From Comamonas sp. JUb58 (lineage in GTDB: Bacteria; Pseudomonadota; Gammaproteobacteria; Burkholderiales; Burkholderiaceae_C): 64,000 nt of DNA. A program made the position numbers and the translations under genes. Where the stretch lies: contig NZ_SOAL01000001.1 in NCBI RefSeq assembly GCF_004364775.1, positions 1-64,000 on the forward strand. The letters are read 5' to 3'. The notes below the pieces were generated by a model. It saw nothing but the letters and a program-made list of their open reading frames with translations. It did not search any database and had not been told where the DNA came from. The stretch's first letter is position 1; every line of letters begins with the position of its first letter. This document shows, piece by piece, positions 1 to 64,000 of the stretch.

Positions 1-47
1 TACTTCTGGACCATCTTGAGCTTGAAGCTCTCATCGTATTTCGTCAT
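1..47 (-). CDS. IS3-family transposase OrfA, N-terminal fragment
   Basis: Fifteen codons are visible (MTKYDESFKLKMVQK), starting at ATG 47 and running off the left edge. The pattern MTKYDxxFKxKxV is typical of the N-terminal helix-turn-helix protein OrfA of IS3/IS150-type elements, which binds the terminal repeats and is joined to the DDE catalytic OrfB by frameshifting. Nothing beyond the N-terminus can be seen, so catalytic competence is unknown. The fit with the adjacent terminal repeat makes the assignment reasonable despite its shortness. Confidence 0.7.
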   Translation of the reverse strand, partial: MTKYDESFKLKMVQK

Positions 48-98
48 GAAAAACACCCCAAAGGTTGGACTGGTGTCCAACTTTTGGGGTGCAGTTCA
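1..98 (-). mobile_element. Truncated IS3-family insertion sequence (terminal end only)
   Basis: The left edge holds one end of an insertion sequence. Read on the minus strand, it starts near position 98 with TGAACTGCACCCC and an AAAAGTTGGACA block, which resembles the terminal inverted repeats of the IS150 subgroup of IS3. The first codons of the transposase OrfA follow. The element continues beyond the window, so intactness, length and target duplication cannot be judged. The end lies about 40 bp behind the livM stop codon. Confidence 0.75.
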
Positions 99-138
99 CA
101 ATGCAGGCCTTTGACTTGGGCGCGTCTGCGACCCTCCG

Positions 139-1122
139 CTATTTCTTCTTGCGGTCAATGAAGGCGATCAACTCGCCCATGATGCCGCGGCGGAATGCCA
201 GCACACAGATCACAAAAATCAGGCCGGTCACGATCGTCACCGACTCACCCAAGGTGTTGAACCATTCGACGCCGGTCAAGCGCGACAGCCAGGTGCCGAT
301 ATCGCCGATCTTGTTCTCCAGCGCGACGATGACAGCCGAGCCGATGATCGGACCAGAGAGCAAGCCCAGGCCGCCCACCAGGGTCATCAGAATGACCTGG
401 CCGGATGCCGTCCAATGCACGTCGGTCAAGGTGGCAAAGCCCAGCACCACGGTCTTGAGCGAGCCTGCCAGGCCGGCCAGTGCCGCCGAGATGACAAAGG
501 CCAGCAGCTTGAAGCGGTTGACGTCGTAGCCCAGCGAGATGGCACGTGGTTCGTTTTCCTTCAGGGCCTTGAGCACCTGACCGAAAGGCGAATGCACCGT
601 GCGCATGATCAGCAGGAAGGCCAGCACTACGATGGCCAGGGCCACGTAGTACATGGTCCAGTCGCTCTCCAGGCTCAGCAGGCCAAACAGCTTGCCGCGC
701 GGCACCGCTTGCAGGCCGTCCTCACCACCGGTAAAGGGCATTTGCAGGCAGGCGAAGAACAGCATCTGCGCGAGCGCCAAGGTGATCATCGAGAAATAAA
801 TCCCCTGGCGGCGAATCGCGAGCCAGCCGAACACCACACCCAGCAAGGCGCCGAACACCACGCCGAACAGAATGCCCAGCTCCGGCGTCAGGTGCCAGAC
901 CTTGATCGCATGGCCGGTTACGTAAGCCGCACCACCAAAGAAGGCGGCATGGCCGAAGGACAGCAGACCGGTGTAGCCCAGCAGCAGATTGAAGGCACAG
1001 GCAAACAGTGCAAAGCACATCAGCTTCATCACGAACACGGGGTAGGCACCCATGAACGGCGCAGCGATCATGCCGAGCAGCAGCAGCCCATAACCCAGTT
1101 TGGCAAACTTCTTGGAATTCAT
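139..1122 (-). CDS. livM: Branched-chain amino acid-type ABC transporter permease LivM
   Basis: 327-residue polytopic inner-membrane protein of the BPD_transp_2 (LivM) family, one of two permease subunits of a high-affinity ABC importer. About eight to ten hydrophobic segments are visible. Near residues 195-215 is a cytoplasmic loop (EPRAISLGYDVNRFKLLAF) of the kind that contacts the ATPase. The C-terminus is basic (FIDRKKK). It is the last gene of the liv operon, 9 bp behind livH. The real substrate (leucine/isoleucine/valine, other amino acids, urea or aromatic acids) cannot be read from the sequence. No obvious terminator lies between its stop and the IS end about 40 bp away. Confidence 0.93.
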   Translation of the reverse strand: MNSKKFAKLGYGLLLLGMIAAPFMGAYPVFVMKLMCFALFACAFNLLLGYTGLLSFGHAAFFGGAAYVTGHAIKVWHLTPELGILFGVVFGALLGVVFGWLAIRRQGIYFSMITLALAQMLFFACLQMPFTGGEDGLQAVPRGKLFGLLSLESDWTMYYVALAIVVLAFLLIMRTVHSPFGQVLKALKENEPRAISLGYDVNRFKLLAFVISAALAGLAGSLKTVVLGFATLTDVHWTASGQVILMTLVGGLGLLSGPIIGSAVIVALENKIGDIGTWLSRLTGVEWFNTLGESVTIVTGLIFVICVLAFRRGIMGELIAFIDRKKK

Positions 1123-1131
1123 CCCCTCACC

Positions 1132-2016
1132 TCACTTCGCTTTGCCAAACAGGCCAGCCGGGCGCACCAGCAGCACGATGACCATGATCACGAACACGAC
1201 CGTGGCCGAGGCTTCCGGGTAGAAGACCTTGGTCAGGCCTTCGATCACGCCCAGTGCCAGGCCGGTGACGATGGCACCCATGATGGAGCCCATGCCGCCG
1301 ATCACGACCACCGCAAACACGGTGATGATCAGGTTCTGGCCCATCAGCGGCGTGACCTGGTAGACCGGAGCAGCCAGCACGCCGGCAAAGGCAGCCAGGC
1401 CCACGCCAAAGGCATAGGTCAGCATGATCATCAGCGGCACGTTGACACCGAAAGCCTCGACCAGACGCGGGTTCTCGGTACCGGCGCGCAGGTAGGCACC
1501 CAGGCGGGTTTTCTCGATCACGAACCAGGTGGCAAAGCAGACGATCAGCGAGGCCACCACCACCCACATGCGGTAGTTGGGCAACAGCATCACGCCAACG
1601 TTGGTGGCGCCTTCGAGCAGTTCGGGCGTGTCATAGCCCAGGCCGGAGACACCGTAGATCGAGCGGAACACGCCTTCGATCAGCAGCGACAGACCCAGGG
1701 TCAGCAGCAGGCCGTAGAGGTGGTCGAGCTTGTAGATATGGCGCAGCAGGAAGCGCTCTATCAGCACCCCGATGATGCCCACCAGAATCGGCGACAGCAG
1801 CAGCATCACCCAGTAATTGATCTGGAAGTACGATGCCGCCATCCAGGTGAACATGGCCCCCAGCATGAACAAAGCGCCGTGGGCGAAATTGATCACGTTG
1901 AGCAGGCCAAAGATCACGGCCAATCCCAGACTGAGAATGGCATAGAACGAGCCATTGACCAGACCCAGCAGCAGCTGGCTCATCAAGGCCGGTAATGAGA
2001 TACCAAAAATTTCCAT
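1132..2016 (-). CDS. livH: Branched-chain amino acid-type ABC transporter permease LivH
   Basis: 294-residue permease of the LivH family, the partner of LivM. Hydrophobic segments run through the whole length. The N-terminus (SQLLLGLVNGSFYAILSLGL, then VINFAHGALFMLGA) is the strongly conserved LivH signature; the GLVNG and NFAHG motifs lie at about residues 17-21 and 42-46. The ATPase-contact loop is near residues 175-205 (GTENPRLVEAFGVN). It lies between the binding-protein gene (133 bp upstream) and livM (9 bp downstream), so co-transcription is likely. Its length is normal for the family. Confidence 0.93.
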   Translation of the reverse strand: MEIFGISLPALMSQLLLGLVNGSFYAILSLGLAVIFGLLNVINFAHGALFMLGAMFTWMAASYFQINYWVMLLLSPILVGIIGVLIERFLLRHIYKLDHLYGLLLTLGLSLLIEGVFRSIYGVSGLGYDTPELLEGATNVGVMLLPNYRMWVVVASLIVCFATWFVIEKTRLGAYLRAGTENPRLVEAFGVNVPLMIMLTYAFGVGLAAFAGVLAAPVYQVTPLMGQNLIITVFAVVVIGGMGSIMGAIVTGLALGVIEGLTKVFYPEASATVVFVIMVIVLLVRPAGLFGKAK

Positions 2017-2149
2017 GAAAAGCTCACGAGTCGGTGAATGAACACAACACGGCTGGCGTCAGGCTGCCTGGGCCATCGGCACCCGGGCCATCAGCGATGG
2101 ACGGGTGCCGCAGCGGGCAGCAAAGACGCAGCTTACGTGTGAGCGGTGC

Positions 2150-3346
2150 TTACTTCCAGAGCGCGCACTTGGATTCGGCCTTGGTCGTCCAGACCTGGTC
2201 CGCAGGCAGGGTGGACAGGACCTTCAGGTAATCCCAGGGCTTCTTGGATTCGGCAGGCGACTTGGCTTCGACCAGGTACATGTCGTGCGCGTAGCGGCCA
2301 TCGGGGCGGATGACACCCTTGCCGTAGAAGTCGTTCAGCGGCGTGCTCTTCAGGTAGGCCATGACCTTGTCGGCATCGGTGGTCTTGACGGCCTCGACAG
2401 CCTTCAGGTAGTTCATCGTGGCCGAGTAGTCAGCAGCATGCAGATCGGTAGGCATGCGCTTGGTCTTGGCGAAGAACTTGTCGGCGAACTTGCGCGTCTC
2501 GTCGTTCAGGTCCCAGTACCAGCTGGTGGTGTGCAGCAGGCCTTCGGTGTTCTTCAGGCCCATGCTGTGGATGTCGGACAGGAAGACCAGCAGACCGGCG
2601 GTCTTCATGGTCTTGTTGATGCCGAACTCACGCGCGGCCTTGATGGCATTGATGGTGTCGCCACCAGCATTGGCCAGACCCAGGATCTGGGCCTTGGAGC
2701 TTTGCGCCTGCAGCAGGAAAGACGAGAAGTCAGAAGCGTTGAGCGGGTGGCGCACCGATCCCAGCACCTGGCCGCCCTTGGCCTTGATGACGGCGGTGGT
2801 GTCCGCTTCCAGCGAATGGCCGAAAGCGTAGTCGGCCGTCAGGAAGAACCAGGCCTTGCCGCCACGGTCCACCACCGCGCCGCCGGTGCCCTTGGCCAGG
2901 GCCACGGTGTCATAGGCGTAGTGCACGGTATAGGGGCTGCATTGCTCATTGGTCAGTGCCGACGAGCCCGCGCCGCTGTTGAAGTAGACGCGCTTTTTCT
3001 CTTGGGCCACCTTGGCAGCGGCCAGCGCCGTGCCGGAGTTGGTGCCGCCGAACAGCATGGTCACGCCGGCGGTATCGATCCACTCGCGCGCCTTGGAGGC
3101 AGCGATGTCGGCCTTGTTCTGGTGGTCGGCCGAGACCATCTCGATAGGCTGGCCCAGCACCTTGCCACCAAAGTCATCGATGGCCATCTGGATGGCGACG
3201 GCGCCGTTCTTGCCTTCCACGTCAGCGTAGAGGCTGGACATGTCCGTGATGAAGCCGATCTTCACCTTTTCCTGTGCCTGGGCAGCGCCTGCGGACAGGG
3301 CGACCAAACATGCCACCTGGGCAATGGCTTTGAGCTTTGCTTTCAT
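2150..3346 (-). CDS. ABC transporter substrate-binding protein (LivK-type, Peripla_BP_6)
   Basis: 398 residues with a clear Sec signal peptide: positive N-terminus MKAKLK, hydrophobic core, and cleavage after AQA near residue 24. The mature part begins EKVKIGFITDMSSLYAD, typical of the type I periplasmic binding fold of LivJ/LivK-like proteins, followed by the characteristic NKADIAASKAREWID region. It captures the ligand in the periplasm and delivers it to LivH/LivM. The gene sits between livF and livH, which marks it as the dedicated receptor. It is longer and more divergent than E. coli LivK, so the ligand may not be a branched-chain amino acid; aromatic or short-chain organic ligands are equally possible. 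Confidence 0.88.
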   Translation of the reverse strand: MKAKLKAIAQVACLVALSAGAAQAQEKVKIGFITDMSSLYADVEGKNGAVAIQMAIDDFGGKVLGQPIEMVSADHQNKADIAASKAREWIDTAGVTMLFGGTNSGTALAAAKVAQEKKRVYFNSGAGSSALTNEQCSPYTVHYAYDTVALAKGTGGAVVDRGGKAWFFLTADYAFGHSLEADTTAVIKAKGGQVLGSVRHPLNASDFSSFLLQAQSSKAQILGLANAGGDTINAIKAAREFGINKTMKTAGLLVFLSDIHSMGLKNTEGLLHTTSWYWDLNDETRKFADKFFAKTKRMPTDLHAADYSATMNYLKAVEAVKTTDADKVMAYLKSTPLNDFYGKGVIRPDGRYAHDMYLVEAKSPAESKKPWDYLKVLSTLPADQVWTTKAESKCALWK

Positions 3347-3421
3347 CTTGTCTCCTAAAAAATATCTGTTCTCAATACATGGCGGCAGTCTGCGCTGCGC
3401 CAGGGTTGCAAAAAGTTGGGC

Positions 3422-4144
3422 CTAGACCCCCAGCAAGGTGTTGAGCAAAGGCATCTTGCCTTCAAGCTCACCCGAGCTGAACTGCTCGACGATCTGGCCG
3501 TGTTCCATCACATAGAGGCGGTCGGCCAGCGGCGCGGCAAAGCGGAAGTTCTGCTCCACCATCACGATGGTGTAGCCCTTGGCTCGCAGGTTCACGATCA
3601 TGCGGGCGAGCGCCTGCACGATGACGGGGGCCAGGCCTTCAGAGATCTCATCGAGCAGCAGCAGCTTGGCGCCGGTGCGCAGGATGCGGGCCACCGCCAG
3701 CATCTGCTGCTCGCCGCCCGACAGGCGCGTGCCTGGGCTGTGCCGGCGCTCGGCCAGGTTGGGGAACATCTCGTAGATCTCTTCGACCGACATGCCGGCC
3801 GAGCCGGTTTTCAGGTCCGGCGGCAGCATCAGGTTTTCTTCGCAGGAGAGGCTGGCGAAGATGCCGCGCTCTTCCGGGCAGTAACCCAGGCCCAGATGCG
3901 CAATCTTGTGCGTCGGCATCTGGATGGTTTCAACGCCATTGATCTTGATCGAGCCCTTGCGCGCTCCGGTCAGGCCCATCACAGCGCGCATCGTCGAGGT
4001 GCGGCCCGCGCCATTGCGGCCCAGCAGGGTCACCACCTCGCCTGGCATCACGCGCATGTTCACGCCATGCAGCACATGCGATTCGCCATACCAGGCGTGC
4101 AGATCGCTGATCTCCAGTGCAGGCACTCCGTTTTTCTCATTCAT
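3422..4144 (-). CDS. livF: Branched-chain amino acid-type ABC transporter ATP-binding protein LivF
   Basis: 240-residue ATPase of the LivF group. The Q-loop region, signature LSGGEQQ (141-147), Walker B LLLLDE (161-166) and a switch histidine region are present. The Walker A loop at about residues 42-49 reads GRNGAGRT, with Arg at the position of the invariant Lys. The codon is plainly CGC, so it is not an ambiguous base. It follows livG by 1 bp between stop and start, and the binding-protein gene follows after 75 bp. Pairing with LivG would give a heterodimeric ATPase with one canonical and one variant P-loop. The family assignment is firm; the effect of the substitution is not known from sequence. 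Confidence 0.92.
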   Translation of the reverse strand: MNEKNGVPALEISDLHAWYGESHVLHGVNMRVMPGEVVTLLGRNGAGRTSTMRAVMGLTGARKGSIKINGVETIQMPTHKIAHLGLGYCPEERGIFASLSCEENLMLPPDLKTGSAGMSVEEIYEMFPNLAERRHSPGTRLSGGEQQMLAVARILRTGAKLLLLDEISEGLAPVIVQALARMIVNLRAKGYTIVMVEQNFRFAAPLADRLYVMEHGQIVEQFSSGELEGKMPLLNTLLGV

Positions 4145-4145
4145 G

Positions 4146-4922
4146 TCAGTGCGCTCCCTGCAGCTGGCCGTCGGTGGTTCCCATATACGCTTCCATCACC
4201 TGGGGGTTCTGCGACACGGTCTGGTAGTCGCCCTCGGCCAGGATGGCTCCGCGCTGCAGCACCGTGATGCGGTCTGCAATCGTGGAGATGACCTTCATGT
4301 TGTGTTCGACCATCAAGATGGTGCGGCCGGCCGACACCTTCTTGATCAGCTGGGTGACACGCTCCACGTCCTCATGGCCCATGCCCTGGGTGGGCTCGTC
4401 GAGCAGCATCAGCTCGGGCTCCATCGCCAAGGTGGTGGCAATCTCCAGCGCACGCTTTTGGCCATAGGGCAGGTTCAGGGTGATCTCGTCGGCCAGATGG
4501 GCCAGGCCCACCTCTTCGAGCAAGGCCACGGCACGGCCGTTGAGCTTGTCCAGGGTGCGCTCGCTGCTCCAGAAGTGGAAGGAGGTGCCCAGCTTGCGCT
4601 GCAAGGCGATGCGCACGTTCTCCATCAGGCTCAGGTGCGGAAACACGGCCGAGATCTGGAAGGAGCGGATCACCCCACGGCGGGCAATCTGGGCCGGCTC
4701 TTCGCTGGTGATGTCCGTGCCGTTGAAATGGATGATGCCCTTGGTGGGCGTCAGAAACTTGGTCAGCAGGTTGAAGCATGTCGTCTTGCCGGCACCATTG
4801 GGGCCGATCAGCGCATGGATCGAGCCCCGCTGCACCGACAGGTTGACATTGCTGACTGCTGTGAATCCCCGAAACTCCTTGGTGAGATCTCGGGTTTGAA
4901 GAATGACATCACTCATGGGCAC
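4146..4922 (-). CDS. livG: Branched-chain amino acid-type ABC transporter ATP-binding protein LivG
   Basis: 258-residue ATPase, first gene of the liv operon. Walker A is canonical (GPNGAGKT, residues 40-47). The signature is the LivG-type variant LPYGQKR (151-157) and Walker B is LMLLDEP (171-177), followed by a switch-loop histidine in VEHNM. The frame begins MPMSDVIL; the second ATG (position 4916) is an equally plausible start because no strong Shine-Dalgarno decides between them. It powers import together with LivF. The operon promoter must lie in the 322-bp gap upstream. Confidence 0.93.
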   Translation of the reverse strand: MPMSDVILQTRDLTKEFRGFTAVSNVNLSVQRGSIHALIGPNGAGKTTCFNLLTKFLTPTKGIIHFNGTDITSEEPAQIARRGVIRSFQISAVFPHLSLMENVRIALQRKLGTSFHFWSSERTLDKLNGRAVALLEEVGLAHLADEITLNLPYGQKRALEIATTLAMEPELMLLDEPTQGMGHEDVERVTQLIKKVSAGRTILMVEHNMKVISTIADRITVLQRGAILAEGDYQTVSQNPQVMEAYMGTTDGQLQGAH

Positions 4923-5244
4923 CGCACCGCTTCGCTGGAAAAAAGTGCGACGCCTTTCCTGGATGGAAATATACGTCGCTTCGATGCTGCCAATACTAGG
5001 AAAGAATACTGCAATGCAACACTGGGGAAAGCCTGTAGGTGAGGCTGCGTACGCGTTAACCCGTGGGCTTTATGCGCTCACTTTTTGATAGTCACCTGAG
5101 GGACAAGCGGTCGTCTTTTTGTCATCAAAATCAAGCATGGGCGACAATGTTAGCGCCCTGCTCCGCCCCCTCCATACGCGCTGTGCATCATGGAGGCGGC
5201 AGCATGCAAGCCAAGCTGGCTGCTGCTTAGGCGACAGAAGAGGC
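4923..5244. other. Intergenic region between livG and the DUF1178 gene
   Basis: 322 bp without a convincing gene. It separates the 5' end of the liv operon from the 3' end of the DUF1178 gene, so it should contain the liv promoter and the end of the nuo transcript. AT-richer sequence near 4970-5010 could hold a promoter, but no good -35/-10 pair is evident. An imperfect hairpin with arms CCTCCAT/ATGGAGG lies near 5170-5195 but has no T-tract. Open frames crossing it lack coding character. Confidence 0.5.
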
Positions 5245-5763
5245 TTATTGCAGACGGTGTTTGCTGGCTTCAGGCAGCAGCAGGGGCAGCACGTCGATGC
5301 CGTCATCGACGAGGGCGCGCTGCTCCTCCGGGGTGGCGGTGCCACGGATGGGCCGGACATCGACCTCGCCCTCATGCATCTGCCGGGCCAGGTCGGCAAA
5401 GCCGCTGCCCACATCGTCGGTATTGGCGATGACCTGGCGCGACAGCTCCAGCCAGGCCTGTTGCAGGCGCTGGGCATCGCTGAGCGGGTTATGAGGGGGC
5501 TGGGATGGCGAGGATGCCGCCGGCGCGCTGGCGGGCTGTGCAGGGGCTGCAGCAGATGAGGCCGGCGCAGCAGGCGCCGCCGGGGCCAGGGAATTGGATT
5601 TGCGCGCCAGATGCGGGGCGCTCAGGCCTTTGACGATCTCGTGCGAGTTGCACATCGGGCAGCTGAGCCAGCCCTGGCTTTGTTGCTGCTCGAAAGCGGC
5701 CTCCGAGGCGAACCAGCCCTCAAAGATATGGCCCAAAGGGCAGCGCAGGTTGAAAACCTTCAC
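5245..5763 (-). CDS. DUF1178 family protein
   Basis: 172-residue protein. The N-terminus MKVFNLRCPLGHIFEGWF and the motif CPMC (C35, C38) are diagnostic of DUF1178 and suggest a small zinc-ribbon-like metal site made with C8/H12. A low-complexity Ala/Pro/Ser linker occupies about residues 60-100. A conserved C-terminal half follows, with ANTDDVGSGFADLARQMHEGE. The function is unknown. The gene follows the DUF2818 gene by 4 bp and is probably the last cistron of the nuo transcript. This linkage to complex I is common in betaproteobacteria, but no mechanistic link can be read here. Confidence 0.88.
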   Translation of the reverse strand: MKVFNLRCPLGHIFEGWFASEAAFEQQQSQGWLSCPMCNSHEIVKGLSAPHLARKSNSLAPAAPAAPASSAAAPAQPASAPAASSPSQPPHNPLSDAQRLQQAWLELSRQVIANTDDVGSGFADLARQMHEGEVDVRPIRGTATPEEQRALVDDGIDVLPLLLPEASKHRLQ

Positions 5764-5767
5764 AGGC

Positions 5768-6094
5768 TTACCCCGCTCGGCTCACCTTGCGCAGCAGGTA
5801 CTGGTAGGCAAAACCGGGGAAGGCAAAGGTCAGGAACAAGGTGCCGGTGACGGCATAGAACTCCCAACCCTGGCTGCTGCGCTGGCCAGCACGGCCTTCA
5901 AGCAGCATCGCAAAGGCCCCGATGAGGAAGTACAGCACGACCAGCTCAACCAGGCGGATCCACAGTGCCTTGCTGGCACTGCCGCCGTCATGGCATACCG
6001 GCCCTGCGGCCAGGATGCGTTGATTCAGAAACGGAAGATTGGCCGCAACAAAGCCCGCCACGATCACCAGCCAAATGGATGCAGTGATAGACAT
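5768..6094 (-). CDS. DUF2818 family membrane protein
   Basis: 108-residue protein with three hydrophobic stretches: residues 6-22, about 48-66 and about 80-98. The N-terminus has the family pattern WLVIVAGFVAANLPFLNQR. It matches DUF2818, a small inner-membrane family found behind nuoN in Burkholderiales. It starts 31 bp after the nuoN stop. Its role is unknown. Position suggests an accessory or assembly factor of NADH dehydrogenase, but this rests only on gene order. Confidence 0.85.
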   Translation of the reverse strand: MSITASIWLVIVAGFVAANLPFLNQRILAAGPVCHDGGSASKALWIRLVELVVLYFLIGAFAMLLEGRAGQRSSQGWEFYAVTGTLFLTFAFPGFAYQYLLRKVSRAG

Positions 6095-6125
6095 GCGGGC
6101 TTTGCAGGGCTAAAGGTAGGACAGC

Positions 6126-7619
6126 TTAGCTGGCGAGCGCGCGCAGCACGGCGTCAGAGCACAGCTTCATCAGACCGCCGGGCATGATACCCAGGATCAG
6201 CACCAGCGCGCCATTGACGACCAGCACGGCACGCACGTCCAGAGGTGCATGCACCTTGGCGGCAGTGATGGGCTTGTCAAAGTACATGACCTTGACCACG
6301 CGCAGGTAGTAGAAGGCGCCGATCAGCGACATGATCACCGCAAACACAGCCAGCGCAATGTACAGGCCGCTGCCCGATGCCACCAGCGCCTGCAGCACGG
6401 CCAGCTTCGAGTAGAAGCCCACCAGCGGAGGAATACCAGCCATCGAGAACAGGCAGATCGCCATCACGCCAGCGTACAGCGGGCTGCGCTGGTTCAGACC
6501 GGCAAAGTCGGCGATCTCTTCGCTCTCGAAGCCTTCACGGGCCAGCAGCAGGATCACACCGAAGGTAGCCAGGGTGGTCAGCACATAGCTTACGACGTAG
6601 AACATCGAGGCGCTGTAGGCGTTGCCAGCGGTAGCCGCTTCGACATTGCCATTGACCACACCGGACATCAGACCCAGCAGCACAAAGCCCATTTGCGAGA
6701 TGGTCGAGTAGGCCAGCATGCGCTTGATGTTGGTCTGGGCGATAGCTGCCAGGTTACCGATCAGCAGCGAGAGGATGGCAAGCACGCCCAGCATCTGTTG
6801 CCAATCAAAGGCCAGCGGCAGCAGGCCGTCCACCAGCAGGCGGATCACGATGGCAAAGGCTGCCAGCTTGGGCGCGCCGCCCACGATCATGGTGATAGCC
6901 GTTGGTGCGCCTTGGTAGACGTCAGGCACCCACATGTGGAAAGGCACCACACCCAGCTTGAAGGCCAGACCAGCGACCACAAACACCAGACCGAAGACCA
7001 GCACCTGGTGGCGGATCAGGCCGGAGTTCACCGCCTTGAACACTTCACCAATATCGAGCGAACCCGTGGCACCGTAGATCATCGACAGGCCGTACAGCAG
7101 GAAACCCGACGCCAGGGCACCCAGCACGAAGTACTTCATGCCAGCTTCCACCGCAGCGTTGTTGTCACGGCGCAGGCAAACCAGCGCGTAGCTCGACAGG
7201 GTCAGCAGCTCCAGGCCCAGGTAGATGATCAGGAAGTTGTTGCCCGAGATCATCACGTTCATGCCCAGCAGCGCCAGCAGCGACAGGATGAAGTACTCAC
7301 CGCCCTTGAGCATGCCACGGTCACGCGAGTAACCACGGCCATACACCAGGGTCACGGCCATCGCGATGGCCGCAGCGCACTTGAGCCAGTTACCCATGGC
7401 GTCCGAGACGACCATGTTGCCAAAGGCGTAGAAGGTGTTGCCATTGGCGGCGTAGATACCGGTGATCACCGCCACGACCCCGAGGGTCAGCAGCGATAGC
7501 ACGTAGGTGAGCGTGCGGCCCGGGCTCTTGACGCCCAGGTCCACGAGGGTGATGACGCAGGCCATCACCAACAGCACGATTTCAGGATAGATAGCCAGCC
7601 AGCTGATGTTATCAATCAT
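6126..7619 (-). CDS. nuoN: NADH-quinone oxidoreductase subunit N
   Basis: 497-residue antiporter-like membrane subunit of complex I. It is hydrophobic throughout, consistent with about 14 transmembrane helices of the Mrp/NuoLMN family. Conserved charged positions in helices are visible, e.g. the Glu in [15 protein letters not shown] and the Lys in [21 protein letters not shown]. It contributes to proton translocation next to NuoK and NuoM. It is the last canonical gene of the nuoA-N operon, 27 bp behind nuoM. Length and sequence are normal for betaproteobacteria. Confidence 0.97.
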
Positions 7620-7646
7620 CTCAAGTCTCTCAATTCTGTCTGACCA

Positions 7647-9116
7647 TCACAGCTTGGACACGGCGACATGCTTGAGCAGGTCGGCTACCGAGGCACCCAT
7701 CACATCAGTGAACGGCGCGGGGTAGATACCCATGATCAGCACGGCAGCAGCCAAGATGCCCAGGATAAGGAATTCGCGGCAACCGATGTCCTTGAGCTCG
7801 CGCACATGGTCATTGGCGATGGGGCCGAAGTACACGCGCTTGTACATCCACAGCGTGTAGGCAGCGCCCAGAATCAGCGCGGTGGCCGACAGCACACCAA
7901 TCCAGAAGTTGAACTTGGTGGCGCCCAGGATCACCATCCACTCGCCGATGAAACCGGCGGTGCCTGGCAGGCCGCAGTTGGCCATCGCAAACAGCAGTGC
8001 AAAGGCAGCGAACTTGGGCATGGTGTTGACCACGCCGCCGTAGGCAGCGATATCACGCGAATGCACGCGGTCGTACAGCACGCCGATACACAGGAACATC
8101 GCGCCCGACACAAAGCCGTGGGCAATCATCTGCATCAGACCACCCATGACACCGATGTCATTGAAGATGAAGAAGCCCAGGGTCACAAAGCCCATGTGTG
8201 CGACGGACGAATAAGCCACGAGCTTCTTCATGTCCTTCTGCACAATCGCCACCAGACCCACATAGATCACAGCCACCAGCGACAGCGCGATGATGAGCCA
8301 GGCCCATTCGTGCGACGCATCAGGAGCGATGGGCATGGAGAAACGCAGGAAACCATAGGCACCCAGCTTCAGCATGATCGCGGCCAGCACGGCAGAACCA
8401 CCGGTAGGCGCTTCGACGTGAACGTCGGGCAGCCAGGTGTGGACCGGGAACATCGGCACCTTCACCGCAAATGCAGCGAAGAAGGCAAAGAAGATCAAGG
8501 TCTGCTCGGTCATCGTCAGCGGCAGCTGGTGCCAGGCCAGAATCTCGAAGCTACCGGCCTTGGTGTACAGGTACAGCAGTGCGATCAAGGTCAGCAGCGA
8601 ACCCATCAGGGTGTACAGGAAGAACTTGAAAGCGGCGTAGATGCGGTTCGGGCCGCCCCAGATACCGATGATCAGGTACATCGGGATCAGCGTGGCTTCG
8701 AAGAACACGTAGAACAGCAGACCGTCCAGTGCGGAGAACACACCGATCATCAGACCCGACAGGATCAGGAACGCACCCATGTACTGGTTCACGCGCTCGG
8801 TGATCGACTCCCAGGACGCCAGCACCACGATCACCGTGATGAAGGCGGTCAGTGGCACGAACCAGAAGGAGATGCCATCAACGCCTAGGTAGTAGTTGAT
8901 ACCGAAGCGTGGAATCCAGGACGCCTTCTCGACGAACTGCATCGCCGACGTACCCAGCTGGAAGCCGGTGTACAGCGGCAAGGTGACCAAGAGGCCTATC
9001 AGCGCACCGACCAGTGCGATCCAGCGCACCATCTTGGCTTGCTCCTGCTTGCCAAAGGCCAGCAGGACCGTACCAAAGACGATGGGCGTCCAAATTGCAA
9101 GACTCAACAATCCCAT
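7647..9116 (-). CDS. nuoM: NADH-quinone oxidoreductase subunit M
   Basis: 489-residue antiporter-like subunit of complex I. Diagnostic segments include YLGVDGISFWFVPLTAFI near the N-terminus, the Glu of FYVFFEATLIPMYLIIG, the Lys of FAAFAVKVPMFPVHTWLPD, and DMKKLVAYSSVAHMGFV. It forms a proton channel in the membrane arm between NuoN and NuoL. Its start codon follows the nuoL stop by 12 bp. Nothing is truncated or unusual. Confidence 0.97.
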   Translation of the reverse strand: MGLLSLAIWTPIVFGTVLLAFGKQEQAKMVRWIALVGALIGLLVTLPLYTGFQLGTSAMQFVEKASWIPRFGINYYLGVDGISFWFVPLTAFITVIVVLASWESITERVNQYMGAFLILSGLMIGVFSALDGLLFYVFFEATLIPMYLIIGIWGGPNRIYAAFKFFLYTLMGSLLTLIALLYLYTKAGSFEILAWHQLPLTMTEQTLIFFAFFAAFAVKVPMFPVHTWLPDVHVEAPTGGSAVLAAIMLKLGAYGFLRFSMPIAPDASHEWAWLIIALSLVAVIYVGLVAIVQKDMKKLVAYSSVAHMGFVTLGFFIFNDIGVMGGLMQMIAHGFVSGAMFLCIGVLYDRVHSRDIAAYGGVVNTMPKFAAFALLFAMANCGLPGTAGFIGEWMVILGATKFNFWIGVLSATALILGAAYTLWMYKRVYFGPIANDHVRELKDIGCREFLILGILAAAVLIMGIYPAPFTDVMGASVADLLKHVAVSKL

Positions 9117-9128
9117 TTTTCTTCTTCC

Positions 9129-11168
9129 TTACTTGTTGAGCAGCACGAAGTACGTCATGGCCAGGAAGATACCCAGAATCATGACCAATGCGTAGTGGTA
9201 CACATAACCCGTCTGCAGCCAGCGCACCAGAGCGGAGATGCGGCCAACGACCTTCCAGGAACCGTTGACGATCAGGCCATCGATCAGACCCTGGTCGCCC
9301 ACCTTCCAGAACACGCCGCCCAGCACGCGCGAGCCGCGGGCGAAGATGTTTTCGTAGACCCAGTCCACACCGTACTTGCCTTCCAGCGCCTGGTACAGGC
9401 CGACCTTCTCGCTCATGCGCTTGATGGCCGCAGGAATCTCAGGCTTGACCATGTAGAACACATAAGAGGTCACCACACCAGCCAGCGCCAACCAGAACGG
9501 CGCAGCGGTGAAGCCGTGCAGTGCCATCGGAATCCAGCCGTGGATCTTCTCGGCCAGCTCGGCCATTGCGCCGTGCTTGCTGCCATCCACATAGATGACA
9601 CCCTTGAAGAAATCACCGAACAGCATGGGCATCAGCGCGATCGCACCGATCACCACCGAAGGGATCGCCAGCAGCACCAGCGGCAGGGTCACCACCCAAG
9701 GCGACTCATGCGGCTTGGCATCGTGGCCATGGCCATGGTGGTCGTCATGACCATGGTGGTCATCGTGGTGGGCATCGGGGTTCTGGTCGTAGCGCTCTTT
9801 ACCGTGGAACACGATGAAGTACAGGCGGAACGAGTAGAACGCGGTGATGAACACACCAGCCAGCACGGCAAAGTTGGCAAAGCCGGCGGCAGGCAGGTTC
9901 GAGGCGTGTACCGCTTCGATGATCGCGTCCTTCGAGTAGAAGCCCGAGAAGAACGGCGTACCGATCAGCGCCAGGTTACCCAGCAGGAAGGTGATCCAGG
10001 TGATGGGCATGTACTTGCGCACGCCACCCATCCAGCGGATGTCCTGGTTGTGGTGCATGCCCATGATGACCGAGCCTGCGCCGAGGAACAGCAGTGCCTT
10101 GAAGAAGGCGTGCGTCATCAGGTGGAACACGGACACCGAGTAGGCCGACACGCCCAGCGCAATGGTCATGTAACCCAGCTGCGACAAGGTGGAGTACGCG
10201 ATCACGCGCTTGATGTCGTTCTGGATGATGCCCAGGATACCCATGAACAGCGCGGTGATCGAGCCGATCACGAGGATGAAGTTCAGCGCGGTATCGGACA
10301 GTTCATAGAGCGGCGACATGCGCGAGACCATGAAGATACCGGCGGTCACCATCGTGGCCGCGTGGATCAGTGCCGAGATGGGGGTAGGACCTTCCATCGA
10401 ATCGGGCAGCCAGGCATGCAGCGGGAACTGGGCCGACTTGCCCATCGCACCGATGAACAGGCAGATGCAGATCACCGTCATCAACGACCAGGTAGAACCT
10501 GGCAGGGTCATGCCGTTCAGTTCCTGGCTCTTGGCGAAGATTTCGGTGTAGTTCAGGGTGCCGGTGTAGGCAGCGATCAGGCCGATGCCCAGGATGAAGC
10601 CGAAGTCACCGACACGGTTGACCACGAAGGCCTTCATGTTGGCGAAGATCGCGGTTTCCTTCTTGAAGTAGAAACCGATCAACAGGTAAGACACCAGGCC
10701 CACTGCTTCCCAGCCGAAGAACAGCTGCAGCAGGTTGTTGCTCATCACCAGCATCAGCATGGAGAAGGTGAACAGCGAGATGTACGAGAAGAAGCGGTCG
10801 TAGCCTTCGTCTTCTTCCATGTAGCCCATCGTGTAGATGTGCACCATCAGCGACACGAAGGTCACCACGCACATCATCATCGCGGTGATGGAGTCGATCA
10901 GGAAACCGATCTCCATCTTCAGCGACCCGACGGTCATCCAGGTGTAGAGCGTCTGGTTGAAGGTCGCACCTTCAAACACCACGCTCTGGAACGTCATCGC
11001 AGAGATGACGAAGGCAATGAACACACCCAGGATGGTGAGCGTGCGGCTGCCAACGCGGCCGATGCGGTTACCGCCCAGGGCGGTGCCGAAAATGCCTGCC
11101 AGCAAAGATCCTGCCAGGGGCGCCAAAGGCACCGCCAACAGTGTTGAAGCAGAAAGGGTTTGACTCAT
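9129..11168 (-). CDS. nuoL: NADH-quinone oxidoreductase subunit L
   Basis: 679-residue distal antiporter-like subunit, which also carries the long lateral helix at its C-terminus. Typical motifs are WMTVGSLKMEIGFLIDSITA, FFGWEAVGLVSYLLIGFY and KSAQFPLHAWLPDSMEGPTPISALIHAATMV (the first two and the start of the last are the family hallmarks). A His/Asp-rich stretch at about residues 463-487 (HHDDHHGHDDHHGHGHD) lies in a loop between helices. Such inserts occur in Burkholderiales NuoL and are not essential features of the family. It sits between nuoK and nuoM in the operon. Confidence 0.97.
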   Translation of the reverse strand: MSQTLSASTLLAVPLAPLAGSLLAGIFGTALGGNRIGRVGSRTLTILGVFIAFVISAMTFQSVVFEGATFNQTLYTWMTVGSLKMEIGFLIDSITAMMMCVVTFVSLMVHIYTMGYMEEDEGYDRFFSYISLFTFSMLMLVMSNNLLQLFFGWEAVGLVSYLLIGFYFKKETAIFANMKAFVVNRVGDFGFILGIGLIAAYTGTLNYTEIFAKSQELNGMTLPGSTWSLMTVICICLFIGAMGKSAQFPLHAWLPDSMEGPTPISALIHAATMVTAGIFMVSRMSPLYELSDTALNFILVIGSITALFMGILGIIQNDIKRVIAYSTLSQLGYMTIALGVSAYSVSVFHLMTHAFFKALLFLGAGSVIMGMHHNQDIRWMGGVRKYMPITWITFLLGNLALIGTPFFSGFYSKDAIIEAVHASNLPAAGFANFAVLAGVFITAFYSFRLYFIVFHGKERYDQNPDAHHDDHHGHDDHHGHGHDAKPHESPWVVTLPLVLLAIPSVVIGAIALMPMLFGDFFKGVIYVDGSKHGAMAELAEKIHGWIPMALHGFTAAPFWLALAGVVTSYVFYMVKPEIPAAIKRMSEKVGLYQALEGKYGVDWVYENIFARGSRVLGGVFWKVGDQGLIDGLIVNGSWKVVGRISALVRWLQTGYVYHYALVMILGIFLAMTYFVLLNK

Positions 11169-11196
11169 TCTTCTTAACCTTGCAAGTATGGGTGCC

Positions 11197-11505
11197 TCAA
11201 CCCTTCAGGGAGTTGAGATCTTCCGCATCAATGGTGGATTTGTTACGGAACAGCAACACCAAGATTGCCAACCCAATTGCCGACTCCGCCGCCGCAACGG
11301 TCAGGATGAAGAACACGAAGATCTGGCCGTGCATGTCTCCCAGGTAGTGGGAGAAGGCAACAAAGTTCGTGTTCACGGCCAGCAGCATCAACTCGATGGC
11401 CATCAGCAGCACGATCAGGTTGCGGCGGTTCATGAAGATACCGACCACGGACAGCGCGAACAGCATCGCGCCCAACGTCAGAAAATGACCCAGTGTGAGC
11501 GTCAT
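11197..11505 (-). CDS. nuoK: NADH-quinone oxidoreductase subunit K
   Basis: 102-residue subunit with three transmembrane helices. Glu residues lie within helices 2 and 3: [14 protein letters not shown] and the [17 protein letters not shown] segment. These match the conserved buried acidic residues of NuoK used in proton transfer. Its ATG overlaps the nuoJ stop by 4 nt, indicating translational coupling. Length equals the usual 100-102 residues. Confidence 0.97.
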
Positions 11506-12170
11506 ACCTTCTTCTCCTCGGCATCAGCAGCAGGCGGCACCAACGGTGCTGGCGGCTTGCTGGCCTCGACTTTGACCAATTGCAGACGATCCGAAGCACG
11601 CACGCGCACTTGCAGGGATGCATCGATAGCCTTGGAGTCCTTGCGTTGGCGCAGGGTCAGGGCAATCGCGGCAATCATCGCCACCAGCAAGATGACCGCA
11701 GCCACTTGCACAGGGAACAGATACTCGGTGTAGAGCATGGTGCCCAGCGCCTTGACGTTGCTGTAAGGCACGACATTGCCAGCCGCATCCATCACCGCAG
11801 GAATGGCCTTGGGCGCATCAATGGCGCTGAAGCCACCGATCAACACCACACCCATTTCAAACGCGACGATGGCAAAAATCACCGCTGCGAGCGGGAAGTT
11901 CTTCCAGAAGTTCTTGCGCAGCTGGTCGATGCGGATATCCAGCATCATCACCACGAAGAGGAACAGCACCATGACAGCGCCCAGGTAGACCATCACCAGC
12001 ACGATGGCCAGGAACTCCGCCTTGAGCAGCAACCAGATACCGGCTGCCTGAGAGAACGCCAACATCAGGTGCAACACAGCGAGCACCGGATTTGGGGAAG
12101 TAATCACTCGGAATGCCGCGTACAGCAGCACTACCGAGAACAGATAGAAAAAACCAGTTGTGACATCCAT
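11502..12170 (-). CDS. nuoJ: NADH-quinone oxidoreductase subunit J
   Basis: 222-residue membrane subunit with about five N-terminal helices ([19 protein letters not shown], then [20 protein letters not shown]) and a hydrophilic tail of about 50 residues rich in Ala, Lys and Glu. The start chosen is the ATG at 12170 ([11 protein letters not shown]), which matches the usual NuoJ N-terminus. An in-frame ATG nine codons upstream (12197) lies too close to its GGAG to be favoured. The stop overlaps nuoK. It sits at the junction of the hydrophilic and membrane arms. Confidence 0.95.
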
Positions 12171-12205
12171 GTGGGGCTCTTTTCGATCATTCTCCAAGTG
12201 CCGCG

Positions 12206-12718
12206 TTAGCGGTACTTTGCGTCCGCAGCCTTGGCTGCAGCAATTTCAGGTTCGTAACGGTCGCCCACGGCCAGCAGCATTTCCTTGGTGAAGTACAGGT
12301 CGCCGCGCTTTTCCCCGTGGTATTCCAGAATCTGGGTTTCCACGATGGAGTCAACCGGGCAGCTTTCTTCACAGAAGCCACAGAAAATGCACTTGGTCAG
12401 ATCGATGTCGTAACGGGTGGTGCGGCGTGAGCCGTCATCACGCACATCGGACTCGATCGTGATCGCCATGGCGGGGCAGACGGCTTCGCAGAGCTTGCAG
12501 GCAATGCAACGCTCTTCGCCGTTTTCATAGCGGCGCAGCGCGTGCAGGCCACGGAAACGGGGCGACAGCGGTGTCTTCTCTTCGGGGAACTGGACCGTAA
12601 TCTTGCGCGCAAACGTGTAGCGACCGGTCAGGGCCATGCCCTTCATCAATTCCCAGAGCATGAAGCTCTTGAAGAAATCCTTCACCGAGAAAGAGCGGGG
12701 AGAAACTGCAGTAGTCAT
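12206..12718 (-). CDS. nuoI: NADH-quinone oxidoreductase subunit I (2 x 4Fe-4S)
   Basis: 170-residue ferredoxin-like subunit carrying clusters N6a and N6b. Two CxxCxxCxxxC motifs are seen: C71-C74-C77-C81 ([11 protein letters not shown]) and C110-C113-C116-C120 ([11 protein letters not shown]). It passes electrons from NuoG towards NuoB. An amphipathic N-terminal helix ([16 protein letters not shown]) anchors it to the membrane arm. It is separated from nuoH by 15 bp and from nuoJ by 35 bp. Confidence 0.97.
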
Positions 12719-12733
12719 GTTGTATTCCTCCGC

Positions 12734-13810
12734 TTATTTCCAGATGTTCCATGGCGACAGCAACCAGCCGCCGACAAAGACCAGGTACACCAGGGTGACG
12801 GGGATGAAGATCTTCCAACCCAGACGCATGATCTGGTCATAGCGGAAACGTGGGAAAGTAGCGCGAATCCAGATGAACATCGACACCACCAGGAACGTCT
12901 TGGCAGCCAGCCAGATCCAGCCGGGGATGAAGGACAGGAAATCGAACGGTGGCAACCAGCCGCCCAGGAACATGATCACGGCCAGGATGGACACCAGCCA
13001 CATGCTCGCGTACTCCGCCAGGAAGAACACGGCAAAGCCCATGCCCGAATATTCCACCATGTGACCGGCCACGATTTCCGCTTCGCCTTCAACGACGTCG
13101 AAGGGGTGGCGGTTGGTCTCAGCCACGGCCGAGATCAGGTAGACGATGAACATCGGCAGCAGTGGCAGCCAGTTCCACGACAGGATGCTGGCACCCGACG
13201 ATGCCATCATGCCCTTGCCCTGGGCCAGCACGATTTCGGTCAGGTTCATGCTGCCGGTGACCATGATCACCACCAGGAAGCAGAAGCCCATCGCGATTTC
13301 ATAGCTCACCATCTGGGCCGATGCGCGCAGCGCGCCCAGGAAAGCGTACTTGGAGTTCGATGCCCAGCCGGCGATGATCACGCCATAGACTTCGATCGAG
13401 GTGATGGCCATCACCAGCAGCAGGCCCACGTTGACATTGGCCAGCGCCACATCAGGGCCGAAGGGGATGACCACCCAGGCTGCCAGCGCAGGCATGATGG
13501 CCATGATCGGGCCCAGGCGGTAGAGGCCCGAGCTCGCCGCCGTCGGCGTGATGATTTCCTTGGTCATCAGCTTGAGGCCGTCGGCCAGAGGCTGGAGCAG
13601 ACCAAAAGGGCCGACCCGGTTGGGGCCGTAACGCACTTGCATGAAGCCCAGGAGCTTGCGCTCCCACAGGGTCAGGTAAGCCACCGCGCCCATCAGAGGC
13701 AGAACGATGCACAGGATCTTGACCAGGTTCCAGATCACTGGCCAGACCAGGGTCGCCCACCATTCCGCTGCGATCAGGGTCAGACCGCCGTTGTAGATTG
13801 CGTCGATCAT
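12734..13810 (-). CDS. nuoH: NADH-quinone oxidoreductase subunit H
   Basis: 358-residue membrane subunit that forms most of the quinone chamber. It has about eight transmembrane helices and the highly conserved [19 protein letters not shown] loop near residue 50, as well as [17 protein letters not shown]. It couples quinone reduction to proton pumping. Its ATG overlaps the nuoG stop by 4 nt (ATGA). Full length and unremarkable. Confidence 0.97.
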
Positions 13811-15921
13811 GCTGCCACCACCTCCGAGGATTGGCGGGCATCCGCCGTCATTTGCAACGACGGCGCGCGACGCACGATGCCATCGAGTTGGTAGATGCTG
13901 GCAACCACGGGCTCCTGGCCTGCAGGTGCCGACACTGCCATATTGGTCTTGGTGCTGTTGGACAGCAGCTCGGCAGGCACCTGGCCTTGCGAGCCGGTGG
14001 CCACGGCCAGCACATCCTGCGAGGAGTCAAAGGCCATGCCTGCAACATCCAGCAGATTGCCCAGCACGCGCAGCACCTTCCAGCCCGGACGGGTATCGCC
14101 CAGTGGCTTGACCACGGCGTGGAAGCTCTGCACACGGCCTTCGGCGTTCACGAACGAGCCCGAGGTCTCGGTGAATGGCGCGATTGGCAGCAGCACATCG
14201 GCGATGTCCATGTTGGCCTTGAACGGGCTCAGGCTCACCACCATCTCGCAGCCTTGCAGCGCCTGGCTGCCAGCGGCCGTGTCGAATGCGGGTTCGCAGT
14301 TGAGCAAGATTGCTGCCTTGACGCCACCGGCGAGCATCTCGCCAGCGTGCATGCCATGGGCCTGGGGCACAGCACCCACCCATTGCGCGCCCACGGTGTT
14401 GGCCGCTTCGGTCAGGAAGCCCACGGTCGCACCGGTCTGCGCGCCAATCCAGTTGGCGATCGACAGCAAGGTGCTCGCTTGTGCATGGTGCGCGACCGCA
14501 TTGCCCAGCAGGATGGCCTTTTGCTCGCCGTTTTGCAGCGCGCGGGCAATCTCGATGGACTCAGGCGTCACCGTACCGGCATTGTTAGGCGCTTCCACAC
14601 CCTTGGACTGGGCGATGGCCGCTGCCACGGAGGACAGCGCATAGGCCCACTGCGCAGCAGGTGTGACCACCTGGTGGGCCAGCGGAATCGCCAGATCAAA
14701 AGCCTTGGACTGGATGGCGGTCACCACCGCGCCCTTGCGGGCGGCCTGGCGGATGCGCTGGGCAAACAGCGGATGCTCCTTGCGCACGTTTGAGCCCACG
14801 ATCAAAGCCGTGTTCAGGTCCGACAGCGAAGCGATCGAGCGGCCCAGCCAGCGCACGCCTTCTGCCTTGGCAAAATCGGCGTTGCGCAGACGGTAGTCCA
14901 CGTTCTGGCTGCCCAGCGAGCGCACCAGCTCACCGGCCAGGAACAGCTCTTCGAGCGTGCTGTGCGGGCTGACCAGCGCACCCACGGCGCTGGCGCCATG
15001 GTCGCGTTGCACGCTCTTGATGCCATTGGCCACGTATTCCAGCGCAGCTTGCCAGCTCACTTCGAGCCATTGGCCGCCTTGCTTGATCATCGGCGCGGTC
15101 AGGCGCTCTTCGCCGTTGAGGGCTTCGTAGGAGAAGCGGTCACGGTCGGCAATCCAGCATTCGTTGACGGCATCGTTCTCGAAAGGCACAACGCGCATCA
15201 CCTTGTTGTTCTTGACCTGAACGATCAAGTTGGCACCGGTGGAGTCATGCGGGGAGACCGACTTGCGGCGCGACAGTTCCCAGGTACGGGCGCTGTAGCG
15301 GAAAGGCTTGCTCGTGAGCGCGCCCACGGGGCAGATGTCGATCATGTTGCCCGACAGCTCCGAGTCCACCGTATCGCCCACGACCGTGGTGATCTCGGCG
15401 TGCTCGCCGCGGTTGACCATGCCCAGCTCCATGATGCCCGAGACTTCTTGACCGAAGCGCACGCAGCGGGTGCAGTGGATGCAACGGCTCATCTCTTCCA
15501 TCGAGATCAGCGGGCCCACGTTCTTGTGGAAGACCACGCGCTTTTCTTCTTCGTAGCGCGAGCTGCTGGCACCGTAGCCCACAGCCAAGTCCTGCAACTG
15601 GCATTCACCGCCCTGGTCGCAGATCGGGCAATCCAGCGGGTGGTTGATGAGCAGGAACTCCATCACCGATTGCTGGGCCTTGACCGCCTTGTCCGAGGTG
15701 GTGCGCACAATCATGCCTTGAGTCACGGGCGTGGCGCATGCGGGCATCGCCTTGGGCGCCTTCTCGACGTCCACTAGGCACATACGGCAGTTCGCCGCGA
15801 TCGACAGTTTCTTGTGGTAGCAGAAGTGAGGGATGTACTTGCCCGCCGCATCGGCCGCGTGCATGACCATGCTGCCTTCCGCGACCTCGACCTTCTGACC
15901 GTCTATTTCAATTTCAACCAT
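13807..15921 (-). CDS. nuoG: NADH-quinone oxidoreductase subunit G
   Basis: 704-residue electron-carrying subunit. The N-terminal 2Fe-2S ferredoxin domain has C34, C45, C48 and C62. Next is the NuoG 3Cys-1His region around [18 protein letters not shown], and a 4Fe-4S domain with [14 protein letters not shown]. The C-terminal two thirds is a molybdopterin oxidoreductase-like domain that binds no molybdenum in complex I. It lies 14 bp downstream of nuoF and overlaps nuoH by 4 nt. All expected cysteines are present. Confidence 0.97.
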
Positions 15922-15935
15922 ATGCTCACTCGCGA

Positions 15936-17291
15936 TCAGGAAGAAGCAGCGGTCTGCTTTTCAGCAGCGTTGATCTTTGCTTCGAATTCATGGCGGAAAT
16001 GCTTGATCATTGCGCGCACCGGCATCGCTGCCGCATCGCCCAATGCGCAAATCGTGCGCCCCATGATGTTGCCGGCTACCGAGTCCAGCTTGTCCAGATC
16101 CTCGGCGCGGCCGTGGCCGTGCTGGATGCGGTCGACCATGCGCCACAGCCAGCCCGTGCCTTCGCGGCAAGGGGTGCACTGTCCGCAGGACTCGTGCTGG
16201 TAGAAGTAGGACAGGCGCAGCAGGCTCTCGACCATGTCGCGCGAGTCGTCCATCACGATGACGGCGCCCGAGCCCAGCATCGAGCCGGCCTTGGAGATGG
16301 AGTCATAGTCCATCGTGCAGGCCATCATGATGTCGGCAGGCAGCACAGGGGCCGACGATCCGCCAGGGATCACAGCCTTGAGCTTGCGACCGGTGCGCAC
16401 ACCGCCCGCCAGCTCCAGCAAGGTGGAGAACGGCGTGCCCATCGGCACTTCGTAGTTGCCGGGCTTGTTCACGTCACCGCTGACCGAGAAGATCTTGGTG
16501 CCGCCGTTGTTGGGCTTGCCGCATTCCAGGTAGGCCTGACCACCGTTGCGGATGATCCAGGGAACGGCCGCAAAGGTTTCGGTGTTGTTGATCGTCGTGG
16601 GCTTGCCATACAGACCAAAGCTGGCCGGGAATGGCGGCTTGAAGCGGGGCTGGCCCTTCTTGCCTTCGAGCGATTCGAGCAAGGCGGTTTCTTCGCCGCA
16701 GATGTAGGCGCCAAAGCCATGGTGGGCATGCAGCTCGAAGCTGAAGTTGCTGCCCATGATGTTGTCACCCAGGTAGCCTGCCGCACGCGCCTCTTCCAGC
16801 GCCGCTTCAAAGCGTTCGTAGACCTGGAAGATTTCGCCGTGGATGTAGTTGTAACCCAGCGAGATGCCCATGGCATACGCGGCGATGGCCATGCCTTCGA
16901 TCACGATATGCGGGTTGAACATCAGGATGTCACGGTCCTTGCAGGTGCCAGGCTCGCCCTCGTCCGAATTGCACACCAGGTGCTTTTGGCCGGGGAAGTT
17001 GCGGGGCATGAAGCTCCACTTCAGACCGGTGGGGAAGCCAGCGCCGCCACGGCCGCGCAGACCCGATTCCTTCATCGTGGCAATGACCTGGTCCTGGGTC
17101 AGACCCTCGCCACCGTCCTTGCCCAGCAGCTTGCGCAGGGCCTGGTAGCCACCGCGAGCCTCGTAGTCTTTGATCGACCAGTTCGTGCCGTCCAGACCTG
17201 CATAGATCTGGGGTTCGATGTGGCGATCGTGGAAGCAGGTTTCCACGCCGGTGGCCTGGAACTGCGACAGAATTTGAGCGGCTGTAGTCAC
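15936..17291 (-). CDS. nuoF: NADH-quinone oxidoreductase subunit F (NADH/FMN-binding)
   Basis: 451 residues. The glycine-rich FMN/NADH loop [10 protein letters not shown] lies at about residues 80-89. Cluster N3 ligands are C369, C372 and C375 in [11 protein letters not shown], plus a further Cys near 415. It oxidises NADH and feeds FMN. The start chosen is GTG 17291, which overlaps the nuoE stop in the 4-nt pattern GTGA. The reading frame stays open 23 codons further upstream, but that stretch overlaps nuoE and has no family similarity. Confidence 0.96.
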
Positions 17292-17779
17292 TTGGTGTCC
17301 TCCGCTGCGCGCAAGCCGGTCAGCAGCTGGTCCAGCTTTTCGTTGTCCATGAAGCTGCACATGTGGCGGTCATTGACCAGCAGCACCGGTGCATCGGCGC
17401 AGGCGCCCAGGCATTCGGATTGCTCGATGGTGAACACGCCATCGGCGGTGGTATCACCCATCTTGATGCCCAGCTTGTCTTCCAGGTGCTTGAGTGCCTC
17501 GCGGCCGCGACGCAGCTGGCAAGGCAGGTTGGTGCACACGCTCAACTTGTACTTGCCCACCGAGTGCTGGTTGTACATGTTGTAGAAGGTGGTCACTTCA
17601 TGCACGGCGATCTCGGGCATCTCCAGGAATTCGGCGATCACCGCCTCGCTCTCCTGGCTTACCCAGCCCTGCTCCTGCTGCACGATAGACAGGCAAGCCA
17701 TCACGGCCGACTGCTTCTGCTCTGCCGGATACTTGGCAACTTCGCGGGCAAAGCGTGCTTTTGTTGCTTCGGTAATCAT
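17288..17779 (-). CDS. nuoE: NADH-quinone oxidoreductase subunit E (2Fe-2S)
   Basis: 163-residue thioredoxin-like ferredoxin carrying cluster N1a. The ligands are C82, C87, C123 and C127, in VCTNLPCQL and [12 protein letters not shown]. It works with NuoF in the NADH dehydrogenase module. ATG 17779 overlaps the nuoD stop by 4 nt, and its stop overlaps the nuoF GTG. Length and spacing of ligands are normal. Confidence 0.97.
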
Positions 17780-19029
17780 CGGTCAACGTCTCCAAACACG
17801 ATGTCCAAGGTGCTCAGCACCATCACGGCATCGGCCAGCATGTGGCCACGGCTCATTTCATCGAGCGCCGAGAGATGCACAAATCCTGGTGGACGAATCT
17901 TCAGGCGGTAAGGCTTGTTGGCACCATCGCTGATCAGGTAGATGCCGAACTCGCCCTTGGGGTGCTCCACCGATGCGTAAGCCTCGCCCTCGGGCACTTT
18001 GAAGCCTTCGGTGAACAGCTTGAAGTGGTGGATCAGCTCTTCCATGTTGGACTTCATGGATTCGCGATCGGGAGGCGCCACCTTGTGGTTGTCGGTGATG
18101 ACCGGACCGGGGTTGGCACGCAGCCAGTCCACGCACTGCTTGACGATGCGGTTGGACTCGCGCATTTCAGCAATGCGCACCAGGTAGCGGTCATAGCAGT
18201 CGCCAGTCTTGCCCACAGGGATGTCGAAATCCATGCGGTCATAGACTTCGTAGGGCTGCGACTTGCGCATGTCCCAGGCCAGGCCCGAGCCGCGCAGCAT
18301 CGGGCCGGTCAGGCCCAGGTTCATCGCACGGTCGACATCGACCACGCCGATGCCCACATTGCGCTGCTTCCAGATGCGGTTGTCCGTCAGCAGGGTTTCG
18401 TATTCGTCCACGCACTTGGGGAAACGCGCGGTGAAGTCATCGATGAAGTCGATGAGCGAACCTTGGCGGTTGCTGTTCATCTGCTCGATGGCCTTGGCAT
18501 TGCGCACCTTGCTGGCCTTGTACTGCGGCATGCTCTCTGGCAGATCGCGGTACACGCCACCCGGGCGGAAGTAGGCCGCGTGCATGCGCGCGCCGGAGAC
18601 GGCTTCGTACATGTCCATCAGGTCTTCACGTTCGCGGAAGGCGTAGATCAGAATGGTCGAGCTGCCGCCGTCATTGCCCGAAGAGCCCAGCCACATCAGG
18701 TGGTTCATGATGCGGGTGATCTCGGAATACATCACGCGGATGTATTGCGCGCGGATCGGCACTTCCAGGCCCAGCAGCTTTTCGATAGCCAGGCAGTAGG
18801 CGTGTTCGTTGCTCATCATCGAGCAGTAATCCAGGCGGTCCATATAGGGCAGCGACTGGATAAAGGTCTTGCTCTCCGCCAGCTTCTCGGTGGCGCGGTG
18901 CAGCAGGCCGATATGCGGGTCTGCACGTTGCACCACTTCACCATCGAGCTCCAGCACCAAACGCAGCACGCCGTGTGCTGCAGGATGCTGGGGACCGAAG
19001 TTGAGTGTGTAGTTTTTGATTTCAGCCAT
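17776..19029 (-). CDS. nuoD: NADH-quinone oxidoreductase subunit D
   Basis: 417-residue 49-kDa-type subunit that lines the quinone-binding site with NuoB and NuoH. The N-terminus has the invariant [20 protein letters not shown] segment. [11 protein letters not shown] and [18 protein letters not shown] follow, and the C-terminus ends DIVFGDVDR as in most homologues. It follows nuoC by 27 bp. It is separate from NuoC, unlike the NuoCD fusion of E. coli, which fits betaproteobacteria. Confidence 0.97.
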
Positions 19030-19056
19030 GGTTCTTCATCGTGAGGTCAGAGCGCC

Positions 19057-19665
19057 TCAGTGCAGGCCTCCGTAATGGTCTTCACGAATAATGCGGGGCA
19101 CGATCTCGCGCTGCTCGATCGTCACGGGTTCGTAGATCACGCGTGCCTGCTCGGGGTCGTAGCGCATCTCCACATGGCCTGTCAGCGGGAAATCCTTGCG
19201 GAAGGGGTGACCGATAAAGCCATAGTCGGTCAGGATGCGGCGCAGGTCGTCATGGCCTTCAAAGACAATGCCGAACAGGTCAAAAGCTTCGCGCTCAAGC
19301 CAGTTGGCCGAAGCCCAGAGCTGGCTGAGGGTGTCGAGCACCGGGAAATCGTCGTCCTGGCAGAACACGCGCACACGCAGGCGCTGGTTCAGGCTGATCG
19401 ACAACAGGTGCGAAACCACGGCAAAACGTGGGCCATCGGTGCCCACGTCCTTGTATGCGGAGTAATCCACGCCGCACAGGTCCATCAGCATCTCGAACTT
19501 GCATTCGGGCGCATCGCGCAGCAGCTGCATGGCTTGCAGGTAGTTCGAGGCGGAGACCTCGACGGTCACTTCACCCAGCGCCAGGGTCACCGAGCGCGCC
19601 TTGTCGCCCAGCACGCGGGCGATCGTCTCTTGCAGCACGCTAGGCTGTATCAGTTCTACACTCAT
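19057..19665 (-). CDS. nuoC: NADH-quinone oxidoreductase subunit C
   Basis: 202-residue 30-kDa-type subunit of the peripheral arm. The conserved pattern [28 protein letters not shown] is seen near residues 118-145 (only its core is quoted here as a family marker). The C-terminus [19 protein letters not shown] is also typical. The start is ATG 19665 ([10 protein letters not shown]), 8 bp after the nuoB stop. The frame remains open further upstream, but that part lies inside nuoB in another frame and is not part of the protein. Confidence 0.95.
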
Positions 19666-19673
19666 TCCAACTC

Positions 19674-20153
19674 CTAGGCGCGCGCGATCGTGTGGGTGCG
19701 GCGGATTTTTTGCTGCAGCTGGATGATGCCGTAGATCAGTGCTTCTGCCGTGGGCGGGCAGCCTGGCACATACACGTCCACCGGCACAATGCGGTCGCAA
19801 CCGCGCACCACCGAGTAGCTGTAGTGGTAGTAACCACCACCGTTGGCGCAGGATCCCATCGAGATCACCCAACGCGGCTCAGCCATCTGGTCGTACACCT
19901 TGCGCATGGCCGGGGCCATCTTGTTGCACAGGGTGCCAGCCACAATCATCAAGTCAGCCTGGCGCGGGCTGGCACGGAAGACTTCGGCGCCGAAGCGGCC
20001 GATGTCGTAACGCGCAGCGGCCGCGTGCATCATTTCGACGGCGCAGCATGCCAAACCAAACGTCATGGGCCAGATCGACCCAGTCTTGGCCCAGTTCACC
20101 ACCGAGTCGTAGCTCGTGGTGACAAAGCCTTTCTCCAACACACCTTCAATCAT
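19674..20153 (-). CDS. nuoB: NADH-quinone oxidoreductase subunit B (cluster N2)
   Basis: 159-residue subunit carrying the terminal 4Fe-4S cluster N2. The tandem cysteines C36-C37 ([11 protein letters not shown]) and two further cysteines in GSCANGGG and YVPGCPP are present. It transfers electrons to quinone. It lies 22 bp behind nuoA and 8 bp before nuoC. Normal length for betaproteobacteria, without the longer N-terminal extension of some homologues. Confidence 0.97.
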
Positions 20154-20175
20154 CGTGTACCTTTTTGATTTCCGG

Positions 20176-20535
20176 TTATTCCCAGGTCAGCGCGCCCTTT
20201 TTCCATTCATAGGCGAAACCCACCACCAGAATGGCCAAGAACACGAGAACCGCGATAAAACCAGGCATTCCCACTTCATGCAGCGAAACCGCCCATGGGA
20301 AGAGGAACGCAATTTCCAAGTCGAAGAGAATGAAAAGAATGGCGACGAGGTAGTAGCGCACATCGAATTTCATGCGCGCGTCTTCAAAGGCCTCAAAGCC
20401 GCATTCGTAAGGGGAGTTTTTCGCCGCGTTCGGGCGATTGGGTCCGAGGATGTAGCCTATGACTAGAGGACCGAGGCCAACGCCTGCTCCAACTAGGATA
20501 AACAAAAGGACCGGGAGGTACTGTTCGAGGCTCAT
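20176..20535 (-). CDS. nuoA: NADH-quinone oxidoreductase subunit A
   Basis: 119-residue three-helix membrane subunit. The cytosolic loop with [23 protein letters not shown] (core ECGFE, near residues 43-50) is the family hallmark. It is the first gene of the 14-gene nuo operon and begins 73 bp after the 3' end of tRNA-Leu. No strong Shine-Dalgarno precedes ATG 20535, and no separate promoter is obvious in the short gap. Read-through from the secG-tRNA unit is therefore possible. Confidence 0.96.
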
Positions 20536-20608
20536 CTTGATGTCTACTCACCGCAGGAGCCAACCCAGGTAAGCACAAGACGCGACCCAGGCAGGCCTTT
20601 TATTGTGT

Positions 20609-20693
20609 TGGTGCCGTCGGCGAGACTCGAACTCGCACAGCTTTCGCCACTACCCCCTCAAGATAGCGTGTCTACCAATTTCACCACGACGGC
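20609..20693 (-). tRNA. tRNA-Leu (anticodon GAG)
   Basis: 85-nt class II tRNA on the minus strand, with encoded CCA at 20609-20611. Acceptor arms GCCGTCG and CGACGGC pair perfectly over 7 bp. The D-loop region GAAATTGGTAGAC is typical of leucine tRNAs. The anticodon stem CTATC/GGTAG encloses a 7-nt loop TTGAGGG with anticodon GAG, which reads CUC and CUU. A variable arm and T-arm GCGAGTTCGAGTCTCGC follow. Location directly behind secG mirrors secG-leuU (also GAG) of E. coli. Confidence 0.97.
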
Positions 20694-20770
20694 TGATTTG
20701 ACTTGCCTGGCAAGCATCGATTGCTTTTGCTTGCAATCTGCTCACCAGACAGACTCAGATTCTACTCTGG

Positions 20771-20789
20771 AAAAACCCTGACTAAAGGG
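20771..20789 (-). terminator. Weak hairpin with T-tract behind secG
   Basis: On the minus strand a CCCT/AGGG stem with 6-nt loop (20776-20789) is followed by TTTTT. Four base pairs make a weak terminator at best. It may attenuate secG transcription before the tRNA or be fortuitous. Confidence 0.3.
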
Positions 20790-20809
20790 ATTCTTTTCAA
20801 ATAGTTGAG

Positions 20810-21289
20810 TTATTTGCCAGCAGGCTGTGCTGGCTCGGCAGGTGCTGCCGGAGCAGCAGCAGGCACGGAGGCATCGGCAGCTGGTGCAGCAGCGCCAGCG
20901 GCAGGCACCGAGGCATCAGCACCAGCAGCAGGTGCCGCAGGGGCTGCAGCTGGTGCAGGCGTGGAAGCAGGAGGAATGGTCGCGTCCACGGGAGCGCTCG
21001 ACTGCGGGATCGTCGCAGCAGGGCCTTCCAGCACGCTACCGGCCGAGGTCGGGCGGGCATTGCCCAGGTAGGCCAGACCCAGGGTCGTGACAAAGAACAC
21101 CGCCGCCAGCACGCCCGTGCTGCGCGAGAGGAAGTTGGCGCTACCGGAAGCACCGAACAGGCTGCCAGCGCTGCTGCCGCTGCCAAAGGCAGCACCCGCG
21201 TCGGCACCCTTGCCATGCTGCACCAGCACCAGGCCAATCATGACCAGTGCTGCCAGCATTTGAATCGTCAACAGAATCGTTACCATCAT
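20810..21289 (-). CDS. secG: Preprotein translocase subunit SecG
   Basis: 159 residues. The N-terminal 75 residues are the SecG domain. It has two transmembrane helices (ILLTIQMLAALVMIGLVLVQ and STGVLAAVFFVTTLGLAYLG) around the conserved HGKGADAGAAFGSGSSAGSLFG loop core. It assists SecYE and SecA in protein export. The last 65-70 residues are an Ala/Pro/Ser tail with repeated AAPAADASVPAA-like units, making the protein longer than E. coli SecG (110). Similar tails are common in Burkholderiales. It lies between tpiA and tRNA-Leu. Confidence 0.95.
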   Translation of the reverse strand: MMVTILLTIQMLAALVMIGLVLVQHGKGADAGAAFGSGSSAGSLFGASGSANFLSRSTGVLAAVFFVTTLGLAYLGNARPTSAGSVLEGPAATIPQSSAPVDATIPPASTPAPAAAPAAPAAGADASVPAAGAAAPAADASVPAAAPAAPAEPAQPAGK

Positions 21290-21333
21290 CTACCCTTTTA
21301 TCAAACTTGGTCGTCGCCAGAGCCGCTTGTCTA

Positions 21334-22074
21334 TCAAGCAGCTGCAGCAATAATTTTCAGAAAATCCTGGGCCTTCAACGAAGCGCCACCGATCAGTCCA
21401 CCATCAATATCGGGCTGGGCCAGCAGTTGCTCGGCATTGCCCGCATTCATGCTGCCACCATACAGCACCGGCACCGTGGCTGCCTGCGTGCTGGCCGCTG
21501 CCAGTTGCGCGCGCAATACAGCATGCACAGCCTGCGCCTGCTCGGGGCTGGCCGTCTTGCCCGTGCCAATGGCCCAGACGGGCTCATAGGCCACGACGAT
21601 TTCAGTGACGCAAGCACCCACCGCATGGATCACCGCCGCCAGTTGGCGCTTGACCACCGCTTCGGTCTGGCCAGCTTCGCGCTCCGCCAGGGTCTCGCCC
21701 ACGCAGACAATCGGTGTGATGCCGGCAGCCAGGGCCTTTTGCGCCTTGGTCGCCACCAGCGCATCGGTTTCGCCGTGGTACTGGCGGCGCTCGGAGTGGC
21801 CGACCAGTGCGTAGCGCACCGCAAAGTCACGCAGCATCGGCGCCGACACCTCACCGGTATAGGCACCGCCATCGTGCGCCGACACATCCTGCGCAGCCAG
21901 CGCAATCGCCGAGCCTTGCAGCAAAGCCTGCACCTGGCCCATATAGACAGCAGGCACCGCCACCGCCACATCGCAGCCCGGTTGACCCAGGCCTTGCAGC
22001 AGCTCGCCCAGCAAGGCTTCATTGGCAGCCAGGCTGCCGTTCATCTTCCAGTTTCCAGCAATCAGTTTTTTCAC
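21334..22074 (-). CDS. tpiA: Triosephosphate isomerase
   Basis: 246-residue TIM-barrel enzyme interconverting dihydroxyacetone phosphate and glyceraldehyde-3-phosphate. The substrate-binding N8/K10 (GNWKMNG), catalytic His in VGHSERRQ, catalytic Glu in [13 protein letters not shown] and the phosphate loop GGSMNAGNA are all present. The start is GTG 22074, which overlaps the stop of the upstream oxidoreductase gene by 4 nt (GTGA). Together with secG and the tRNA this reproduces a conserved tpiA-secG-tRNA-Leu order. Confidence 0.97.
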
Positions 22075-23075
22075 AATTGATCCCAGGTCAGCACGATCTT
22101 GCCGATATGTTGGTTGGATTCCATCAGTGCATGGGCCTGACTGGCGTGTGCAGCAGTGAACTGGCTGTGGATGATGGGACGCACCTTGCCCGCTGCCAGC
22201 AGCGGCCAGACCTTGGCCTGCAAAGCCTGGGCAATCGCCGCCTTGAAGGCCACCGGACGCGGACGCAGGGTCGAGCCGGTGATCTGCAAGCGGCGGCGCA
22301 GCACCAGACCGGCATTGAACTCGGCCTTGATACCGCCTTGCACGGCGATGATGACCAGGCGGCCATCCTCGGCCAGCGCCTCGACCTCGCGGGCCACATA
22401 GTCGCCCGCCACCATGTCCAGGATCACATCCACACCCTTGCCAGCGGTGATGCGCGCCACTTCGGCGACAAAATCCTGGCTGCGGTAATTGATGGCCTCG
22501 TCAGCGCCCAAGGCCAGGCAAGCCTGGCACTTTTCATCCGAACCGGCAGTCACGATCACCTTGGCGCCAAAGGCCTTGGCCAGCTGGATCGCCGTCACAC
22601 CAATACCGCTGCTGCCGCCCTGGATCAACAAGGTCTCACCGGCTTGCAACGCACCCCGGTCAAACACATTGCTCCAGACCGTGAAGAAGGTCTCGGGCAG
22701 GCAAGCGGCCTCGACATCCGACAAGCCCTCGGGCACCGGCAGGCACTGGGCCACCGGGGCCACGCAGTACTCGGCATAGCCACCACCGGCGACCAGCGCG
22801 CATACGCGGTCACCCAGCTTGAGACCCTGCTCGGCCATGGCCGCCGTGTCTCCCGCCACCACCACACCAGCCACTTCCAGACCCGGCAGGTCCGAAGCAC
22901 CTGGAGGCGGCGCGTAATGGCCCTTGCGCTGGATCACATCGGGGCGGTTCACGCCACTGGCGACCACGCGAATGCACAGCTCGCCCTGCCCCGCCTGCGG
23001 CACAGGACGCTCTCCCAGCTTCAATACCTGCGGATCACCAAAGGCGGTGATCTCGACTGCACGCATCTTGTCCAC
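22071..23075 (-). CDS. NAD(P)H-quinone oxidoreductase, PIG3-like MDR family
   Basis: 334-residue member of the zinc-independent quinone oxidoreductase branch of the medium-chain dehydrogenase/reductase superfamily. The N-terminal catalytic domain has [21 protein letters not shown]. The nucleotide-binding fold has the loop [15 protein letters not shown] near residue 145, followed by [13 protein letters not shown]. No structural zinc cysteines are seen. The GTG at 23075 is preceded by GAGGA at 7 nt and is preferred; ATG 23066 (MRAVEI) is also possible. It is translationally coupled to tpiA. Substrate unknown; the PIG3 group reduces quinones with NADPH. Confidence 0.88.
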
Positions 23076-23119
23076 GCTTGTTTCCTCAGCCAATCACAAT
23101 CAGCACACGCTTTTCAGCA

Positions 23120-23150
23120 GAAAAACGCACCCAGCGCCAGGCGCATGGGT
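23120..23150 (-). terminator. Intrinsic terminator of pnp
   Basis: On the minus strand, arms ACCCA-GCG and CGC-TGGGT (8 bp with one bulged T) form a hairpin at 23129-23150, followed by TTTTT at 23125-23121. It lies 16 bp after the pnp stop codon and before the oxidoreductase gene, so the latter probably depends on read-through or its own promoter. Confidence 0.7.
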
Positions 23151-23165
23151 ACGTCACACAACAGA

Positions 23166-25409
23166 TTATTGCTGTTGTTGTTGCTGCTGGTCGGCAGCAC
23201 CGTCCACGCGGGGTTCGCGTGGTTCGCGGTTCTGGCGAGGAGCGCGATCGCCGCGGTCACCACGGTCGCCGCGTGGCTCACGGAACTCGCGCGGTTCACG
23301 CTCAGGCATGCCGGCTGGACGGTCCAGCAGCGCCTTCATCGACAGCTTGACACGGCCCTTTTCGTCCGTCTCCAGCACCTTGACCTTGACGACCTGGCCT
23401 TCGCTCAGGTAGTCGGTCACCTTTTCCACGCGCTCGTGGGCGATCTGGCTGATGTGCAGCAGACCGTCCTTGCCGGGCAGCAGGTTCACCAGTGCACCGA
23501 ATTCCAGGATCTTAACGATCGGGCCTTCGTAGATCTTGCCGATTTCGACTTCGGCGGTGATCTCTTCGATGCGGCGCTTGGCTTCGTCAGCCTTGGCGCC
23601 ATCGGTGGCAGCGATGGTGATGGTGCCATCTTCCTCGATGTTGATCTGGGTGCCGGTCTCTTCGGTCAGCGCACGGATGGTGGCGCCGCCCTTGCCGATC
23701 ACGTCACGGATCTTCTCGGGGTTGATCTTCATCGTGTACAGCTTGGGCGCGAACGACGAGACTTCCGCCTTGGCTTCGCCCATCGCTTCTTGCATCTTGC
23801 CCAGGATGTGCATGCGCGCTTCCTTGGCTTGCGCCAGTGCCACTTGCATGATTTCCTTGGTGATGCCCTGAATCTTGATGTCCATCTGCAGCGCGGTGAT
23901 ACCGTTGGTGGTACCGGCTACCTTGAAGTCCATGTCACCCAGATGATCTTCGTCACCCAGGATGTCGGTCAGCACGGCAAACTTGTTGTCTTCCTTGATC
24001 AGACCCATGGCGATACCAGCCACGTGGGCCTTCATCGGCACGCCGGCGTCCATCATCGACAGGCAGCCGCCGCAGACCGAAGCCATCGACGAGGAACCGT
24101 TCGATTCGGTGATTTCCGACACAACGCGGATGGTGTAGGGGAACTCTTCCTTCGAAGGCAGGCAAGCGGCCAGAGCGCGCTTGGCCAGACGGCCGTGGCC
24201 GATTTCGCGGCGCTTGGTCGAGCCCATGCGGCCCACTTCGCCGGTGGCAAAGGGAGGCATGTTGTAGTGGAACAGGAAGCGGTCTTCAAACTCGCCAGCC
24301 AGGGCGTCGATACGCTGTGCATCGCGCTCGGTGCCCAGGGTGGAGATCACCAGCGCCTGGGTTTCACCACGGGTGAACAGGGCCGAGCCGTGGGTGCGTG
24401 GCAGCACGGACGAGCGAATCTCGATAGGACGCACGGTGCGGGTGTCGCGGCCGTCGATACGGGGCTCACCAGCCAGAATCTGCGAGCGCACGATGCGCGC
24501 TTCGATGTCGAACAGCATGCCGTCGACCTTGACGCCGTCAAAGGCCACGCCTTGCTCGGTCAGGCCAGCCTTCACAGCGGCGTATGCCTGGCGGCAGGCC
24601 AGCGTACGGGCTTGCTTGTTGCGCAGTTGGTAAGCGTCGCGCAGAGCGGCATCGCCCAGCTCGCCAACCTTGGCGATCAGTGCCTCGTCCTTGGCAGGAG
24701 CGGCCCAGTCCCATACGGGCTTGCCGGCTTCGCGCACCAGTTCGTGGATCACGTTGATCGCCACTTGGCTTTGCTCGTGGCCATAGACCACGGCGCCCAG
24801 CATCACTTCTTCAGGCAGTTGTTGGGCTTCGGACTCGACCATCAGCACAGCAGCTTCGGTACCTGCCACCACCAGATCCATCAGCGAATCCTTGCGCTGG
24901 GTCTGACCGGGGTTGAGCACGTATTCGCCATTGATGTAACCCACGCGGGCAGCACCGATAGGGCCATTGAAAGGAATGCCCGAGATGGACAGTGCAGCGG
25001 ACACGGCGATCATCGCAGCGATGTCGGCATCCACTTCAGGGTTCAGCGAGATGGTGTGGATGACCACATGCACGTCGTTGTAGAAACCTTCGGGGAACAG
25101 CGGGCGGATCGGGCGGTCGATCAGACGGCTGGTCAGGGTTTCGAGTTCGCTGGGCTTGGCTTCGCGCTTGAAGAAGCTGCCAGGGATCTTGCCTGCAGCG
25201 TAGGTCTTCTCGATGTAGTCAACGGTCAGTGGGAAAAAGTCCTGACCGGCCTTGGCGATCTTGGAGCCCACCACCGTAGCCAGCACCACGGTGTCGTCGA
25301 TGTTGACCAGCACCGCGCCGGAAGCCTGGCGGGCGATTTCACCGGTTTCCATGGTGACCGTGTGTTGGCCCCACTGGAAAGTCTTGGTGACTTTGTTGAA
25401 TATGGACAT
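23166..25409 (-). CDS. pnp: Polyribonucleotide nucleotidyltransferase (PNPase)
   Basis: 747-residue 3'-5' phosphorolytic exoribonuclease, a trimer in the RNA degradosome. Order: first RNase PH core (about 1-230), linker, second RNase PH core with [11 protein letters not shown]-like residues (here [15 protein letters not shown]), KH domain with [12 protein letters not shown] near residue 560, and S1 domain from about 620 ([18 protein letters not shown]). The C-terminus is an Arg/Asp/Pro-rich tail (repeats of REPRE and RGDRGD), ending in a run of seven glutamines. It lies 209 bp behind rpsO. The leader contains structures expected for autoregulation, listed separately. Confidence 0.97.
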
Positions 25410-25414
25410 AGATT

Positions 25415-25459
25415 GCTCCTGGTTAAACAGCTAAAAACCTGTCGGTTTTCAGCAGGAGC
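25415..25459 (-). promoter_or_regulatory. pnp translation-initiation hairpin sequestering the Shine-Dalgarno
   Basis: In the pnp leader, GCTCCTG (25459-25453) can pair over 7 bp with CAGGAGC (25421-25415), which contains the AGGAG ribosome-binding site six nucleotides before ATG 25409. A nested stem, CTGAAAACC with GGTTTTTAG around GACA, stabilises it. Such a fold would keep the site closed. This is a pairing seen by eye, not a measured structure. Confidence 0.55.
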
Positions 25460-25479
25460 CGGCATTCAGAACACGATGC

Positions 25480-25531
25480 CATTCCAGGGAGGTTGAAGGC
25501 CTGGAACCCGGGGTTCAGCCCCCTTGGAATG
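25480..25531 (-). promoter_or_regulatory. Long stem-loop in pnp leader, candidate RNase III site
   Basis: CATTCCAAGGG (25531-25521) pairs with CCCTGGAATG (25489-25480) over 10 bp with one bulged A. A second hairpin, GAACCC/GGGTTC, lies inside it. In E. coli the pnp leader carries a double-stranded element cut by RNase III and then destroyed by PNPase; this element has the matching position. Function here is inferred. Confidence 0.5.
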
Positions 25532-25560
25532 ACACAGCTTCGCTCTGTTTGCGCGGCGTT

Positions 25561-25600
25561 GAAGTAAAAAACGCCTGAGCTAGCGGACTAACTCAGGCGT
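25561..25600 (-). terminator. Intrinsic terminator of rpsO
   Basis: On the minus strand, ACGCCTGAG (25600-25592) and CTCAGGCGT (25579-25571) form a perfect 9-bp stem with a 12-nt loop, followed by TTTTT. It lies 19 bp after the rpsO stop. It should end most rpsO transcripts, with partial read-through into pnp as in other bacteria. Confidence 0.85.
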
Positions 25601-25618
25601 CTCCATCTCACCCTGGGC

Positions 25619-25885
25619 TTACTTACGCAGGCCCAGCTTAGCGATCAGTGCAGTGTAACGGTCAGCGTCCTTGGACTTGAGGTAGTCCAACAGCTTACGA
25701 CGACGGCTCACCATGCGCAGCAGGCCGCGACGACCGTGGTGGTCCTTGGCATGCGTCTTGAAGTGAGGGGTCAGTTCGTTGATACGGGCGGTCAGCAGAG
25801 CCACTTGGACTTCTGGGCTACCAGTATCGTTAGCGGAACGTGCGTTGGCCTGTACAACTTCGGCCTTGATAGATGCGGCGATCAT
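25619..25885 (-). CDS. rpsO: 30S ribosomal protein S15
   Basis: 88-residue ribosomal protein of the small subunit that nucleates assembly of the central domain of 16S rRNA. Conserved residues include [14 protein letters not shown] near 22-36, the HxxDHH-type segment ([15 protein letters not shown]) and RRKLLDYLK. It is followed by a terminator and pnp, the universal bacterial order. The start is ATG 25885, preceded by AAGGAA within a hairpin. Length is exactly as expected. Confidence 0.98.
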
Positions 25886-25995
25886 GTGTTTTCCTTATAA
25901 GGAACACCGGCTTGCGCTGGCATTCTGGTTACTTGCGCCACAGCCGGAAAAGCTTGTGACGTGCGTCTTGCACCATGCAAAACCCTGCAATTATA
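25886..25995 (-). promoter_or_regulatory. rpsO promoter -10 and structured leader
   Basis: A TATAAT hexamer on the minus strand (25995-25990) is the best -10 candidate; no clear -35 is seen. Just before the start codon, TTCCT-TATA-AGGAA (25904-25891) makes a 5-bp hairpin with a tetraloop, extended by GTG/CAC after a 2-nt bulge. The AAGGAA Shine-Dalgarno lies in its 3' arm. S15 represses its own translation in several bacteria by binding leader structures, so an analogous role is plausible. Confidence 0.5.
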
Positions 25996-26017
25996 CCCAA
26001 CTTCCAATTCTTGGGAT

Positions 26018-26347
26018 TCAGGCCCAAAACCGCACCAAAGCCGATGCCGCCGCACCCAACACCACCACCAGCAAAAACGGCGCGCGCAGCGCCAGCGCGA
26101 TGATGGCCACGGCCAGCGCTGCCAGGCGGGCATCCAGCACCAGTTGCTGGCCGCTGACCAGGGTGTTCATGGCGGTCAGGGCCGCCAGCAGCGCAATCGT
26201 CAACGCCCCTGCCACCCGGGCCATGCGCGGGTGGCGCAGCCAGTGCGCCGGTACGCCATAGCCCAGCAGCTTGGTACCATAGGTCACGGCGCTGGCCAGC
26301 AGCACCCAGAGCCACCAGTGGTTGCCCACATCTGCCATCGCGTTCAT
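26018..26347 (-). CDS. azlD: AzlD family small subunit of branched-chain amino acid exporter
   Basis: 109-residue protein with three to four hydrophobic helices: WLWVLLASAVTYGTKLLGY, GALTIALLAALTAMNTLV and a long C-terminal stretch to VVLGAAASALVRFWA. It matches AzlD, the small partner of the AzlC membrane protein in exporters of branched-chain amino acids or analogues. ATG 26347 overlaps the azlC stop by 4 nt. The frame stays open upstream, but that part lies within azlC. The substrate is inferred from the family only. Confidence 0.88.
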   Translation of the reverse strand: MNAMADVGNHWWLWVLLASAVTYGTKLLGYGVPAHWLRHPRMARVAGALTIALLAALTAMNTLVSGQQLVLDARLAALAVAIIALALRAPFLLVVVLGAAASALVRFWA

Positions 26348-27066
26348 CGTGCGGCCTCCTGCACGCTCGCGCCCTGCCCGGCCGGGCCGCTGCTGCGCGA
26401 TGCATAGCCCCAGACAGCGCCGACCACCGCCGCAATCAAGATAGGCACGCCCGGCGCCACCCAGGGCACCGCCAGCATGGCGATGCTGGCAGCCACCACC
26501 GCCAGCGCGATCGGCTCCTTGTGCGTCAGGCGCGGCCAGAGCAGGCCCATAAAGGCAGCCACCGCCGCACCATCCAGCCCCCAGCGCCCCGGGTCGCCCA
26601 GGGCATTGCCCAGCAAGGCGCCTGCGGCGGTGAACAGATTCCACAGCAGGTAGACGCCCACGCCAGCGGTCCAGAATCCCCGCTTTTGCTCGGCTTTGTC
26701 GGTTTGCCCCAGCGCGGTGGCCGCAGATTCATCGATCGTCAGCTGTGCCGACAGCAGGCGTGCCAGGCCGCGTGGGCCCAGCAAGGCGGCCATCTGCATG
26801 CCGTAGACGGCGTTGCGCACGCCCAGCAGGCTGGCCGCGCCCAGGGCCGCTGCGCCAGCGCCACCACCCGCAACCACGCCGACAAACGCAAACTGCGAGC
26901 CGCCGGTAAACATCAGCAGACTCAAGGCGCAGGTCTGCCAGACCGACAGACCCGCCGCCACCCCGAGCGCACCAAAGGAGATGCCATACAAACCGGTTGC
27001 CACGCTGATCGACACGCCCATGCGCACGGCGGGCGAGGACCACAACCCTGAACTGTTAGAAGCCAT
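26344..27066 (-). CDS. azlC: AzlC family ABC-independent amino acid exporter, large subunit
   Basis: 240-residue integral membrane protein of the AzlC/YgaZ family. The start region MASNSSGLW is chosen at ATG 27066; 17 further codons upstream lack family character. Hallmarks are the FTGGSQFAFVGV segment near residue 55, LGVRNAVYGMQMA, and LTIDESAATAL. It works with AzlD, coupled by an ATGA overlap, to export branched-chain amino acids or related compounds. A palindromic repeat lies 52 bp upstream. No regulator gene is adjacent. Confidence 0.88.
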   Translation of the reverse strand: MASNSSGLWSSPAVRMGVSISVATGLYGISFGALGVAAGLSVWQTCALSLLMFTGGSQFAFVGVVAGGGAGAAALGAASLLGVRNAVYGMQMAALLGPRGLARLLSAQLTIDESAATALGQTDKAEQKRGFWTAGVGVYLLWNLFTAAGALLGNALGDPGRWGLDGAAVAAFMGLLWPRLTHKEPIALAVVAASIAMLAVPWVAPGVPILIAAVVGAVWGYASRSSGPAGQGASVQEAAR

Positions 27067-27117
27067 GGGCGGCGATTTTAGAGCGTATTGAGTCTGGCGC
27101 GCGCCACTGCCAGGCAC

Positions 27118-27272
27118 CTAGGGATCCTCCGCAAGCGGGATGGACGCGGATCGGGATGAGCCGCAAGGCGTCTTTTGCAGTCAATAGCGAGCTATTGACA
27201 AGAAAGACAACGCAGCGGATCGCCCGAGACCGCGTTCAGACCACGGCAGGGAGTTTTGCAGAGGGTCCCTAG
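27118..27272. repeat. 155-bp MITE-like palindromic element
   Basis: Non-coding DNA bounded by imperfect 17-bp inverted repeats: CTAGGGATCCTCCGCAA at 27118-27134 and its near complement TTGCAGAGGGTCCCTAG at 27256-27272 (15 of 17 match). Its centre is a perfect 9-bp inverted repeat, GTCAATAGC and GCTATTGAC around GA (27180-27199), inside GTCTTT and AAAGAC arms. No transposase. It looks like a non-autonomous palindromic element or a REP-like dispersed repeat. Copy number cannot be judged in this window, where only one copy is seen. Confidence 0.55.
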
Positions 27273-27284
27273 CTCAGCAGGCGC

Positions 27285-27320
27285 AAAAAAGCCCGCAGGG
27301 CCAGGGGCCTTGCGGGCTTT
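27285..27320 (-). terminator. Intrinsic terminator of the amidohydrolase-MFS-GAF operon
   Basis: On the minus strand, AAAGCCCGCAAGG and CCTGCGGGCTTT form a stem of about 12 bp around a GC-rich loop, followed by a T-tract at 27290-27285. It lies 20 bp behind the GAF gene stop codon. Confidence 0.85.
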
Positions 27321-27339
27321 GGTGTTGGCAAGCCGGCGC

Positions 27340-27876
27340 TCAGACGCTTTGCAGGCTGGCGCTGTCAATGCCCCGCGCCGCCTCGCGCGCGGTTTCGCGG
27401 GCCGAGGCCAGCGCCGGCACGCAAACGCCGGCCACCAGGTGGATCAGCGCCTCGGGCACGTCGTTGTAGGCGCCGCGCGGGCCCAGGATATTGATGGAGC
27501 CCAGCACCTCACCGCCATACCAGACGGGAATGTTCAGCACCGCATGCAGGCCCCGGGCGACCAGGTCCTCGGCTTCGGAGAAGACGGTGCGGATGTCGGC
27601 CTCATCGCGCCCGATGTAGGGCAGGCCCTGGTCCAGCACCCGGCCCGACCAGGGGCCCTTGCCGGTGGCCTTGAAGCCGCCCAGCGGGCTGATAGCCTCG
27701 TTGGACGAGTAGATGCGACGCATCAGCTTTTCCTGCTGCAGGTAGACCAAGCCGGTCAGCAGGCCGTAGCCAAACAGCTGCTGGCAGCTGTCGGCAATAG
27801 CGGCCCAATGGCGCTCGGCATCGCTGCTCTGGCCCAGGGTGTGGGCCAGGCGGCCCAGGATATGGGTGGTGCTCAT
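27340..27876 (-). CDS. GAF domain-containing protein
   Basis: 178-residue soluble protein. Most of its length fits a single GAF-like sensory domain: the N-terminal helix with SDAERHWAAIADSCQQLFGYG, then GLVYLQQEKLMRRIYSSN, and the late motif LNIPVWYGGEVLGSINILG. No output domain (histidine kinase, GGDEF or HTH) is attached. Its ATG overlaps the MFS gene stop by 4 nt. A stand-alone GAF protein co-translated with a transporter and an amidohydrolase could bind the transported compound, but this is inference. The terminator follows directly. Confidence 0.8.
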   Translation of the reverse strand: MSTTHILGRLAHTLGQSSDAERHWAAIADSCQQLFGYGLLTGLVYLQQEKLMRRIYSSNEAISPLGGFKATGKGPWSGRVLDQGLPYIGRDEADIRTVFSEAEDLVARGLHAVLNIPVWYGGEVLGSINILGPRGAYNDVPEALIHLVAGVCVPALASARETAREAARGIDSASLQSV

Positions 27877-29249
27877 TGCTGAATTCCTTCCAGGGACACG
27901 CCATGGGTGTTCTTGCCAAACAGCAGAATGCCCATGCCGCCGACAAACAACACGCCCGTCATCAGCGCAAACACGCCACCAAAGCCCAGCACCGGATAGG
28001 CGGCCCCCACGATGGTCGGCGAGGCAATCGAGCCGATGCGTGCCAGTGCCGAGGCCGTTCCCATACCGGTAGCTCGGATGGAGGTCGGGTAGATCTCCGA
28101 GGTGTAGGTGTACTGGCCGGCAATCACGCCGTTCATGCCAAAGGACAGCAGCATGCTCAGCAGGATGATCTCCTGATCGGCACCGGCAAAGGCCAGGCCC
28201 AGGGCCGCCAGGCAGGACACCAGCATGTAGGCCAGGATGGTGTACTTGCGGCCGATCTTGTCGTTCAGATAGGCAGCCGAGTAGTAGCCCGGGATCTGCG
28301 CCAGGTAGATCAGGATGGTGAAGGAGAAGCTCTTGGTCACCGCAAAGCCACGCGCCACCAGCAGGCTGGGAATCCAGACCAGGAAGGCGTAGTAGCAGAA
28401 CATCACCGTGATCCAGAACACCCAGACCACCAAGGTGGTTTGCAGGTACTGGGGCTTGACCAGGGTGGCCAGCTTGGCCCAGGCGCCTTGCACGGCGGCG
28501 TCGGCGGCCTTGGCCGCCAGGCTCATCTTCACCGGCTCGGGCAGCGGCTTGCCGCTGCTGCGTTGCACCTGCGCTTCAATGGCGGTGCAGATCCGGCTGG
28601 CCTCTTCATGGCGGCCCATCTCTTCCAGCCAGCGGGGCGATTCGAACAGCGCGCGGCGCATCCACAGCAGGAACACCACCGGCACCGAGGCGATGACCAT
28701 GATCCAGCGCCAGCCGTCCGCACTCATCGGCACGATGAAGTAACCCAGCAGCGCCGACATCACAAAACCAAAGGAGAAAAAGCCCGCCAGCGCACCGGTG
28801 AAGCGGCCACGGTAGCGGCTGCTGACAAACTCGGCCAGGTAAGGCGCCACGATGGCGCCCTCGGCCCCCATGCCCACACCGGCAATCATGCGCAGGATGT
28901 AGAACTCATGGAAGTTGGTGGCAAAGGCATTGATGAAGGTGGCCACGCAAAACAGCACCAGCGCCCACATCATCACGACCTTGCGGCCAAAGCGGTCGCC
29001 CAGCATGCCCGAGAGCAGCGCACCCACCAGAAAGCCGACATAGGTGCTGCTGGCAATCCAGCCGGCCTGAATGCCGGTCAAACCCCATTGTTCGCGCAGC
29101 GAAGGCAGGATGAAGGCGATGATGCCCGCATCCAGCGCCTCAAAGGCCAGGCCCAGGCCGCCAATGATGAGCAAGGTGAAATGGAAGCGGCTGAAAGGCA
29201 GCCGCTCCAGACGTTCGGAAGCGTTATACATATTGTTGTTCTCGCTCAA
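27873..29249 (-). CDS. MFS transporter, metabolite:H+ symporter type
   Basis: 458-residue major facilitator with 12 hydrophobic segments. The intracellular motif GDRFGRKVVMM between helices 2 and 3, the Glu/Asp-bearing first helix FEALDAGIIAFILPSL, and the RMIAGVGMGAEGAIVAPYLAE region fit the sugar/organic-acid symporter group (NiaP/aromatic acid-like). It lies 7 bp downstream of the amidohydrolase gene and overlaps the GAF gene, so all three are one operon. It probably imports the amidohydrolase substrate. The ligand itself is unknown. Confidence 0.88.
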   Translation of the reverse strand: MSENNNMYNASERLERLPFSRFHFTLLIIGGLGLAFEALDAGIIAFILPSLREQWGLTGIQAGWIASSTYVGFLVGALLSGMLGDRFGRKVVMMWALVLFCVATFINAFATNFHEFYILRMIAGVGMGAEGAIVAPYLAEFVSSRYRGRFTGALAGFFSFGFVMSALLGYFIVPMSADGWRWIMVIASVPVVFLLWMRRALFESPRWLEEMGRHEEASRICTAIEAQVQRSSGKPLPEPVKMSLAAKAADAAVQGAWAKLATLVKPQYLQTTLVVWVFWITVMFCYYAFLVWIPSLLVARGFAVTKSFSFTILIYLAQIPGYYSAAYLNDKIGRKYTILAYMLVSCLAALGLAFAGADQEIILLSMLLSFGMNGVIAGQYTYTSEIYPTSIRATGMGTASALARIGSIASPTIVGAAYPVLGFGGVFALMTGVLFVGGMGILLFGKNTHGVSLEGIQQ

Positions 29250-29256
29250 AGGCCTG

Positions 29257-30489
29257 TCAGCAGGCGTTCTTGTGGATGAAGCCGTCGCGCATGATCAGCT
29301 TGATCGCCGCGTCATGCTGGGTCAGCACCGATACATCTTCCAGGGGGTTGCCATCGACCAGCAGCAAGTCCGCATAGGCGTTCTCCACCACTTCGCCCAG
29401 CAGGCCTTCGTGGTTCAGAATCTCGGCGCCGATCAGGGTGGCCTGTTGCACCACCTTGGCATGGCCCAGCACCTTGGCGCGCAGCACCAGCTCGTCCGAT
29501 TGCATATAGTGCGTCTCGCCCAGCAAATCGCTGCCAAAACCCATCTTCACGCCAGCGGCGTCCAGCACTTGCAGCGCGTTGAGGCCGTTGGTGCGCACCT
29601 TGGCAATCTTTTGCACCGACTCGTCGGGCAGACCGTACTTGGCACCGTCGTTGGCCAGGCCTTCATAGGTGATCAGGGTCGGCACCATGTAGGCACCCTT
29701 TTCCTGCATCAGCTTGGCGGTGGGTTCATCGACCAGGTTGCCGTGCTCGATGGTGCGCACGCCGCACTGGATGGCACGGGTGATGGCCTGGGGCGTATAC
29801 GCATGGGCCATCACATAGGTGTTCGCATTGTGGGCCTCTTCGACGATGGCGGTCAGCTCCGACACCGAAAAGCCCAGATTGTTGATGGGATCGTTGGGCG
29901 AGGCCACGCCGCCCGAGGCCATCACCTTGATCTGGGTGGCGCCCTTCAGGATCTCTTCGCGCACCGCCAGGCGGCAGGCGTCCACGCCATCGACCACCTT
30001 GCCAATATTTCCGATCTTGTAGGCGCAGGAGCAGGGGTCGAGCGTGTCATTGCGCGCCCGGAAATCGCCATGGCCCCCGGTTTGCGACAGCGCCTTGCCA
30101 GCGCAGAACAGGCGCGGGCCGGCCACCTGGCGGGTACGCACCCCTTCGGCCAGCGCCCAGTCGGCACCGCCGGCATCCCGCACCGAGGTAAAGCCCCGGT
30201 CGATCATGCCCTTCATGATGGGCAGCGCACGCAGCAGCGCCAGCGCATTGGGCAGGTTGGCAACCGCACCCAGGTTGAAGCCCGAGGCCATCACGTGCAC
30301 GTGGCAGTCGATCAGGCCGGGCATCAAGGTCATCCCCTTGGCATCAATGACGGTGGCATCGGCCACCTCAAAGTCTTCGGCGCTGATCTTTTCGATCAGA
30401 CCGTTGCGCACCAAAATGGTATGAGTAGAAGTCAATACGAGATTTCGGGTGTCGAGAATCTTGGCATTGCGGATCAGGGTGGATTGCAT
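29257..30489 (-). CDS. Amidohydrolase family protein (imidazolonepropionase/prolidase-like)
   Basis: 410-residue metal-dependent hydrolase of the amidohydrolase superfamily. Metal ligands are visible: HVHVM near residue 62 (HxH), His in VMAHAYTPQA, His in RTIEHGNL, and Asp in GFGSDLLGETH. The N-terminal beta-sandwich is typical (STLIRNAKILDTRN). Homologues cleave N-acyl or Xaa-Pro dipeptide-like amides, or cyclic amides. First gene of a three-gene operon with an MFS importer and a GAF protein, divergent from a LysR regulator 137 bp away. The exact substrate cannot be told. Confidence 0.88.
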   Translation of the reverse strand: MQSTLIRNAKILDTRNLVLTSTHTILVRNGLIEKISAEDFEVADATVIDAKGMTLMPGLIDCHVHVMASGFNLGAVANLPNALALLRALPIMKGMIDRGFTSVRDAGGADWALAEGVRTRQVAGPRLFCAGKALSQTGGHGDFRARNDTLDPCSCAYKIGNIGKVVDGVDACRLAVREEILKGATQIKVMASGGVASPNDPINNLGFSVSELTAIVEEAHNANTYVMAHAYTPQAITRAIQCGVRTIEHGNLVDEPTAKLMQEKGAYMVPTLITYEGLANDGAKYGLPDESVQKIAKVRTNGLNALQVLDAAGVKMGFGSDLLGETHYMQSDELVLRAKVLGHAKVVQQATLIGAEILNHEGLLGEVVENAYADLLLVDGNPLEDVSVLTQHDAAIKLIMRDGFIHKNAC

Positions 30490-30561
30490 AATCGGTTTTG
30501 GCGTTCACAGCGCCATGGTTGCCTCTAATGCCCCGAACTCTAGCCAAGCTGCAACAATATG

Positions 30562-30591
30562 TGGCAATGACATGACGTCATGCATCTGCCA
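30562..30591. promoter_or_regulatory. Candidate LysR operator in divergent promoter region
   Basis: Between the divergent amidohydrolase and LysR genes lies a dyad: TGGCA (30562-30566) and TGCCA (30587-30591), around the perfect palindrome ATGACGTCAT (30572-30581). Position and symmetry fit a LysR binding site; no experiment supports it. Confidence 0.45.
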
Positions 30592-30626
30592 ATTTTTTCT
30601 ACCATCATGAGTGGAGCTCATACCCC

Positions 30627-31532
30627 ATGCGCCGTCGCTGCCCCACGATTTCAGAGCTGAACGCCTTCCTGCTGTCGGCGCAACACCTCTCGTTTTCCAA
30701 GGCCGCCAAGGAGCTGTTTGTCACGCAAAGCGCCATCAGCCGCCACATTGCGGGCCTGGAGGCCTACCTGGGCCACCCCCTGTTCATGCGCCGCAGCCAT
30801 GGGCTGGCGCTGACCCATATCGGCGAGAACTACCTCAAACTCGTACGCCCGGCGATGGAATCGCTGGAACGCGCCACCACCCAGGTCATCTCCACCGCGC
30901 AGAACGCCCATCTGCTCAGCCTGTCGGTGGCACCCACCTTTGCCGCCAACTGGCTGTTTCCCCGGCTGGAGAGCTTTCGCGCCAGCAACCCGCACATCGC
31001 CATCCACTTTGTGCGCTACAGCACCACCGACAGTGCCGAGACCGGCGATGGCTTCGATGCCTCCATCCAGTACGGCTACGGCGACTGGCCGATTGCCGAT
31101 GCCCAGTACCTGATCGGGCGCGAGACCAGCATCGTCTGCTCGCCCAGCTACCTGCAGCAGCACCCGATTGCGCATTTCAGCGACCTCAAGCAATGCAGCC
31201 TGCTGCAGCACATCGAGCTGCCCACCTCCTGGGACGACTGGTTCACCGCCTATGCCGGCCCTTATGAAGGGGCACGCATAGGCCCCGGCTTCAACCTCTT
31301 CACCCTCATCATCCAGGCAGCGATTGGCGGCCTGGGCGTTGCCTTGGTCCCTAGTTGCCTGCTGCAGGAGTCGCTGGCCTCACACAAACTGGTCGAGCCC
31401 CTGGGTCAGCGCTTTGAAAGCCCGCTGGGCTACTACCTCTGCGCCCCCACCTGGCGCAGCGACATGGAAAGCTACCAGCGCTTTGGCGAATGGCTGCAGC
31501 AGGAATGCCGCCGCCCTCCTACAGCCACTTGA
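30627..31532 (+). CDS. LysR family transcriptional regulator (GcvA-like)
   Basis: 301 residues. The N-terminal winged helix-turn-helix spans about 8-65 (AAKELFVTQSAISRHIAGLE) and the C-terminal periplasmic-binding-like effector domain about 95-300 (WLFPRLESFRASNPHIAIHF). The binding domain resembles the GcvA subgroup. It is transcribed away from the amidohydrolase-MFS-GAF operon and is its likely regulator, the usual arrangement for LysR proteins. The start is ATG 30627, preceded by GTGGAG at a slightly long distance. Confidence 0.9.
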   Translation: MRRRCPTISELNAFLLSAQHLSFSKAAKELFVTQSAISRHIAGLEAYLGHPLFMRRSHGLALTHIGENYLKLVRPAMESLERATTQVISTAQNAHLLSLSVAPTFAANWLFPRLESFRASNPHIAIHFVRYSTTDSAETGDGFDASIQYGYGDWPIADAQYLIGRETSIVCSPSYLQQHPIAHFSDLKQCSLLQHIELPTSWDDWFTAYAGPYEGARIGPGFNLFTLIIQAAIGGLGVALVPSCLLQESLASHKLVEPLGQRFESPLGYYLCAPTWRSDMESYQRFGEWLQQECRRPPTAT

Positions 31533-31601
31533 TCTGCAGCGGCACCCCGACCGCCTCCCTTGCTTCTATGCTGGACGCCATCCCTGAACGAAGGAGTCCC
31601 T

Positions 31602-31994
31602 GTGAAGACCCAACATTCCCCTTTCAACAAAATCGCCCGCTCCGTCGCCAAGTTCAGCGGCCACCCCGTCTGCTTTGTCGGCGCCCTCGCGGTCATCGTG
31701 CTCTGGGCCATCAGCGGCCCGGTCTTTGGTTTCAACGACACCTGGCAGCTGGTGATCAATACCGGCACCACCATCATCACCTTCTTGATGGTCTTCCTGA
31801 TCCAGTCCACCCAGAACAGCGATACCGAGGCCATGCAGATCAAGCTCGACGAGCTCATCCGCGCGATCGAACCGGCCCGCAACCGCATGCTCTCGCTCGA
31901 AGAGCTGGACGAAGACGAGCTGGATGCGCTGCGCAAGGAGTTCGACATCCTCGCGGAAAAAGCCCGCCAGGCCGAGGAAGCCAAGCAGGGCTGA
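31602..31994 (+). CDS. Low-affinity iron permease family protein
   Basis: 130-residue membrane protein of the Iron_permease family (PF04120-like). Two hydrophobic helices (GHPVCFVGALAVIVLWAI and INTGTTIITFLMVFLIQS) are followed by the conserved NSDTEAMQIKLDELIRAI and an acidic tail with coiled-coil character. The start is GTG 31602, with AAGGAG seven bases upstream. An in-frame ATG at 31560 lacks a ribosome-binding site. Despite the family name, transport of iron by bacterial members is unproven. It is monocistronic, with a hairpin (AGTGGG/CCCACT) near 32008-32023 behind it. Confidence 0.85.
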   Translation: MKTQHSPFNKIARSVAKFSGHPVCFVGALAVIVLWAISGPVFGFNDTWQLVINTGTTIITFLMVFLIQSTQNSDTEAMQIKLDELIRAIEPARNRMLSLEELDEDELDALRKEFDILAEKARQAEEAKQG

Positions 31995-32036
31995 GCAGCG
32001 CCGGCCTTAGTGGGTGCCCCCACTCAGCCTATCCGC

Positions 32037-32186
32037 TCAACCCTTGTGCTTGTTCTTGGCACCACCCTGGCGCGCCTTGAAGCGCGGGTTGGATTTGCAG
32101 ATCACATAGATGCGGCCACGGCGCTTGACCACCTGGCAATCACGGTGGCGCTTCTTGGCTTCTTTGAGCGAGGACAGGACTTGCAT
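32037..32186 (-). CDS. rpmJ: 50S ribosomal protein L36, zinc-independent (C-minus) form
   Basis: 49-residue L36 homologue ([16 protein letters not shown]...). The core [20 protein letters not shown] aligns with the L36 pattern, but the zinc ligands are mostly lost: the first Cys of CxxC is His, and the His of the last pair is replaced (PRFK instead of PxHK). C17 and C30 remain. It is longer than the standard 37-38 residue L36, like YkgO/RpmJ2 paralogues. Such copies replace the zinc-bearing L36 in zinc shortage. A Fur-family box covers its promoter. The Shine-Dalgarno GGAG lies 10 nt before ATG 32186. Another rpmJ would be expected in the ribosomal operon outside this window. Confidence 0.88.
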
Positions 32187-32220
32187 GGCAGAACTTCTCC
32201 AGAACAGGAACAGAAGCCAA

Positions 32221-32246
32221 AATGATAATGCATTCTCATTATCATT
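32221..32246 (-). promoter_or_regulatory. Fur/Zur-type operator overlapping the rpmJ promoter
   Basis: Perfect 10-bp inverted repeat AATGATAATG and CATTATCATT separated by 6 bp. On the minus strand it lies in TTGAAA-17 bp-TATCAT, a reasonable -35/-10 pair, so a bound repressor would block RNA polymerase. The transcript would start about 35 bp before the rpmJ ATG. The half-sites resemble Fur boxes; with a zinc-free L36 downstream, Zur is the more logical regulator. Confidence 0.7.
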
Positions 32247-32298
32247 TCAACCCTGTGCCTTGCGATGGATGTAAAGCTGGGCCCGCGCAAACCTGGGT

Positions 32299-33366
32299 TC
32301 AGGATTCGCCCACGCTCCCCGTCACCGGCAACACAATGCCCGAGATATAGCTGGAGCAGGCCTGCGATGCCAGAAACACATAGGCGGGGGCCAGCTCTTC
32401 GGGCTGGGCGGGCCGGCCCATTTGCGTGTCGGCACCAAATTCGCGCAGGTCCTCGGGGCTTTTATCGGCCGGGTTCAGCGGCGTCCAGACTGGTCCCGGG
32501 GCCACGGCATTCACCCGTATGCCGCGCTCCATCAGGTTCTGCGCCAGCGCCTTGGTAAAGGCATGGATGGCGCCCTTGGTCGCAGAGTAGTCCAGCAACT
32601 GCTTGCTGCCGCGCAGGCCGGTGACCGAGCCGGTGTTCACAATCGCATCGCCCCGCTGCAGGTACGGAATGGCGGCCTTGACCATGTGGAAGTAGCCAAA
32701 GATATTGGTGCGAAAGGTTTCATCCAGGCGTTCAGTGTTCAGGTCCTCAATATCGGCCGCATGCTGCTGGAACGCTGCATTGTTGACCAGCACATTGAGC
32801 GCGCCAAACTGCTTGAGCACCTGCTTGACGGCCTTTTCGCAAAACTGCGGATCCTGCACATTGCCGGATATCGCCAGGCTCTGCTGACCTTCTTCCTCGA
32901 TCAGGCGGCAGGTCTCTTTGGCGTCGTCGTGCTCATTCAGGTAGAGGATCGCCACATTGGCGCCCTCTCGTGCAAACAACAGCGCCACCGCCCGGCCAAT
33001 GCCTGAATCCCCGCCGGTGATGACCGCCGTCTTGCCCTCCAGCTTGCCGCTGCCCCGGTAGTTTTCTGCCAGGTAGAGCGGCTGCAGATCCAGCGCTTTC
33101 TCATGGCCGGGCTTGGCCAGCTTTTTGCCGGGCATCGGCGGTGTCGGCACCGCATGGCCAGGGCCAGGTGCGGTCTTCTTGCTGCTTTTAGCGTCTTTGC
33201 TGCCCTTGGCTTTTTTGGACGCCTTGGCAGCCTTGTCCCGCGCATCGTTCTTGGTTTGCTGCTGCTGGATGCGCTGCTGTGCAGCCACCACCTCCGCGAC
33301 CGAGCGCTTTTCTGGCGCAGGCTTCTTGCTGGCGCTCTTTTTGGACTTGCTGGTGGATGGGCTCAT
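32299..33366 (-). CDS. Stress-type SDR family oxidoreductase with Lys-rich N-terminal extension
   Basis: 355 residues. The first 75 are a basic low-complexity extension rich in Lys, Ser and Ala, with a short Gln run. A linker with PTPPMPGKKLAKPGHE follows, then a classical SDR domain: TGGDSGIG cofactor loop (117-124), NNAAFQQ, catalytic Ser in NTGSVTGLRG, and YSATKGA with the Tyr/Lys pair near residue 260. The C-terminus resembles YghA/general-stress SDRs of the glucose-dehydrogenase type, which use NAD(P)H. Substrate unknown. It lies in a group of small stress-like genes. Confidence 0.85.
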   Translation of the reverse strand: MSPSTSKSKKSASKKPAPEKRSVAEVVAAQQRIQQQQTKNDARDKAAKASKKAKGSKDAKSSKKTAPGPGHAVPTPPMPGKKLAKPGHEKALDLQPLYLAENYRGSGKLEGKTAVITGGDSGIGRAVALLFAREGANVAILYLNEHDDAKETCRLIEEEGQQSLAISGNVQDPQFCEKAVKQVLKQFGALNVLVNNAAFQQHAADIEDLNTERLDETFRTNIFGYFHMVKAAIPYLQRGDAIVNTGSVTGLRGSKQLLDYSATKGAIHAFTKALAQNLMERGIRVNAVAPGPVWTPLNPADKSPEDLREFGADTQMGRPAQPEELAPAYVFLASQACSSYISGIVLPVTGSVGES

Positions 33367-33536
33367 GCTGAAACTCCTTGGAACTTGAACTTGGAAAAAA
33401 ACAAAACGACTTAATGCAGCGGCAACGCGCTGCTACATCAACCTCGACAGCCCTACATGCGCTTACCCGCTGCCAAACTTGTCCGACATACGGCCGCCGC
33501 AGCGCGCAGTACAAACAAGGCAGAAAGGAGGCTGCC

Positions 33537-33686
33537 ATGCCAACCCCTACTACGCCCCCTCAACCGCCGGTGGCACCACCGCCGCCGGATCTGCCCAAGC
33601 CCGAGCCCATTGATCCGCCAGACAGCACCTTGCCGATCGAGGAACCGGGGCATGAACCACCGGTCAAGGATCCGGAACCGGTTTAA
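33537..33686 (+). CDS. Small proline-rich hypothetical protein
   Basis: 49 residues, nearly 40 percent proline (PPQPPVAPPPPDLPKPEPID), acidic overall and without a signal peptide or membrane segment. The Shine-Dalgarno AAAGGAGG lies six bases before ATG 33537, and a terminator follows the stop at once, so it looks like a genuinely expressed single gene. No family recognised. Two other small Pro-rich genes lie within 1.2 kb. Confidence 0.65.
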   Translation: MPTPTTPPQPPVAPPPPDLPKPEPIDPPDSTLPIEEPGHEPPVKDPEPV

Positions 33687-33697
33687 ACCGGTAACGC

Positions 33698-33734
33698 AAC
33701 AGGCCAGCACACCATCCGGTGGCTGGCCTGTTTT
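33698..33734. terminator. Bidirectional terminator between convergent genes
   Basis: AACAGGCCAGC and GCTGGCCTGTT make an 11-bp perfect stem with a 13-nt loop, followed by TTTT on the plus strand. It lies 11 bp behind the Pro-rich gene and just behind the convergent basic-protein gene at 33740. Confidence 0.85.
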
Positions 33735-33739
33735 CATCC

Positions 33740-34060
33740 TTAGTTTTTCTTGGCAGCAGCGTTGCGCTTGCGGGTAGCCGCCGCCTTTTTGGCCGATGCG
33801 GAGCGCGCCTCAGGGCTGCGGCTGGCAGCGGCTTTTTTGGCCGCTGCCGATCGCACGGCCGCCAGCCGCGATCCCGGCCCGGTCGCCTTGCCCCGGCCCG
33901 ATCCAGAGAGCTTGCCGCCCCCCGTTTCCTTGTTCACCGTGGCCCAAGCGCGTGCTGCGGCTTCGTCTTCCGACACGCCCTTTTTCTCGTAGCTTTTTTC
34001 GATATGGCGGGCCATGCGTTTTTGCTTATCGGTATAAGCGGATTTATCTCCTTGGGGCAT
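33740..34060 (-). CDS. Small basic protein with histone H1-like tail ('plasmid stabilization protein' type)
   Basis: 106 residues. The N-terminal 60 match a widespread family: GDKSAYTDKQKRMARHIEKS, AWATVNKETGGGKLSGSGRG. Its members are often labelled plasmid stabilization protein without evidence. The C-terminal half is Ala/Lys/Arg-rich with repeated SAAAKKAA motifs, resembling bacterial histone H1-like tails and suggesting nucleic-acid binding. ATG 34060 is seven bases behind AAGGAG; a GTG one codon upstream is less likely. No partner toxin is present, so a toxin-antitoxin role is not supported. Confidence 0.75.
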   Translation of the reverse strand: MPQGDKSAYTDKQKRMARHIEKSYEKKGVSEDEAAARAWATVNKETGGGKLSGSGRGKATGPGSRLAAVRSAAAKKAAASRSPEARSASAKKAAATRKRNAAAKKN

Positions 34061-34113
34061 CACGGATCTCCTTGGGTGCTGCGTTAGGCGGGGTGGCGCG
34101 GGATGGATACGCC

Positions 34114-34242
34114 TTACTGCGATGGATCACCATCTGCAGGCGGGCCGCCGCCACCGGGCTGGGGCTTCTTGGGAGTGGTTGGGACTGGCTTTTGCGCCTG
34201 GGGCAACGCAAACGCCTTGTGCATGTGCTGCATCGTGTGCAT
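34114..34242 (-). CDS. Very small proline/glycine-rich hypothetical protein
   Basis: 42 residues beginning MHTMQHMHKAFALPQ, then a Pro/Gly-rich tail (PTTPKKPQPGGGGPPADGD). The ATG at 34242 has AGGAGG seven bases upstream, a near-perfect Shine-Dalgarno and the main argument for coding. The frame is open further upstream to 34338, but without such a signal. Three Met-His-type pairs at the N-terminus are noteworthy. No family is recognised. Confidence 0.5.
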   Translation of the reverse strand: MHTMQHMHKAFALPQAQKPVPTTPKKPQPGGGGPPADGDPSQ

Positions 34243-34472
34243 GGCATCCTCCTGAAACGGGTTGGAGCTTTCAGCGTAGCGCTGCCGCCAAGCCCGCCAT
34301 GTGGGAGAAATGCTTTGCTGTACCTTGTTCCGCTTCACACATGACGTAACGGCGATGCGCGTACCTTGGCGTGCTACCGGGGCCTACACGCCAGCGCTGC
34401 TGCGCTTGCCACACTGGGCTTTTGCCAAGGGCACGCTGCATAGGCAGACAGGCCCGCCACAGGAGGACGACC

Positions 34473-34736
34473 ATGCCCCAGCCCTACGATCCCAGCCAAT
34501 CGCATACCCAGCCCCCTATCCCAGGCCAGCCCCAGCCGGCGCCTGGTGAGCCAGGCACGTATGAGCCCAGCCCGTTGCACCCCTACCCGGGCAACCCGCA
34601 GCACCCTTATCCAAGTGAGCCAGTGCACCCCTATCCAGGCAACCCCGAGCACCCCTACCCCGGCAACCCCGAGCACCCCTACCCCGGCACGCAGCCAGAG
34701 CCCGCGCCCGATACGACGACCGGCCAATCGATGTGA
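34473..34736 (+). CDS. HPYP octapeptide-repeat hypothetical protein
   Basis: 87 residues. After a Pro/Gln-rich start (MPQPYDPSQSHTQPPIPGQ), five imperfect 8-residue units follow (about residues 36-75): HPYPGNPQ, HPYPSEPV, HPYPGNPE, HPYPGNPE, HPYPGTQP. They are encoded by 24-bp tandem repeats at 34578-34697. No signal peptide or membrane helix. The start is supported by AGGAGG seven bases upstream. Such Pro/Tyr/His repeats occur in disordered or metal-binding proteins; here the function is unknown. Repeat number may vary between strains. Confidence 0.7.
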   Translation: MPQPYDPSQSHTQPPIPGQPQPAPGEPGTYEPSPLHPYPGNPQHPYPSEPVHPYPGNPEHPYPGNPEHPYPGTQPEPAPDTTTGQSM

Positions 34737-34765
34737 GTGGATGCAGCGTTTGAGCGGCTGCGGGC

Positions 34766-35446
34766 TTATTTCTGCGTCACTTGCAGCAGGTCAAGACGGC
34801 GCTGCACCTGGTCGGCCAGCGCCGTATCGCCCAGCTCGCGGGCTAGGCGCTGCTGGTTGATCAGCCAGGCCATCACAGCGCGGCGCCAGCCTTGGGCAGA
34901 GGCAGTGTCCACCGCCTGGGTGACGACCGCCATCGGCACCGGTCCGCGCACGGCCAACACGCCGGCGGCGACCAGGCGCGAGAGCGGGTCTTCCATAGCG
35001 GCCAGCGCAGCGGCTGCCTGCTCCGGTGCCAAGGGCGCCACCGCCTGCTGGGCCTTGGGCAGCAAGGCCACATCACCGTCAGCCAACTGGCCCTGCAGAT
35101 AGCGCGCATAGGCCTGTTCGGCATCGGCGGCATCCTGGGCCACAGCCTCAAAGCCTGTGCAAGGGGCAGCATCCAAGGCAGCCACCTGTGCAGCGCAACG
35201 CGCCAGCTCCAACCGGGCCAGCAAATCAGGCCGCGCGGTGCGGCTTACCTCGTCACGCGCACGCCGCCATTCGGCATCGGCCACCCGGCTGTTGCCGGAC
35301 AGATAGGCATCGGTCGCGCGCTCGGCAGCGCCTTGTTCGTTGATCGCCCAATCGGGCGCTTTCTTGCCGCTGGCACAGCCGCCCAGCACAGCGGCGGCCA
35401 GCAGTGCAGCGGCCAGGCGGGTGGTGATGGCAATCATGGCGCTCAT
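34766..35446 (-). CDS. Predicted lipoprotein, partner of the MCE protein
   Basis: 226 residues. The signal peptide ends in the lipobox LGGC (about residues 20-23), so it should be lipidated. The residue after Cys is Ala, which favours outer-membrane sorting. The mature part is Ala-rich and helical with no recognised domain; it does not look like the ABC_trans_aux lipoproteins usually found with MCE genes. ATG 35446 overlaps the MCE gene stop by 4 nt, so the two are translated together. A role in lipid traffic at the outer membrane is an inference from the partner. Confidence 0.75.
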   Translation of the reverse strand: MSAMIAITTRLAAALLAAAVLGGCASGKKAPDWAINEQGAAERATDAYLSGNSRVADAEWRRARDEVSRTARPDLLARLELARCAAQVAALDAAPCTGFEAVAQDAADAEQAYARYLQGQLADGDVALLPKAQQAVAPLAPEQAAAALAAMEDPLSRLVAAGVLAVRGPVPMAVVTQAVDTASAQGWRRAVMAWLINQQRLARELGDTALADQVQRRLDLLQVTQK

Positions 35447-36486
35447 GGCAGTCGCACCTCGGCATCTTTTTTGGCAAACGGCCATTTGCGGTTCAGCTCG
35501 GTCAGCATGCCTTCCACCTTGCGCAGATTGGCCTCGACATCGGCACGCAAATCGCCCAACTGGTTGGTGGCATCCTTGGCATTGGCGCCCACGGCCTGGG
35601 CCTCCACCAGCACCGCATCCACCTTCTTCAAGCTGCCGCGCACATCACCCAGCACGGCATTGAGCTGCTGCACCGTGGCACGCACTTCGGGCATCACGCC
35701 ATCGGAGCCAAACACCTGCTTGTCGGCATTCTTGGCCAGGCCATCCAGCCGCGCCAGCAGCTGGTTGGTGCGGTCCAGGGTCTGCGATATCTTGCGCGCC
35801 TCGGCATCCCCACCCATCACCACGCCCAGCGCGCCGCTGGGGCCGTTGAGCTTGGTGCTCAGGTCACGCAACTGCTCCAGGGTGCCGCCCAAGGCCGAGC
35901 CGGCCGAGGTCATCATGTTCAGGTTCTCCAGCAGCTGGCGGGCATTGCTCATCAGCTGGGGCAGCTCAGCCGTCGCATCGCCCGACAGCACGGCACGCAC
36001 AGCGCCATCCTCCAGCTGCGGGTCGTCCAGAATGCCCGAGTAGGCCTTGATCGTCGTGCCGCCCACCAGGCCCTTGACCAGGGTGAACACGCTGCTGCTG
36101 CGCAGCCAGTGTGCATCCTTCTCGGGCACATCGACATGGATGCGCACCGTGCCATCGGGCGCCAGCTCAATCTTGCTGACCTTGCCGATCGCAAAGCCGG
36201 AGAAGGTCATGTCCAGACCGATGGACACGCCCTCGGAATCATCGGCCGTCAGGATCAGCGACTGCTTGGGCTCAAACACACCGCGCGCATACATCAGATA
36301 AAAGGCCGAGCCCAGGATCAGCAACAAGGTAAACAGCAGCAAGGCCCCGGCCTTGCGCTCCAGGTGCGGCACCGGCGTCAGGCCGTCCACCGCCACACCA
36401 TCGACCACGGCCGTACGCCGCGCAGAGGCGGCAGAAGACGGCGGCGCAGGGCGGTCGGCAGAGTCGTGGGGTTCTGGTATTTGCAT
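35443..36486 (-). CDS. MCE (MlaD) family protein
   Basis: 347 residues. A cytosolic Pro/Ala-rich N-terminus is followed by one transmembrane helix (GALLLFTLLLILGSAFYLMYARG, about residues 45-65; the core is enough to place it). Next is one MCE/MlaD domain with GLDMTFSGFAIGKVSKIEL near 85-105, then a long helical region with coiled-coil-like heptads. MCE proteins bind lipids between inner and outer membrane and usually work with a MlaE permease and MlaF ATPase. Neither is adjacent: the upstream neighbour is divergent imuA. ATG 36486 (MQIPEPHDS) is preferred to an upstream in-frame ATG. Confidence 0.88.
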   Translation of the reverse strand: MQIPEPHDSADRPAPPSSAASARRTAVVDGVAVDGLTPVPHLERKAGALLLFTLLLILGSAFYLMYARGVFEPKQSLILTADDSEGVSIGLDMTFSGFAIGKVSKIELAPDGTVRIHVDVPEKDAHWLRSSSVFTLVKGLVGGTTIKAYSGILDDPQLEDGAVRAVLSGDATAELPQLMSNARQLLENLNMMTSAGSALGGTLEQLRDLSTKLNGPSGALGVVMGGDAEARKISQTLDRTNQLLARLDGLAKNADKQVFGSDGVMPEVRATVQQLNAVLGDVRGSLKKVDAVLVEAQAVGANAKDATNQLGDLRADVEANLRKVEGMLTELNRKWPFAKKDAEVRLP

Positions 36487-36630
36487 GTACCGCGATCTTA
36501 CCCGGCTGGCTGTCAGCTTCAAAACAAAGCTGCAGGGGCTTGTTTTCAAAGACATACACAGGCTTTGTCGTCCTACAGTGCGGCGCAGACCCGCCCGCTG
36601 TTACACATAAGGCAGGCGCAAGCTCTTATA

Positions 36631-36646
36631 CTGTACATATATACAG
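36631..36646 (+). promoter_or_regulatory. LexA (SOS) box of imuA-imuB-dnaE2
   Basis: CTGTACATATATACAG is an almost perfect match to the proteobacterial SOS box CTGT-N8-ACAG. It ends 9 bp before the imuA start codon and overlaps the -10-like TATACT (36627-36632). LexA binding there would shut the promoter until DNA damage. Confidence 0.92.
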
Positions 36647-36655
36647 TTATTTGCC

Positions 36656-37465
36656 ATGCCTAAACTCGATGCCCTGTCCCTGCCGCCTACGGTGGCCGCC
36701 CAGCTCTGGCGCGGCGACCACTTGGTGCGCGCGCCGATGGCAGGCATCCCCACCGGCTGGGATGCGCTCGATGCCGAGCTGCCCGGCAAGGGCTGGCCCA
36801 GCCAGTGCCTGACGGAGGTGCTGCAGCCCCAGGCCGGCACCTTGGAATGGCGCCTGACCGGCGTGGCCCTGCAGCAGTGCCCAGCGCACAAACCCGTCAT
36901 CGCACTGGGCCCGCCGCTGCCGCCCCATGCCAGCGGGTTGGCGCAAAGCGGCCTGGCGCCTGGGCAGCTGGTCTGGATCCACGGCAGCCGCCCGCAAGAC
37001 CAGCTCTGGGCGCTGGAGCAGTTGCTCAAGGCCAATGCCGCCGCCGCGCTGCTGGCCTGGCTGCCCCAGGTGCAGCCCGAGCAGATACGCCGCCTGCAAA
37101 TCAGCGCCCAGCAGTTTGAAGGCCTGGTCTTTGTGTTCCGGCCCGAGAGCAGCCGGCACCAGGCCTCGGCCGCGCCACTGCGGCTTTTGGTGCGCAGCAG
37201 CCAGCCCTGGTCGCTGCAGCTGGAGCTGCTCAAACGCCGGGGCCCCGTGTACGAAGGCACGCTGGAGCTGCCCGCCGTGCCGCCCAGCCTGCAAGCCGTG
37301 CTGCCCACCCGCCTGTGGCCCGCTAGCCTGCCGCAGCCCCAACCTTCCACCACCTCGACCCGAGCCATCCTCTTGCCAGACCATGACACCGATCTGGGCC
37401 GCCCTGCTGCCCCAACTCCCCTGCCCCGCCGCCAGCGCGCCCAGCCATCCAGCCTGCAGCACTGA
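36656..37465 (+). CDS. imuA: Translesion DNA synthesis-associated protein ImuA
   Basis: 269-residue RecA/SulA-like protein that, with ImuB, supports error-prone synthesis by DnaE2. Family features: GIPTGWDALDAELPGKGWP near residue 30, LTEVL, then WIHGSRPQDQLWALEQLLKA. It has a degenerate RecA-like core without a full Walker A. The promoter carries a LexA box 9 bp before the ATG and no Shine-Dalgarno is visible, so the message may have a very short leader. The 3' end overlaps imuB by 83 bp in another frame. Confidence 0.93.
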   Translation: MPKLDALSLPPTVAAQLWRGDHLVRAPMAGIPTGWDALDAELPGKGWPSQCLTEVLQPQAGTLEWRLTGVALQQCPAHKPVIALGPPLPPHASGLAQSGLAPGQLVWIHGSRPQDQLWALEQLLKANAAAALLAWLPQVQPEQIRRLQISAQQFEGLVFVFRPESSRHQASAAPLRLLVRSSQPWSLQLELLKRRGPVYEGTLELPAVPPSLQAVLPTRLWPASLPQPQPSTTSTRAILLPDHDTDLGRPAAPTPLPRRQRAQPSSLQH

Positions 37466-38882
37466 GGCCGCCAGCGCCGCGCCCAGCGCCAACATGCAAG
37501 GCCTGGCGCTGTGGGCGCAGCAGTTCACGCCGCGCCTGGCCTGCGTGCCCTCGGACAGTGTCTTTGGCGATGCGCTGGTGCTGGAGCTCTCAGCCAGCGA
37601 GCGCCTGTTTGGCGGCCGCCAGCAGCTGGCCCGGCGCCTGCTGCGCGAAAGCCGGCAGCTGGGCGTGCAGGCCATCGGCTGGGCCCCCACCAGCCTGGCC
37701 GCCATTGCGCTGGCACGCTGCGGCATCCGCCACGGCATGGGCCATCCGCTGCCCCAGGTGCTGGCGCCCCTGCCCTTGCAGGCCATCGATGCGGTGGCCC
37801 GCCATGCCGAGCTGCTGAGCCAGCTGGGCTGCCAGAGCCTGGGCGCTGTGCATGCGCTGCCCCGGGGCGCGCTGGCCCGGCGCATGGATACGGGCATCTT
37901 GAAAGCCCTCGACCAGGCCCATGGCCTGCTGCCCGACCGCTACCCCTGGATCAGCCTGCCTGCCCGCTTTGATGCCCGGCTGGAGCTGCCCATGCGCATC
38001 GACCAGGCCGATGCGCTGATGCATGGCGCGCGCCACCTGCTACTGCAGCTGTGCGGTTGGCTGGCGGCGCAGCGTGCCGGCGTGCGCAGCTTTCGGCTGT
38101 GCTGGTGCCATGATGCGATGCGCTCCCGCCATGTGGGCGATGGCGGCGAGCTGACCATCCACACCGCCAGCACCACGCGCGATCTGCAGCACCTGTGCCG
38201 CCTGCTGCAAGAGCACCTGGCCCATGTGGAGCTGCAAGCCCCCGTGGGTGAGCTGAGCCTGCATGCCGATGCGCCCGAAGCGCTGCAAGAGCGCAGCGCC
38301 AGCCTGCTGCCCGACAAAACCGCTGATGATGAAAGCCTGGAGCAGGTGCTGGAGCGCATCACCGCCCGCCTGGGCGCCGACCAGGTGCAGCGCCCGCTGC
38401 TGCGGCCCGACCACCGCCCCGAGTGGCAGGTGCAGTGGCTGCCCGCGCAACCGGCCGGCAAGGCCAAGGCCGCCCCGCCCTCGGCGTTGCCACCCCTTCC
38501 GCAACCCAGCTTCCTGCTGCCCACGCCGCTGCAACTGCTGCAAGACAGCCAAAGCCGGCCGCTCTACCACGGCCCCTTGCAATTGCTTCTGGGCCCGCAG
38601 CGCATTGAAGGCGGCTGGTGGCACCGCAGTCCTGGCTTTTTGCCAGTGAGCGATGCGGATGGAGACACTCACACCGATGAGGCAGCAATCAACATCGGTC
38701 ACAGCGACCACGGCGATCACCGCGAAAGCCCGCCCAAGCCCGCTCCCCTCTCCCAAACCGCCCACACCGCACTGCGCGATTACTGGGTCGCCCACAGCAC
38801 CCATGCCGGCCTGCTGTGGATTTTTCATACCCGGCTGTCTGCCCACAGCAGCGCCTGGTTTTTGCACGGCCGCTTTGCCTGA
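37383..38882 (+). CDS. imuB: Y-family DNA polymerase-like protein ImuB
   Basis: 499-residue catalytically inactive Y-family polymerase homologue acting as the hub of the ImuA-ImuB-DnaE2 mutasome. The start is ATG 37383 (MTPIWAALLPQLP), matching the usual N-terminus. The Asp that begins the Pol IV active site is replaced in this strand, and the later acidic pair is replaced in VLELSASERLFGG. The fingers/little-finger region and a C-terminal extension ending in LHGRFA follow. A beta-clamp-binding motif cannot be pinned down by eye. It overlaps imuA by 83 bp and precedes dnaE2 by 24 bp. Confidence 0.93.
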   Translation: MTPIWAALLPQLPCPAASAPSHPACSTEAASAAPSANMQGLALWAQQFTPRLACVPSDSVFGDALVLELSASERLFGGRQQLARRLLRESRQLGVQAIGWAPTSLAAIALARCGIRHGMGHPLPQVLAPLPLQAIDAVARHAELLSQLGCQSLGAVHALPRGALARRMDTGILKALDQAHGLLPDRYPWISLPARFDARLELPMRIDQADALMHGARHLLLQLCGWLAAQRAGVRSFRLCWCHDAMRSRHVGDGGELTIHTASTTRDLQHLCRLLQEHLAHVELQAPVGELSLHADAPEALQERSASLLPDKTADDESLEQVLERITARLGADQVQRPLLRPDHRPEWQVQWLPAQPAGKAKAAPPSALPPLPQPSFLLPTPLQLLQDSQSRPLYHGPLQLLLGPQRIEGGWWHRSPGFLPVSDADGDTHTDEAAINIGHSDHGDHRESPPKPAPLSQTAHTALRDYWVAHSTHAGLLWIFHTRLSAHSSAWFLHGRFA

Positions 38883-38906
38883 GCCGCGCTGCATCCTGCT
38901 TGCACC

Positions 38907-41900
38907 ATGGCCACGCGCCCTCCCCTCCCCATCCCCGACTACGCCGAGCTGTGGTGCCTGAGCAATTTCAGCTTTCTGCGCGGCGCCAGCCACCCGCATG
39001 AGCTGGTCGAGCGCGCCCATGCCCAGGGCTACCGCGCGCTGGCGCTGACCGATGAATGCTCGCTCGCCGGCATCGTGCGCGCCCATGTCGCCGCGCGTGA
39101 CTGCGGGCTGCCGCTGATCGTGGGCGCACAGTTCGAGGTGCAGCCCACCGATGCAGCCGCGCCCGCCTTCACCCTGGTGGCACTGGCCTGCAACCTGCAT
39201 GGCTATGGCAACCTCTGCGCCCTCATCACCCAGCTGCGGCGCAAATCACCCAAGGGCAGCTATGCACTGGCGCAGTCGGCCATCCACCCGCGCGCGCTGC
39301 AAGACTGCCTGCTGCTGCTGGCCCCCAGCCGCCAGGCCAACCCGGCGCAGATCCAGGCCCAGGCCGCCTGGCTGCAGCAGCACTTTACCGGCCGCTGCTG
39401 GCTGGCCGTGCAGCTGGACCGCAGCCTGGGCGACGAGGCCTGGCTGGCGCAGATGCGAGCGGCGGGCAGCAGCAGTGGCGCGCCGCTGGTAGCTGCCGGC
39501 AATGTGCACATGCATGTGCGCTCGCGCAAGCCCATGCAGGATGTGCTGACCGCCATCCGCCTGCGCACACCGCTGACCGACTGCGGCTACGCGCTGCAGC
39601 CCAATGCCGAGCAGCACCTGCGCAGCCGGCTGCGGCTGGCGCAGATGTACCCGCCTGACCTGCTGGAGGCTAGCCTGGGCATTGCAGCGCGTTGCCAGTT
39701 CTCGCTGACCGAGCTGCGCTACCAGTACCCCGACGAGGTGGTGCCGCCTCAGCTCACGCCAGCAGCCTACTTGCGCCAGCTCAGCTACGAAGGGGCAGCG
39801 CGCCGCTGGCCGCAAGGCACGCCGCCGAAAGTGCAGGCCACCTTGGAGAAAGAGCTGGCCCTCATCTCCGAGCTGCAGTACGAGCACTACTTTCTGACCG
39901 TCTACGACATCGTGCGCTTTGCCCGCAGCAAGAACATCCTCTGCCAGGGCCGGGGCTCGGCCGCCAACTCGGCGGTCTGTTTTTGCCTGCAGATCACCGA
40001 GGTCGATCCGGACAAGACCCGGCTGCTGTTCGAGCGCTTCATCAGCAAGGAGCGCAACGAGCCGCCCGATATCGATGTGGACTTTGAGCATGCCCGGCGC
40101 GAAGAGGTCATCCAGTACCTGTACAAGAAATACGGCCTGCACCGCGCCGGCCTCACCGCCGTGGTCATCCGCTACCGGCGCAAATCCGCGATCCGCGATG
40201 TGGCCAAGGCGCTAGGCTTTGCACTGCCCAGCATCGATCTGCTGGCACGCGACCATTCGCGCTGGGACGACGAACTGCTGCGGGCCGAAGCGCTGGCCCA
40301 GTGTGGCCTGCAGGCGGGCGACCTGGCCGTGCGCCAACTGCAGGAGCTGGTCGAGACCCTGCGCGATTTTCCGCGCCACCTGTCCCAGCATGTGGGCGGT
40401 TTTGTGCTCACGCGCGGCCCGCTCTCGCGCATCGTGCCGATCGAGCGCGCCAGCATGGAGAACCGCACCGTCATCCAGTGGGACAAGGACGACCTCGATG
40501 CCGTCGGCCTGCTCAAGGTGGATGTGCTGGCGCTGGGCATGCTCACCGCACTGCAGAAAATGCTGCACCTGGTGGGCGCACGCCAGGGCCGCAGCTTTGC
40601 GCTGGGCGATATCCCGCACGGAGACACCGCCACCTACGACATGATCTGCGCGGCCGACACCATCGGCGTCTTCCAGATCGAGAGCCGCGCCCAGATGAGC
40701 ATGCTGCCACGCTTGCGGCCGCGAACGTTCTACGACCTGGTGATCGAGGTCGCGCTGGTGCGGCCCGGCCCTATCCAGGGCGGCATGGTCCACCCCTATC
40801 TGCGCCGCCGCCAGGGACTGGAAAAAATCCAGTACGAAAGCGAGCTGCTGCGCCCGGCACTGGAGCGCACCCTGGGCGTGCCCATCTTCCAGGAACAGGT
40901 GATGCAGATCGCCATCGATGCGGCCGGTTTCAGCGCCGGCGAGGCCGACCAGCTGCGCCGCTCGATGGCCGCCTGGCGCCGCACCGGCAACCTGCAAAAG
41001 TACTACGACAAGATCATCAATGGCATGACCGGCAACGGCTACTCGCAGGCCTTTGCCGAATCGATCTTTCAGCAGATCCAGGGCTTTTCGGAATACGGTT
41101 TTCCTGAGAGCCATGCCGCCAGCTTTGCGATCCTGGTGTACTTCAGCGCCTGGATCAAATGCCACTACCCGGCCGAGTTTCTGGTGGCCATGGTCAACAG
41201 CCAGCCGCTGGGCTTTTACAGCAACAGCCAGCTGATCCAGGATGCCAAGCGCCATGGCGTGCAGGTACTGCCCGTCGATGTGATGCACAGCGGCATGGAT
41301 TGCAATACCGAAGCCGCCAGCGGCCCCCACCCCGCCGTGCGCCTGGGCCTGCGCCTGGTCAAGCAGCTGCAGCAGACGCAAGTCGAGCGCCTGCTGCAGG
41401 CCCGCAGCGCCGCCCCTTTTGACAGCGCCCAGGACCTGGCCCGCCGCGCCCAGCTCGATGCCCCGGCGATGAAGTACCTGGCCGCCGCCGATGCCCTGGC
41501 CAGCCTAGAAGGCCACCGCCGCAACCAGCTCTGGCATGCCTCCGCGCCGCTGCACCACAGCCGCCTGCTGCGCGCAGCCCCCATCGATGAGGAAGAGCTG
41601 CAACTGCCCGCCGCCAGCGAGCAGGAAGACATCCACTGGGACTACGCCTCGCTGGGCCTGAGCCTGCGCTGCCACCCCATGGCCTTGCTGCGCGAACGCC
41701 TGCAGCGCCACCGCTTCCAAACCCAGGCCGAGCTGCGCGAAGCCCGCGACGGCAGCTGGGTGCGCGCCTGCGGCATCGTCACCCTGCGCCAGCAACCGCC
41801 CACCGCCAAGGGCGTCGTCTTTATCACCCTGGAGGATGAAACCGGCAACCTGCAAGTCATCTGCTGGCCCCAGCTGCGCAGCGCCCAGCGCGATGCCCTG

Positions 41901-42035
41901 CTGCATTCCCAGTTCCTTGCTGTGCAAGGCCGCTGGCAGCGCAGCGGTGAGGTGGGCAACTTGATTGCGCACCAGCTGCGGGATGTGTCGGACTGGTTTG
42001 AGAGTTTGCGGATTCGGAGCCGGGATTTTCGGTGA
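38907..42035 (+). CDS. dnaE2: Error-prone DNA polymerase III alpha subunit DnaE2
   Basis: 1042 residues. The N-terminal PHP domain begins YAELWCLSNFSFLRGASHP, with LALTDECSLAGIVRA. The C-family palm carries the catalytic acidic cluster in PPDIDVDFEHARREEVIQY near residue 385. Helix-hairpin-helix and OB-fold parts lie towards the C-terminus (GVVFITLEDETGNLQVICW). It copies damaged DNA inaccurately after SOS induction, under ImuB guidance. Last gene of the LexA-controlled cassette. Its 72-bp 3' end is repeated at 43485-43556. Confidence 0.96.
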   Translation: MATRPPLPIPDYAELWCLSNFSFLRGASHPHELVERAHAQGYRALALTDECSLAGIVRAHVAARDCGLPLIVGAQFEVQPTDAAAPAFTLVALACNLHGYGNLCALITQLRRKSPKGSYALAQSAIHPRALQDCLLLLAPSRQANPAQIQAQAAWLQQHFTGRCWLAVQLDRSLGDEAWLAQMRAAGSSSGAPLVAAGNVHMHVRSRKPMQDVLTAIRLRTPLTDCGYALQPNAEQHLRSRLRLAQMYPPDLLEASLGIAARCQFSLTELRYQYPDEVVPPQLTPAAYLRQLSYEGAARRWPQGTPPKVQATLEKELALISELQYEHYFLTVYDIVRFARSKNILCQGRGSAANSAVCFCLQITEVDPDKTRLLFERFISKERNEPPDIDVDFEHARREEVIQYLYKKYGLHRAGLTAVVIRYRRKSAIRDVAKALGFALPSIDLLARDHSRWDDELLRAEALAQCGLQAGDLAVRQLQELVETLRDFPRHLSQHVGGFVLTRGPLSRIVPIERASMENRTVIQWDKDDLDAVGLLKVDVLALGMLTALQKMLHLVGARQGRSFALGDIPHGDTATYDMICAADTIGVFQIESRAQMSMLPRLRPRTFYDLVIEVALVRPGPIQGGMVHPYLRRRQGLEKIQYESELLRPALERTLGVPIFQEQVMQIAIDAAGFSAGEADQLRRSMAAWRRTGNLQKYYDKIINGMTGNGYSQAFAESIFQQIQGFSEYGFPESHAASFAILVYFSAWIKCHYPAEFLVAMVNSQPLGFYSNSQLIQDAKRHGVQVLPVDVMHSGMDCNTEAASGPHPAVRLGLRLVKQLQQTQVERLLQARSAAPFDSAQDLARRAQLDAPAMKYLAAADALASLEGHRRNQLWHASAPLHHSRLLRAAPIDEEELQLPAASEQEDIHWDYASLGLSLRCHPMALLRERLQRHRFQTQAELREARDGSWVRACGIVTLRQQPPTAKGVVFITLEDETGNLQVICWPQLRSAQRDALLHSQFLAVQGRWQRSGEVGNLIAHQLRDVSDWFESLRIRSRDFR

Positions 42036-42037
42036 GG
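41966..42037 (+). repeat. Direct repeat, copy 1 (3' end of dnaE2)
   Basis: The last 70 bases of dnaE2 plus 2 bp recur as copy 2 at 43485-43556, in the same orientation, with 4 mismatches in 72 (about 94 percent identity). The two copies bracket 1.45 kb of AT-richer DNA. Confidence 0.9.
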
Positions 42038-42108
42038 GTGTTGCGCTTAGCCAGTTGGATTCGCAATTGGCAAGCCATACAGTCGTGTGCTGCTACGGTG
42101 TTGACTCT

Positions 42109-42894
42109 TTACTGGTTTTCCTCACCAGAATGAGGTGACGACTTTAACGACTGGAGCTTCATCAAGACATTGTTCAGTTCTACGCCGATGTTTACAGTCA
42201 GCGGCTGAATTCGATCATGCTCCTTCCGCATGAAATCACGAGCATCGGTTCTTAAAAATAATTCTCCCGCATACCAGAACGACTCCAAAAAAAGAACCCA
42301 CTTCTCTTTCCTTCTGCCAGTAGCGTCCTCATTCAGTTCTGAGCGAACGATGCTGCGGTGCTTGACAGTATTAGTCAAGGCACTAAGGTATTTGTAGTCA
42401 TCGCCAGTCGTAATCTCTTGGAACAATCTACAGAGCTTGTCATACTCCGGATGCCCGGCGTCGTGCTGCTGCTCTAGTAACTTAAGGACTTCCTTGGCAT
42501 TGATGTCTCGCTCTCTGAGCGGCTTTGGAATCGTATCCAAGGCCAAAGCGTAATAGAGCATGTGAGAACAGGTGTCCGACACTGCATGCAAACTCTGCAC
42601 AAATGCAGCGATATTTGCCCTGATTTTCAGCATTAGGTGACTGAACTCACCGTACTCATCGTAAACACCCCAGATACCTGTCTCTTCTAGCTTTGATTCG
42701 ATGTACTCACTCATCATGCCCAAGGCCTCATGGTAGTGATAGCGGCAGAATTCGGGTCTATCCGTCATGGACCTTACGCTAGGATGCGCCTTCTTCCACT
42801 GAACTGGACCAAATATTGCAGCTACCAATTCTCCGGTCAATCCGATGTCCCATGTGGGATTTTTTTCATATTCAGCTTTAGAATTTTCGACCAT
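42109..42894 (-). CDS. Hypothetical protein in AT-richer islet
   Basis: 261 residues, soluble, mixed alpha-helical, with no recognised domain. A notable segment is ALTNTVKHRSIVRSEL near residues 175-190; an N..KHR pattern also occurs in some HEPN-like helical proteins, but this is too weak to assign. The likely start is ATG 42894 behind AGGA; a TTG five codons upstream is the alternative. Base composition is clearly more AT-rich than the surrounding genes, and codon use is mixed. It lies in the islet between the dnaE2 3'-end repeats, suggesting acquisition from elsewhere. Functions such as defence are possible but unsupported. Confidence 0.7.
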   Translation of the reverse strand: MVENSKAEYEKNPTWDIGLTGELVAAIFGPVQWKKAHPSVRSMTDRPEFCRYHYHEALGMMSEYIESKLEETGIWGVYDEYGEFSHLMLKIRANIAAFVQSLHAVSDTCSHMLYYALALDTIPKPLRERDINAKEVLKLLEQQHDAGHPEYDKLCRLFQEITTGDDYKYLSALTNTVKHRSIVRSELNEDATGRRKEKWVLFLESFWYAGELFLRTDARDFMRKEHDRIQPLTVNIGVELNNVLMKLQSLKSSPHSGEENQ

Positions 42895-43021
42895 TTTTCC
42901 TACATCCAAGCGAGCAGACTCTAAACTTTTATTCTTCAGCTAACTTTAGTTATTAGAACGCAATGGTGCTCCGCTGAATGCCGTACAGTAAGTCCAATCG
43001 CACCCAACCAAAGGCTCTATT

Positions 43022-43351
43022 TTGAAAATTCCATGCCGCTGTGGTGCTCTCATTGTTGACAGCACCGACAATTTATCCCACAAAGCCCATTTAATGCCCG
43101 ATCAAAGTCGGTTTGGCGCGCTTGATGCGATCGACGAGGAAGTCATCGACCCGATTGCCAATGGCAAATTGAGCAAGGACGACGCATACATGCGCGCGCG
43201 ATGCATCCTCCAGGCCTCCACACGAACGATGTGGCAGTGTCGGTCTTGCGCAAGGTTGTTCATCAACGCACAAGATGGCTCACTGCACTGCTTCACACCC
43301 GAAGATGCAAACACCGACAAAGACATTCTTGCCTTGGACATGAGCCAGTAG
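43022..43351 (+). CDS. Conserved hypothetical protein with Cys-pair ends
   Basis: 109 residues. The N-terminus KIPCRCG and the later TMWQCRSCARLFI give four cysteines in two CxC/CxxC pairs, consistent with a small zinc-binding domain. Between them lie the AHLMPDQSRFGALDAIDEEV and GKLSKDDAYMRARC regions. Proteins with the pattern KIPCxCG...DQ...MWQCxxCGRL recur as uncharacterised proteins in Proteobacteria. The start is TTG 43022 (AAAGG seven bases upstream); no ATG fits the N-terminal Cys pair. It is divergent from the neighbouring islet gene. Confidence 0.7.
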   Translation: MKIPCRCGALIVDSTDNLSHKAHLMPDQSRFGALDAIDEEVIDPIANGKLSKDDAYMRARCILQASTRTMWQCRSCARLFINAQDGSLHCFTPEDANTDKDILALDMSQ

Positions 43352-43444
43352 CTGCATGAACGCATCGCTACTGCGTTCGGCCACCGGCCTTAACTCAGGA
43401 GTGAAGAATAACGCACGAATACCAGCGCTTTGCATTGCCCGCAA

Positions 43445-43495
43445 CTTGGTAGCGCAGTAGACGGCGGCAGTCGGAAACACCCCATGCGCACCAGC
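43445..43495 (-). pseudogene. Short SDR gene fragment
   Basis: Seventeen codons on the minus strand read AGAHGVFPTAAVYCATK, matching GAHAVSPTAAVYCATK of the SDR gene at 45770-46504 at both protein and DNA level. The segment includes the SDR catalytic YxxxK. No continuous SDR similarity is seen on either side. Its right end overlaps the dnaE2 repeat copy by 11 bp, suggesting an illegitimate recombination junction. Confidence 0.7.
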
Positions 43496-43556
43496 TGCGG
43501 GATGTGTCAGACTGGTTTGACAGCCTGCGGATTCGGAGCCGGGATTTTCGGTGAGG
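43485..43556 (+). repeat. Direct repeat, copy 2 (dnaE2 3'-end remnant)
   Basis: It encodes the last 21 residues of DnaE2 (HQLRDVSDWFDSLRIRSRDF plus Arg) and a stop codon, with one Glu-to-Asp change. It has no upstream polymerase sequence. It marks the right border of the islet inserted behind dnaE2. Confidence 0.88.
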
Positions 43557-43603
43557 AGGAGTGCTGCGAAGCAACGCCGCTGTCTTACCGTACCCGTCGC
43601 AGA

Positions 43604-44839
43604 TCAGTGGCCCACCACCGCCGTATTGGATACGCGGTGGCCCGATGGGAAGCCTTGGGAGCGCGCCCACCAAGCCATCCCGAAGCCGACCAGCAGCAGC
43701 GCCAACGCGGCCCAAGGTAGAGCGCCCGCCCCTTGGATTTCCAAAATGACGCCACCCAGAATCCCACCGCCGGCAATGGCGCTGTTCCAAGCCACCACAT
43801 TCATGGACAAGGCCACATCCGCGCCCTCGCCAGCCGTATCAGCCAAGGCGGTCTGCAACAACGTAGCCGCACCACCAAAGGTGAGGCCCCAAATGGCCAC
43901 CCCGGCATAGACAAGCCAGGCGGACGCGCCCCATAGCCCCAAGGCCAGAGCCGTCAGCGCGAAGGTCGCCAGGCTGACCAGCACTGCGGCGCGCAGGCAG
44001 CGATCCACCAGCCGTCCGACGATCCAGATGCTCAGCAGTGCCGCGACGCCGAACACCAGGAGCACGAGATCCACGTGACCCGCCAAACCGGCCAGTGCCG
44101 AAAACGGTGCCACGTACGTATACAAGAGGTTGTGTGCCAGCATCCAGGCGATCACCACAGCCAGCACAGGGCGGACGCCTGGCGTTGTAAATACCTTGCG
44201 CAATGGCATCGTTTCGCGACCTGACTGACCTGGATAGTCAGGCACCTTCCGCTGCACCCAGACGATCAGTGCCAAGGTCAGCAAAGACATGATGCCGAAA
44301 GCAGTGCGCCAACCTACGAGCGCGCCCAGCCAGGTGCCCACAGGCACGCCCAGCGACAGTGCAATGGGCGTTCCCACCATGGCAATGGCCATTGCGCGGC
44401 CCTGCAGATGCGGCGCGACCATCCGGCGCGCATAGCCAGCCAACAGGCTCCAGGCCAGTCCGGCAGCCATGCCCGCGCAGAAGCGAGAAGCCAAGGTCAG
44501 CCAGTAGTTCGAAGACAACGCCGTCAGGGAGTTGAAGGCCAGAAAACCGACGATGGTCAGCAGCAGCACGTTGCGTCGCCGCCAGCCACGGGTGGCGATG
44601 GTCAGGGGAATCGCTGCCAGCAGTGAGCCCAGCGCATAAGCGGTGATCATTTGCCCCGCGAGCGCCTGCGACACGCCAAGCCCTTCGCTGATCTGCGGCA
44701 AAAGGCCCGCAGGCAAGGTCTCCGTCACGATGCAGATAAACCCCGTCATGGCGAGCGCCAGTAGCGCGGATATCGGCAGCCTCTCAGCAGCTGCTGGCGG
44801 TGTGTGCGCCTCGGGTGGGTGCCAGGTCGTCTTAGTCAT
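43604..44839 (-). CDS. MFS efflux transporter (DHA1, sugar/drug efflux type)
   Basis: 411 residues with 12 hydrophobic helices. The first helix has TGFICIVTETLPAGLLPQI and the region around residue 65 has QMITAYALGSLLAAIPLT, typical of the AraJ/YdeA/NepI-like DHA1 exporters, along with RFCAGMAAGLAWSLLAGYA. It probably exports a small toxic or sugar-like compound; the substrate is unknown. It is divergent from a TetR-type gene 219 bp away, its likely repressor. It lies 47 bp right of the dnaE2 remnant. Confidence 0.88.
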   Translation of the reverse strand: MTKTTWHPPEAHTPPAAAERLPISALLALAMTGFICIVTETLPAGLLPQISEGLGVSQALAGQMITAYALGSLLAAIPLTIATRGWRRRNVLLLTIVGFLAFNSLTALSSNYWLTLASRFCAGMAAGLAWSLLAGYARRMVAPHLQGRAMAIAMVGTPIALSLGVPVGTWLGALVGWRTAFGIMSLLTLALIVWVQRKVPDYPGQSGRETMPLRKVFTTPGVRPVLAVVIAWMLAHNLLYTYVAPFSALAGLAGHVDLVLLVFGVAALLSIWIVGRLVDRCLRAAVLVSLATFALTALALGLWGASAWLVYAGVAIWGLTFGGAATLLQTALADTAGEGADVALSMNVVAWNSAIAGGGILGGVILEIQGAGALPWAALALLLVGFGMAWWARSQGFPSGHRVSNTAVVGH

Positions 44840-44966
44840 CGAAAGGATTCCGTGTGAGAAGTTGAGGTGGGATAAAAGCTGCGTCGAGGACGCGCCCGCT
44901 GAAGATGAGCGTGCCCCGGGCGGGTCAGGTCGGTGGATCAGCCATCGCCGGCGCTTCGATTTATAT

Positions 44967-45032
44967 ATCGATTGGTATAAATGTAGCGAATCCTGGACGC
45001 CCTTGTCAACGACTTTTGTATCGATTAGTATT
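44967..45032. promoter_or_regulatory. Repeated operator-like motif between MFS and TetR genes
   Basis: TATCGATTGGTAT (44967-44979) and TATCGATTAGTAT (about 45020-45032) are direct repeats with 12 of 13 identical positions, 53 bp apart. The first lies in an ATTTATA/TATAAAT dyad. The second overlaps the -10 (TAGTAT) of a TTGTCA-17-TAGTAT promoter for the TetR gene. They fit binding sites of the TetR protein controlling both directions. Confidence 0.6.
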
Positions 45033-45058
45033 TAAGTCCTTACCAACAGGAGAGCGCC

Positions 45059-45682
45059 ATGGCGCAAATGGGCCGTCCCCGTAGCTTTGATCGTGAAGAA
45101 GCCATCCACCAGGCGATGCATCTGTTTTGGGAGCATGGCTATGACGCCACCTCGCTGACACAGCTCAAGGCCGGCATAGGCGGAGGCATTACGGCACCCA
45201 GCTTTTATGCGGCATTCGGCTCGAAGGAGGGCTTGTTCAAGGAAGTCGTGACGCACTACCTCGCGACCCATGGACAGGTCGAATCCAGCTTGTGGGATGA
45301 GCGCCTGCCACCGCGCGAAGCTGTTGAGCTGACCTTGCGCCGCTCGGCAAAAATGCAAAGCGAACGCGGTCATCCCAAGGGTTGCCTGATGGTGGTTTCA
45401 GCCGCGGGTTGCTCAGGCGAGCATCTCCAGGTTCAAAAGATGCTGGCTCAGGCTCGCACAAGAACACGCGATGGCATTGCCTCTTGCGTGGAGCGCGCGA
45501 AGGCATCGGGCGAATTGCCCTCAGAGACCGACGCGCGCGCGCTGTCGATGGTGTTCGGAGGCTTTTTAGTCGGTTTGACCACGTTGGCCCGGGATGGGAT
45601 GACATCGGTCGCCCTGAACAACGCAGTGACCGAAATCATGCAGGTATGGGACGCTGGCGTGCACAAAGCCAAGGCGCACTGA
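45059..45682 (+). CDS. TetR/AcrR family transcriptional regulator
   Basis: 207 residues. The N-terminal helix-turn-helix lies around residues 10-55 (GRPRSFDREEAIHQAMHLFW ... SFYAAFGSKEGLF). The ligand-binding domain is of the YcdC/TetR_C type with HPKGCLMVVSAAGCSG. It probably represses itself and the divergent MFS exporter through repeated sites in the gap. AACAGGAGAG precedes the ATG. The inducer is unknown. Confidence 0.9.
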   Translation: MAQMGRPRSFDREEAIHQAMHLFWEHGYDATSLTQLKAGIGGGITAPSFYAAFGSKEGLFKEVVTHYLATHGQVESSLWDERLPPREAVELTLRRSAKMQSERGHPKGCLMVVSAAGCSGEHLQVQKMLAQARTRTRDGIASCVERAKASGELPSETDARALSMVFGGFLVGLTTLARDGMTSVALNNAVTEIMQVWDAGVHKAKAH

Positions 45683-45769
45683 TAACCCATGGTGGCTGGC
45701 GACAATATCAACAGCCATGAAGCTCATAGCCTTGCGGCCGCCCGGTTCTAGCAGCAGTGCGGGTTCACA

Positions 45770-46504
45770 TCAATGCGGGCTCACCGTAGGCCGCATGATG
45801 ATCTCACTGGTATCCACATCCGCCGGTTGCGAAATCGCAAAATGGATGGCCCTTGCGATCGCCGATGCGCTGATGGCCACTTTGCGAAACTCCTTCATCT
45901 CTTCACGGCCAGCGGCATCGGTGATGGTCTCCGCCAGCTCCGACTCCGTCACCCCGGGACTGATCGTGGTCACACGGATGTCGCGGCTTTCCTGCCGCAG
46001 CCCTTCCGAAATCGCCCAGACCGCGTACTTGGTAGCGCAGTAAACGGCGGCGGTTGGCGACACCGCATGCGCGCCGATGGAGGCGATGTTCACGACATGC
46101 CCAAAGCCCTGCTGGCGCATGGTGGGCAACACCGCCGCAATGCCGTGCAGCACACCGCGAATGTTCACATCGATCATCCAGTCCCACTCCTCCACCCGCA
46201 ATGCGGCAAGCGGTGACAGCGGCATCACGCCGGCGTTGTTGATGATGGCATCGATGCACCCATAGCGATTCAGCGCATGGTCGGCAAAGGCCTGCAGCTG
46301 CGCACGCTGGGTCACATCCAGCGCCAGCGCTTCGGCCACACCGCCTGCGTTCTGGATATCGGCCACGATCTGGCCCAGTTTGTCGACCCGGCGGGCGCCC
46401 AGCACGACGGTGGCGCCGTGCGCGGCCAGCAGCTTGGCGGTGGCCTCACCGATACCGCTGCTGGCACCGGTGATCAAAATGACTTTGTCGAGCAAGTTTT
46501 TCAT
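45770..46504 (-). CDS. SDR family NAD(P)-dependent oxidoreductase
   Basis: 244-residue classical short-chain dehydrogenase. Cofactor loop TGASSGIG at about residues 11-18, NNAGVMPLSPL near 87, catalytic Ser in VNIASIGAHAV near 140, and Tyr/Lys in AAVYCATKYAVW near 155. The start is ATG 46504 (MKNLLDKVILITG); the frame stays open to 46699, but the extra part is not SDR-like. Many close relatives are annotated as oxidoreductases of unknown substrate and are induced by redox-active compounds. It is divergent from a LysR gene. Confidence 0.9.
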   Translation of the reverse strand: MKNLLDKVILITGASSGIGEATAKLLAAHGATVVLGARRVDKLGQIVADIQNAGGVAEALALDVTQRAQLQAFADHALNRYGCIDAIINNAGVMPLSPLAALRVEEWDWMIDVNIRGVLHGIAAVLPTMRQQGFGHVVNIASIGAHAVSPTAAVYCATKYAVWAISEGLRQESRDIRVTTISPGVTESELAETITDAAGREEMKEFRKVAISASAIARAIHFAISQPADVDTSEIIMRPTVSPH

Positions 46505-46588
46505 GGAGAACTTTCTGCACATGGCGTTGGAAAGTTCAAACTGTAGGCAGCTTGGCTTGATCAGAGAAGTGTGCCAATGCTGCACAAT

Positions 46589-46609
46589 TTGGTTAGACTT
46601 TCTAACCAA
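46589..46609. promoter_or_regulatory. LysR-type palindrome at the start of the LysR gene
   Basis: Perfect inverted repeat of TTGGTTAGA and TCTAACCAA around CTT, ending on the A of the LysR start codon. Arms of this kind (T-N11-A type) are typical LysR autoregulatory sites. Binding there could occlude the start of the gene. Confidence 0.7.
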
Positions 46610-47532
46610 TGAAAGACGAACTTCACTTGCTCCACTGCTTTTTGGCGGTGGCCAAAGCGCAAAACTTCCGTGCTGCTGCCGACCAGCTGGGCGTGACACG
46701 CTCTGCCGTCAGCCAGGCCATGCGCAAGCTGGAGGACCAACTGGGCATCGCCCTGGTCCACCGCACCACCCGCCATGTGCGCCTGACCGAGGCCGGCCAG
46801 ACGCTGCACCAGCAAATCAGTGGGCCTTTGGCTGCTGTGCAAGTGGCACTTGAAGAAGTATCCGAAGAAGGCCCGGCGCGCGGGCTGCTGCGCGTGGCGG
46901 TCACCTCCATCGCCGAGCGCTTTCTGTCCGGCCCCTTGATCAGCGCCTTTGCCGCCGCCCACCCGCATATCACCTTGGATGTCACCGTCACCGATGACGA
47001 ATCCGACATCATTGCCGGTGGCTTTGATGCCGGCCTGCGCCTCGGTGAAGTCATCGAGCAGGACATGATCGCCATCCCGCTGACGGGGTCGCAACGGCAG
47101 GTGGTCGTCGCCACCCCTGCCTACCTGTCTGCACAGGGAACGCCCCAACACCCCAATGACCTGCTGAGCCACCGCTGCATCGGCTGGCGTGCCGAGCTGG
47201 AGCTCGCCCCCTACCGCTGGGAATTCCAGGAAGACAGCCGTGATTTCAGCCTCGCGGTCGCCCCCCGTGTCACCACCAACGACATGCTGCTGATGGTGCG
47301 CACCGCGCTGGCCGATGGCGGCATCACCATCGGCATGGAAGAGACCTTTGCGCCCTACCTGGAACGCGGAGAGCTGGTCTCGGTGCTGGACAGCTACCTG
47401 CCCTACTTTCCCGGCTTTTACCTCTACTACCCCAACCGCAGAAACCAGCCGCGCAAGTTAAGGGCCTTGGTGGAGCATGTGAAACGGTGGGTGCCGGTGG
47501 CTGGGTCTTTGCCCGGGTCCACGGCAAGTTAA
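46609..47532 (+). CDS. LysR family transcriptional regulator
   Basis: 307 residues. HTH at about residues 18-37 (AAADQLGVTRSAVSQAMRKL), followed by a LysR substrate-binding domain with RGLLRVAVTSIAERFLSGPL. It belongs to the group often found beside SDR genes (YafC/PecT-like or DsdC/CrgA-type). It is divergent from the SDR gene and the start codon is covered by a 21-bp palindrome, so autoregulation and control of the SDR gene are likely. Effector unknown. Confidence 0.9.
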   Translation: MKDELHLLHCFLAVAKAQNFRAAADQLGVTRSAVSQAMRKLEDQLGIALVHRTTRHVRLTEAGQTLHQQISGPLAAVQVALEEVSEEGPARGLLRVAVTSIAERFLSGPLISAFAAAHPHITLDVTVTDDESDIIAGGFDAGLRLGEVIEQDMIAIPLTGSQRQVVVATPAYLSAQGTPQHPNDLLSHRCIGWRAELELAPYRWEFQEDSRDFSLAVAPRVTTNDMLLMVRTALADGGITIGMEETFAPYLERGELVSVLDSYLPYFPGFYLYYPNRRNQPRKLRALVEHVKRWVPVAGSLPGSTAS

Positions 47533-47723
47533 GCAGGAAGGCCAATCAGCAACGCGTAATACTCCGATAAAGTCGCCACACCGCAGGCGTTTGATCTGGC
47601 CCTGGTGCATTACCGCCCAGACGCATGGCGTGCCCATGTGATGCTCAGGGTGGGATGCGATCTGTTCCTGCACCTTTCGATCCGCAAATCCTGGCCACGA
47701 TAAATATTGAGAAATAATTTCCT

Positions 47724-48176
47724 ATGCAAGAGACTTATTCCCGATTTTCATGGGTCGACAGCGTAGATGGGCCATGCGCATTTATCGTTCTTTGTACTGA
47801 GCCAGGTGCGCATTCGATACGGCTTTGTTTTTCCAATATCGTCGGTGCCCCGTCGCGGGACTTGGTCATCCGCTTTGACAGCGTCATAGCATGCATGTCT
47901 CATACCAAATACGCGCACCCATGGGAGACCTATCCAATAACGGAAATTCCTCAACTGGGAGGGGACTGGGGCAGTGCCGCTTATCCTCTACTGGAAGTAA
48001 AAGACTCGCAGTGGCTAGACGCATTCAGCACAACCCAGTCGGTGGGGTTAGACAGGGATACCGTACGCCATTTTCGCTTTGTGAGCCTGGATAACATCGT
48101 TGATGTTTTGGTATACGGGCAATGCGTATTAACCACCGAATGGGTTGACACAAGCAGCAACGTTGTCCGCACTTGA
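47724..48176 (+). CDS. Orphan hypothetical protein
   Basis: 150 residues, soluble, with no recognised domain. The composition is aromatic-rich (SRFSWVDSVDGPCAFIVL ... HPWETYPITEIPQLGGDWGS), suggesting a beta-rich globular fold. Base composition is more AT-rich than neighbouring genes, and the Shine-Dalgarno is weak. The gene stands alone, between LysR and the sulfur-type locus. Single, AT-richer genes of this size are sometimes immunity proteins of secreted toxins, but no toxin gene is near, so this remains a guess. Confidence 0.6.
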   Translation: MQETYSRFSWVDSVDGPCAFIVLCTEPGAHSIRLCFSNIVGAPSRDLVIRFDSVIACMSHTKYAHPWETYPITEIPQLGGDWGSAAYPLLEVKDSQWLDAFSTTQSVGLDRDTVRHFRFVSLDNIVDVLVYGQCVLTTEWVDTSSNVVRT

Positions 48177-48269
48177 GCAGTCCAAGCCATGACTCGCTTG
48201 TGCCCCAACGAATGTTTCCGGCATCAGAACCCAGGACCCATCGGGAAACCTCACCCTGCCGCCCCCCAC

Positions 48270-49112
48270 TCACACCCGCAACGCCACCGCTGCATCCTTG
48301 AAGACCGGCGTCTGCACCGCAGCAGCGCTACGTCCTGCAGGCAACTGCAGGGCTTCGCGTATCGACGCGCCTTGCGCCGGGGCATTGTCTTCGCTGGACC
48401 AGGCGAGGATGGCATCCAGCGATGGCGCACCGGTTCGCAGGCTCACAGGGTCGCGCGTGAAATGGCCTGACCCCGGCTCGGTTTCGTTGAGCTGAAGGTC
48501 CAACGATGGCTCCGGGGAAGCGGCGGTGCCGTGGGGCGAGAGCAGCAGCAGCGGGGGCTTGCCCGGGATATCGGTGGGCAGTGTGAGCGGGCCGCCGATA
48601 TGCGTGTAGACGGGGTCCGCTATGCGCACGATGCGGTCGGCATCCACATAGCGGCCGCCTTCGGTATCGCCAATGAGCGCGTCCATGGGCCAGCTGTCCC
48701 AGAGCGAGGAGACCAGACGCAAATAGTCGGCAGCGCTGGCGGGAGAGGCCGCATCCTCGGGCCGAAACCAGCCGGCGGTGGGCGCATCTGCGTGCAAGGC
48801 CAGGCCGATGCGCGAGCCATGCAGGGCGTTGAGCGTCGCGAGATTGCGTGCAAGATTGATCGGGTGCTGCTGCGCAGGATTGGCACTGGCAATGAAGCGG
48901 CTGCTGCGCGTAAAGGCGAGCAGGAAGGACAGCGCCACAGAGGTATCACGCGCCCTGGCTGCTGCTGTTCCCAGGCCCAGTGCATAGGCTGCAACCGGCA
49001 GGGCATCCAATGCCTTGCCAAGTGCGGTGGCAGGCGCGCCGCCACCGGCGAGAGTGGTGAGAATGTCTTCCAGCGCCTGGCCGGAAAGGTCCAACACGGT
49101 GTGTACCGTCAT
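48270..49112 (-). CDS. Short luciferase-like monooxygenase (LLM) family protein
   Basis: 280 residues with partial similarity to bacterial luciferase-like flavin monooxygenases. The stretch ARNLATLNALHGSRIGLALH resembles the LLM region that normally reads LDxLSxGRxGWN. DYLRLVSSLWDSWPMDALIG and the GPLTLPTDIPGKPPLLLLSP segment align with the usual E(V/Y)xxLWDSW and GPLxxPxSPQGxPV motifs. It is much shorter than the adjacent 423-residue LLM protein and lacks clear flavin-site residues. ATG 49112 overlaps the LLM gene stop by 4 nt. It may be a non-catalytic partner, comparable to a beta subunit, or a decaying enzyme. Confidence 0.7.
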   Translation of the reverse strand: MTVHTVLDLSGQALEDILTTLAGGGAPATALGKALDALPVAAYALGLGTAAARARDTSVALSFLLAFTRSSRFIASANPAQQHPINLARNLATLNALHGSRIGLALHADAPTAGWFRPEDAASPASAADYLRLVSSLWDSWPMDALIGDTEGGRYVDADRIVRIADPVYTHIGGPLTLPTDIPGKPPLLLLSPHGTAASPEPSLDLQLNETEPGSGHFTRDPVSLRTGAPSLDAILAWSSEDNAPAQGASIREALQLPAGRSAAAVQTPVFKDAAVALRV

Positions 49113-50380
49113 GCAGAAAGCTCCTGAAGGCGTTGGGCAAAAGCAAGGGGGGTGGCTACTGGCTCGGGCGGCACAATGCCGCGCTGGCGCAGCACGGGCA
49201 TGGCATGGTCAACGAACTCGCGCAGCCCGATGGGGTTGGCGTCGAACAGCAGGTTGAAGCCATCGGCGGCACCGCCGCGCCACCAGCGCTCAGCCACGTC
49301 GGCAAACTGCTCAGGCGTGCCCACAAAGAACTGGTGGCCAAATCCGGAGAAATGCCGGATGAGCTGACCGATCGTGAGCCCGTTGGCCACGCCATAGGCG
49401 GTGATGGATTTGCGGAAACCTGCGGAACCACGCTCTGTGGAGCCCGCCAGTTGTTCCAATGCCGAGGCCGGCGCCTGCGGATCGAGCCGATCAGCCGGAA
49501 TGTCGAGCAGGCTGGAGAAGCGCTGCAACACATAGTCCTTGGGGCCACGCTGGTGCACCCGCTGAAAACGCGCCTCGGCCTCCGCTTCCGTCGAGCCGAT
49601 CACCAAATGCACGCCGGGCAGCACCACGGGCGGCCGGCGCCCGGACTCGCGCGCCATGGTATGCAGCTCCAGCCGGTTCTTGCGTGCCACCTCGAACACC
49701 GTTTCGGCGGAGAACACGGCATCGGCACTTTGCGCGGCAAGGCGCCGGCCCTGCTCCGATCCACCAGCTTGCACGATGAGCGGGCTTACCTTGGTGCTGA
49801 AGCGCGCCGCCGCCCCCTGGGTGGGCAATTCATCGCGCTTGAGTGAATACTGAAAGCGCTCGCCCGAGTGGTTGAAATCCTTGCCCTCGCGCACCGCATC
49901 CAGATAGCCGGCATAGACCTGCAAAAACTCGGTGGCGCGGGCATAGCGGTCGGCGCGCTCAGGCGTTTTGGGCACCTTGAAGTCCTGGGCGGAGAGCTCT
50001 GGCAAGCCCGTCACCACATTCCAGCCAAACCGGCCTTGCGACAGCAGGTTGTAGTCCAGCAGGCGGCTGGCAAGCTCCACCGGATCGTTCGAACCCGTGG
50101 ACACCGTGGCGATCACGCCCAGCCGGCTGGTCTCCGCGAGCACGACGGCCAGCGTGGCCAGCGGCTCCACCATGCGGTTGGGGCGGATGGCCGGGTTGGA
50201 CGACAGCCCCGGCCCATCGGCCAGAAAGATGCCGTCAAGCCCGCCGTCTTCGGCAGTGCGGGCCACCGTGCGCCAGAACGCTTCGCTCAGGTTGTCACGG
50301 GGGCCGGTGCCCGGTGCCCGCCAGGCGCCCGCGTCGGTGCCGAAATCGTAGATGTTGGCATTGAGGATGAAGCTGCTCAC
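49109..50380 (-). CDS. LLM class flavin-dependent monooxygenase (NtaA/SnaA/DszA family)
   Basis: 423 residues of the long-chain LLM family that uses FMNH2 and O2. Hallmarks: FWRTVARTAEDGGLDGIFLADG near 35-55, VSTGSNDPVELASRLLDYNLLSQGRFGWNVVT (its core SQGRFGWNVVT near residue 115), SPLIVQAGGSEQGRRLAA, and ARYYFVG-like C-terminus replaced by HQFFVGTPEQFADV. Members open sulfone, nitrilotriacetate or related substrates. GTG 50380 overlaps the DszC-like gene stop, and the short LLM gene follows by overlap. No flavin reductase gene is near, so reduced flavin must come from elsewhere. Confidence 0.88.
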   Translation of the reverse strand: MSSFILNANIYDFGTDAGAWRAPGTGPRDNLSEAFWRTVARTAEDGGLDGIFLADGPGLSSNPAIRPNRMVEPLATLAVVLAETSRLGVIATVSTGSNDPVELASRLLDYNLLSQGRFGWNVVTGLPELSAQDFKVPKTPERADRYARATEFLQVYAGYLDAVREGKDFNHSGERFQYSLKRDELPTQGAAARFSTKVSPLIVQAGGSEQGRRLAAQSADAVFSAETVFEVARKNRLELHTMARESGRRPPVVLPGVHLVIGSTEAEAEARFQRVHQRGPKDYVLQRFSSLLDIPADRLDPQAPASALEQLAGSTERGSAGFRKSITAYGVANGLTIGQLIRHFSGFGHQFFVGTPEQFADVAERWWRGGAADGFNLLFDANPIGLREFVDHAMPVLRQRGIVPPEPVATPLAFAQRLQELSA

Positions 50381-51675
50381 GGCTGCGCCTCCACTGCCAG
50401 CGTTGGCGCGGGCGCTGCAGCGATGGACGCTGCCCCAGCTGCGGTGCCGGCATACCAGATGGTCGGAAGGGCGACGCCGTTGAGCGCCTCATTGCCCAGC
50501 ACGCGTGCCTTCTGCGGCGACGGGTTGTGCGATGCCAGTGTGCGTGCATTGCGCCAGTGCCGATCCAGCCCACGCGCGGCCACCACCATGGAGCCGCCGC
50601 CAATATCAAACAGCGCCTGCGTCGCATCGAGAATCAACGCGGGCAACACCACCTGCAGCTGCGTGACGGCGCGATGCCCATCCGCATACGGGTCCCCCAA
50701 GGCGTCTTCGCTGGGTGTCTGCAGCTGCAGCGCAGCAGAGCGCACCGCGAGCAAGGCGGTGCCGGCGACTGCCTCCAGGCGACCGACCTGCTCCTGCACC
50801 AAGGGGTCGTCGGCAGGCACCGAGGCGGCTGCATGGCTGAAGTGGCGCTTGCGGCCATGCAGCCACGCGGCCGCATCTTCAAAGGCACGAATGGCAATCC
50901 CGGTGAGCGTGGCCAGGTGGGTGAGCTGGGCCATCGCGTCCTGCAAGCCCGAAGGCGTGTCCTCCGAACGGGCGCGCGGCCGCACATGGGCGGGATCCAC
51001 CAGCACCTGTTCGAACTGCATGGTGCCGCTCATCGTGAGGCGTTGACCGACGCCGTCCCAGTCATCGACCACGGTCACGCCCTGATCCTCACGGGCCACG
51101 GTGGCCAGAATGTGCGTGCCTTCGGTGTCGGCTGCAAACACGTTGACCCAGTCGGCATAGCCTGCCCCCGTGGTGTAGAACTTCGAGCCGTTCAGACGCA
51201 GACGGCCCTGTCCATCGGGCTCAACCTTGGTGCCGACGGCACCCACGGCGATGTTGCCGATCTCGGTGGTCGCACTCGCAAAGAGCTTGCCGCCCGCCAC
51301 CTCGGCAACGCCAAAGGCATTGCCCGACAAATCGGGGTGGCGCACGAGATGCTCCACATAGAGGAAATGCGAGCGCAGGCTCTGCGCGGCGCTCGAGTCG
51401 GCACGCGCCAGAGCGATCAGCAAGTCCACATTCTGCGCATAGCTCCATCCCAGCCCGCCCTGTGCCGTGGCCAAACGCGCAGAAGTCACGCCGAGTTGGG
51501 CCAGCGCTTGCAGCTCATTGGCCAAGGAGCCTCCGTCCCGATCGCGCTCGGCGGCGCGGTCCCGCAATGTCGCCAACACGGCATCGACCTTGGGGGCCAG
51601 CGCAGGTGGCAGACCTAATGCCTGCGCAGTGAACAAGGGGGCGAAGCGAAAAGAAGGTTGAGGCGCCGAGGTCAC
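50377..51675 (-). CDS. Acyl-CoA dehydrogenase-fold monooxygenase (DszC/SfnB-like)
   Basis: 432 residues with acyl-CoA dehydrogenase fold: N-terminal helices, middle beta-domain (KLFASATTEIG, then LRLNGSKFYTTGAGYADWVNVFA), and a C-terminal Acyl-CoA_dh_2 domain ending near DRHWRNARTLASHNPS. The RHWRNxRTxxxHNP pattern is typical of DszC/SfnB-type flavin-dependent monooxygenases acting in sulfur acquisition, not of fatty-acid oxidation. The start is GTG 51675 behind GGAGAG. First gene of a three-gene operon with two LLM proteins, divergent from an ABC importer. Confidence 0.86.
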   Translation of the reverse strand: MTSAPQPSFRFAPLFTAQALGLPPALAPKVDAVLATLRDRAAERDRDGGSLANELQALAQLGVTSARLATAQGGLGWSYAQNVDLLIALARADSSAAQSLRSHFLYVEHLVRHPDLSGNAFGVAEVAGGKLFASATTEIGNIAVGAVGTKVEPDGQGRLRLNGSKFYTTGAGYADWVNVFAADTEGTHILATVAREDQGVTVVDDWDGVGQRLTMSGTMQFEQVLVDPAHVRPRARSEDTPSGLQDAMAQLTHLATLTGIAIRAFEDAAAWLHGRKRHFSHAAASVPADDPLVQEQVGRLEAVAGTALLAVRSAALQLQTPSEDALGDPYADGHRAVTQLQVVLPALILDATQALFDIGGGSMVVAARGLDRHWRNARTLASHNPSPQKARVLGNEALNGVALPTIWYAGTAAGAASIAAAPAPTLAVEAQP

Positions 51676-51702
51676 GAGAACTCTCCATCAAGAAAGCGAA
51701 GA

Positions 51703-51780
51703 TTGATATGCATAAATCGAATAACGAAAAAGATTTTTATACATGATACTAGTAGTACTTCGAAATTGATACGAATAAAT
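51703..51780. promoter_or_regulatory. Direct 15-bp repeats in the divergent sulfur-locus promoter
   Basis: TTGATATGCATAAAT (51703-51717) and TTGATACGAATAAAT (51766-51780) share 13 of 15 bases and are 63 bp apart, six helical turns. Each lies close to one of the two divergent genes in an AT-rich gap of 112 bp. They could bind one activator for both operons. Confidence 0.5.
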
Positions 51781-51787
51781 TCTTCTA

Positions 51788-53473
51788 ATGACTTACGAAA
51801 AAGCACCTAAACACTTCACGGCTCCGGTGTCGCGCAGACTGGCTTTGACGCTGGGAGGGGGCCTGGTCGGTCTGGTTCTGGCTGCCTGCTCCAAGACGGA
51901 AACTGCGCCCGCCTCCACGGCTTCCGCAGCGGGCGCATCCGCTGCACCGGCAGCACAGACCGAGCCGGTGCGCGGTGGCCAGCTCGTGGTCGCCATCCGA
52001 GCCGAGCCCGCTCAGTTGAATCCGCTGGTGGACCAGGGCTCGGGCGCGCATTCGGTGCGCCCGGCGCTGGACTCCCTGGTCTGGGACAACGGCGACGGCA
52101 CGCACGCGCCCTGGCTGGCGTCGAGCTGGGATGTGTCGGATGACGCCACCACCTACGTTTTCCACCTGCGCAAGGACGTGCATTTTCACGATGGCACGCC
52201 CTTCAATGCGGCGGCCGTCAAGGCCAACTTTGACTATGTGAACGACCCGGCCAACAAGTCGACCGGCTCCACCGCCAAGCTCAAGCCGGTGGCGACGGTC
52301 ATTGACGAATACACCGTGTCGGTGAAGCTGGGCACGCCCGAGTCCAGCTTTCTCACCTTAATTGCCGCGCCCTACTTCGGGATTCTTTCGAAGCAGCAGA
52401 TCGAGCAGGACCCCAAGTCGCTGGCCACCAAGCTCATCGGCACCGGCCCCTTCAAGTTCGACAGCTGGGTCAAGGGCCAGAGCCTGACCTATGTGCGCAA
52501 TGACGATTACCAATGGGCGCCCGCGCAGTTCCACGCTGGCGCAGCCTACCTGGACAGCGTCAAATACGTCTTCCTGCCCGAAGACCAGACACGCTACAAC
52601 GCGCTGACCACCAAGGAAGCGCATGTGGTCGACTACATCGCGCCCGAATACGCCAAGAGCGTGAAGCAAAGCGCGGAGTACCAAAACGAGGAATTCCTGC
52701 TGCCGGGCGTGGGCTACAGCCTGCATTTCAACACCCGCCGCGCGCCCTTCGACAAGCTCGAAGTGCGCCAGGCCCTGCTGCATGGCCTGAACCGCGAAGA
52801 GATCGTCGCCAGCTCCACCTTCGGTGCTTATCCGGTGCAGGAATACCTGGCCAGCACAACGCCCGACTTCAACAAGGAGCTGAAGAACAAGATCAGCTAC
52901 GACGCGGACAAGGCCAATCGCCTGCTGGACGAAGCGGGCTGGAGCACGCGCGATGCGCAGGGCTACCGCAGCAAAGAGGGCCAGCGCCTGAGCGCCTCCA
53001 TCCCCTATGCCGACAACGACCAGCTGGCACAGCGCACCTTGGAGCAAGTTCAGATCGATGCGCGCAAGCTCGGCTTCGAGATCAAGCTGCAGCCTGTCAC
53101 CGATCTGCCCGAACGCCTCTACAACGGCAACTATGGCCTGCTGGGCACCTTCCAGTCCGAAGCCACCGGCATGCAGCTGTGGCGTCTCTATGGCACAGAC
53201 AACATCAGCGATGGCAGCACCGTGGGCTCCAACGCCTCGTTCCTGAGCATTCCCGAGCTTGATGCCTTGCTGGCCAAGGCGCGGGCCTCGGGCAAATCAC
53301 CCGACCGCGCCCGCTACTACGCCCAGGCGCAGGAGATCCTGCCGAACTACGCGCCCTCGGTGCCGTTGTACTCGCGTGCCCGCCTCGTCGCCATCCAGAA
53401 GAATGTGCATGGCGTGGCCTGGGACAAGGCCTGGCCGCAGCCCTACCTGTTCGATGCCTGGATCGGAAAGTAA
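51788..53473 (+). CDS. ABC transporter substrate-binding lipoprotein (SBP_bac_5)
   Basis: 561 residues. The N-terminal signal with twin Arg (SRRLALTLGGGLVGLVLAAC) ends in the lipobox LAAC near residue 36, so it is probably lipid-anchored. The mature protein is a family 5 binding protein (peptide/opine/nickel type): GGQLVVAIRAEPAQLNPLVD, then TYVFHLRKDVHFHDGTPFNA. It delivers a ligand to the two permeases downstream. In this setting a sulfur-containing organic compound is a likely ligand, but peptides cannot be excluded. It is followed by the permease gene after 3 bp. Confidence 0.9.
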   Translation: MTYEKAPKHFTAPVSRRLALTLGGGLVGLVLAACSKTETAPASTASAAGASAAPAAQTEPVRGGQLVVAIRAEPAQLNPLVDQGSGAHSVRPALDSLVWDNGDGTHAPWLASSWDVSDDATTYVFHLRKDVHFHDGTPFNAAAVKANFDYVNDPANKSTGSTAKLKPVATVIDEYTVSVKLGTPESSFLTLIAAPYFGILSKQQIEQDPKSLATKLIGTGPFKFDSWVKGQSLTYVRNDDYQWAPAQFHAGAAYLDSVKYVFLPEDQTRYNALTTKEAHVVDYIAPEYAKSVKQSAEYQNEEFLLPGVGYSLHFNTRRAPFDKLEVRQALLHGLNREEIVASSTFGAYPVQEYLASTTPDFNKELKNKISYDADKANRLLDEAGWSTRDAQGYRSKEGQRLSASIPYADNDQLAQRTLEQVQIDARKLGFEIKLQPVTDLPERLYNGNYGLLGTFQSEATGMQLWRLYGTDNISDGSTVGSNASFLSIPELDALLAKARASGKSPDRARYYAQAQEILPNYAPSVPLYSRARLVAIQKNVHGVAWDKAWPQPYLFDAWIGK

Positions 53474-53476
53474 GCT

Positions 53477-54442
53477 GTGACGCAAGCCTCCCTGCGCCCT
53501 CTCTCCCGCCGGGTCCTCCACCGTGTTGGCCTGAGCGCGCTCACCGTGCTCGGGGCCATCACCGCGGCGTTTTTCGCGCTCAGGCTGGTGCCGGTGGATC
53601 CGGCCTTTGTCATTGCAGGCGCAGGCGGTGACGCCGTGGCCATCACCGCCGAAGTGCTGGCCGCCATCCGCAAGGAATACCACCTGGACGAGCCGCTGGT
53701 GATGCAGTACCTGTTCTACCTGTCGCGCCTGGTGCAGGGCGACATGGGCATGTCCTATGTGCAGGAGCAGCCCGTTGCCAGCTTGATTGCCGAACAGGCC
53801 CGCCCCACCTTGGCGTTGGCCAGCCTGGCCTGCGGCCTGGCCGTGTTGCTGTCGCTGGCCGTGGGCATTCTGAGCGCCGGGCGCCGCCGCAGCAGTGCCA
53901 TCGCTGGCGCCGTGGAACTGGTGCTGGCTTCCACGCCCGTGTTCTGGATCGGCTTTCTGCTGATGCTGCTCTTCACCGTGCACTGGCAGCTGTTCCCCTT
54001 GCTGGATACCGGGGGTCTGCGCTCGCTCATCCTGCCCGCGCTGACCATTGCCCTGCCCACGGCCGCGCCGCTGGCACAGGTACTGCGCCGCTCCATGGAC
54101 GATGTGCTGGAGCAGCCCTTCATCACCACGGCCCGCGCACGCGGGCTGTCGGTGCTGGCCACCAAGCTGCGGCATGGCCTGCGCCACGCGGTGATTCCCT
54201 ACCTGACCATGGCGGGCTACAGCTTTGGCGCGCTGCTGGGCGGCGCCGCCATTACCGAAACCCTGTTTGGCCGCCCCGGCCTCGGCCGCCTGCTGGTGAA
54301 TGCCGTCACCCGCCAGGACATGCCGCTGGTGCTGGGTCTGGTCTCTCTCGCCACCCTGGCCTTTGTGGTCATGAACCTGCTGATCGACTTCGCCTACCTC
54401 CTCATCGACCACCGACTGCAGACAGAGTCGCCGCAGCCATGA
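53477..54442 (+). CDS. ABC transporter permease (DppB/OppB type)
   Basis: 321 residues, six transmembrane segments. The N-terminus is basic (RPLSRRVLHRVGLSALTVLG). The loop EQPFITTARARGLSVLATKLRHGLRHA, with the EAA-like core ARARGLS near residue 220, contacts the ATPase. The C-terminal helices (LLGLVSLATLAFVVMNLLID) are typical. The start is GTG 53477. Last 4 nt overlap the next permease gene. It forms the import channel with the DppC-type partner. Confidence 0.92.
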   Translation: MTQASLRPLSRRVLHRVGLSALTVLGAITAAFFALRLVPVDPAFVIAGAGGDAVAITAEVLAAIRKEYHLDEPLVMQYLFYLSRLVQGDMGMSYVQEQPVASLIAEQARPTLALASLACGLAVLLSLAVGILSAGRRRSSAIAGAVELVLASTPVFWIGFLLMLLFTVHWQLFPLLDTGGLRSLILPALTIALPTAAPLAQVLRRSMDDVLEQPFITTARARGLSVLATKLRHGLRHAVIPYLTMAGYSFGALLGGAAITETLFGRPGLGRLLVNAVTRQDMPLVLGLVSLATLAFVVMNLLIDFAYLLIDHRLQTESPQP

Positions 54443-55383
54443 ACCAGACGCTTTCGATCCCTATTGACGCCCACGGCGCCCAACACAGCCCCACCACCCC
54501 GAGCACCCAGCACGCGCCTGCCGCATCAACCGCAGCAGGCACAGCGCCAAGGTTTTCACTCTCAGACTGGCGCCTGCCGCGTGCGAGCACGCTGGGCGCC
54601 GCGCTCGCGGTGACCGTGCTCCTGCTGCTGCTGTGCGCGGTGCTCGCTCCCAGCCTGCTGGCTCCGGGCGATCCACTCGCAGCCGACCGCAGCCAGCTGC
54701 TGCAGCCGCCCTCGCTGCACCACCCCATGGGCACGGACCAGATCGGCCGCGATGTCTACACGCGCGTGGTGCATGGCGCGCGGCCTTCCATTCTGCTGGG
54801 GCTGAGCGCAGTGGCGCTGTCCCTGGCGGTGGGCACGGTGCTCGGCCTGCTCGCCGGGCTCACGCAGCGTGTGGTGCCCACGGTGGTCATGCGGCTCACC
54901 GACATCGGGGCCGCGTTTCCGGAGTTGCTGCTGGCCGTCTTTATCGTCTCGCTGTTCGGCAGCGGCATCTTCAACGCGGCCATTGCCATCGGCATCGCCG
55001 GCATCCCCTACTACACCCGCATCGTGCGCGCCGAGACCTTGCGCGTGCGCTCGGCCAGCTATATCGAGGCCGCAGAGGCGCTGGGCCTGAGCCGCGCCGA
55101 GGTCGTATTGCGCCATATCGTGCCCAATGCACTGCGGCCCCTGATCGTGGTGGCCACCATCGGCCTGAGCAGCGCCACACTGGCTGGCGCCGCGCTGAGC
55201 TTTCTGGGGCTGGGCAACCCGCCGCCCTCGCCCGAATGGGGCGCCATGCTCACCAATGCCCGCAACTTTCTCAGCATGGGCTGGTGGGCGGCGGTGTTCC
55301 CGGGACTGGCCATCACCTTGTTCGTGATGAGCACCACCTGGCTGGGCCGCTGGCTGCAGCAGCGTTCGGAGGGCCGGCTGTGA
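54439..55383 (+). CDS. ABC transporter permease (DppC/OppC type)
   Basis: 314 residues. A hydrophilic N-terminus rich in Ala/Thr/Pro is followed by a first helix (LGAALAVTVLLLLLCAVLAP), then HHPMGTDQIGRDVYTRVVHGAR, the strongest OppC/DppC motif, near residue 95. The EAA loop is EAAEALGLSRAEVVLRHIVPN near 215-235. ATG 54439 overlaps the DppB-type gene, and the GTG of the ATPase overlaps its stop. Complete, normal length. Confidence 0.92.
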   Translation: MNQTLSIPIDAHGAQHSPTTPSTQHAPAASTAAGTAPRFSLSDWRLPRASTLGAALAVTVLLLLLCAVLAPSLLAPGDPLAADRSQLLQPPSLHHPMGTDQIGRDVYTRVVHGARPSILLGLSAVALSLAVGTVLGLLAGLTQRVVPTVVMRLTDIGAAFPELLLAVFIVSLFGSGIFNAAIAIGIAGIPYYTRIVRAETLRVRSASYIEAAEALGLSRAEVVLRHIVPNALRPLIVVATIGLSSATLAGAALSFLGLGNPPPSPEWGAMLTNARNFLSMGWWAAVFPGLAITLFVMSTTWLGRWLQQRSEGRL

Positions 55384-56987
55384 GTTTGCTATCCAACACC
55401 CCGTCAGCGCCCCTGCTGCGCGTACGCAACCTGGCGGTGGCGTTTGAAGAGCGCGGCCGCTTGCGCCAGGCCGTATCAGGCCTGAGCTTTGAGCTGCAGC
55501 CGGGCCGGTGCGTCGCGCTGGTGGGTGAATCCGGTTCCGGCAAAAGCGTGAGCACGCGCTGCCTGGTGGGACTCAATGGCCCGAACGCCCGCATCACCGC
55601 CGATGCGCTGGAGATCGACGGCCAGAACGCGCTGCGCCTGGGCGAGCGGCAGTGGCGCAGCCTGCGCGGTCGCAAGGTCGGCTACATCCTGCAGGATGCG
55701 CTGGTCTCGCTCGACCCCTTGCGCACCATCGGGCAGGAGCTGCAGGAAGCCATCCGCGCGACCGAGTCCGCCACACGCGAGCAGGAGCAAGCGCGGGCGC
55801 TGGAACTGCTTAGCCGCGCCCACATGCCCGATCCGGCGACACGTATCCACGAATACCCCAGCCAGCTCTCGGGCGGGCTGCGCCAGCGTGCACTGATCGC
55901 CACCGCCATCGCGGGCAACCCGCCCATCCTGATTGCCGACGAGCCCACCACGGCGCTCGATGTGTCCGTGCAAAAGGAGATCCTCGCACTCTTTGGCGAG
56001 CTCAAGCGCCAGGGCATTGCCCTCATCCTCATCAGCCACGATCTGGGCGTGGTGTCGCAGCTGGCTGACCAGGTGATCGTGCTGCGCCAGGGCCAGGTGG
56101 TGGAGAACGGCCCGGCAGACCAGGTGCTGCGTCAACCCACACACGCCTATACGCGCAGCCTGATGGCCGCTATCCCCCGGCTCGATGATGCGGCGCCCGA
56201 CACTGCGACGGGCCATGCGCCCGTGCTGCTGCGCGCCGTCCATATCCGCCAGCGCTTTGCCGGGCGTGAGGCCCTGCGCGGTGTGGACATTGAGCTACGC
56301 CACGGCCGCACCTTGGGGCTGGTGGGTGAATCGGGCTCCGGCAAGACCACGCTGGCCCGCATTGTGGCCGGCCTGCAGAAGGCGACCGAAGGGCACATCC
56401 AGGCTGACACCCTGCGTGCCCCACCGCCGCGCAGCCGTGCCAGGCCGATTCAGTTCGTGCACCAGGATCCGCTGTCTGCCTTTGACCCGCGCTACACCGT
56501 GGGCCGGGTGCTGGCAGAGGCGCTGTGGCTGCGCTTTGGCCGCGAGTCCAGCGCGCGCAGTGACGAACGCGTGGCCCAGTGGCTGCACAAGGTGGGGCTC
56601 GATCCGGCACTGGCGGCACGCAGGCCGCTCACGCTGTCGGGCGGGCAGCGCCAGCGCGTGGCCATTGCCCGTGCGCTGGCGACGGAGCCGCAGATCGTGG
56701 TGCTGGATGAACCCGTCTCCGCACTCGATGTATCTGTGCAAAAGCAGATTCTGGAACTGATCACCACACTGCAGCGTGAAACCGGTGTGGCCATGCTCTT
56801 CATCTCGCACGACCTGGGCGTTATCCGCCAGGTGAGCCACGATGTGGCCGTGCTGCGCCATGGCGAACTGCGAGAGTACGGCGATGCGCGCCAGGTGCTG
56901 GAGCGCCCCAGGGACGACTACACGCGCCAGCTCATTGCGGCCGTTCCGCACCTGGGCAATGCGCCCCTCGCGGCATCAGCGCAATGA
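55380..56987 (+). CDS. ABC transporter double ATPase (DppD-DppF fusion type)
   Basis: 535 residues with two nucleotide-binding domains in one chain. Domain 1: Walker A GESGSGKS (49-56), signature LSGGLRQRALIA near 165, Walker B ILIADEP. Domain 2: Walker A GESGSGKT near 315, signature LSGGQRQRVAIA near 420, Walker B IVVLDEP. It powers the importer. GTG 55380 overlaps the permease stop (GTGA). The frame is open long before that, but that part is the permease gene. The 3' end overlaps the convergent LacI gene by 12 bp. Confidence 0.93.
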   Translation: MSLLSNTPSAPLLRVRNLAVAFEERGRLRQAVSGLSFELQPGRCVALVGESGSGKSVSTRCLVGLNGPNARITADALEIDGQNALRLGERQWRSLRGRKVGYILQDALVSLDPLRTIGQELQEAIRATESATREQEQARALELLSRAHMPDPATRIHEYPSQLSGGLRQRALIATAIAGNPPILIADEPTTALDVSVQKEILALFGELKRQGIALILISHDLGVVSQLADQVIVLRQGQVVENGPADQVLRQPTHAYTRSLMAAIPRLDDAAPDTATGHAPVLLRAVHIRQRFAGREALRGVDIELRHGRTLGLVGESGSGKTTLARIVAGLQKATEGHIQADTLRAPPPRSRARPIQFVHQDPLSAFDPRYTVGRVLAEALWLRFGRESSARSDERVAQWLHKVGLDPALAARRPLTLSGGQRQRVAIARALATEPQIVVLDEPVSALDVSVQKQILELITTLQRETGVAMLFISHDLGVIRQVSHDVAVLRHGELREYGDARQVLERPRDDYTRQLIAAVPHLGNAPLAASAQ

Positions 56988-58061
56988 ACGGGCGGAACCC
57001 CGCACCACCAGGTGCGGGGGCTGCAGCGGCTCGGGCAGCTGCGGCCCGTCCGCGTCCAGTGTCATCAGCAGCGCTGCGGCACGGCCAATGGCCGTGGCAT
57101 TCTGGTGCACCGTGGTGAGGCCGGGCGAGAGCAGTTCGGCAAACACCGCATCGTCGTAGCCCACCACGGACAGATCGCCAGGTACTGAGATGCCGCGCTC
57201 ATGCAATCCCTTGAGCACGCCCAAGGCCAGCATGTCATTGGTGCAGAACAAGGCGGTGATCGGGGGTTGCTGCTTCAACAATGCCAGCAGCACATCCACG
57301 CTTTGCCGGCCCTCTTCTACCGTCATTGCCGTGCGGCTGATCTCATGGATACGCGCATCCGCAACACCGGCGAAGCCCGCATGAAAGCCGCGCGACCGGC
57401 TGGCACACCAGGATATCTCGGGCGAGCCATTGACCAGCGCCACCTCCCGGTGGCCGCCATCGCGCAGATAGGCCGCTGCCAGTTCCGCCCCAGCGGCATG
57501 GTCCAGACTGATGGAGGGAAACTCGCCCTGCGGGTCTTCGCTGTCTAGCAGCACCACCTGGATACCCTTGGCCCGAAAACGGCGCAGCAGCGGCAGATTG
57601 GACGGCGTGGGTGCCACCAGAATGCCGCGCACGCCCTGTGATTCAAAGGACTGAAAAATCGCGCTCTCGGTCTCCGCATCCTCGTTGGAGCTGCCGATGA
57701 TGAGCGGAATGCGCCCTGGCGCCGTCACCGTCTCGATGCCCTTGACCACTTCGCCCCAAAACGGATTGGCCACATCCAGCACCACCACCCCCAGGGCCTT
57801 GCCAATGCCGGACTTGAGCGCGCGGGCCGAGCTGTTCACGCTGTAGCCATGGTCGGCCATCACCCGCTCGATGGCCGCCAGCGTGGCAGGCGCCACCAGA
57901 TGCGGCCGGTTGATGGCATTGGAGACGGTGGCCTGGGACACGCCCACCAGGCGGCCAATGTCCTTGGAGGTCAGCCGCACCACGCCGCCATCTGGCGGCG
58001 GATGGTCGGCTGGGGAGGCCGGACAGTTGTCGTCATCGGGGTGCGGTGGGGTTGGGGTCAC
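56976..58061 (-). CDS. LacI family transcriptional regulator
   Basis: 361 residues. The HTH begins near residue 30 (RLTSKDIGRLVGVSQATVSNAI), followed by the hinge and a ribose-binding-type effector domain (KALGVVVLDVANPFWGEVVKG). The frame starts at GTG 58061 with a Pro/Asp-rich stretch and no clear Shine-Dalgarno; a GTG nearer the HTH (VVRLTSK) is possible. It lies behind the DszC/SfnB-like gene on the same strand and convergent to the ABC operon. LacI control of sulfur scavenging is unusual, so the target may be the import genes and a sugar-like or sulfated ligand. Confidence 0.87.
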   Translation of the reverse strand: MTPTPPHPDDDNCPASPADHPPPDGGVVRLTSKDIGRLVGVSQATVSNAINRPHLVAPATLAAIERVMADHGYSVNSSARALKSGIGKALGVVVLDVANPFWGEVVKGIETVTAPGRIPLIIGSSNEDAETESAIFQSFESQGVRGILVAPTPSNLPLLRRFRAKGIQVVLLDSEDPQGEFPSISLDHAAGAELAAAYLRDGGHREVALVNGSPEISWCASRSRGFHAGFAGVADARIHEISRTAMTVEEGRQSVDVLLALLKQQPPITALFCTNDMLALGVLKGLHERGISVPGDLSVVGYDDAVFAELLSPGLTTVHQNATAIGRAAALLMTLDADGPQLPEPLQPPHLVVRGSARSLR

Positions 58062-58144
58062 GTCAGTGTGGATGGCGCAAGGCTGGAGGGCTGATCACTC
58101 CGAGTCTAAGGCTTTCCACCGCCCTGCGGGCACAGCGCCCCCGC

Positions 58145-59329
58145 TCATTGGATGCCGCTGGGCACAGGCGGCTCGCCCGTCAGAAACCAGTAGCCCACAT
58201 TGCGGGTCTTGTACTCTTCCGGGTTGTGCAAGGTATGCGTGCGCACATTGCGCCAGAAGCGGTCCAAGCCCAGCTCGTTGGATGTGGATCGGGTGCCCGT
58301 CACTTCAAAGATCTTGCTGGTCACATCCAGCGCGGTATTGCCTGCAAAGGCATTGGCCGCCGCCAGCGGAATCGCGGCCTCACCGCGCTCAGCAGCTGTC
58401 AAGGCCTCACCACGCGCCCACACCCGGTCCAGCACATCGAGTGCCTGGTCGGCCAGCGCCGTCGCGGCCAGAGTGCGGGTGTACAGATCGCCATACACGC
58501 GCTTGACCCAGGGATCGTCCACATGCCGCTCCACGCCCGAATGCACCCAGGGGCGGCTGTCGTTGAGAGAGTATTCGCGCGCCCGCAGCAGCGCACCCTG
58601 CGCGGTGCCCAGAAACACATTGAGCAGCACACTCTGCTGCACAAACGGAATCAGCGTGCGGTACGGAGCGCGCGGCGTGGCGCTGCGGCGTTCATAGACC
58701 TCATGGGCCTCCACTCGCACGTTCTCATAGGTGCAGGTGCCGCTGCCCGTCTGGCGCTGGCCAAAAGCATCCCAATCGTCCAGCGCCGTCCATCCTGCGC
58801 GGCCTGCGGGGATGGCGGCATCGATGGTCTCAGCGCTGTCCTCGTCCACCCAGGTGATGTGCAGATGGTCTGCCACATGGCTGCCCGAGGTGTAAGGCTT
58901 GCTGCCATTCAGAATCCAGTGGTCGCCCTGCCAGCGCCCCGTCAAGCTGCGCGCTCCGGCATTGGAGTTATTGGCCCAGAACCAGTTGCCCTCGGCCGAG
59001 GCCGCATACAGCTGCGCCGCCTGCTGAGGACTGCTCAGCACATGCGCGGAGTGCAAGGACGATCCATGGTAGCCAAAGAGATGCGCCACCGAGCCATCAG
59101 CCTGGGCGAACTCGCGCACCACCCGCAATGCGGTGGACCAGGGCTGGCCGGCGCCGCCGTGCTGCGCGGGAATGCCCAGCCGCAGCAAGCCACTGTCCTT
59201 GATCTGCTGATACTGCTCCAGCGGCTTGCCGCCTGCCTTGTCGCGTTCAATCGCATCGCGCGCAAAGAGATCACGCAGCTCGACAGCCTGGCGCAGGTAG
59301 GGATTGGAGAGATCAGCTTGAAAAGTCAT
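58145..59329 (-). CDS. Acyl-CoA dehydrogenase-fold monooxygenase (SfnB/DszC-like), second copy
   Basis: 394 residues with the same fold as the protein at 50377-51675. N-terminal QADLSNPYLRQAVELRDLF, then HLFGYHGSSLHSAHVL, the middle domain with WILNGSKPYTSGSHVADHLHI (core NGSKPYTSGS near 150), and the late motif LDRFWRNVRTHTLHNPEEYK, the SfnB/DszC pattern. Start ATG 59329; upstream in-frame codons to 59485 lack family character. It probably oxygenates an organosulfur compound with reduced flavin. It is divergent from the TauD-type gene and 83 bp upstream of the LacI gene. Confidence 0.86.
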   Translation of the reverse strand: MTFQADLSNPYLRQAVELRDLFARDAIERDKAGGKPLEQYQQIKDSGLLRLGIPAQHGGAGQPWSTALRVVREFAQADGSVAHLFGYHGSSLHSAHVLSSPQQAAQLYAASAEGNWFWANNSNAGARSLTGRWQGDHWILNGSKPYTSGSHVADHLHITWVDEDSAETIDAAIPAGRAGWTALDDWDAFGQRQTGSGTCTYENVRVEAHEVYERRSATPRAPYRTLIPFVQQSVLLNVFLGTAQGALLRAREYSLNDSRPWVHSGVERHVDDPWVKRVYGDLYTRTLAATALADQALDVLDRVWARGEALTAAERGEAAIPLAAANAFAGNTALDVTSKIFEVTGTRSTSNELGLDRFWRNVRTHTLHNPEEYKTRNVGYWFLTGEPPVPSGIQ

Positions 59330-59511
59330 ACCGACAATATAGCCACCGGGCGCTGCGCGCTGCCGTTCTGCATAGACGAAATGCGCATCTCCATATCTGA
59401 AATCCTTCCAACCAATTCTCTGGAGAGACAGGACACTTTGTAGTTTCAGGATGACCGCATTGTCATTGCACATCGCTTCATCCAAGCCACTACAACACAG
59501 AGAGAATCAAG

Positions 59512-60477
59512 ATGAACGCTCGCACACCCATCGCCACATCTGGTGTGGACACCAGCATTGGCAACCTGCAGATCCGACGTGTCGCGGGCACCCTCGGCGG
59601 TGAGGTGCAGAACATCCAGCTCAGCCCCGACCTGTCTGAACAGACCATTGCCGACATCACCCGTGCCTTGGTGAAATACAAGGTGCTCTTCTTCCGTGGC
59701 CAGGGCCATCTCGATGACGAAGCGCACCAGGCGTTTGGCGCGCGTCTGGGCAAGACTGTCGCCCACCCCACCGTGCCTGCGCCGTCAGGCACCAAGATCT
59801 TCGAACTCGATGCCTCCAAGGGCGGCGGCCGCGCGGACTCCTGGCACACCGATGTCACCTTCCTCGATGCCTTTCCCAAATACTCCGTGCTGCGCGGCGT
59901 GGTCATCCCGCCCTACGGCGGCGACACCGTGTGGGCCGACACCACGGCGGCCTACCGCAACCTGCCGCCCCAGCTCAAGGCCCTCGCCGACAGCCTCTGG
60001 GCACTGCACAGCAACGACTACGACTACGGCGCCGAACGCACGCAGGTGGACAGCAGCCGCCTCGACCACCAAACCAAGGTGTTCACCTCCGCCATCTATG
60101 AAACCGAGCACCCCATCGTCCACGTGCACCCGGTATCGGGCGAACGTGGCCTGTTGCTCGGCCATTTCGTGCGCCGCATCCTGGGCGTTACCGGCAGCGA
60201 ATCCGCCCGCATCTTCGAGCTGGTGCAAAACCGCGTGACTCGCCTGGAAAACACCGTTCGCTGGTCATGGCAACAAGATGATGTCGCCATCTGGGACAAC
60301 CGATCCACCCAGCATTTCGCCATCAACGACTACGGCGACCTGCCCCGCATCGTGCGCAGAGTCACCGTGCATGGCGACCCCGCGGTCTCCATCGACGGAC
60401 AGCACAGCCGCACCATTCGCCGCCCGGAGGCCTCCAGCCAGGAGACCTTGGACCGGCTGATTGCGACCACTGCGTAG
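59512..60477 (+). CDS. TauD/TfdA family Fe(II)/2-oxoglutarate dioxygenase
   Basis: 321 residues. Fe ligands H..D are in SWHTDVTF near residue 107 and the second His in STQHFAINDYG near 270, with the 2-oxoglutarate Arg after it (RIVRRVTVHGD). Segments KVLFFRGQGHLDDEAHQAFG and LPPYGGDT-like IPPYGGDTVWAD are typical. The family includes taurine dioxygenase and the alkylsulfatase AtsK, which release sulfite or sulfate from organosulfur compounds. Neighbours make a sulfonate or sulfate-ester role likely. The gene is alone on its strand; AGAGAG precedes ATG 59512. Confidence 0.9.
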   Translation: MNARTPIATSGVDTSIGNLQIRRVAGTLGGEVQNIQLSPDLSEQTIADITRALVKYKVLFFRGQGHLDDEAHQAFGARLGKTVAHPTVPAPSGTKIFELDASKGGGRADSWHTDVTFLDAFPKYSVLRGVVIPPYGGDTVWADTTAAYRNLPPQLKALADSLWALHSNDYDYGAERTQVDSSRLDHQTKVFTSAIYETEHPIVHVHPVSGERGLLLGHFVRRILGVTGSESARIFELVQNRVTRLENTVRWSWQQDDVAIWDNRSTQHFAINDYGDLPRIVRRVTVHGDPAVSIDGQHSRTIRRPEASSQETLDRLIATTA

Positions 60478-60504
60478 CCAGCCCCTCAAGCCCCAGGCCC
60501 CCAC

Positions 60505-61485
60505 TCAATCCAGCGCCATCTGCGTCTTGGCCGCTACATCCTTCCAGCGCGTCACTTCCGCCTCGGTGTGCCGGCCCAGCGCCTGGCCGCTGTATTGCTC
60601 AGGCGGCAGCAACTGGATGGCCTGGCTGACGAGCTTGTCGGTGTATTCCTTGTCGCCCATGACTTTCAGGTAGGCCGTCTGGAACTTGTCCAGCGCTTCT
60701 GGCGGCGTGCCTTTGGGCGCGTAGATGCCGTACCAGGTACTGGCCTCAAAGCCTGGCAAGGCGGTCTCGTCCAAGGTCGGCACATCCTTGAGCTGCGGCA
60801 AGCGCTGCCTGGAGGTGACGGCCAGAGGGCGCAGCTTGGCGTCCTTGAGCTGCGGCAGGGCCGTGTTGGTCTGGTCGAACATGCCGTCGACCTGGCCGCC
60901 GATGACATCGAGCAATGCCGGACCCGCGCCCTTGTAGGGCACCAGGGTGACCTTGATGCCGGCCGAGGTCGCAAACAAGGCGGCGATCAGGTGGGAGCTG
61001 GAGCCTATGCCCGCATTGCTGATGTAGAGCTTGTCCGGGTGGGCCTTGCCCCATTCGACCAGGGCCTTGATGTCCTTGGCCGGGTGCTCCTTGCGGACCA
61101 TCAGCACCAAGGGCGTATCGGGAAAGCGGAACACCGGCGCGAAGTCCTTCACCGGGTCGTAGCTGAGCTTTTTGTACAGCGCGGGCGCTGCACCCATATA
61201 GCCCATGTGGCCGACCAGCATGGTGTAGCCATCGGGCTTGGCGCGCGCGGCCTTGGCTGATCCCACCGTGCCTCCCGCGCCCGGAGCGTTGTCGATGATG
61301 ATGGGCTGGCCCACCTCTCGCGCCACCCGCTCGGCCACGCTGCGGGCCAGCGCATCGGTGGGGCCACCGGCGGCAAACGGCACGATCCAGGTGATGGGTT
61401 TGGACGGATAGCCCTGCGCCCCGGCCCCTGCCGCAGCGCTGATGAGGGCAAGCGCCGCCATACCGCTCTTGATCAACGATGTCAT
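60505..61485 (-). CDS. Bug family (tripartite tricarboxylate) substrate-binding protein
   Basis: 326 residues. Signal peptide MTSLIKSGMAALALISAAAG, cleaved after GAG-AQ near residue 24. The mature start YPSKPITWIVPFAAGGPTD is the Bug-family hallmark, followed by GQPIIIDNAPGAGGTVGSA and VGHMGYMG. Bug proteins bind carboxylates and sometimes act with TctAB permeases, absent here. It lies 26 bp behind the FumC-like gene and probably shares its transcript. A ligand such as a dicarboxylate is suggested by the neighbours only. Confidence 0.9.
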   Translation of the reverse strand: MTSLIKSGMAALALISAAAGAGAQGYPSKPITWIVPFAAGGPTDALARSVAERVAREVGQPIIIDNAPGAGGTVGSAKAARAKPDGYTMLVGHMGYMGAAPALYKKLSYDPVKDFAPVFRFPDTPLVLMVRKEHPAKDIKALVEWGKAHPDKLYISNAGIGSSSHLIAALFATSAGIKVTLVPYKGAGPALLDVIGGQVDGMFDQTNTALPQLKDAKLRPLAVTSRQRLPQLKDVPTLDETALPGFEASTWYGIYAPKGTPPEALDKFQTAYLKVMGDKEYTDKLVSQAIQLLPPEQYSGQALGRHTEAEVTRWKDVAAKTQMALD

Positions 61486-61511
61486 TTTTTGTCTCCTTGT
61501 CGTTAGAAAAA

Positions 61512-62912
61512 TCAGGGCGCTGGATGGGGCCGCGCCAAGGCCTTGGCATCCACATGCCGGTCGTAGTCTTCGCCGCTGAGCAGGCCCAGCGCCAGGGCCA
61601 CCTCGCGCGGGGGGCGGCCGCTAGCCAGGCTCTCGCGCACAATGCGGGCGACCTGGTCGTAACCCAGCACCGGGTTGAGGGCGGTCACCACCAGCAGCGA
61701 GCTGCCCACATTCGCGGCCAGCCGCTCTTCGTTCAAACCCAGGCCATCGACCAGGCGGGTCGCAAAGACATGCGCCGCATCGCTCAGCACCCGGATCGAC
61801 TGCAGCAGGTTGTGGATGAGCACGGGCTTGGCCACGTTCAGCTCAAACAGCCCGGAGGCATTGGCCATGGTGATGGTGCTGTGGTTGCCCATCACCTGCA
61901 GGCAGGCCTGCACCAGCGCTTCGGCGATGGTGGGGTTGCGCTTGCCAGGCATGATCGATGAGGTCAAGCCATCGTCAGGAATGTGCAGCTCGCCCAGGCC
62001 GCAGCGCGGGCCCGATCCCAGCAAGCGCAGGTCGTTGGCGATCTTGACCAGCGAGCTGGCCAGGGTGTTGAGCGCGCCCGAGGCCTCTACCAGCGCATCG
62101 TGCACCGCCATGCCTTCGAACTTGCTGGGGTTGGGCACAAAGGCCAGCCCGGTCAGGCCCTGCAGTTCCTCGCAAAAGGCGGCATCAAAACCCGGCGGCG
62201 CATTCAGGCCGGTGCCCGCTGCCGTGCCGCCCTGGGGCAGCACCAGCAGGCGCGGCAATGTCGCCCGCACCCGCTCCATGCCCAGCGCCAGCTGCCGGGC
62301 ATAGGCGTCAAAGGCCTGGTCCACCATCATCGGCACGGCATCCATCAGGTGGGTGCGCGCGATCTTGACCACGCCCGCAAAGGCCTGCGCCCTGCCAGCC
62401 AGGCTGGCTTGCAGCACCGCCAGCGCCGGCAGCAGGCGCTCTTCCAGCTCCCGCACCGTGGCGATGTGCATCACCGTGGGAAAGCTGTCATTCGATGACT
62501 GCGAAGCATTGACATGGTCGTTCGGGTGTACCGGCGCCTTGCTGCCGCGCGGCTCGCCCAGCAGCTCGTTGGCGCGGTTGGCGATGACCTCGTTGGCATT
62601 CATATTGGTCTGGGTGCCCGATCCGGTCTGCCAGACCGTCAGCGGAAAATCCGCATCATGCGCACCGTCGCGCAGCAGCGCTGCCGCCTGCACGATAGCA
62701 TCGGCAAGCCGCACATCCAGCGCGCCGCAGCGCTGGTTGGCCTTGGCGGCGGCCATCTTCTGCAGGCCAACGGCCTGGATCAGGCAGCTGGGAAAGCGCT
62801 CGGTGCCAATCGTGAAAACGCCCAGCGCGCGCTGCGTCTGGGCCCCCCAGTAACGCGCGGCGGGCACCTCCACCGGCCCAAAGGCGTCATGCTCGATACG
62901 GCTGTCGTTCAT
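61512..62912 (-). CDS. fumC: FumC-like class II fumarase/aspartase superfamily lyase
   Basis: 466 residues, the usual length of class II fumarate hydratases. Start ATG 62912 (MNDSRIEHDAFG); an upstream ATG has no support. Family segments are present: GSGTQTNMNANEVIANRAN, HPNDHVNASQSSNDSFPT and ARTHLMDAVP. The signature loop reads TSSIMPGKRNPTIAEAL, where true FumC has GSSIMPGKVNPTQCEAL: Gly is Thr, Val is Arg, and the conserved Gln is Ile. It may still be a fumarase or act on a related dicarboxylate. Between a Bug protein gene and a DctA-type symporter gene. Confidence 0.75.
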   Translation of the reverse strand: MNDSRIEHDAFGPVEVPAARYWGAQTQRALGVFTIGTERFPSCLIQAVGLQKMAAAKANQRCGALDVRLADAIVQAAALLRDGAHDADFPLTVWQTGSGTQTNMNANEVIANRANELLGEPRGSKAPVHPNDHVNASQSSNDSFPTVMHIATVRELEERLLPALAVLQASLAGRAQAFAGVVKIARTHLMDAVPMMVDQAFDAYARQLALGMERVRATLPRLLVLPQGGTAAGTGLNAPPGFDAAFCEELQGLTGLAFVPNPSKFEGMAVHDALVEASGALNTLASSLVKIANDLRLLGSGPRCGLGELHIPDDGLTSSIMPGKRNPTIAEALVQACLQVMGNHSTITMANASGLFELNVAKPVLIHNLLQSIRVLSDAAHVFATRLVDGLGLNEERLAANVGSSLLVVTALNPVLGYDQVARIVRESLASGRPPREVALALGLLSGEDYDRHVDAKALARPHPAP

Positions 62913-62965
62913 GCTGTGTCTCCAGGGGGGCATGCCAGCGGTGCATGCCCCGGGGTTCAGTGGGC

Positions 62966-64000
62966 TCAGCCTGCGCTGGGGCTGCGTTGCAGGGCGGGGC
63001 TGGCCGCGCTGTCATGCGCATCGGCTGCCAGCAGGTTGCCATCGTCGATCGCCTCGTCGGCCGCTTGGGTTTGCGGGTAGCGCTCGGGGTAGAGGTGGCG
63101 CTCGGCAGCCTGCGCATCGAAGGTGCCCGACCACTTGGCCACCACCACCGTCGCCACGCTGTTGCCCAGGGTGTTGCAGGTGGCAATCGCCATCGACAGG
63201 AAGCGGTACACGCCAAAGATCACGGCCAGGCCTTCCACAGGCAGGATGCCGGTGGAGGTGACAGTGGCCGCAAACACCACGAACGAGCCGCCCGACACGG
63301 TAGCCGCGCCCTTGGAGGTGAGCAGCATCAGCAGCAGGATGCCGATCTGGTGGTCCAGACTCAGCGGCACGCCGTAGGCATGCGAAATGAACATCACGCC
63401 CATGGCCATGAACAGCGAGGTGCCGTCCAGGTTGAAGGCATAGCCGGTGGGCAGCACCAGGCCCACGGTCTGCTTGGCGCAGCCCAGGCGTTCCAGCTTG
63501 ATCAGCAGGCGCGGGAGTGCGCTCTCGGACGAGGCCGTGCCCAGCACGATCAGGATCTCATCCTTGATGTAGCGCACAAAGCGCCAGAGGCTAAAGCCGG
63601 CAATGCGCGCCACCAGCCCCATCACCACGGCAATGAACAGCGCCACCAGCACATAAAAGCCCAGCACAAACTGCGCCAGTGCAATCAGCACTGCCGTGCC
63701 ATTGCTGCCGACCGAGTAGGCCACCGCACCAAAGGTGCCGATGGGCGCGAGCTTCATCACCAGGTTGATAAAGGCGAACAGCACTTCGGAGATGCCATCG
63801 AGCGCGGCATTGATGGGCTTGCGGCGCGCATCGGGGATGGCCAGGATGCCGATGCCCACCATGACGGCCAGCACCACCACCTGCAGCAGCTCGCCCTTGG
63901 CAAAGGCGCCCACAAAATTGTCCGGCACGATGTGCGCCATGAACTCCAGAAAGCCCTGGGGCGCCGCCGCCTTGGCCACCGGCGCAGCCGTGCTGGCCGT
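62966..64000 (-). CDS. dctA: DctA-type dicarboxylate:cation symporter, C-terminal part
   Basis: The window's right edge cuts the gene, so only the last 344 or so residues are seen; the true start lies outside. The transport core is present: GTASSESALPRLLIKLERLG, VLPTGYAFNLDGTSLFMAMG, SKGAATVSGGSFVVFAAT and NTLGNSVATVVVAKW, all typical of the glutamate/aspartate and C4-dicarboxylate (DAACS) family. It imports succinate, fumarate or malate with protons or sodium. It lies 53 bp upstream of the FumC-like gene. The ligand is inferred from close similarity to DctA. Confidence 0.88.
   Translation of the reverse strand, partial: TASTAAPVAKAAAPQGFLEFMAHIVPDNFVGAFAKGELLQVVVLAVMVGIGILAIPDARRKPINAALDGISEVLFAFINLVMKLAPIGTFGAVAYSVGSNGTAVLIALAQFVLGFYVLVALFIAVVMGLVARIAGFSLWRFVRYIKDEILIVLGTASSESALPRLLIKLERLGCAKQTVGLVLPTGYAFNLDGTSLFMAMGVMFISHAYGVPLSLDHQIGILLLMLLTSKGAATVSGGSFVVFAATVTSTGILPVEGLAVIFGVYRFLSMAIATCNTLGNSVATVVVAKWSGTFDAQAAERHLYPERYPQTQAADEAIDDGNLLAADAHDSAASPALQRSPSAG

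Follow-up and report, generated by a model that had tools for sequence, protein, structure and literature searches.

A two-gene islet between duplicated dnaE2 ends in Comamonas sp. JUb58 as a possible fossil of one-sided, integrase-free recombination

The DNA directly behind dnaE2 is a variable slot among close relatives of Comamonas sp. JUb58. In the 64,000-nucleotide stretch analyzed here (the window), this slot holds a two-gene islet between two copies of the dnaE2 3' end (Table 1). The islet does not look like a new mobile element; it seems to stem from a type of event already described. Judged from sequence comparisons, the chances are about even that it is the fossil of a one-sided recombination, by homology-facilitated illegitimate recombination (HFIR) or something very like it.

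The two copies of the direct repeat are 72 bp long, identical at 68 positions, and 1519 bp apart from start to start. The dnaE2 stop codon lies inside both, and the left copy forms the 3' end of dnaE2, which we take to be the last gene of an imuA-imuB-dnaE2-type operon (the three gene names are likewise presumed). G+C is about 0.43–0.55 between the copies versus 0.57–0.72 at 38000–41900 and 0.60–0.66 at 43550–44750; further right, it falls to 0.54–0.56 near 45000 and 46500. Two intact ORFs, designated genes A and B, lie inside the islet. A sequence-only reading of this DNA had described a 72-bp repeat with four mismatches that brackets AT-richer DNA with two genes and keeps the dnaE2 stop intact, and both points were borne out. 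The only match to the islet elsewhere in its own genome (E ≤ 0.001) is 49 bp of an SDR gene. An Rfam scan of 41500–44900 produced one match, below threshold, and the RNA fold of 43350–43420 had a z of -0.74.

Table 1. Features of the dnaE2 islet and its flanks, in window coordinates.
Feature	Position	Strand	Basis
dnaE2 (error-prone polymerase)	38907–42035	+	ORF, 1042 aa; relatives; 3' end is the left repeat copy
Possible donor tract, dnaE2 end	41837–42006	+	Private-base cluster ending in islet-linked 42002G/42006T
Left repeat copy, present dnaE2 tail, probably incoming with the islet	41966–42037	+	Repeat alignment, alleles
Gene A, phrog_37823	42109–42894	-	ORF, 261 aa, family matches
Gene B, CxC...CxxC protein	43022–43351	+	ORF, 109 aa
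SDR gene scrap, sharing the junction microhomology with the right copy	43444–43492	+	86% to 46027–46075
Right repeat copy, probable native dnaE2 tail remnant	43485–43556	+	Alleles, native flank
MFS transporter, native flank	43604–44839	-	Directly behind dnaE2 in G019
SDR dehydrogenase, native flank, source family of the scrap	45770–46699	-	Other slot border in G015, G021

The close comparison covered six genomes, one per species (JUb58 itself, or G000, with G015, G019, G021, G029, and G040), and the DNA behind dnaE2 differs in all of them. G019 has an empty site, in which a single dnaE2 tail runs straight into the MFS gene, and the islet is therefore not a chance arrangement. The slot between dnaE2 and the SDR end is swapped in G015 and G021, and in G029 gene B is absent together with most of gene A. 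The earlier proposal of a mobile cargo slot behind dnaE2 thus holds for the variable slot; integrase-type insertion was not supported, given that junctions and duplication lengths vary. The same islet diverging vertically at this position, a counter-explanation named in that reading, does not fit flank DNA that differs among relatives. Across the genus, 34 of 53 genomes match the last 149 aa of dnaE2, and 19 loci (JUb58 included) with a match to the C-terminus or nearly so were read; G022 (match 1–137) and G041 (2–133) were left out of the count, and matches ending at about residue 120–125 were not counted as dnaE2. A second dnaE2 tail lies downstream in two of the 19, among which G006 has only 378 bp of downstream sequence.

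Differences between the repeat copies bear on which dnaE2 tail is foreign. At 42002, 42005, and 42006, the right copy agrees with the four relatives that have no gene A and with the right copy of G029. By comparison, 42002G and 42006T occur in both tails that abut gene A DNA (the left tails of JUb58 and G029) and in none of the six other tails compared, both right copies among them (Fisher P = 0.036, with tails that are not independent). This left-copy allele is shared only with G029; among the other genomes read, it alone has DNA of gene A next to dnaE2. Both copies in JUb58 have T at 41966 versus C in the rest. The right copy continues into MFS-LysR DNA that is about 91% identical to that of the empty-site genome. 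These patterns suggest that the left tail, now the working end of dnaE2, is probably the incoming one and the right copy a native remnant, a polarity based on two to three sites in two islet-bearing genomes. Import of the right copy from a related strain, as the sequence-only reading had it, conflicts with its relatives' bases and native MFS-LysR flank. Allele polarity and flank disfavor this import and local duplication alike.

Private bases of JUb58 are concentrated in the same region, with eight of 38 sites in the last 170 bp of dnaE2 (2.06 expected). The cluster is of moderate significance, with a P of 0.0012 for the tail (0.0004 among variable sites) and of 0.017 for the best window (0.026 among variable sites). 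G021, which is without gene A, has its own densest window of private bases nearby (six, starting at 41795, versus 1.74 expected in 170 bp), so the dnaE2 end may simply vary more. There is no such cluster at the dnaE2 end of G029 (three sites, 3.9 expected). The JUb58 cluster extends upstream of the repeat to 41837, which a crossover inside the repeat does not predict.

The right junction contains a feature that the sequence-only reading overlooked. The DNA at 43444–43484, adjoining the right repeat copy, is a piece of the downstream SDR gene, and the scrap is also 89% identical over 47 bp to the SDR gene of G019. Because the scrap is only 49 bp long, a donor's SDR gene would already have to have been broken. 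No convincing match was found for 43375–43443. SDR and dnaE2 DNA meet at 43485 in 4–5 bp of microhomology (GCGC exactly, TGCGC if the recipient had T there) inside a near-match of 7–8 bases, and the join lies 69 bp before the end of the dnaE2 stop codon. The left junction, between dnaE2 and gene A, and the intergenic DNA are common to G029 (none of 500 shuffles scored as high). The right junction of G029 differs and has only about 1 bp of microhomology. In dnaE2, the two right junctions are no more than about 8 bp apart, a near-coincidence that independent illegitimate joins do not predict. Tail duplications measure about 72 bp in JUb58, about 80 bp in G029, and 723 bp in a Rhodoferax MAG (L045), where a BrnT islet is accompanied by a similar dnaE2 tail duplication.

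Under the one-sided model, the donor would have been linear DNA of a related strain that already had gene A, gene B, and a truncated SDR gene behind its dnaE2. Homologous recombination with the resident dnaE2 may have begun near 41837, and the donor tail would have replaced approximately the last 200 bp of the gene. The other donor end would have been joined illegitimately to the resident dnaE2, at the point 69 bp before the stop codon end. The outcome would be a donor tail in front, then the cargo, and the native tail behind, forming the 72-bp direct repeat. The model is supported by the empty site of G019, the alleles, the upstream private-base cluster, the SDR scrap and microhomology, a left junction common to G029 beside a different right one, and the lack of a dnaE2 tail match in the viral contigs, plasmids, and phages searched. 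Against it stand the few sites and genomes behind the polarity, the moderate significance of the cluster with the dense window of G021 nearby, G029 being without a cluster, the shortness of the SDR scrap and the unmatched DNA before it, the close right junctions and the roughly 1 bp of microhomology in G029, the E. coli precedent, and the lack of a recipient deletion. In the accessible part of the E. coli study, most HFIR junctions have 3–10 bp of microhomology, and HFIR generally deletes recipient DNA similar in size to the insert (PMC3240628). The islet resembles HFIR in its one microhomology join, whose 4–5 bp fall within that range, and perhaps in having one homologous end. It differs in that native flank directly follows the right copy, with no recipient loss beyond about 130 bp replaced in dnaE2.

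The same part of the E. coli study attributes four of 60 clones to HFIR and the other 56 (called by PCR product, 14 sequenced) to a single crossover of a trimmed circle, with 109–950 bp of the homologous end duplicated in part (PMC3240628). A trimmed, re-circularized fragment of dnaE2 tail, cargo, and SDR scrap that crossed over once inside the 72 bp would produce the architecture found here, and the bases inside the repeat fit (the right copy has 41990A in front and C/C/C towards its back). We nevertheless consider this route rather unlikely, as it predicts native dnaE2 upstream of the left repeat, and the private bases at 41837–41961 speak against this, with the reserve that G021 imposes. 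It is unlikely that an older insertion made elsewhere was spread by double homologous recombination at dnaE2 and its neighbors and later trimmed on the right by deletions. The swapped slot in G015 and G021 and the reduced content of G029 are consistent with such spread, as are the many hotspots without mobile elements, with recombination at flanking core genes, described in the accessible part of another study (PMC5635113), but none of the genomes compared showed the complete gene order of such a donor. Given that the right flank is the MFS gene as in G019, the right homologous crossover would also have to lie inside the 72 bp, or beyond it if the donor had that flank too. A route that starts from a simple local duplication, which the sequence-only reading had named, and captures the cargo between the two dnaE2 tails only afterwards is most improbable. 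Fragments of the dnaE2 end do lie behind dnaE2 in a few other genomes, but duplicates should be mutually closest, and at the three allele sites the right copy matches the relatives while the left does not; the SDR scrap would need a further event.

Tyrosine-recombinase islands at gene 3' ends duplicate the gene end and leave the gene intact. The islet shares both properties, but it lacks an integrase, its length and inner junction are not constant, and no mobile form was found. That it is an island of this type, with the 72 bp as att site and the integrase lost or acting in trans, is very unlikely, even though dnaE2 stays intact, the right junctions of two genomes nearly coincide, and phage vB_PstS-pAN has a relative of gene A (26% identity) immediately after an integrase gene. 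Neither islet ORF matches an integrase or transposase family, the inner right ends differ between JUb58 and G029, and the duplication reaches 723 bp in L045. The dnaE2 tail had no exact 26-mer match in viral contigs, and blastn of 41800–42060 found no match in plasmids (E 1e-5) or phages (E 0.1). The private-base cluster upstream of the repeat also opposes an integrase. An integrase island was thus rejected as the main reading for its missing integrase, variable duplication length, and lack of a mobile tail copy. The earlier remark that the islet contains no integrase stands.

The family matches of gene A (266 aa in the ORF as listed, with a TTG start, and 261 aa when read from ATG) place it in a phage/plasmid cargo family. 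Some of its relatives are found on conjugative plasmids and in one phage, others next to Mu-like prophage genes or flanked by HsdS and an AAA protein, and gene A is plausibly a putative defense or exclusion gene. Its conserved residues include N175, K178, and H179. One relative was found in viral contigs with the window's protein as query, and three other queries found none. Gene A had no match in Pfam, NCBIfam, or PADLOC and no solved relative. Its AlphaFold model (two sequences) is all-helical with a mean pLDDT of 44.8, too poor for a fold search. For gene B, Pfam gave only weak matches below cut-off, no relatives were found in viral contigs, and one relative resembles an integron cassette. 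A simple pattern found no attC around gene B in the window; the pattern also missed sites in G308 that were seen by eye. Activation of this cargo by the same SOS state as dnaE2, another suggestion of the sequence-only reading, was not supported. Gene A and dnaE2 converge, and the window has a single perfect CTGT-N8-ACAG, at 36631, before imuA. Gene A (42353) and gene B (43047) each contain a site with one mismatch to the LexA box, but the 17 found in the window, versus 22.8 expected, are no commoner than chance. Among the literature titles listed for dnaE2/imuB genomic islands and for Comamonas competence, none concerned this site or competence in Comamonas.

For the family, the dnaE2 search matched 293 of 399 genomes, and 100 loci were sampled by score among the matches listed, with a frame of at least about 1000 aa and enough contig behind (some genomes occur twice). 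The last 900 bp of dnaE2 had a same-strand match within about 9 kb downstream at 13 of these loci at E < 1e-3 and at four at E < 1e-8. Three of the four were kept (L164, L187, and L206), and L152 was dropped because its 48-bp match recurs on the other strand. Control ORF tails from the same loci gave 5/276 at E < 1e-8, four of the five in L122 and L127, where neighboring genes are alike over 690–900 bp (Fisher P = 0.44 for dnaE2 against 5/276 and 0.059 against 1/276). At E < 1e-3, matches that came to within 60 bp of the end of the gene numbered 4/276 for controls and 1/100 for dnaE2 (L187). Ten more loci have short dnaE2-like frames, comprising split near-full genes (L225, L228, and L230) and C-terminal dnaE2 fragments (L221–L224, L226, L227, and L229). 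A separate set of 12 loci included three genomes already counted, and a tail copy was present in one of the other nine (L045), among which L037, L046, and L047 have less than 1.8 kb downstream. A hot spot across Comamonadaceae, as the sequence-only reading had envisaged, was not shown, as tail copies are not significantly above the control background. It is distinctly unlikely that the dnaE2 3' end is a recurrent integrase-free landing place for cargo in this family, with the end of this SOS polymerase gene serving as anchor and receiving a replacement tail that preserves its function while a scrap of the old tail is left. If it were, the right junctions of JUb58 and G029, the Rhodoferax BrnT islet, and the three decayed tail fragments would represent one repeated process.

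Insertion with long target duplication, reportedly described by Nobusato et al. in 2000 (Gene 259:99), involves to our knowledge no transposase or integrase. In accessible parts of the literature, it concerns restriction-modification genes, mainly in Helicobacter pylori (PMC1643837, PMC3031569, PMC2749054). As in those cases, comparison with related genomes reveals an insert with a long target duplication of variable length; an uninterrupted relative (G019), long direct repeats, and the lack of an integrase are all found here. However, the cargo here pairs a phage/plasmid gene with one that resembles a cassette, and it appears to be the left copy that came in. The islet also shares variable cargo, conserved flanks, close relatives, and the lack of an integrase with the hotspots flanked by core genes, as far as these are described in the accessible part of PMC5635113, but its right join is not homologous and the comparison here covers six close genomes. 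The islet is well preserved, and its sequence lets one read the direction of an integrase-free insertion, including the probably foreign gene end, the possible start of the homologous side, and the microhomology that closes the other side. Foreign DNA framed by a duplicated gene end is by itself no evidence of an integrase, and the imported copy can be the one attached to the working gene.

The DNA behind dnaE2 is variable among the close relatives of Comamonas sp. JUb58. For a genus search, a 3040-bp query was compared with 53 genomes (own genome included) and had matches somewhere in 27 of these. The slot, i.e., the region between dnaE2 and the downstream SDR/MFS flank, was read through in five close genomes (G019, G015, G021, G040, and G029), whose dnaE2 genes are 92–96% identical to that of the window. 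G019 has an empty site, in which one dnaE2 tail (3' end) is followed directly by MFS, TetR, SDR, and LysR DNA, and its DNA behind dnaE2 is about 91% identical to the flank in the window. Between dnaE2 and SDR, Comamonas koreensis G015 (locus L033) carries a 459-aa ORF together with a gene B relative, and G021 (L034) has a 496-aa ORF with lectin-like, Ig-like, and IPTL-CTERM matches. In G040 (L063), a different MFS gene comes next, along with a LysR-like gene. Behind dnaE2 in G029 (L035) lie 336 bp of islet DNA (about 265 bp belonging to gene A), then a second, decayed dnaE2 tail (56/72 against the window's right copy), and beyond it genes for a T5orf172 protein and an MFS protein before the G040 order resumes. 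Because the DNA behind dnaE2 differs among these five genomes and the window, the slot is variable, as the sequence-only reading had proposed. Elsewhere in the genus, G007, G042, and G050 (G007 and G042 being nearly identical to each other) keep a collinear order at this site for about 10 kb; therefore, a variable slot is no general property of dnaE2.

A re-check of the sequence bore out the direct repeat around the islet as first described, including its coordinates, four mismatches, and AT-richer interior. The SDR scrap, a fragment resembling the downstream SDR dehydrogenase gene and not noted in the sequence-only reading, corresponds to the one place elsewhere in the genome that the islet matches at E<=0.001. 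At CATGCGCACC, this scrap merges with the right repeat copy. The corresponding sequences are CATGCGCGCC in the SDR gene and (T/C)GCGCACC in dnaE2, such that 4–5 bases are common to both and exact.

Features of the islet and of a comparable Rhodoferax locus
Feature	Position	Strand	Remark
Left repeat copy	41966-42037		72-bp dnaE2-tail repeat
dnaE2 end	42035
Gene A	42109-42894	-	between repeat copies
Gene B	43022-43351	+	between repeat copies
SDR scrap	43444-43492		49 bp, 86% identity to SDR gene at 46027-46075
Right repeat copy	43485-43556		72-bp dnaE2-tail repeat
L045 dnaE2-end duplication	2904-3626 and 4690-5412		723 bp, 98% identity, 594 bp exact
L045 BrnT toxin gene	3655-3972		bracketed by 723-bp duplication

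The right copy was initially regarded as an import, and the alleles point the other way. At 42002, 42005, and 42006, the right copy has C, C, C, in common with G019, G040, G015, G021, and the right copy of G029, whereas the left copies have G, T, T (window) and G, C, T (G029). The G/T allele is confined to tails touching gene A DNA (2/2 vs 0/6 other tails). Moreover, 8 of the 38 private bases of the window's dnaE2 fall in its last 170 bp (about two expected), and the densest 170-bp segment, starting at 41837, contains nine. Permutation P values are 0.0012 (tail) and 0.017 (best segment), or 0.0004 and 0.026 with variable sites only. In the last 170 bp, the other five genomes have 0–3 private bases (1.0–3.9 expected). 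Local variability may explain part of the effect, since the densest segment in G021 begins at 41795 (six private bases, 1.74 expected). Most simply, the present dnaE2 end would have arrived with the islet, leaving the old tail as the right copy.

By the libraries searched, the two islet ORFs are neither integrases nor transposases; the sequence-only reading had likewise noted no integrase. The viral contigs searched contain no exact match to a 26-mer of the dnaE2 tail, and blastn with 261 bp around the dnaE2 end gave no match among 72,556 plasmid records or 50,697 phage records. The family of gene A is phrog_37823, which has no assigned function; the gene is rare (4/399 family and 3/53 genus genomes, own counted in both). 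Across eight aligned members, 15 columns are invariant, including W15, N175, K178, and H179. Plasmid relatives occur in 36 records, of which 34 are from Xanthomonas and 28 are predicted conjugative. Relatives also lie immediately after an annotated integrase gene in Pseudomonas phage vB_PstS-pAN (26% identity), beside Mor, GemA, and Gam genes on an Acidovorax plasmid (57%), beside Mor and GemA genes on an IMG/VR contig (76%), and, within a restriction cluster (G380, L090 1794-8902), with HsdS on one side and an AAA protein on the other. This gene company suggests a possible role in defense or exclusion. Gene B relatives were found in 3/53 genus and 3/399 family genomes (own counted). The one in G308 (L091 4962-7313) is separated by one ORF from an IntI-type integrase (E 1e-82 to IntI4, Protein Data Bank) and is flanked by attC-like sites recognized on visual inspection of the sequence; it is probably an integron cassette. 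A simple pattern recognized no attC at the window's gene B, and it also missed the sites in G308.

A perfect LexA-type box (CTGTACATATATACAG, 36631-36646), the only one in the window, is located directly upstream of the first ORF of the operon (36656), consistent with a predicted SOS-controlled imuA-imuB-dnaE2 operon. Gene A opposes dnaE2 and gene B lies beyond gene A; therefore, neither would be readable from the dnaE2 transcript, except gene A as antisense and gene B by long read-through.

A second genus also has a tail duplication with cargo: it lies in a Rhodoferax MAG (L045) and may be recent or an assembly artifact. The sequence-only reading had proposed comparing the dnaE2 flank across Comamonadaceae, and no significant excess of tail copies emerged there: decayed downstream fragments occur in 3/100 further family loci (four before one was dropped), against copies in 5/276 control ORF tails (one once alike neighboring genes are excluded). 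These three loci, L164 (G170), L187 (G102), and L206 (G190), have decayed, partly mosaic dnaE2 C-terminus fragments about 0.6–2.6 kb behind dnaE2. In L226 (G101), an orphan dnaE2 C-terminal fragment (7983-8510) is found beside genes for an HsdM-type methylase (5226-7682) and a large serine recombinase (9499-11088).

The junctions bear on the route of entry. G029 and the window have the dnaE2-gene A junction in common, with an intergenic alignment score that beats all 500 shuffles. The right junction joins the SDR scrap to the tail in the window and the gene A interior to the tail in G029 (about 1 bp of microhomology); the G029 join lies upstream in dnaE2 by about 8 bp (L035 ~6980-6990 vs 43485), and the inner sequences differ. 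A common homologous side with unlike non-homologous sides is what one-sided recombination would predict, with the ~8-bp closeness of the joins left over. The likely route is homology-facilitated illegitimate recombination (HFIR) or a single crossover of a trimmed, re-circularized fragment, both of which are described in the available text of PMC3240628. The islet works like HFIR, but the recipient deletion usual for HFIR is absent; for this reason, and because the donor was not found, we do not class it as a proven member. A variable slot without an integrase fits the recombination hotspots outlined in the available text of PMC5635113.
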